Virus record (IMG/VR): IMGVR_UViG_3300035698_001936
Span: 1-21,075 of that record
Reading direction: 5' to 3' (one strand)
DNA: 21,075 nucleotides
Source: a virus
Part shown: piece by piece, positions 1-21,075 of the stretch
Layout of the letters: each line of letters begins with the position of its first letter
Numbering within the stretch: position 1 is the stretch's first letter
Program-made: the position numbers and the translations under genes
Notes under the pieces: model-generated
What the model was told of the DNA's origin: nothing
What the model saw: only the letters and a program-made list of their open reading frames with translations
The model's database searches: none

Positions 1-206
1 GCGGGCAGTTTACCTGGTGGCATAAACGCCACTCCTTCTTTCTCCTGCCAAGAGACTGAGGCCGTAGGCCTCTTAACCTCAATATCTCCCTTTTGAATGT
101 TCTCGTCGTAGACATTCATTGAGTTGTTACTGTTGTTAGTATTGTTGTTGATGTAGTTAATCATTGTTACCAAGTTTTCACCAACAGTTTTATTCCCTTT
201 TGACAT
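1..206 (-). CDS. Unknown protein, N-terminal part (cut by left edge)
   Basis: An open frame starts with ATG at 204-206 and runs off the left edge with no stop; 68 codons are visible. The start is supported by an AGGAG Shine-Dalgarno sequence at 214-218, seven bases upstream. The protein begins MSKGNKTVGENLV and continues with an Asn-rich stretch (about residues 17-28, with repeated NN and SNN). A more charged segment follows, including the motif VKRPTASVSW near residue 44. I do not recognise the family. It follows the 59-residue gene at 217-396 with a gap of ten bases, so both are probably transcribed from the sigma-70-like promoter at 404-432 rather than from the late virion promoters. Confidence 0.75.
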   Translation of the reverse strand, partial: MSKGNKTVGENLVTMINYINNNTNNSNNSMNVYDENIQKGDIEVKRPTASVSWQEKEGVAFMPPGKLP

Positions 207-216
207 TGTGTTTCTC

Positions 217-396
217 CTATTTGTGTTGTTTTGATTTGATTTGATGCTGTATGGTCACATAATCCTGTGCAGACAACCACTGAATGTGTTTGCGGTGCCT
301 CACACATACCAATTCAGCATGGTGAATTTCAGTATGATTCACTCTGCGTGCCTTAACAGGGCATTGGTTGTGTTTTTTTAGTTTTGTGAGTGCCAT
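217..396 (-). CDS. Small His/Cys-containing phage protein (59 aa)
   Basis: A 59-residue frame from ATG at 394-396 to TAG at 217-219. It is basic and His-rich: it begins MALTKLKKHNQCPVKARR and has the central motif HHAELVC followed by KHIQWLS (about residues 25-42). From memory, small phage proteins of unknown function carry a similar HHA-x-L-x-C ... I-x-W-L-S pattern, usually with a Cys-x2-Cys; here the second Cys is absent. An upstream in-frame TTG at 432 would give 71 residues, but it lies inside the -35 box of the promoter and has no Shine-Dalgarno sequence, so I reject it. The ATG has no Shine-Dalgarno sequence either, and it falls at the predicted transcription start, so the message may be leaderless. 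The stop codon overlaps the Shine-Dalgarno sequence of the next gene. Confidence 0.65.
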   Translation of the reverse strand: MALTKLKKHNQCPVKARRVNHTEIHHAELVCVRHRKHIQWLSAQDYVTIQHQIKSKQHK

Positions 397-403
397 TAAC
401 ACA

Positions 404-432
404 ATTATATAGCATCGTGGTATGGAAGTCAA
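404..432 (-). promoter_or_regulatory. Sigma-70-type promoter (TTGACT-N17-TATAAT)
   Basis: On the minus strand the -35 box TTGACT (427-432, five of six consensus bases) is separated by exactly 17 bases from a perfect -10 box TATAAT (404-409). Counting seven bases past the -10 box puts transcription start next to the ATG at 396. This is the only strong vegetative-type promoter I found. It stands between the end of the virion genes and the leftward genes at 396-1, which suggests a separately controlled, host-polymerase-driven unit. Confidence 0.8.
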
Positions 433-451
433 TAATTAAATGGGTAATTTG

Positions 452-495
452 GGGAGTTTTGATTAGACTGTATGAAAATAGAGACCAAAACTCCC
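452..495. repeat. 10-bp inverted repeat, 24-base loop
   Basis: GGGAGTTTTG at 452-461 is the exact reverse complement of CAAAACTCCC at 486-495. It lies just downstream (minus strand) of the last virion-module gene and just upstream of the sigma-70-like promoter. It could be part of a terminator or an operator. There is no T-run after the stem, so an intrinsic terminator is not clearly shown. Confidence 0.6.
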
Positions 496-497
496 AC

Positions 498-542
498 CAG
501 TACGTGGAAAGGTCAAATGGGAATAAGACCTGTGTCGTACTG
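498..542. repeat. Two-step inverted repeat (7 bp outer, 5 bp inner stem)
   Basis: CAGTACG at 498-504 pairs with CGTACTG at 536-542. Inside it, AGGTC at 510-514 pairs with GACCT at 527-531, leaving an internal bulge of five and four bases and a 12-base loop. It directly abuts the inverted repeat at 452-495. Together they fill most of the gap between the gene ending at 551 and the promoter at 432, so the gap is a structured, probably regulatory, region. Confidence 0.5.
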
Positions 543-550
543 ATATCTAT

Positions 551-838
551 TTACTCGCCAGCACTGTCAGTACACTCTGGTTTGAGTATCACAGCATATG
601 GTTCTTGGCAATGTGGAGTCCAACAACGTATTTTCCACAGAATTTTGCGAGTTTGGTAACCGTAGGTTCTGTAGTAGGAGTATTTGCCTTCAAATGGTCT
701 TTCTGACAACATGTGATTGCCACCGCATCTGCCACACTCCACGTTTTCTTGATCAAATTGTTCTGATGTAATTTTGCGTCTTTTGGTGGAGTATTTGTTG
801 GCGTAATAAGCGTTTCTGCTCTGTTGAGGTCTGCCCAT
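551..838 (-). CDS. Zinc-ribbon-like small protein (95 aa)
   Basis: The start is ATG at 836-838, overlapping the preceding stop as TAATG. A longer version from TTG at 844 is less likely. The 95-residue product has a basic N-terminus (MGRPQQSRNAYYANKY, then KRRK near residue 19). It carries CGRC (Cys35, Cys38) and CWTPHC (Cys72, Cys77), with His42 and His76 nearby. This C-x2-C ... C-x4-C spacing suggests a metal-binding ribbon; the function is unknown. The chain ends in ECTDSAGE, one of the many DSAG tetrapeptides in this window. It is the last gene of the long virion transcription unit and follows the holin-like gene. It could be a nucleic-acid-binding regulator or a minor virion component. 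Confidence 0.7.
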   Translation of the reverse strand: MGRPQQSRNAYYANKYSTKRRKITSEQFDQENVECGRCGGNHMLSERPFEGKYSYYRTYGYQTRKILWKIRCWTPHCQEPYAVILKPECTDSAGE

Positions 839-1011
839 TACCAAACTCTGATGAATATGCCAATCAGCATGGTCACAATCAAACCAGTCAATGCCAAAAT
901 ATACATTTGGTAACCTTGGATATGATGGAGATGGTTGTTCATAATCTTGTCCAGTGTGCGTTCAATTTTGTCTATGCGTTTTTCTATTGCTTTGATAGGT
1001 GTGTTTTTCAT
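838..1011 (-). CDS. Coiled-coil plus single-TM protein, holin-like (57 aa)
   Basis: Starts at ATG 1009-1011, one base after the stop of the upstream fibre-like gene. A longer frame reaching 1116 in this phase overlaps that gene and is rejected. Residues 4-27 form a charged amphipathic helix (IEKRIDKIERTLDKIM). Residues about 37-55 are a hydrophobic segment (MYILALTGLIVTMLIGIFI) ending in RVW. A coiled coil followed by one C-terminal membrane helix is the layout of XhlA-type holin-associated proteins, so a lysis role is plausible. No endolysin is visible in the window, so the assignment rests on topology alone. It overlaps the next gene by one base (TAATG). Confidence 0.7.
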   Translation of the reverse strand: MKNTPIKAIEKRIDKIERTLDKIMNNHLHHIQGYQMYILALTGLIVTMLIGIFIRVW

Positions 1012-1012
1012 A

Positions 1013-1438
1013 TTATGATATTGTGCTACCCAGTGCAACCACTTTCCAGTTGGAACCATCATACACTGCCAATGTGGTAGCGCCTGCATTACCGTTTGAA
1101 CAGTATGCCAAGTCACCCGCTTCTTTGTCTCCCCTTGCGTTGAGTTCTGTGAGTGTTTGTGGTTTTAGTTGTAGTATTTCTTCTATGTTGACCTTGCCTG
1201 TGGCAGGATCCAGTGTTAAATCTGTTGCTGATGTGGAGTTGATTTCATCTGGCAGTTGTGCCGCTATTATTTTAGATGTGCCATCCAACCCTGCCACACC
1301 GTTTGCTGTGTTTCTGCCATCAATCACGATGATCAATTCGTCAAATGCCGCCTTGATGTCTGGTCTTGCCGCCGCAGGTGAATCCGTGGCATCATTTAAA
1401 TTTGTTGTGCTTACGTTTGAACTTGTTCCCCAACCCAT
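1013..1438 (-). CDS. Short tail-fibre-like protein (141 aa)
   Basis: A GGAG Shine-Dalgarno sequence precedes ATG at 1438, and a late-type promoter octamer lies at 1463-1470. The N-terminus MGWGTSSNVSTTN, then TDSPAAARPDIK (residues 18-29), matches the N-terminal module of the proteins at 1552-2493 and 20426-20923. The middle has GLDGTSKIIAAQLP (about residues 50-63), a linker typical of phage tail fibres. The C-terminus (TTLAVYDGSNWKVVAL) is the usual short end motif of fibre or spike tips. It probably attaches to the virion through the shared N-module and displays a small tip. The exact location (fibre, tip or decoration) cannot be decided. Confidence 0.75.
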   Translation of the reverse strand: MGWGTSSNVSTTNLNDATDSPAAARPDIKAAFDELIIVIDGRNTANGVAGLDGTSKIIAAQLPDEINSTSATDLTLDPATGKVNIEEILQLKPQTLTELNARGDKEAGDLAYCSNGNAGATTLAVYDGSNWKVVALGSTIS

Positions 1439-1462
1439 AATATGGTACTCCTTTGTTGTTTT

Positions 1463-1470
1463 TATTTATA
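1463..1470 (-). promoter_or_regulatory. T4-type late promoter octamer TATAAATA
   Basis: An exact TATAAATA on the minus strand, about 25 bases upstream of ATG 1438, in the 113-base gap between two fibre-like genes. It is identical to the T4 late promoter core. The same motif or AATAAATA occurs at five other junctions in this window. Confidence 0.55.
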
Positions 1471-1551
1471 AAATTGGTTGCAGTATACAACTAATCTTAT
1501 CTCTTTGTTTTGCCCGTGTACTGACGTCTACGAGCGACTAACACACCTTTT

Positions 1552-2493
1552 TTAACTGAAGTTGGTGCTTAAACTTGCGTAATATATTCCGCCCACAAAA
1601 CTTATGGTCATGATGTCTATGGCATTGGCGGCAGTGCTTAATGTGGACGTGCCTCCTGCAAACAACATTCTGCCTGCAGAGTCTAAATCTTCTGCGAATG
1701 TTCTGTTGCCTGTTCCATCTTGTTTAATGATTAATGTTAGACTTTGTCCATTTTCTGCACTGGCAAATCCTTGGAAGTTTACATTACCAGTCAATGTGAC
1801 TTCCATTAAATTTCCATTTGTTTTGACATCAGGTGTTAAATTTGAACCATAAGGCAATTCAAATACTTGTTCCTTGTACCTCATGCCTGCGTCTATGTTG
1901 AATTGGTCTGATGTTACAGTGATTTTATCAAAATTTTCAGTAGAACCAGCACTGTCTCCATGTGAATTAAAAGTTATTGCATTTTCAGACTGGACATTGG
2001 TTGCATAGTGATCAATAACAAAATTAACTGCATCCACACTAATACCATGATTGGTAACTCCTGCTGAAGTGCCACCAACAACAATTCTTGTTTTGGCAGA
2101 CTCTAAACGTAAATCACCACTTACACCACCCAGTTTACTAATTTTAAAATCTGTGCCTCTACCAGTGTTGGTTTTTATGTTGAATGTGTCTGTGTCTAAA
2201 TCTGATGTCAGTGGATTTGTAACACCTGCCGCGGCAGTTATATTAAGAGGCGCACCTCCTGAATCTGCATTAACCAAAAGAGTGTTGCCTAAATGAGCAA
2301 TTTCTAATTGTGAATTTGCACGATTGTACACCAACAATGCATAAGGATCTCCATCTATACCAGTGGTGTCTATGAAATCAACAATGTCGTTGACTGCTTG
2401 ACTCATTGTGTTTAGTTCAGGTCTGGATTCTTTGATAGAATCTGTGTCTGCTGAAAATTTATTTGAATCTGGTTTGTTTGTTGGCCACGCCAT
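1552..2493 (-). CDS. Tail-fibre-like protein (313 aa)
   Basis: Begins MAWPTNKPDSNKF, then TDSIKESRPELN, the N-terminal module shared with 1013-1438 and 20426-20923. The body (about residues 60-215) is rich in Thr, Asn, Asp and Gly, as in beta-structured fibre shafts. The C-terminal 60 residues carry LTLIIKQDGTGNRTFA followed by STAANAIDIMTISFVGG, which closely parallels the end of the 20426-20923 protein and is a common fibre-tip module. Three DSAG/DSGG tetrapeptides are present. One (DLDSAGR, DNA 1673-1684) lies where the paralogue has a shorter loop. Start and upstream stop are separated by one base. Probable receptor-recognition or fibre component. Confidence 0.8.
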   Translation of the reverse strand: MAWPTNKPDSNKFSADTDSIKESRPELNTMSQAVNDIVDFIDTTGIDGDPYALLVYNRANSQLEIAHLGNTLLVNADSGGAPLNITAAAGVTNPLTSDLDTDTFNIKTNTGRGTDFKISKLGGVSGDLRLESAKTRIVVGGTSAGVTNHGISVDAVNFVIDHYATNVQSENAITFNSHGDSAGSTENFDKITVTSDQFNIDAGMRYKEQVFELPYGSNLTPDVKTNGNLMEVTLTGNVNFQGFASAENGQSLTLIIKQDGTGNRTFAEDLDSAGRMLFAGGTSTLSTAANAIDIMTISFVGGIYYASLSTNFS

Positions 2494-2494
2494 A

Positions 2495-3253
2495 TTAGTT
2501 TATCACAACCTCCGTTTGTCCATTTGCTGAAGAAAAGCAAATTGGAAGATATTGAATTTGTACATCCACTGTGCAGTCTATTCTACGTGCTTTGCCGTAA
2601 CTGTCTGCATCAAAAATATTTAACACAAGAGGGGTTGATGTCTTGTCAATATAGATAAGTGGTCTGACAGGATCTCCTCCTGAATCATCCAATCCTGTGA
2701 TGTGTGGTTGTATAATACAGTTGGTAATTTTGCCTGTTTCTTTTTCAAATGTTAATTGTCTAGCACCCACAGAACCACCCAGTGTGCTGGTGTCTATGTC
2801 TGACTGTGAAAGTGGCAAGGTGCTGTTGTTGAAACCCACATTGAAATCGTTTAAAAATAGTACAGGAGATCCTGCTGAATCTTCTGCTCCTGCTGAATCA
2901 CCTGTGCCTTGCGTTAAAGTAAATTTAAAAAATCTTGCATAGATGCCTGGCACGTCTGCTGTGTCAGGTGAAATTGTAGCGGTGCTTGGAGAATCAATTG
3001 CTCCTCCTGTGCTGTCAACAGTGTTGCCATACTGCACTGTTGTGATAACAGGTGCTCCAGAATTAAATGTTAACAATGGTAGATGCCAATCCAAACCGCC
3101 AGCGTCAATGATGTTAGTGGTAAATTCTAAAAGAGAACTGGGTGTGCCTCCCCAACTAGTGAGTGTGCTCCAATTGGTATAGTCTGCCCAACTTTCCACA
3201 CTGCGAGCAAATAGAGTGTTTTCAATTTCATCAAAATATCCGTTGCTTGACAT
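2495..3253 (-). CDS. Unknown tail-module protein (252 aa)
   Basis: Starts one base after the stop of the J-like gene; the ATG lies close behind the GGAGG that encodes the end of J. The N-terminus is MSSNGYFDEIENTLFARSV, followed by a Trp-rich stretch (WADYTNWSTLTSWGG). The rest is Ser/Thr/Gly-rich with alternating hydrophobic residues, suggesting beta structure. It carries two DSAG tetrapeptides close together (GTGDSAGAEDSAGS) and one DDSGG. I do not recognise a family. Its position between the tip protein and the fibre proteins suggests a tail-tip or fibre-attachment subunit. Confidence 0.8.
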   Translation of the reverse strand: MSSNGYFDEIENTLFARSVESWADYTNWSTLTSWGGTPSSLLEFTTNIIDAGGLDWHLPLLTFNSGAPVITTVQYGNTVDSTGGAIDSPSTATISPDTADVPGIYARFFKFTLTQGTGDSAGAEDSAGSPVLFLNDFNVGFNNSTLPLSQSDIDTSTLGGSVGARQLTFEKETGKITNCIIQPHITGLDDSGGDPVRPLIYIDKTSTPLVLNIFDADSYGKARRIDCTVDVQIQYLPICFSSANGQTEVVIN

Positions 3254-3254
3254 A

Positions 3255-5633
3255 TTATCCTCCTAAATTCTGTTGTCCACCAGCATCAAAACCGTATGTT
3301 TCTTGTAGATAGTTAACAAAACCTTCTAACCCATCGTCCTCAATTTTTGTGCCTTTAATGATGTATTTTTTCTTAGTAAAATTTGTTTCTGAAAAATCAC
3401 CTCCCATTGCATATTCATCTTCTGGACCAGGATTTGTTTTTATTGGTCTAATTTTTGCTACTAACCCTTTTACAAGAGGAATACGTATGAAATTGCCGCC
3501 GCTTAACCGTCTGTAATAAACAGTTCCTTGAGGAGTTCCTTGAACAGTTGATGTATTGAACACGTTGGCAAAATTTCCATGACTACCTGCAAAAAATATA
3601 TGACCACCACTACTTTCTTTGTTGCCCATAAAATATTCTAATCTCAATCCATTCACACCAGGTTCTTGTGGTAGTGCCAATGCAATTTCACCCACATTGC
3701 AACGATATCTTACACCATTTATTATTATAACACTGGTGTAGTTAGAACCTTGACGTTGTACCAAAGTCAAATATCCGTTTTCTCTAATGTCTGCACCGCT
3801 GTCTACTCTTTTGATTAAACAACTGGTTGGTATGGATAATGCGTTGTTGTGTTGATACACTTTGCCACTCCACACAAGGGGTGTGCTAGGATAGGCAACC
3901 AATTGTAAATCGTATCCATAAAATTTATCTAAACTTGGTTTTTTAATTGGTTCATACTCAGGAGGTGGTGTTGGTGCAGGTATTGGTCCTGCAGAATCAT
4001 CTGGTGTTGGGTAAGGCGGTTTAACGCCTTTGGGTGGATCACTCACAGGTCTTTGCAAAGGTCTGCCTGAATATTCATCTGGTAGATACACAGTGGGTGG
4101 TATTTCTATTTGTTCACCTGATGTGTGTGGATAATGATTTGCTGTGTGTTCCACAGCAGATATATCTATCAAACCTGCGTTGGTCAATTTCATATCTACC
4201 ACTCTAAATGTACGCAAATCAAGATCCAGTATGTCTTCTGACATTCTGATAATGTCACCTGGTTCCACATTGAATAATTCTTGTGTGCCTGTAAAACTTA
4301 ATGTTCTTTGATTACGTGATTTTAAATAAATCATTCTTGCCATTTCACGTGCTATGTAAGGATTGGTAAGGGTAGTAAATGTAAATTCACCTGACATTTC
4401 TTCATCGTCATCCACTGCTTGATCACCTGCTGTGCTGTACACCACTTGTTGACTGCTGAATTCTTTGTCAGGATCTATGTAGTTCACATACACATTGTTG
4501 TATTTGGATACTTTGGATTCTCCACCCAACGTAACTGGACCCACAATAAAAAAATTACTGACATCAAATGCAACATTGATTGTGGCAGATGTTATGTCAG
4601 TGGCATTACCGCCATCTTCTACTTTTAGTTTGTATCTGCCACTCACAAAAGGCAGTATGCCTCTGCAACCACCTACTAATTGTTTTACATTGTCTATTAA
4701 TTTTGATTCTGTGGTCAGCACTGTGTTGCAAGTCAACACAAACTCAGTGAACTGGCCGTCATCATCAAGATCAACCAATTGATTGAATTTTTCAGCGGCA
4801 ATTCTAAAACTTTCTGTGTGTATGTCTTCTTTTTTGATGCCCAATCCATAACGAGGATTCATCATGTAATCCAGCAACACACATGCTGGGTTTGTGCCTG
4901 GTCTGTTAGAATCTGTTTCCACATAAGTCTTTGATAAATCTGCATAATCGTTTGGTAGGTTTTCGCTGTCTGGAGTTACTGTGGTAAGATCAAAAACTTT
5001 TTTACCAAACACATCAAATTGAATTTGTGGTACACCGCCACCAAAAGGATTAGAATCTATTTCTGCTTGATTTGAATTTTTCCATTCAAATCTAAATGCC
5101 GCATATGCAACACCTGGTAATTTTCTTACACCATTGTTCCAACTGGGTGATCCGTTTGCCAATGTGCTTTGAACTTGCGTTTCTGTGCCGTTGAATATTT
5201 GAAATTGTACTCTGCCACTGTATCTACCTGTGCTGGATGTGTAAACTTGTGCATGGTTGTATGTGTTGCTGGTACCTGGGTGCGGCAACAGTTCGTTTTC
5301 ATCCAATTTAATTCTGTGTATGCCTCCAATCTCACCTTCACAAATAGCATACACCACATACAAAAATTGATTACTGCTTCCGTTGGTTTCCACGTGTACG
5401 ATTGTGCCACCCACACGTCTAAATCCATACACCACAGGTATTCCAACATTGGTACCTGACTTGGTAACTTTAACACCTTGTGCAAGTGATTCTGCAGATA
5501 CGTCTGGTGTTTCAAAAGAACCAAAAGGTTTTATAATAAATCCAAAAGCATCACCCACAAAAGATGTTATGCCTTTGACTGCTTTTTTAATTCCTTTTAA
5601 GATTCCTTTGATTGGTTTTTTTATGAATCCCAT
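3255..5633 (-). CDS. J: Tail tip / host-specificity protein, lambda J-like (792 aa)
   Basis: Start chosen at ATG 5631-5633, which overlaps the previous stop as TAATG; an upstream start in the same frame would extend into the GNAT gene. Residues 1-37 are amphipathic and Lys-rich (MGFIKKPIKGILKGIKKAVK). The core shows J-family landmarks: GIPVVYG (64-70), LLDYMMNPRYGLGI (254-267) and VEPGDIIRMSEDIL (456-469). A Pro-rich linker (about 508-566, containing DDSAGP) leads to a C-terminal module of roughly 220 residues that I do not recognise, probably the variable host-range part. J-type proteins form the central tip complex of long non-contractile tails and contact the receptor. Confidence 0.88.
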   Translation of the reverse strand: MGFIKKPIKGILKGIKKAVKGITSFVGDAFGFIIKPFGSFETPDVSAESLAQGVKVTKSGTNVGIPVVYGFRRVGGTIVHVETNGSSNQFLYVVYAICEGEIGGIHRIKLDENELLPHPGTSNTYNHAQVYTSSTGRYSGRVQFQIFNGTETQVQSTLANGSPSWNNGVRKLPGVAYAAFRFEWKNSNQAEIDSNPFGGGVPQIQFDVFGKKVFDLTTVTPDSENLPNDYADLSKTYVETDSNRPGTNPACVLLDYMMNPRYGLGIKKEDIHTESFRIAAEKFNQLVDLDDDGQFTEFVLTCNTVLTTESKLIDNVKQLVGGCRGILPFVSGRYKLKVEDGGNATDITSATINVAFDVSNFFIVGPVTLGGESKVSKYNNVYVNYIDPDKEFSSQQVVYSTAGDQAVDDDEEMSGEFTFTTLTNPYIAREMARMIYLKSRNQRTLSFTGTQELFNVEPGDIIRMSEDILDLDLRTFRVVDMKLTNAGLIDISAVEHTANHYPHTSGEQIEIPPTVYLPDEYSGRPLQRPVSDPPKGVKPPYPTPDDSAGPIPAPTPPPEYEPIKKPSLDKFYGYDLQLVAYPSTPLVWSGKVYQHNNALSIPTSCLIKRVDSGADIRENGYLTLVQRQGSNYTSVIIINGVRYRCNVGEIALALPQEPGVNGLRLEYFMGNKESSGGHIFFAGSHGNFANVFNTSTVQGTPQGTVYYRRLSGGNFIRIPLVKGLVAKIRPIKTNPGPEDEYAMGGDFSETNFTKKKYIIKGTKIEDDGLEGFVNYLQETYGFDAGGQQNLGG

Positions 5634-6106
5634 TACAACTCCTTCACATACATATTGCCACACCATTTCATATTTTTCATTTCAAAATATTTACTGGCAC
5701 GTTCTACATATTCTTCATCAACGTTGTAATCTTTGTCAAACAAAAACACACCGCTCATTATTAATTCAACATCTTGATCTCTTAAAAAATCTTCTATTTG
5801 GTCAAAGAATTTGTGACTGCTAATCTTGTGTCTGTAATCAGGATGTAAAAAAAACATTTCTACATTGGCCACTCTCACTCTGTTCCAAGTTAATTCTGAT
5901 AAACTGACCACACTGTAACCTACCACTCTGTCATCCTTGATGTACAATAAAATATTGCTTTGTTGTTCTATCAATCTTTGTTTGGTTAATTCTAATGCTG
6001 TTTCCACATCAAAATTTAATTTGCCAGACACATTGGCCTCTTCAGCGTGTATGCGATAAATTTCTTGCAGTTGATTGAAGTGTGAGATGTTTGCTTGTTT
6101 TAACAT
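5633..6106 (-). CDS. GNAT-family N-acetyltransferase homologue (157 aa)
   Basis: Start set at ATG 6104-6106, where it overlaps the previous stop as TAATG; an ATG at 6121 would add five residues but lacks a Shine-Dalgarno sequence. The fold is readable: N-terminal MLKQANISHFNQLQEIY, central strand NILLYIKDDRVVGYSVV (51-67), motif A region VEMFFLHPDYRHKISSHKFF (82-101) and C-terminal KYFEMKNMKWCGNMYVKEL. The usual R-x-x-G-x-G/A loop that holds the acyl-CoA pyrophosphate reads RHKISS here, so the glycines are missing and activity is uncertain. It sits between the hub-like gene and J, where lambda has genes K and I. Possible roles are acetylating a tail protein or a host target, or a non-catalytic structural role. 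Confidence 0.8.
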   Translation of the reverse strand: MLKQANISHFNQLQEIYRIHAEEANVSGKLNFDVETALELTKQRLIEQQSNILLYIKDDRVVGYSVVSLSELTWNRVRVANVEMFFLHPDYRHKISSHKFFDQIEDFLRDQDVELIMSGVFLFDKDYNVDEEYVERASKYFEMKNMKWCGNMYVKEL

Positions 6107-6696
6107 TATTTTATACCCCATTTTATTTCTGCCAATGCTTCGTGTGAAAATTCCATACTGGCATCGTTGGCATGTTCTCTTTGAAAATTGTTTTGATTGG
6201 TTCTGCGTCCATTCTTTCTGTTGAAATTCACAAACTGCGAACTTACTTGTAATTGTATGTCTGCTGATGTTTGATTGTTGGTCACACTGTAACCTGCTAT
6301 TTTGCCTTTGAACAACAAGAAAGCATTTTCACCTGCAGAATCACCAAACAACACATTGGTGCTTGGGTCAATAAATCCTCTGTATATGCTCACAGTTTGA
6401 TTTATTATTTCTGATGTGGCAAATGTTTGCACATTGGCAAGTGTTAAGGCACTGATTGCTATGTTTACAGAACTGATTTGTACAGCACTGTTCAATTGTG
6501 TTTCACTGATAGACATAAATTCACCTTGTGCAGAATATGTTTCGCCATCAAATGTTAGATCATAAGGATTGTTGGTGTATCTCAATGTGTCTGATACACC
6601 GCCTGAGTCAGGTGTGTCTATCTCCAACAACAACACACTGGTAAAAGTGTTGCCTGCAAGATAAGTGTTTAATGGATCAGAAAATCCGCGAGGCAT
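6106..6696 (-). CDS. Tail hub-like minor tail protein (196 aa)
   Basis: Begins MPRGFSDPLNTYLAGNTFTS, followed by VLLLEID and LRYTNNPYDLTFDGETYSA. This pattern (a beta strand, an 'RYT...Y' segment, then 'DG..Y.A') is typical of phage tail proteins near lambda L and the DUF2163 group, which build the baseplate hub below the distal tail ring. The C-terminal third holds a conserved-looking basic segment, FNRKNGRRTNQNNF. DSGG (TPDSGGVSD) and DSAG (FGDSAGEN) both occur in apparent loops. It is linked by TAATG overlaps to both neighbours. The role is inferred from order and weak sequence resemblance. Confidence 0.75.
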   Translation of the reverse strand: MPRGFSDPLNTYLAGNTFTSVLLLEIDTPDSGGVSDTLRYTNNPYDLTFDGETYSAQGEFMSISETQLNSAVQISSVNIAISALTLANVQTFATSEIINQTVSIYRGFIDPSTNVLFGDSAGENAFLLFKGKIAGYSVTNNQTSADIQLQVSSQFVNFNRKNGRRTNQNNFQREHANDASMEFSHEALAEIKWGIK

Positions 6697-7334
6697 TAAA
6701 TTACCTCCTCAACATCCATCCTATAATTCACAGTGCCGTCTACATTGTATTGATATTCTTGTAGATCACTGCTCATAATCACTTTGAATGGCACGTTGTC
6801 GTATGTGACTGTTTCACTATTTGATACTTGTAACACCAATGCTGGTTCAAAAGCAATGGCAAAACCTGCTGAGTCCATCACAGCATCTTCTGTTGCCATG
6901 TACACTTTGCTGTGTCCTGAAAATTTAATCACATCACCCATTTTGAGTGCTGTGGCATTGATGTTGCCTTGGTCAGTTGTAACGTTGACGCTGGTTGAAC
7001 CTTGTCCAAAGTTGCCTGACACTGTGACTGTGCCCACATTGTCAGTTGCTGTTCTAAAACTTATTTCTGGTATCTCTATGGTAAAATCGTTCACACTGGT
7101 TTTTGCTTTGGCAATAAAACCTTGTATTTGTTTAAAATCTGACACAGTAAGACTGACCAACTCCAATGTGCCTTTGAACAATGTGGTTGCCGCTGTGCTT
7201 CTTATGATTCTGCCTGATGCAGTTTTTGTGACAGCAACTTCATTTTGTTGTTTGAAGTTGACTGCTCTAAATTTTATTGGTGTAGCATTTGATAAAATGC
7301 TTGAACTTCCGTTGAATGCTCCTATGCTTGCCAT
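6696..7334 (-). CDS. Distal tail protein candidate (212 aa)
   Basis: Lies directly after the tape measure gene, with TAATG overlaps on both sides; this is where siphovirus genomes place the distal tail (lambda M/Dit) protein. The sequence is beta-rich: FRAVNFKQQNEVAVTKTASG near the N-terminus, ASGRIIRSTAATTLFKGTLEL (about 39-59), and an internal section with VTVSGNFGQGSTSVNVTT. The C-terminus (EYQYNVDGTVNYRMDVEEVI) resembles the last strand of tail-tube-like folds. One DSAG (MDSAGFAIAF) is present. The assignment relies mainly on position. Confidence 0.72.
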   Translation of the reverse strand: MASIGAFNGSSSILSNATPIKFRAVNFKQQNEVAVTKTASGRIIRSTAATTLFKGTLELVSLTVSDFKQIQGFIAKAKTSVNDFTIEIPEISFRTATDNVGTVTVSGNFGQGSTSVNVTTDQGNINATALKMGDVIKFSGHSKVYMATEDAVMDSAGFAIAFEPALVLQVSNSETVTYDNVPFKVIMSSDLQEYQYNVDGTVNYRMDVEEVI

Positions 7335-9478
7335 TATGCTGTGATCCCCTCTCTTCCTTGTCTGTTCATTGCTTCATTGATAACGCCCACAATTGTTGAT
7401 CTTCTTTCCAACAACAGTTCGTCAAAACCTGTTGCGTCCACTGTTTCAATGTTGAAGTTCACTGTGACTTGTTGGCCCATTGCACCATTTGATGTAATTT
7501 GTCCACCTGCATTAGGTGTAAACATTTCTGGTCCCTTTTCTCCAACCAAGTATTGTTGTCCTGCAGAAACTGGTCCACCTTTTTCTCTTGGACCCGTGTA
7601 TGAAGTTGATTTAATCTTAGCAATTTGTACTGCACCAGTTGCCGCAATCAATGCCGCTTGTAAATATGCACCTCTACCTAATGCAAACATCACACCTTTT
7701 GCTGTGCTGATAATTGTTTCAGATATTGCAACTGCTTTTGCTATCTTGAATGCTTTTTCGTTAATTTGTGCCAGTTCACCCAACAATTCTTTACCAAGAG
7801 CAACGTTTAAACCTTTTTTGTCTTTGCCAAATGCAACTTCAATATCTATTTCTTTTGCTTTGCCTTGTTTTATTAATTCAACAACATCACTTTGTTCTCT
7901 GTCTCTTCTATTTTTTTCTGCTCTTGCGGAATCTTCTCTTATTTTTGTGATTGATGTTTGATATTGTTGTTCACTAATTTTTTTCTTATTTCTTAATATT
8001 TCTAAATTGGCAACTTCTTTTTGCATCGCAACAACTTCAGGAGATTCAAACACATCACCGCCTACTTTTTTCATAATTGATGGCAATGCTTTTTCTGCCG
8101 CCGCAACTTTTCTTAATTCTTGTTCTTTACGTATAAGTTGACGTATTTCTTTTTCTTGTTCTGTGGTCATGTCTTTCAACACGCCGTGTTTTAATTTGTA
8201 TATTTCAGCATCTTCTAAATTGGCAATGGCATTTGCCTGAAGTGCTCTTATAGAATCATGTAATTTGTCTGTAACTTTTTTTGTAGCACTTGACACTGCT
8301 TCTTGTTGTTGTTCTAATATTTTTTGTGCCATACTTGCTTCTGCTGACACAGTTGGCACTTCACTCATTTCATGTATGAAGTTTTCAGTTGCTTTGGTAG
8401 TTTCTTTAATTTTTGGAGTTAAGATGCCAAACTTTTCACCCACTTCTTGTATTTTGTCTTTGAATATTATTATGCCAGCAGTCAACACAGTTGCCGCGCG
8501 AATGATAGGATTTGCCATAGCGGCAAGTGTCATTATCCTAATTGCTTTTGTAACATTTGCCACAGTGACACCTAAACCTGCGAATGCTATTTTTAAAGCA
8601 AAAACTTGTTTTACAAGAAAACCTAATGCTAATAATTTGAATGCGGTGGTTAATAATCCTATGTTATTTTTTACAAACATTATTGAATTACCCAATGCTT
8701 GACCAATGCTGTTTGCAAGATTGTCTGTGCCTAATACTGCTTGTGTTATTTCTCTTGTGACTTCTGACAGTGCCGCAGTCAATCCGCCTTCACCCACTTC
8801 ATCTGCCGCTATCGCAACAGCATCTTGTAAATTAGAAAACGCACCTGACAGTGTTTTAGCACTACGTTCAATACCGCCTTTAAATTCTTTTGCACCAATT
8901 TGTTCTACAAGATTTACAATGTCTATACCATTGTTTCTTATTTCTGTTGTGGTACCTCTGAATATAACTTTTAACTTGTCACCTTCAGTTTTAACCTTAA
9001 TACCAAGTTGTTTAAGCATTTCAAATTCACCAGTAGTGGCATTGAATACTGCTTTGGCAACATCGTCCAGTCTACGACCCATACCAGCGGCAATGTTTCC
9101 TATGTTCAACATGAACTGTTCAGTTGGAACAAGACCTGCGTTTCTAAATGTTATAAACGCATTGGTTACTTCGTCCAATTGGAAAGTTGTGCCTGCTGTG
9201 AATTCTTTGATTAGGTTAAATGATTTACCTGCCGCCTGTACTGAACCTTCTACAGTGACAAGTGTTGCTCTTAAATCTTCAAAGGTTCTGATGGTGTTTA
9301 TAAGTCCTCTAACTACTCCAGCAGTTCCAATGGCAATTAACGCACCTGCGGCAAGTTTTGCCAAACCTCTAGTACGTCCAAGACTTTTGTTTAGTCCTTC
9401 TACATTACCTTTTGCTTTACCTAATGCCGCCCCTGTTTTATCAACGACGACTAGTTCTAGTCTTACTTGCTCCGCCAT
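7334..9478 (-). CDS. Tape measure protein (714 aa)
   Basis: A long, mostly helical protein starting MAEQVRLELVVVDKTGAALG, with AAAGGAATG-type Shine-Dalgarno (AAGGA) eight to nine bases upstream. Hydrophobic segments lie at about 41-60, 275-300 and 316-340, as expected for a protein that reaches the host membrane during DNA delivery. Charged coiled-coil regions follow (about 385-570). The C-terminus carries GGPVSAGQQYLVGEKGPEMF, a signature of tape measure proteins. The family rule of about 0.15 nm tail length per residue predicts a tail of roughly 100 nm. The start overlaps the end of the G-T frameshift extension by 38 bases, the classic chaperone/tape-measure arrangement. Confidence 0.93.
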   Translation of the reverse strand: MAEQVRLELVVVDKTGAALGKAKGNVEGLNKSLGRTRGLAKLAAGALIAIGTAGVVRGLINTIRTFEDLRATLVTVEGSVQAAGKSFNLIKEFTAGTTFQLDEVTNAFITFRNAGLVPTEQFMLNIGNIAAGMGRRLDDVAKAVFNATTGEFEMLKQLGIKVKTEGDKLKVIFRGTTTEIRNNGIDIVNLVEQIGAKEFKGGIERSAKTLSGAFSNLQDAVAIAADEVGEGGLTAALSEVTREITQAVLGTDNLANSIGQALGNSIMFVKNNIGLLTTAFKLLALGFLVKQVFALKIAFAGLGVTVANVTKAIRIMTLAAMANPIIRAATVLTAGIIIFKDKIQEVGEKFGILTPKIKETTKATENFIHEMSEVPTVSAEASMAQKILEQQQEAVSSATKKVTDKLHDSIRALQANAIANLEDAEIYKLKHGVLKDMTTEQEKEIRQLIRKEQELRKVAAAEKALPSIMKKVGGDVFESPEVVAMQKEVANLEILRNKKKISEQQYQTSITKIREDSARAEKNRRDREQSDVVELIKQGKAKEIDIEVAFGKDKKGLNVALGKELLGELAQINEKAFKIAKAVAISETIISTAKGVMFALGRGAYLQAALIAATGAVQIAKIKSTSYTGPREKGGPVSAGQQYLVGEKGPEMFTPNAGGQITSNGAMGQQVTVNFNIETVDATGFDELLLERRSTIVGVINEAMNRQGREGITA

Positions 9479-9976
9479 GGTTCATTCCTTTGTTAGCGTT
9501 GTCATGCTGTATTTTAAAATACGAGGCCCATAACTGGATCTCCAGGACACTGAACTGCATGACTTCTTCTATTGATTTACCTAGTTCTTTTGCTATGTGC
9601 ATCAACAGAAATAGTTCTGTGTCCTCTCTTAGTTTTTTGAGACATCCTCCTGTGTATATTCAGATGTCGCATTATTTAAAGCACTAGCAACTTTGATTAA
9701 TGTAGAAGGATCTGCTTCGTTCATCATTGTTACTTTGTCAAACTTATGAAACATAGGTTTGCCATCTGGTGTTAGTGCTTTGTTAATCACTGATTCAACC
9801 AATGCTTCCACAGTTTTACCTTGTGATTGCAAATCAATAATTTTTGACTCTACAGCAAACGAGTATACTGCTTTGTAGTAGATGTCTGTTTTCCATTCTG
9901 GAACAGTGACTTTTAACAGTTCACCATTCAATTTAGACTTAAAATGTGTTTTTATATTGTCTAATACTTGTGTCAT
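9441..9976 (-). CDS. GT: Tail assembly chaperone G-T, -1 frameshift product (178 aa)
   Basis: Translation of the G frame to AAC at 9632-9634, then a -1 slip on A AAA AAC, gives 63 further residues ending at TGA 9441-9443. The extension begins LREDTELFLLMHIAKELGKS and contains VLEIQLWASYFKI; the (E/F)-x-x-x-W-x-x-Y-F motif is the hallmark of the T domain of tail chaperones. The extension would otherwise be an unexplained 150-base gap before the tape measure gene. In lambda-type phages a few percent of ribosomes shift here, and the G:G-T ratio controls tail assembly around the tape measure protein. Confidence 0.88.
9605..9651 (-). promoter_or_regulatory. Programmed -1 frameshift site (SD, A AAA AAC, hairpin)
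   Basis: In mRNA sense: AGGAGG (9646-9651), a seven-base spacer, slippery heptamer AAAAAAC (9632-9638) directly before the TAA stop of G, an 11-base spacer, then a hairpin with stem ACAGAA/TTCTGT and a CTAT loop (9605-9620). An internal Shine-Dalgarno sequence upstream and a hairpin downstream are the known stimulators of the E. coli dnaX -1 frameshift. All three elements are seen directly; frameshifting itself is inferred. Confidence 0.88.
9629..9976 (-). CDS. G: Tail assembly chaperone G (115 aa)
   Basis: The unshifted product: begins MTQVLDNIKTHFKSKLNGEL and ends EDVSKN at TAA 9629-9631. It contains KVTVPEWKTDIYYKAVYSF (about 22-40), resembling the 'VPEW...IY' motif of phage chaperones that act with the tape measure protein. 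The ATG overlaps the previous stop by four bases (ATGA). The length and the position just before the tape measure gene fit the G family. It acts in the host cytoplasm during tail assembly and is not expected in the virion. Confidence 0.85.
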   Translation of the reverse strand: MTQVLDNIKTHFKSKLNGELLKVTVPEWKTDIYYKAVYSFAVESKIIDLQSQGKTVEALVESVINKALTPDGKPMFHKFDKVTMMNEADPSTLIKVASALNNATSEYTQEDVSKN

Positions 9977-10293
9977 ATTCTTCCTTTTGTTTTAAATGAC
10001 TTAATGGTTGGCCTCACTATACCATTAGGTCGTTGTTTGCTACGCCCTCGTTCCAGCAGACCAATGTAAGGCACGCGATTGGTGATTCTGTGTTCTTTTT
10101 GAACACCGTTTCCTGATGATGGATTTCTACCCACCGTCTTTTTCCAACCTCGTCTTGCTCTGCCTTTATCAACAGGTGTGTATATTTTCACCTCTTGAAA
10201 AATTCTTTCTGCGATGCGATCTGACACTTTTCCTAGTTGCCTTTGGATCCGTGTGAAGACCGCATCAAGATTGGATATTTTACCTCCAATCAT
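9973..10293 (-). CDS. Tail completion / neck protein, HK97 gp10-like (106 aa)
   Basis: Start placed at ATG 10291-10293 (MIGGKISNLDAVFTRIQ), five bases past the stop of the tail tube gene. An ATG at 10344 would extend 51 bases into that gene with a Lys/Arg-rich leader and is less likely. The motif TPVDKGRARRGWKK, then VPYIGLLERGRSKQRPNGIVR, is characteristic of the HK97 gp10-like / minor tail protein family, which joins the neck to the tail. Strongly basic. Overlaps the G gene by four bases. Confidence 0.82.
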   Translation of the reverse strand: MIGGKISNLDAVFTRIQRQLGKVSDRIAERIFQEVKIYTPVDKGRARRGWKKTVGRNPSSGNGVQKEHRITNRVPYIGLLERGRSKQRPNGIVRPTIKSFKTKGRI

Positions 10294-10298
10294 CAGTA

Positions 10299-10700
10299 TT
10301 ATATTGTTTCTTCGTGTAGTATTCCGTTTCCTTGAAAACTGCATGATACTGTGACTAAGTCATCAAAACTTGCTGTTCTAGAAACTGAAGTAACAATTAC
10401 ATCTCCAACATACTTTACGCCTGTTGTTGCTGGAAAAAATTCTACAGAAATGTTGGCGTCGTTTGCTGGATCAAACACAGAAGCACTTGTTTGTGCTGTG
10501 TCGTACATGCACTCCATAGTGCCTGTAAATTGTGTTAAACCGCTTATATATGTTCTAGCGCCATCGCCCATTGCTGTATCTTCTACTACGTCTTTTGTGT
10601 GTTCAATTGTCCAAGATCTTACTTCTGCTACTTGAGTAGAAGCACCACCTGAATCATCGCCAAACATCACTTTACCGTTTTCACCTGTTAGTGTTGCCAT
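10299..10700 (-). CDS. Major tail tube protein (133 aa)
   Basis: Begins MATLTGENGKVMFGDDSGGA with a GGAG Shine-Dalgarno sequence about nine bases upstream. Characteristic features of small tail tube proteins are the strand VAEVRSWTIEHTKD (24-37), DTAMGDGARTYISGL (41-55), TGTMECMYD and the terminal SFQGNGIL. It polymerises into hexameric rings forming the tube around the tape measure protein. The N-terminal loop contains DDSGG just before the strand that normally follows closely in this family, suggesting a loop insertion. It overlaps the end of the upstream small gene by 20 bases. Confidence 0.87.
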   Translation of the reverse strand: MATLTGENGKVMFGDDSGGASTQVAEVRSWTIEHTKDVVEDTAMGDGARTYISGLTQFTGTMECMYDTAQTSASVFDPANDANISVEFFPATTGVKYVGDVIVTSVSRTASFDDLVTVSCSFQGNGILHEETI

Positions 10701-10959
10701 CGTTGGTCTCCTCTTTTAGATTGTTAATGTCCCATTCAATATCGCTCATGTCTTCTTCTGAGTGTATTGGTTCTGGGGTGTTGTGGTTGACTTCTGCTTG
10801 TGCTTTGATTTCAACCTTTGGCAGAAGTTTTTTCTTAGACTTGGGTTTTTTAACTGTGTCTTTTTTAGTTGTCCAACCCGCCTCTAGAAATCTGTCTAGA
10901 CGATCTGATTCTATATTTTTCTTTTTAGATCCTTTGTGTACTTTAATATATCGCGCCAT
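10681..10959 (-). CDS. Small basic/acidic protein of the neck-tail region (92 aa)
   Basis: ATG at 10959 follows the upstream stop by two bases, with AGGAG at the end of the upstream gene as Shine-Dalgarno. The N-terminal half is very basic (MARYIKVHKGSKKKN, then KKPKSKKKLLPK near 38-49); the last third is acidic (SEEDMSDIEWDINNLKEE). The segment RLDRFLEAGW (20-29) resembles a motif in small phage connector-region proteins that I cannot name further. It lies between the terminator candidate and the tube gene. Alternatives include a minor head-tail joining protein or an assembly factor. Confidence 0.75.
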   Translation of the reverse strand: MARYIKVHKGSKKKNIESDRLDRFLEAGWTTKKDTVKKPKSKKKLLPKVEIKAQAEVNHNTPEPIHSEEDMSDIEWDINNLKEETNDGNTNR

Positions 10960-10961
10960 TA

Positions 10962-11411
10962 TTATACTGCTCCTTTAGTAAATGAATATCTCACGTCCGC
11001 CGTTATTAAAAACTCTCCCAAGGGTGGCGTACGATCAATTATTTCAACTGTTCTAACACGTGTGGTTGATGCTTGGGATGCCGCAAGTTCACGTGTTCTA
11101 TCTGAATTCAACGTTTCTTCAATACGTTCAATCAATTCATTTCTTTTTTGATCCACTGTGATGATTTGTGCTGATCTTCCATCTGCTCTCACAAAACCAC
11201 GGATCGTTATTTCTATAACACCTCTTCTGCCGCCACCCATCACATGGTCTTCTCTGGTTTCATTACCAGTTGTGATTAGTAGTGCAGGAAATTGTGTAAT
11301 TGCTAATTTTTCCACGTCAAAAGGTTCACGTGTGACTAGGACAGGTCTTGGAGGAGTCATGTCCTGTAAAACTGTTTCTATGTTGTGTGCTATGTCTTCT
11401 CTGTTACTCAT
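10962..11411 (-). CDS. Tail terminator-like protein (149 aa)
   Basis: Begins MSNREDIAHNIETVLQDM. It contains FPALLITTGNETRE (about 41-54), GVIEITIRGFVRADG (64-78), a charged helix and a C-terminal ITADVRYSFTKGAV. The order of long N-terminal helix, central strands and a final 'v.Y.f.rg' strand is that of lambda U / tail terminator proteins, which cap the tail tube and join it to the head. The position after the head-tail adaptor and before the tube gene agrees. Start follows the stop of the adaptor gene by three bases. Confidence 0.72.
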   Translation of the reverse strand: MSNREDIAHNIETVLQDMTPPRPVLVTREPFDVEKLAITQFPALLITTGNETREDHVMGGGRRGVIEITIRGFVRADGRSAQIITVDQKRNELIERIEETLNSDRTRELAASQASTTRVRTVEIIDRTPPLGEFLITADVRYSFTKGAV

Positions 11412-11414
11412 CTA

Positions 11415-11867
11415 CTACCTTTTCAAACGGAGAAAATGAGTAGGTTCCTTTTCAGCATCGCTAACATCTCCTGATGAATCCATATCATATTCTACACCGT
11501 CTCTTAACACAAGATCCATTTCTCTTTCGTATTCTTTACGATAGAATTCCATCTTTCTTTCAAAGATGTCTTGATCTGCGTCAAATTTTGCTAATTTTGT
11601 ATAAACGTGAAAACCTAAACAATTGTAGCACGCCACTCTTGTGAGTTGACTTGCTGTGTACATATCTTCATCTGGTTCTTGTTGTCCTGATGATAGATAT
11701 TTTAGGTCATACAAACCTATCTGTTGTGTGGGCCACCAACGTATTCTAAGATCTCTAAACACATCGTTTTGTGCTTTTGTGATTTCTTCGTCAAAGTCAG
11801 GTATGCCGTAATTTAAGATATCAGGTTCGTAGTCTTGGATGTCTGCAATGGTTAATAATGTTGCCAT
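11415..11867 (-). CDS. Head-tail adaptor protein (150 aa)
   Basis: First gene after the capsid and after the hairpin/promoter region. It starts MATLLTIADIQDYEPDILNY and continues FDEEITKAQNDVFRDLRIRW and SQLTRVACYNCLGFHVYTKL, then a long charged helix (FERKMEFYRKEYEREMDLVL). An all-helical protein of about 150 residues right behind the major capsid gene is typical of head-tail connector rings that dock under the portal. GGAGG lies 11 bases before the ATG. It has its own late-type promoter at 11922-11929. Confidence 0.78.
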   Translation of the reverse strand: MATLLTIADIQDYEPDILNYGIPDFDEEITKAQNDVFRDLRIRWWPTQQIGLYDLKYLSSGQQEPDEDMYTASQLTRVACYNCLGFHVYTKLAKFDADQDIFERKMEFYRKEYEREMDLVLRDGVEYDMDSSGDVSDAEKEPTHFLRLKR

Positions 11868-11899
11868 TAGGGGTACTACCTCCGTAATTGTTAATAATA

Positions 11900-11916
11900 A
11901 TCAAGTTCTGCTTGAT
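11900..11916 (-). other. Leader hairpin before adaptor gene
   Basis: ATCAAG (11900-11905) pairs with CTTGAT (11911-11916) around a five-base loop. It begins about six bases downstream of the TATAAATA at 11922-11929, so it would form at the extreme 5' end of the late transcript. Confidence 0.45.
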
Positions 11917-11921
11917 GTGTT

Positions 11922-11929
11922 TATTTATA
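11922..11929 (-). promoter_or_regulatory. T4-type late promoter octamer TATAAATA
   Basis: An exact TATAAATA on the minus strand in the 139-base gap behind the capsid gene, about 55 bases upstream of the adaptor ATG. It lies just downstream of two hairpins, a sensible place to restart transcription for the tail genes. Confidence 0.6.
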
Positions 11930-11942
11930 CCGCAGTCGTAAA

Positions 11943-11969
11943 GAAAGGGAGGAACAAGTCCCCCCTTTC
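11943..11969 (-). terminator. Hairpin after major capsid gene (likely terminator)
   Basis: On the minus strand a 10-bp stem (GAAAGGGGGG with CCTCCCTTTC, one G-U pair) encloses a seven-base loop ACTTGTT and is followed by TTTACG. The stem is G/C-rich in its upper part, but the T-run is short, so termination may be partial. A terminator behind the highly expressed capsid gene is common in phages. Confidence 0.6.
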
Positions 11970-11979
11970 AAGATATATG

Positions 11980-11995
11980 ACCATACAAGTATGGT
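11980..11995. repeat. Second hairpin after capsid gene
   Basis: ACCATACAAGTATGGT is a perfect inverted repeat (6-bp stem with a CAAG loop, or 7 bp with two unpaired bases). It lies 11 bases from the larger hairpin at 11943-11969, on the capsid side. Tandem hairpins may stabilise the capsid message 3' end or aid termination. Confidence 0.5.
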
Positions 11996-12000
11996 AATAT

Positions 12001-12008
12001 TATTTATT
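12001..12008 (-). promoter_or_regulatory. Possible late promoter AATAAATA at capsid stop
   Basis: AATAAATA overlaps the capsid TAA stop at 12007-12009. It matches the one-base variant of the T4 late promoter. It lies before the two hairpins, so a promoter here would be followed at once by a likely terminator; it may instead be a tandem-stop sequence. Confidence 0.25.
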
Positions 12009-12864
12009 ATAGGTTTGCGTCACCAATGATACCAACACCATAAGTGTCAAATATCTCCTGAACGCCGTACGCCATAGAACCTACGATTTCGTCTGCTCTA
12101 GCAGAAGCGTCTCTTTGGTTCTCTACTCTTAAGTTACGTTTAACCATGTAACCTAATGCGTCGCCGTGGAATGCCGCACCAACGAATGCACCTGCTGAGT
12201 CACCAGATATAACTGTTGATTCAAAGATTTGCATTCCTGCAAGTGTTCCTACAAATCCAGTTCTCAATGCTTCATTACCTAAGTCTGATAGGTTATGAGC
12301 AATTGTTGAACCAGCGTTTGTTAACAATTTCTTGATTTGGAACGCTTGTTTAGGGTGTAACACACAGTATAACGGACCACTTGGAACTTTTGCAGTTCTT
12401 AGTGTTGCCGCCGCTTTGAAAAGATCTTCTACTGAAATCTCGTCTGCGCCTGTTCCTACAGTTTGTGAAAAACCTGAGAATAACGCCGCGATGTCTGTGT
12501 CAATTTTCTCTGCTAATGCAGATCCAATTTGTCTTCCTACTGCTGAAGCAACATCTTCTGCTGATGCTTCTTTCATAAGGTCAGTTAGAGTAATCATTAC
12601 ACCTTTTTCTGTCGCTGTAATTGTTTTTGACGTTGTCAAATCAAATGCCGCGTTAGTTAGGTCAACACCATCACCTGGTGTGCTTACCGCAACTGTTGGA
12701 TATATTGGAACCTGAGCAGTTAACCCTGGTGTTCCAGACATATCATAGTTTCTTATTAAAGGTCTCATGATTGAAGTTTCGTTCAATGTGAAAAGACCTG
12801 ATTGGACTACGTTACTAAAAAACGCTGATCCTATTCCTGTATCTACTGCGTTTGTAATCGCCAT
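12007..12864 (-). CDS. Major capsid protein (285 aa)
   Basis: AGGAG lies nine bases upstream of ATG at 12864. The sequence MAITNAVDTGIGSAFFSNVV, then VPIYPTVAVSTPGDGVDL (52-69), ITATEKGVMITLTDLMKEAS (82-101) and VGRQIGSALAEKIDTDIAAL (109-128), is typical of phage coat proteins with the HK97/P22 fold; the last segment is the long spine helix. GPLYCVLHPKQAF (163-175) and AFHGDALGYMVKRNL (231-245) belong to the A and P domains of such coats. DSAG at 222-225 lies in the loop before the last of these. It follows the scaffold gene by 18 bases. No maturation protease gene is visible. Confidence 0.9.
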   Translation of the reverse strand: MAITNAVDTGIGSAFFSNVVQSGLFTLNETSIMRPLIRNYDMSGTPGLTAQVPIYPTVAVSTPGDGVDLTNAAFDLTTSKTITATEKGVMITLTDLMKEASAEDVASAVGRQIGSALAEKIDTDIAALFSGFSQTVGTGADEISVEDLFKAAATLRTAKVPSGPLYCVLHPKQAFQIKKLLTNAGSTIAHNLSDLGNEALRTGFVGTLAGMQIFESTVISGDSAGAFVGAAFHGDALGYMVKRNLRVENQRDASARADEIVGSMAYGVQEIFDTYGVGIIGDANL

Positions 12865-12882
12865 AGTACTTCTCCTTTGTTA

Positions 12883-13587
12883 TTAAACACTCACGCCGCG
12901 TGATTTCATAATCTCGCGATACCTAGCACGATGCTCAGGTATGTTCATGTTTAGATTGGTTATGTCGTCATTGACCAACGATTCTTTAGTAGCACTTCCT
13001 TTACCAGTACCTGAACCTTGTGGTCCTGCACTAACAAAGTGTGGATTACTTGCAAGAAACTCTTTTACCAAGTCTTTAACTTGTATGGGATCGCCTTTGT
13101 CATCATAACGAACTTGACCCGTTTTTGCGTCTATCACGTCAACAGCACCTGCTTCATTAAGTTTCAATTGTTGTTTAAGCAATTGACTTACTTGAGTAGG
13201 GTTGATTGCTTTGGCATTGGATGCCTCACTCATCAACTGTCCATCAATTTTGATTGAAGTCAATTCAGACTGATAATGGTTAATTTTAGAATTAAATTTT
13301 TCTGCTTGTTCTTTAAGAACTGCTTCAAACTCTCCTCTTTTTTCCAAATCTGCCTGTCTTGTCTTTTCCTCTTTTTCAATCAACGTGTTGTATTGATCAA
13401 CGTCTATGCCTTTATACTTTTTATCGTATTTGGCACGTTCCCTCGCTACTCTCTCTCCTACGATCCTCTCTAGATCATCTTGAGTGAAAGATTGAGTGTT
13501 AGTTTCTTCTTGAACCGCTGTGGTTACCTGCTCTTTAGATTCAGGTGCAGTGTCCTGAGATTTTACCGCTTGATTGTCTGCGTTCAT
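12883..13587 (-). CDS. Capsid scaffold protein (234 aa)
   Basis: Highly charged and helical. The disordered N-terminus (1-33) is rich in Gln, Glu and Thr. FTQDDLERIVGERVARERAK (34-53) is a motif seen in phage scaffold proteins. A coiled coil follows to about 115, then a Gly/Ser-rich linker (PQGSGTGKGSATKES, about 189-203). A C-terminal segment with IPEHRARYREIMKSRG (216-231) probably binds the coat protein. It lies directly before the capsid gene. Scaffold proteins guide procapsid assembly and then leave. AGAGG precedes the ATG, and a possible late promoter lies at 13643-13650. Confidence 0.88.
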   Translation of the reverse strand: MNADNQAVKSQDTAPESKEQVTTAVQEETNTQSFTQDDLERIVGERVARERAKYDKKYKGIDVDQYNTLIEKEEKTRQADLEKRGEFEAVLKEQAEKFNSKINHYQSELTSIKIDGQLMSEASNAKAINPTQVSQLLKQQLKLNEAGAVDVIDAKTGQVRYDDKGDPIQVKDLVKEFLASNPHFVSAGPQGSGTGKGSATKESLVNDDITNLNMNIPEHRARYREIMKSRGVSV

Positions 13588-13620
13588 GTGTTTACCTCTT
13601 GTTTGAGTTGAGTGTACTCC

Positions 13621-13633
13621 CTGTCTATGACAG
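13621..13633 (-). other. Leader hairpin before scaffold gene
   Basis: CTGTC/GACAG with a three-base loop, flanked by GTAC on both sides that could extend the fold. It starts about ten bases downstream of the AATAAATA at 13643-13650, as the leader hairpin of the adaptor transcript does. Confidence 0.35.
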
Positions 13634-13642
13634 TACTGATGT

Positions 13643-13650
13643 TATTTATT
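13643..13650 (-). promoter_or_regulatory. Possible late promoter AATAAATA before scaffold
   Basis: AATAAATA on the minus strand about 55 bases upstream of the scaffold ATG. It overlaps the TAA stop of the 26-residue gene. It is well placed to drive scaffold and capsid. Confidence 0.45.
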
Positions 13651-13729
13651 ATCTTCTTTTCTTTTTGCCTCTCGTAGATGATTTCTTACCACGAGACATG
13701 CTGTTTTTCTTTTTGCCTCTTGTTGCCAT
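13649..13729 (-). CDS. Tiny basic peptide, RGKK repeats (26 aa)
   Basis: ATG at 13727-13729 follows a strong GAGGAG (13735-13740) with a five-base spacer; the stop is TAA at 13649-13651. The 26 residues include 8 Lys and 5 Arg and no acidic residue, with three RGKK units at 4-7, 13-16 and 20-23. It follows the glycosyltransferase stop by two bases, so it is part of the same transcript. I know no named family. Its make-up suggests nucleic-acid or acidic-surface binding, for example an internal head component or an assembly aid. Function is not established. Confidence 0.7.
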   Translation of the reverse strand: MATRGKKKNSMSRGKKSSTRGKKKRR

Positions 13730-13731
13730 AA

Positions 13732-14523
13732 TTACTCCTCCTTTTTGTTGTAATTTTGCTTTACCAGTTCAATTACTTCTTTGGGTTCAATACTATCCAT
13801 TGCTTGTTCACAGTATGTGCAAGGACCTTTTGGCACATGACAACCCAAACCGTCTGGATTGCAATGTGTTTTACGTGTAATATTTATTTGGCCTTCATAT
13901 CCTGTTCTCTGGGGACTTTGATGACTGCCATACAACACCACACAAGGCACATCAAGATTGCCTGCTATGTGATGCACTCCACCCTCTGTGGTCACCACCA
14001 TGTGTGCGTACTTAATCATTATCATGGTTTCACGTATTGAAAGACATCTTACATTTTGCAGTCCTGGATAGTCTGTTTGTCCTTTTGCATTTTTTACAAA
14101 AGTTGGACTGGGCAATGCTCTTATCAATGTGTAATCTTGTAGACCATCTATAACTTCTTGCCATCTAAAATATTTTTTGTTGTCTGCAAATATAGAATCT
14201 TTAGCATCTGGGTTTATAAGAATATAAGGTTGTAATTTTTTGTAATTCAACATGAACCACATCTCTTCTGAATCTTTAAATTCTATAGGTGCTGTTTTTG
14301 GTTTGTAAGGTGTGTTGTTGTGATACCAACGTTTGTTGTTGTTGGGGTGTGTTTCAAATGGTTCTCCGTAATTGAAGTCTAACCAAGGTGTGTTGTGCCA
14401 CACAGGTTTTGCAAATCCTTGTGCAATACCTTTTGCTTGTCTGTGAGGTTTTTGTTTTTTGCCTGTCTTTTTGAATTGGTGGTATGCTTCTGCACGCCAC
14501 ATCATGTCATCACCTATTCCCAT
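13732..14523 (-). CDS. Glycosyltransferase, GT9-like (263 aa)
   Basis: The start ATG at 14521-14523 lies ten bases inside the methyltransferase gene; an in-frame stop two codons upstream rules out any longer form. The protein opens MGIGDDMMWRAEAY, matching the 'G-x-GD' loop at the start of GT9 (heptosyltransferase-type, GT-B fold) enzymes. The C-terminal half has IMIKYAHMVVTTEGGVHHIA (168-187) and DVPCVVLYG (191-199), the nucleotide-sugar binding region of this family. A Cys cluster follows (C221, C228, C235, C238). Likely transfers a sugar from a nucleotide donor; the acceptor is unknown (virion protein or host surface glycan). Lies between portal and scaffold, beside a methyltransferase. 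Confidence 0.83.
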   Translation of the reverse strand: MGIGDDMMWRAEAYHQFKKTGKKQKPHRQAKGIAQGFAKPVWHNTPWLDFNYGEPFETHPNNNKRWYHNNTPYKPKTAPIEFKDSEEMWFMLNYKKLQPYILINPDAKDSIFADNKKYFRWQEVIDGLQDYTLIRALPSPTFVKNAKGQTDYPGLQNVRCLSIRETMIMIKYAHMVVTTEGGVHHIAGNLDVPCVVLYGSHQSPQRTGYEGQINITRKTHCNPDGLGCHVPKGPCTYCEQAMDSIEPKEVIELVKQNYNKKEE

Positions 14524-15014
14524 CTTTTAAACCACCATATTCCATTTGGCAATTGATTAGGTTCCTTGCAGAATTTATGCACACCGTCTTTCACACCTTG
14601 TCTATCATAATCGTGTCCCATAATGTAATGATTGGGTTTTACCTTTTGCCAAAAACTTTCTATATCTTTTACCACACCATTCATTGTGTGATCACCATCA
14701 ATGAACACAAAATCTAATTCATTGTCCTCAATCTGTTGTGATGCTTTGTCACTGTAATCTTTTATTATTTTGCATTTGTCTGCAAATGGTTTTAGTAAAT
14801 GTCTTGAATGTCTTTCGTTGGATCTATGATCCCATTTGGATTTGTCATAACCAGGAGTGGTTGCCCATACATCTATACAGTACAAAAATATATCACAATG
14901 TTGTAAAAGATATGAAGATGTTCGTGCTTTCCATACACCTATTTCTGCGCCAATTTTAAGATTGTGTTGTTTAATAAATTTTTCCAACACCTGCCATCGC
15001 ATGGTTAATTTCAT
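14514..15014 (-). CDS. Class I SAM-dependent methyltransferase (166 aa)
   Basis: Resembles the Methyltransf_24 group. Motif I is IGAEIGVWKARTSSYL (21-36), with acidic Asp48 (YCIDVW) for the ribose of SAM; FIDGDHT lies at 104-110 and MGHDY at 132-136. This IDGDH...HDY pattern is common in enzymes that methylate sugars or small acceptors, including some in glycan loci. Start is ATG at 15014, with a second ATG at 15002 possible; neither has a clear Shine-Dalgarno sequence, so coupling to the portal gene nine bases upstream is likely. It overlaps the glycosyltransferase gene by ten bases, implying joint production. Confidence 0.85.
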   Translation of the reverse strand: MKLTMRWQVLEKFIKQHNLKIGAEIGVWKARTSSYLLQHCDIFLYCIDVWATTPGYDKSKWDHRSNERHSRHLLKPFADKCKIIKDYSDKASQQIEDNELDFVFIDGDHTMNGVVKDIESFWQKVKPNHYIMGHDYDRQGVKDGVHKFCKEPNQLPNGIWWFKRWE

Positions 15015-15022
15015 GCTGGTAT

Positions 15023-16549
15023 TTAGACTGTGTTATCTTCTTGATCTGTGTTCGTGAAAAACTGTGCCATTTCTGGATGCAGTTCTACAATTTGTTCGTT
15101 GGTGTAACCTTGATCCAGCATTTCTCTCATGTGTGTGATCAATTGTTCAACTGATTGAATTGGTGTGTGAACCATGTTTGGTTGTGCTGACGGTTCAGGC
15201 ATTTCAACAGCATCATCTTCCATCACAGTTTTGTAAATCTTTTTATCAATCTGTTCGTTGATGAATGTGTTTTGAATGTTGGACTCTTTTGCCATTTTTA
15301 GTAAACTGATATCATTTGCTTTGTCTTGTATTGAAAATGATCTTGGATATTCAATTGTGCCATCAAACACTGTGCCTTCGTAAAGAGCAAACAATCTCCA
15401 TATCTGTTCTTCTGCGTGTTCCAACTGAGTGGCAAACGTTGCTAATCTGCTGGACAGTTGTGTGAACTCAGATGATATTGCAATTCCAGATAATCTACGA
15501 CTGTCAACTGATCTTAGTCCCGCTAAATGATTTGTTCTATCAATTGATTCAACTTTTTTATCAATTGCTTGTAGCACTGCTTCAATTGATGAACCATTTG
15601 GTTGTAATAGATAAGGTTTTAAATTGCCATCTAAATTTTGTGGCATCTGTATGATTGCACCTGCACCCGCTGATGCTTCCGTATCGCTTGTTTTTACGAG
15701 ACTGGGGTGATTGGTTAATCTTACAATTTGTTCTATTTCTGAATGAAACTCATATATTTCTTTTTGAATATCTGCTGTGTCGCCCAAGTGTGAAACACCT
15801 ATGCCTCTTACCTGTGAACGTTGTGAGTACACACATACTGCAGGCACCTTGCCCAATTGATTTGGCATGGTTTCCACATATTCACCATGTCTGTCGTCTC
15901 CACTAATTTTGTAGATGTTGATCTCTGTTGGTGTGTATTCTCTGATGTATTGTGTGTCTTGTATAATTTCTTCTTTTACTTTTAGATATGTCAGTTCGTA
16001 AAAACCACTTGCTGATCTTGTGTAACTCCAATCCAACACATCCAATGGATGAAACATTGAAACATAAGGTCTTACATTTTGTTGTAATTCTTCTGCACGT
16101 GTCATTGCATTGGTATTCATTTTGTCTACCACAACCCAACAATGTCCATACACTTGACTCCATGTAGAAACATCCATTAAAAATTGTTTGTAAGATCTGC
16201 CGTCTAAATCTGCATCATCTAAAAATGCTGGCACAGACTGATTTAATTCTAAACTGCCTAATGTTCTTAAAGCATCTTTTTTGAATAAAAATGAATTGTA
16301 AATGTTGGCAACACTTTTTACGTGATTGTCTAAACCAACCTGTCTTAATCTTTTGTTGTAATCATCTCTTGATTCGTAGTAGTAAGGTTCTAAGTATTTT
16401 CCATGGAAATATTCAAATCCACCATTGTATGAATCTTGTAAAAATTGCCATCTGTTCATGTACGATTTGTATGCTTGGTGTGCCTCAACTATGTACGTGG
16501 CATAGTTTTTTGTATCACCTTTAATTAATCTATCTCTTATTACGGCCAT
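15023..16549 (-). CDS. Portal protein (508 aa)
   Basis: Starts MAVIRDRLIKGDTKNYATYI in a TAATG overlap with the large terminase. Supporting segments are DVSTWSQVYGHCWVVVDK (wing/stem region), VRPYVSMFHPLDVLDWSY, and EIYEFHSEIEQIVRLTNHPS, followed by a stretch with RLSGIAISSEFTQLSSRLAT and a helical C-terminal part. These fit portals of siphovirus type (DUF4055-like). Size and position directly after terminase agree. It forms the dodecameric DNA gate at one capsid vertex and docks the terminase and then the adaptor. The C-terminus is acidic and Gln-rich. Confidence 0.9.
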   Translation of the reverse strand: MAVIRDRLIKGDTKNYATYIVEAHQAYKSYMNRWQFLQDSYNGGFEYFHGKYLEPYYYESRDDYNKRLRQVGLDNHVKSVANIYNSFLFKKDALRTLGSLELNQSVPAFLDDADLDGRSYKQFLMDVSTWSQVYGHCWVVVDKMNTNAMTRAEELQQNVRPYVSMFHPLDVLDWSYTRSASGFYELTYLKVKEEIIQDTQYIREYTPTEINIYKISGDDRHGEYVETMPNQLGKVPAVCVYSQRSQVRGIGVSHLGDTADIQKEIYEFHSEIEQIVRLTNHPSLVKTSDTEASAGAGAIIQMPQNLDGNLKPYLLQPNGSSIEAVLQAIDKKVESIDRTNHLAGLRSVDSRRLSGIAISSEFTQLSSRLATFATQLEHAEEQIWRLFALYEGTVFDGTIEYPRSFSIQDKANDISLLKMAKESNIQNTFINEQIDKKIYKTVMEDDAVEMPEPSAQPNMVHTPIQSVEQLITHMREMLDQGYTNEQIVELHPEMAQFFTNTDQEDNTV

Positions 16550-17781
16550 TATTTAACACTCCCTGAAAAACCCCATCTTAAAGGTTGTTTTGCTGTTGTT
16601 TCTTTTTTAACTGGATACAAATAATCTATCAAGTAACCCACTGCATCCGCCATGTGTATGTCGTCAGTTTGATCAATCACAGTTGTGTTTGGTTTGTACA
16701 TCAGTCTTTCTATACTTCTAATTATTTGTTTGCATTTTGGATCTATAAACATTGTGATTAAACCGTTTGTGTTCTTTAACTTGCTATTTACAGCATTTAC
16801 TCTGTCCCTGATAGGAGGATTGGATAATTTGTAATTTACTTTAAATCCTGCGTTTTGTAAAATAGAAATATCTGTTCTACCACCTGCTGAAGTTTTTCTC
16901 TGTCTGCCCGCGGCATCTGGATATATTGTGATGTTTGAATTTGGATATCTGTTTTTTAATTCTGTGACCACATCGTCTGTGTTTGATCCTGACATGTTGA
17001 TTTCATCAATAAAATACACCACACCCCTTTCAATCACACTGATTGCCACACTCATTGGATCATAGTTAAAGTCCATGCCACAATGTATTTCTTTTGTGTC
17101 AAAATTAGTAACTGGTTGTACGTGTTTGTCTCTGTCAAATGAAAAATGCACAGTGCCACTGTACGTATTGAAAGTTGCCAAATATTCTTGTTGAAATGTT
17201 CTTGAATCTAAATCTCTTTTTGCTTCTTCTATTTCTTGTTGATCAACCTGTCCACCTTCCAATGTGGTGTATGTGAATGCTGACCAGTCGTTTGTGTCTT
17301 TTGCCATGGTGTACATGTCGTGACTGAATGATCCTACACCTCTTGGTGTGCCAATAAACAATGCTTTGCCTTTTCTATCAGACAGTGTGGGTCTTAAAAC
17401 AGCAGTCCACAGTTCTGGATCTAAATCTTGAAATTCGTCCAGCACAATAAAATCATACCCACTACCTCTTAATGCTTCTCTGTTTTCAGCACCTTTAAGA
17501 AATATTTTAGATCCTGATTTTAATCTAATGGTTAGTTCTGCTTCGTTGGTTTGATCAACCCATTTTAATTCTTTTAATTTTGCTTTTAAACTTTCCCAGG
17601 CAATTGATTTTGCCATTCTGTAACTTGGTGCACAGTATAACACTTGTTGATCCTGTTTAGCGGCATGTTTTGCCAACTCTCTTAGGGCCACATATGTTTT
17701 GCCAAATCTTCGTCCGCACACTGCTGTTCTAAATCTAGAATTGTTTGTGCAAATTTCTTTTTGTGCTTCGCTCAATGCCAT
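16549..17781 (-). CDS. terL: Large terminase subunit (410 aa)
   Basis: An ATP-driven packaging motor with nuclease. Walker A is GRRFGKT (23-29), Walker B is FIVLDEFQD (111-119), and the coupling motif region is LFIGTPRGVG (141-150). The RNase-H-like nuclease has acidic residues at Asp237 (HCGMDFNYD), Asp289 (TIYPDAAGRQ) and Asp379 (IHMADAVGY). All key residues are present, so it is probably active. Length is slightly short of the common 420-550 range but complete. TAATG overlaps join it to both the small terminase and portal genes. Confidence 0.95.
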   Translation of the reverse strand: MALSEAQKEICTNNSRFRTAVCGRRFGKTYVALRELAKHAAKQDQQVLYCAPSYRMAKSIAWESLKAKLKELKWVDQTNEAELTIRLKSGSKIFLKGAENREALRGSGYDFIVLDEFQDLDPELWTAVLRPTLSDRKGKALFIGTPRGVGSFSHDMYTMAKDTNDWSAFTYTTLEGGQVDQQEIEEAKRDLDSRTFQQEYLATFNTYSGTVHFSFDRDKHVQPVTNFDTKEIHCGMDFNYDPMSVAISVIERGVVYFIDEINMSGSNTDDVVTELKNRYPNSNITIYPDAAGRQRKTSAGGRTDISILQNAGFKVNYKLSNPPIRDRVNAVNSKLKNTNGLITMFIDPKCKQIIRSIERLMYKPNTTVIDQTDDIHMADAVGYLIDYLYPVKKETTAKQPLRWGFSGSVK

Positions 17782-18080
17782 TATTCATCACTCCACGGTA
17801 AAGGTGAACTGTTGGATTTGTCTTCTGGTAAGTCTCTTTGTGACAAGTATTGTTTGCCTAAGAAAATTTGCATTCTTGTGTCGCCATTTAATGCTTTGTC
17901 CCATTGTGCTCTACGTAAACTTTTCTTGCCAGTTTCCTTACCTTTGGCAATTATGTTTTTGAAATGTTTTTGAATGTGTGTCACAGAACAACCTACCACT
18001 TCAGCAATTTCTTCGTGAGTACACTGAATGGTTGCCAATCTATAAACTACATCTTTGTCTATGTTTTTTTTTTTGGTCAT
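17781..18080 (-). CDS. terS: Small terminase subunit (99 aa)
   Basis: Directly upstream of terL with a TAATG overlap. Residues 20-43 (CTHEEIAEVVGCSVTHIQKHF) form a helix-turn-helix of the type used to recognise the packaging site. The following KKSLRRAQWDKALNGDTRMQ and IFLGKQYLSQRD are typical of small terminases of about 100 residues with SLRRAQ and WLGKQ-like motifs. It forms a ring that binds the phage genome end and loads the large subunit. Confidence 0.88.
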   Translation of the reverse strand: MTKKKNIDKDVVYRLATIQCTHEEIAEVVGCSVTHIQKHFKNIIAKGKETGKKSLRRAQWDKALNGDTRMQIFLGKQYLSQRDLPEDKSNSSPLPWSDE

Positions 18081-18391
18081 TATGCTTGTTTCTCCAACAC
18101 CTTGATTCTAAAGTTTCTAGAATCTTGCAGTGCGTTTGCTGTTGTGATCTTGAATTCAACATTGTAAATTGTGCCTGCTGTGCCGCCTGATATAATTGCT
18201 GTTGCCACTGTGTCTGTGTTTGAACTGGAAACCACTGTGATGCCTGATGCCGCTGTGATTGAAATACTTGAAATTGTGTCTCCTGTTGGAAGATAATTTG
18301 AAAAATCTAAAGAATAATCTAATTGTGCATAAGGATCTTTTTCTATGTATGCTCCAACTCTGTCTGTTTTGTATCCTGTAAGTGTGGCCAT
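18080..18391 (-). CDS. Fibre-tail adaptor-like small structural protein (103 aa)
   Basis: Start chosen at the second ATG (18391, MATLTGYK), which has AGGAG nine bases upstream; the ATG at 18397 has only three bases of spacing but gives ATGA overlap with the previous gene. The motif EKDPYAQLDYSLDFSNYL, then GDTISSISI and SGGTAGTIYNVEFKITT, is common in small phage proteins named fibre-tail adaptor or Ig-like structural proteins (recalled family resemblance). Ig-like beta fold expected. Encoded just before terminase in many phages, as here. Confidence 0.78.
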   Translation of the reverse strand: MATLTGYKTDRVGAYIEKDPYAQLDYSLDFSNYLPTGDTISSISITAASGITVVSSSNTDTVATAIISGGTAGTIYNVEFKITTANALQDSRNFRIKVLEKQA

Positions 18392-18393
18392 TA

Positions 18394-19425
18394 TCATTCT
18401 CTCCTATCTATGATACCAGCAAGATCAACAATTCTTGTGTTTGACCCAGGTGTAACTTTAAAAATTCGTGTTTCACTTGGTACTAATCTGCTTCGTGTTT
18501 CTTGTTGTAAGATATTTATACGACTCTCTGAGTCTATTTGGAATGTTCTATAAGGATCCACCGCAAAACCTGCCGCTGTGGATACTGTGATAGTGAATGC
18601 AGAAATATTAACTGTGGGTAGAATAACTTTGTCACCTAATCCAAATAACACAGTTGCAGTTTGCACATTACTAACACCACCAAATATATTCACACTGTCT
18701 GTGTCAGCAACTGATGTGTTTACTGTGATTGCGGCATCACCAAATGATCCTGTTTCACCTGTGGATGCTGTGGTTGTGATGATTTGAATTATGTCTGCTG
18801 TGGCAGGATTTACTCTGCCTGCTTGTGCTGTGGTTGTTGTGGCAACTGCAATAGATGAACCTGGTTGTGATATCAGATCTTCATTTGCTGTGACTGATGT
18901 TGTTACGGTTAAAGCAACAGTTTCTGAATAACCTGTGATAGCATCTGCCAGAGTGGTTGTGGCAACTGCGATATTGCTGTCGCCTGCACGTTGTACTCCT
19001 GCCACTGCTGACACAGTGGTTGTGAATGCGGATATTGTTTCGCCTTCTCTTTGTGCTTCTGCTGTGACTGTGAATGTGGCGTCTGCTGATATGTTAACAG
19101 CACCTGAAACCAATTGGTTGGTTGCTGTACTGGTTACAGCAGTGCTGATGGTGATTGGACTGACAGGCGCAAATGAAGATAAAAGCGGTTCTTCAATAAT
19201 GAATTGATTCCATACTTCTTGTATGGGTTCGTACCATGTGCCCATGTCGTCCCATGAACGATTGTTGGCAATGGTGGTTTGAATTGTGGATTCTGCTGAT
19301 TTAATTTCACCCGCAGAGGCAGACACAGAGGTAGTGTTGTTTATGGAAACACTACCTGCGTCAAATGTGATTACTACATAACTGTCATCAACATAACTTT
19401 CGTTGACGTAGCGAATATCTGCCAT
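18394..19425 (-). CDS. Fibre-like structural protein with 20-residue beta repeats (343 aa)
   Basis: Begins MADIRYVNESYVDDSYVVIT. Residues 55-80 are Trp-rich (SWDDMGTWYEPIQEVW). From about 107 to 285 there are nine imperfect repeats of 19-21 residues with the pattern G-x-x-I-x-V-x-T-T-T-x-A, starting near 107, 128, 148, 169, 189, 208, 229, 249 and 269. After this, residues 295-335 have a second pattern built on ETR/VP (QETRSRLVPSETRIFKV). Thr, Ala and Ser dominate. This is the composition of an elongated beta-structured virion component. The exact location is unknown; the next gene may encode its adaptor. GGAG lies upstream of the ATG. Confidence 0.8.
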   Translation of the reverse strand: MADIRYVNESYVDDSYVVITFDAGSVSINNTTSVSASAGEIKSAESTIQTTIANNRSWDDMGTWYEPIQEVWNQFIIEEPLLSSFAPVSPITISTAVTSTATNQLVSGAVNISADATFTVTAEAQREGETISAFTTTVSAVAGVQRAGDSNIAVATTTLADAITGYSETVALTVTTSVTANEDLISQPGSSIAVATTTTAQAGRVNPATADIIQIITTTASTGETGSFGDAAITVNTSVADTDSVNIFGGVSNVQTATVLFGLGDKVILPTVNISAFTITVSTAAGFAVDPYRTFQIDSESRINILQQETRSRLVPSETRIFKVTPGSNTRIVDLAGIIDRRE

Positions 19426-19442
19426 CGTCTAACTCCAGTTGC

Positions 19443-19865
19443 TTATGACATTGTGATAGATATAGAACTTACTGCAAATTGTAGACTGTCTCCATCATCC
19501 ACGGTTTTTGCCGTAGACAAAGCGCCTGCAAAAAATACATTTCCGCTTGATGAAGCGTCCATAATTGCTATGTGTGTTACTTCTCCAAATGAACCACCTG
19601 ATGCTGTAAACGTAACAGCAGATCCTGTAGGACCTTGTGATGTTCCACTTGATGCGGCGCCAAATGCTATTGTTTCTCTTGAATATCCAAATCCTGAAAC
19701 TTCGTTGGTTAATGTTCCTGCTTCTAGGTTGTCTAGTGTTGCTCCTGTACTGTCATCACTTGTGAACAGTGCAAGATAAAGTGTGTCTGCTGGATCAAAT
19801 GCGTCTGTGCTGTTTTTTAGCACGTGATCCATCAACTCATTTTCTAAAAAGTTTGATGCACTCAT
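19443..19865 (-). CDS. Virion structural protein, 'FLENELMDHVL' type (140 aa)
   Basis: AAGGAG (inside the palindrome CCTTATAAGG, 19876-19885) lies upstream of ATG at 19865. The protein begins MSASNFLENELMDHVLKNST, then TLYLALFTSDDS. This N-terminus (LEN-x-L-hDH ... hYhALFT) is shared by a widespread set of phage structural proteins often annotated as tail fibre or unknown. The rest (VSGFGYSRETIAFGAASSGT, then FGEVTHIAIMDASSSGNVFF) also fits that family, which probably folds as a beta sandwich. A possible late promoter lies at 19920-19927. Confidence 0.8.
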   Translation of the reverse strand: MSASNFLENELMDHVLKNSTDAFDPADTLYLALFTSDDSTGATLDNLEAGTLTNEVSGFGYSRETIAFGAASSGTSQGPTGSAVTFTASGGSFGEVTHIAIMDASSSGNVFFAGALSTAKTVDDGDSLQFAVSSISITMS

Positions 19866-19919
19866 GTTATTTTCTCCTTATAAGGTTATTATTAGTGTTT
19901 GTGTTTGTTATAACACATC

Positions 19920-19927
19920 TATTTATT
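19920..19927 (-). promoter_or_regulatory. Possible late promoter AATAAATA
   Basis: Minus-strand AATAAATA overlapping the TAA stop at 19926-19928, about 55 bases upstream of ATG 19865. The leader between holds two 10-base palindromes, TGTTATAACA (19906-19915) and CCTTATAAGG (19876-19885); the second contains the Shine-Dalgarno sequence. Confidence 0.45.
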
Positions 19928-20426
19928 ATTGTTGATTAATACCTATCACCATGTTGTCTGATGCTGTGAAAGTTTGACCAGGACTTACTCTCTTGATCCC
20001 AAAATACAAGTAATTGCTTGTGCCACTGAGAGTTATTGTTGCCGCATTCACTGTTTGTGTTGCATTGCTACTGAAAGTTGTTATTGCAAATGATGATGGT
20101 GGTACTGATGGTGAACTACTTAATGACACAAATCCTGCTGAATTATTGATATTGTCAAGTGATGCTGAATAAGTTTTGTGTTTAAGCACTGTGATTTCAT
20201 AAGTGTGACCAGTTGCCAAACCTAAACCATCAAAATTACCAGTATCAGTGGTACCCACAGTTATGCTGTTGGGATCTGATATCACTGTGAAAGTGCCTGT
20301 GGTTTGATTGGAATATTCAAATTGATAAGATCCGCCTGCGGCACCTTGATGGTAGGTTCCTGCGAGATGCACTAGTACATCAAACTGACTTGCCGCTACT
20401 GATAGTAAAGGTGCTGTGAATGGCAT
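19926..20426 (-). CDS. Unknown beta-rich structural protein (166 aa)
   Basis: Starts in a TAATG overlap with the preceding fibre-like gene. Begins MPFTAPLLSVAASQFDVLVH. GGSYQFEYSNQTTGTFTVIS and GLATGHTYEITVLKHK look like strands of a fibronectin-III or Ig-like domain (about 30-85). The C-terminal part TITLSGTSNYLYFGIKRVSP suggests a further beta unit. It carries NNSAG, a near match to the DSAG motif, followed by a Ser/Pro linker (SSSPSVPPSS). No family recognised. Probably a fibre-associated or decoration protein, judged by its neighbours. Confidence 0.75.
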   Translation of the reverse strand: MPFTAPLLSVAASQFDVLVHLAGTYHQGAAGGSYQFEYSNQTTGTFTVISDPNSITVGTTDTGNFDGLGLATGHTYEITVLKHKTYSASLDNINNSAGFVSLSSSPSVPPSSFAITTFSSNATQTVNAATITLSGTSNYLYFGIKRVSPGQTFTASDNMVIGINQQ

Positions 20427-20923
20427 TATGACATATCCAACATGGCATTACCGTAAAGGTTAGTGCCGTCAGATACGAAACATAAAACATCAACATCATT
20501 TGCACCTGTTGAAAGAACTGGTGCTGAACCACTTGGAAATTTATATTTTGAATCATATGCCAACGTTCTATTGCCTGTACCATCTTGTTTTACAATCAAA
20601 ACGTATGTTGCTCCTGCTTCAATGTTGGTTGGATTTGCAAGTGTAGAACTTGCCGCCAATGTTAATTGTGCCACTTGGTTACCACTTAAATCCCATGCAA
20701 TACCACCTGAACTGTCGTCAGTGGCATTCAATGTAGTCATGTTGAAATATTGTTGTTTAGAGTATTCACCTTTTGTAGTGTAAGGTCCAGTGGCGTCGTA
20801 AAAATCTATAATGGTGTTGACGTTGTCAATGTTCTGTTTGATGTCTGCTCTAGCAGAAGAAACGGAATCTGTGCCTGCGTCTACGTTTGTGGTTGATGCT
20901 TTTGTTCCTGATGGCCATGCCAT
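20426..20923 (-). CDS. Short tail-fibre-like protein (165 aa)
   Basis: AGGAG precedes ATG at 20923. The N-terminus MAWPSGTKASTTNVDAGTDS then ARADIKQN is the same module as in 1552-2493 and 1013-1438. The C-terminus YVLIVKQDGTGNRTLAYDSK, then STGANDVDVLCFVSDG, matches the tip of the 1552-2493 protein. At the DNA level the stretch coding GTGNRT is also alike in the two genes. The middle (about 45-95) contains DDSSGG. A short protein made of anchor plus tip, with almost no shaft. Confidence 0.8.
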   Translation of the reverse strand: MAWPSGTKASTTNVDAGTDSVSSARADIKQNIDNVNTIIDFYDATGPYTTKGEYSKQQYFNMTTLNATDDSSGGIAWDLSGNQVAQLTLAASSTLANPTNIEAGATYVLIVKQDGTGNRTLAYDSKYKFPSGSAPVLSTGANDVDVLCFVSDGTNLYGNAMLDMS

Positions 20924-20942
20924 AATGTTTCTCCTTTTTGTT

Positions 20943-20950
20943 TATTTATT
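20943..20950 (-). promoter_or_regulatory. Possible late promoter AATAAATA
   Basis: AATAAATA on the minus strand overlapping the TAA stop of the right-edge gene (20949-20951), about 20 bases before ATG 20923. AGGAG follows at a suitable distance for a short leader. Confidence 0.45.
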
Positions 20951-21075
20951 AACTGGCATCAACAGGTTCATTGGTGCTGTCCGCAACAGAACCGTTCATT
21001 GTGAAATCTGATGTGGATCCCACATTCTGTGTTGCTGAATTCCAAGTTGCCGCATTACCTTTGATGTAGATTAAA
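20949..21075 (-). CDS. Structural-like protein, C-terminal part (cut by right edge)
   Basis: An open frame enters from the right edge and ends at TAA 20949-20951; 41 residues are visible, including KGNAATWNSATQNVGSTSDF and the end DSTNEPVDAS. The Asn/Thr/Ser/Gly-rich make-up resembles fibre or decoration proteins. Too little is visible for a family call. Confidence 0.65.
   Translation of the reverse strand, partial: LIYIKGNAATWNSATQNVGSTSDFTMNGSVADSTNEPVDAS

Follow-up and report, generated by a model that had tools for sequence, protein, structure and literature searches.

A conserved predicted sigma70 promoter placed for probable leaderless expression in related phages, with unrelated small genes apparently exchanged behind it at the start codon

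The window analysed here (the whole stretch of 21,075 nt from the virus record IMGVR_UViG_3300035698_001936) very probably carries a leaderless promoter for host sigma70 polymerase that is conserved among related phages as a socket (hereafter, the slot), with the gene behind it being replaced at the AUG. Sequence comparison provides the architecture of this site, its conservation, the replacement of the gene and, for one pair of phages, the position of the crossover. According to the mechanism that we favor, a near-consensus sigma70 promoter located after the structural genes would start transcription on the AUG or one base before it, presumably by recruiting the sigma70 holoenzyme of the host, and 70S ribosomes would then start at the 5'-terminal AUG of the leaderless mRNA without a Shine-Dalgarno (SD) sequence. 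The promoter would stay with the phage backbone, the gene behind it would be replaced by unrelated small genes joined at the AUG, and the small proteins encoded in the slot would presumably act on the host. Leaderless genes have precedents in phages; their use as a conserved slot with changing genes looks like a new variation on them, the novelty lying in the exchange at the AUG. The features of the slot in the window are collected in Table 1.

Table 1. Features in and around the slot, with positions in the window
Feature	Position	Strand	Remarks
-35 hexamer TTGACT	427..432	-	motif match; TTGACT common to all 11 lineages
-10 hexamer TATAAT	404..409	-	17-nt spacer from the -35 hexamer
TGTGTTA, 7-nt gap between -10 box and ATG	397..403	-	from sequence; gap of 7 nt in nine lineages, 6 nt in two
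ATG of the 59-codon gene	396-394	-	stop codon at 219-217
Predicted leaderless gene of 59 codons; product a putative small metal-binding protein ('KHIQWLS' family)	217..396	-	H9xxC12, C31xxH34
Conserved block just before the -35 box, like CCACTTATT	433..444	-	column profile over 10 lineages
12-bp hairpin between upstream gene and promoter	452..495	-	arms 495-484 and 463-452; z = -4.8, 120 nt before -35
Gene of a 95-residue CxxC protein, last before the promoter	551..838	-	guide to the slot in other phages through its relatives
Following gene, truncated at the end of the window	1..206	-	SD AGGAG at 218-214 overlaps the stop of the 59-codon gene

An earlier note on this DNA had pointed to a near-consensus TTGACT-N17-TATAAT before an ATG that lacks an SD sequence, and both observations hold. 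The promoter agrees with the sigma70 consensus (TTGACA/TATAAT) at 11 of 12 positions, and its spacer falls within the 16-18 nt range of sigma70 promoters, placing it in that class by sequence. It ranked first of the 65 promoter-like sites found in a scan of positions 1-20000, a total that only slightly exceeds the expected 55. The window has a single match to the strict pattern TTGACW-N16..18-TATAAT vs. a mean of 0.05 in shuffled sequences, 5 of 100 of which contained one match; a looser scan returned a second site with 11/12 matching positions, TTGACA-17-TCTAAT at 8290 (+ strand), antisense within the tape-measure gene. Transcription from sigma70 promoters begins about 7 nt after the -10 box. 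The predicted transcription start is thus 397 or 396, leaving the 59-codon gene a leader of 0-1 nt (1 nt for a gap of 7 if the start falls exactly 7 nt past the box), and the table of gene starts in the window gives no SD motif before its ATG.

The gene immediately upstream, whose product had no family match in curated family searches, allowed the same position to be located in other phages. A scan with its family recovered 14 loci, one of which (L311) ends before the promoter site. In all 13 testable contigs, the best promoter within 700 nt was TTGACT-17-TATA[AC][TC] with an ATG 6 nt (L314, L322 and L323) or 7 nt (the other ten) further on, situated 109-272 nt beyond the end of the matched segment. 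Six of the 13 sites (L310, L312, L319, L321, L322 and L323) had been known before the scan, and L315 (the contig of L163) was chosen as a query prior to its site being seen; the remaining six (L313, L314, L316, L317, L318 and L320) were inspected only afterwards, and all six have the site. An additional contig found through its slot gene, L330, carries TTGACT-17-TATAAA-7-ATG behind the same upstream gene. Merging the near-copies L310, L320, L321 and L323 left 11 lineages, every one with a spacer of 17 nt, ten with TATA[AC][TC] as the -10 box and one (L330) with TATAAA.

Since TTGACT and TATA were preset in the site search, the 69% identity of the promoter as a whole is inflated, and the spacer, whose letters were not fixed by the search, provides the value to be read: mean identity over 55 pairs was 53% in the spacer alone, 63% in the 12 nt before the -35 box and 36% in the ungapped block from -70 to -14. 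A weight matrix built from ten lineages gave scores of 40.8-54.1 for the slot sites, as opposed to a maximum of 21.9 for the rest of the scanned loci; no other copy with a comparable matrix score was found in the fetched loci. One copy was found per phage record. An exact search with the TGTGTTA-gap pattern over all viral contigs gave 72 stretches, one of which is the near relative (L119). The fixed 17-nt spacer, the 6-7 nt between -10 box and ATG and the single copy per record argue that the arrangement is under selection. Further, all 11 lineages have the ATG 6 or 7 nt from the -10 box, whichever of the three gene families follows, which strongly supports the leaderless placement that the earlier note had proposed.

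The genes that occupy the slot belong to three families: K (the window, L312, L313 and probably L315, a label that is a guess because only 3 codons of the gene are present), D (L314, L318, L319, L322 and L330) and R (L316 and L317). The D gene encodes about 100 residues with a KFGKHKGKT segment, weakly resembles exonuclease ends, and matches PF12843 above the cut-off (25.4 vs. 22) and PF20600 below it; the R gene encodes 107 residues, and a family search returned nothing above the cut-off. BLAST gave no match better than E 0.17 between the three families, and no defence-system match was obtained among six slot proteins. A natural recombinant pair indicates where the exchange takes place. The upstream proteins of L313 and L314 differ by one residue, and the DNA of the two phages is 88.9% identical over 1.6 kb in a gapped alignment (0.749 when ungapped) until 13-15 nt inside the gene, after which it is different, while the match between L313 and L312 (87.4%) begins 3 nt before the ATG. 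The end of the first match and the beginning of the second put the join at the start codon; the gap between -10 box and ATG differs by one in the L313/L314 pair (7 and 6, respectively). On the tree of the upstream protein, in which L315 was counted as K and good support is limited to 3 of 9 inner branches, gene type needs five changes, the least possible being two, and shuffled labels needed as few changes in 105 of 200 cases, so that gene type does not follow the phage tree.

This arrangement invites comparison with the morons of lambdoid phages, that is, extra genes with their own promoter and terminator that vary between related phages. The slot gene likewise varies between otherwise similar phages. 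However, a moron brings its promoter and terminator along, whereas the slot promoter is part of the backbone, and what is swapped at the AUG is the gene, as in L313 and L314, which have kept the promoter and differ in the gene. The 87% similarity between the K-type phages L312 (2943-3437) and L313 (2950-3446) extends some 210 nt beyond the end of the gene, and the exchanged unit may thus include a downstream element; in the window, unlike in these two phages, a gene with an SD sequence follows the K gene directly. Several contigs end close to the slot, either within about 700 nt past it (the window, L313, L314, L315 and L321) or shortly ahead of it (L311); breaks in assemblies at places of gene exchange would have this effect.

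Judged by its relatives, the 59-residue frame is a real gene. The near relative G001/L002 has the same promoter and gene in DNA that is 97.7% identical over 3.2 kb, a record search found a 40% relative of the protein in G045, and an alignment-based scan for the family returned 12 loci, L002 among them. K relatives have in common the KHIQWLS motif and a putative metal site (HxxC/H, CxxC/H), as well as the position of the start codon. H9, L29, C31, I38 and L41 are invariant over the 16 aligned members, and alignment positions 12 and 34 hold C or H in 16/16 rows; the presence of C or H at all four presumed ligand positions suggests a four-ligand metal site. The start codon is confirmed by relatives with a normal SD sequence before an aligned (L188, L189 and L193) or near-aligned (L192 and L196) ATG and by those that start in an ATGA overlap with an upstream frame of 127-131 codons (L194, L195 and L197), and coding from the AUG assigned to the leaderless message is thus backed by comparative evidence; the G045 gene overlaps its upstream gene by 14 nt. 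Two relatives fall in no clear start class (L190, with AAGGA upstream, and L191, without a clear start codon). In L187/G073, whose protein is 58% identical, TTGACT-17-TATAAT is followed by seven different bases and the ATG, i.e., the leaderless arrangement of the window; most family members outside the slot have an SD sequence or overlap the upstream gene and are not leaderless. G064 encodes a weak relative (tblastn E 1.1; 24% identity). Searches of Pfam, PHROGs (E up to 1), NCBIfam and PADLOC (E up to 0.1) assigned the 59-residue protein to 0 families, and no named relatives of it were found in the phage collection; with the L158 homologue as query, that collection gave two weak matches (E 0.1 and 9), one of them in phage DSL-LC06. 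The structure model is of middling confidence (pLDDT 73), and a structure search with it returned no fold match at E < 0.001.

The alternative that survives best, although we consider it unlikely, is that leaderlessness is ordinary for a host with many leaderless genes and nothing special here; it is compatible with the slot model and competes only with its importance. Leaderless genes do occur in many bacteria, with AT-rich signals before non-SD genes in several phyla (excerpts of PMC5397173), and in Deinococcus they have a -10 motif about 6-7 bp before the frame (excerpts of PMC12340547); several sites of this kind are also found in wider relatives of the window (G041, G045, G064 and DSL-LC06). 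Against it stand the other genes of the window itself. The start table has 29 usable rows, the 59-codon gene and 28 others (the row at 1018 was excluded, and the start at 5633, the 12th codon of a listed 803-residue frame, was chosen because AAGGAG precedes it). Under a lenient rule by which three matching bases are enough, 23 of the 28 have an SD-like motif, and the other five (2493, 6121, 10344, 14523 and 15014) overlap the upstream gene or sit at most 8 nt from it, in agreement with the earlier note, according to which all neighbours have SD sites or are coupled. The 59-codon gene, 154 nt from the end of the preceding gene, is the only usable start that lacks both an SD-like motif and a directly preceding gene. 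In addition, strong promoters with SD leaders are present in relatives (L014, L189 and L221), which means that both modes are used, and an ordinary leaderless host would leave the gene exchange unexplained.

The wider group of phages offers a similarly mixed picture. A search for TTGACW-N16..18-TATAAT-N4..9-ATG covered 84 distinct records (37 + 50, three shared), nine of which matched vs. none in a reversed control. Slot sites with a gap of 7 account for five of these (the window, G001, G010, G056 and G073, with G001 and G056 being near-copies), and the other four, all with a gap of 6, lie away from the slot (G041, G045, G064 and DSL-LC06); of the 75 records without a strict match many are fragments, and the pattern covered consensus -10 boxes only. 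Among 73 distinct sites with at least 11/12 matching positions, ATGs pile up at gaps of 6 (six sites) and 7 (five), with 0-4 at other gaps except gap 39 (six, mainly the second ATG of the K gene). Four Pelagibacter phages with 47-48% TerL identity have no strict site, which means that part of the wider group lacks the feature. DSL-LC06 (OR003941; TerL 60% and capsid 66% identical), described in excerpts of PMC10611076 as a metagenome-assembled phage with predicted host Pseudomonadota, resembles the slot phages in that two annotated starts (1328, at a strict match, and 18870) lie 6 nt past a strong -10 box, and differs from them in that other genes at other places are involved; in that paper's main text, the word 'promoter' is absent. 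The start at 18870 is that of an HNH endonuclease gene (18905-18870, - strand) behind a weaker TTGATT-17-TATAAT (10/12). Short genes that look like lipoprotein genes, from a reading of their leader sequences, also follow strong -10 boxes in G041 (564, - strand; 6 nt), L219 (G064; 11728, - strand; 10 nt) and G070 (3730, - strand; 9 nt). With regard to the host, a TerL search of genomes returned 58 loci, in which phage-like contigs were binned with Porticoccaceae (65%), Pseudomonadales (49%) and then more distant groups, a hint rather than a decisive result.

Leaderless messages had been called rare in phages by the earlier note, which is only partly right given lambda cI and the prophage gene paaR2 (excerpts of PMC8630535) and a transcript predicted to be leaderless in mycobacteriophage Adephagia (excerpts of PMC11373665). 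Like the slot gene, whose start is predicted, cI and paaR2 are phage or prophage genes with the start site at the AUG and no SD sequence; these are, however, regulators under regulated promoters, whereas the slot combines a near-consensus promoter with small, mutually replacing genes to which no function is assigned. Similarly, leaderless mRNAs of Deinococcus-Thermus have, like the one predicted for the slot, a -10 box some 6-7 bp ahead of the start codon, but the motif is found genome-wide in that phylum, as opposed to a single conserved site, complete with a -35 box, in each phage record. The early translation or tie to ribosome state that the earlier note raised would be speculative here; excerpts of two further sources indicate that stress control of leaderless translation is reported and partly disputed (PMC9031893) and that no leaders of 4-14 nt were found in Lactococcus cremoris (PMC10986495); PMC9004378 has 'leaderless' in its reference list only. 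No conserved leaderless slot in phages appeared in the titles or abstract openings of the open-access literature on leaderless phage genes and pelagiphage promoters.

The DNA following the slot gene bears on a second, quite improbable alternative, namely a genuine promoter whose purpose is to express a small RNA or genes further on, the 59-codon frame being incidental and its ATG unused. In the window, a gene with a good SD sequence comes directly after (the near relative has the same arrangement of SD and stop), and in D- and R-type phages the slot gene is followed by non-coding DNA that is conserved and folds, both of which would suit this alternative. However, many phages encode members of the family to which the frame belongs, sharing its start and having C or H at the four presumed ligand positions in 16/16 rows, and the distance to the ATG is kept though the gene changes.

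A conserved non-coding stretch of about 226 nt follows the D gene in L319 (3260-3486), L322 (3427-3660), L318 (3262-3488), L330 (2347-2572), L314 (3301-3523) and L325 (2347-2572). It has a predicted multibranch fold, 5 of 54 pairs of which changed on both sides, and is a candidate new phage RNA: searches with L171 and L167 gave no Rfam family at the gathering threshold and otherwise weak matches, and a model of the stretch had no match in the window or in K- or R-type records. The R gene is followed by conserved, strongly folding DNA of a sequence unlike the D-type stretch (L316, 3275-3520; L317, 3243-3490), with 83% identity between the two R-type phages from the gene end through the folding DNA. 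A separate RNA element, a group I intron scoring 87 bits, was detected in L177 (1392-1657).

Finally, about as improbable is the alternative that the slot gene is expressed mainly from read-through mRNA of the upstream genes by AU-rich or S1-assisted initiation, the distance being inherited rather than selected: the gene does lie on the same strand as the upstream genes, and the hairpin in between has no U run after it in the window, but the spacing is kept where the neighbouring DNA is down to 36% ungapped identity and in front of unrelated genes, and the hairpins of L316 and L322 are followed by TTTTT and GTTTT, respectively, and look like terminators. Hairpins of differing sequence are predicted in 10 of the 10 lineages folded, with weak folding (z above -2) in three (L312, L313 and L315), and may end or insulate the upstream transcript.

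Returning to the leaderless slot, we put forward more tentatively, at somewhat less than even chance, the reading that the promoter is kept as a plug-in site for host-acting genes (an 'AUG socket') in which no ribosome-binding site has to be rebuilt. That is, with all initiation signals residing in the 5'-terminal AUG, any frame that recombines at the AUG would be expressed at once, and strongly. If true, the slot would represent conserved leaderless expression in phages that otherwise use SD sequences, as well as a simple route for the exchange of accessory genes without rebuilding translation signals. As a single promoter that accepts any of three gene families, and for which nature has supplied a recombinant pair, it would also offer a cheap and concrete test system, and TTGACT-17-TATAAT with an ATG 6-7 nt on would serve as a pointer to the host-acting genes located behind it in related phages.
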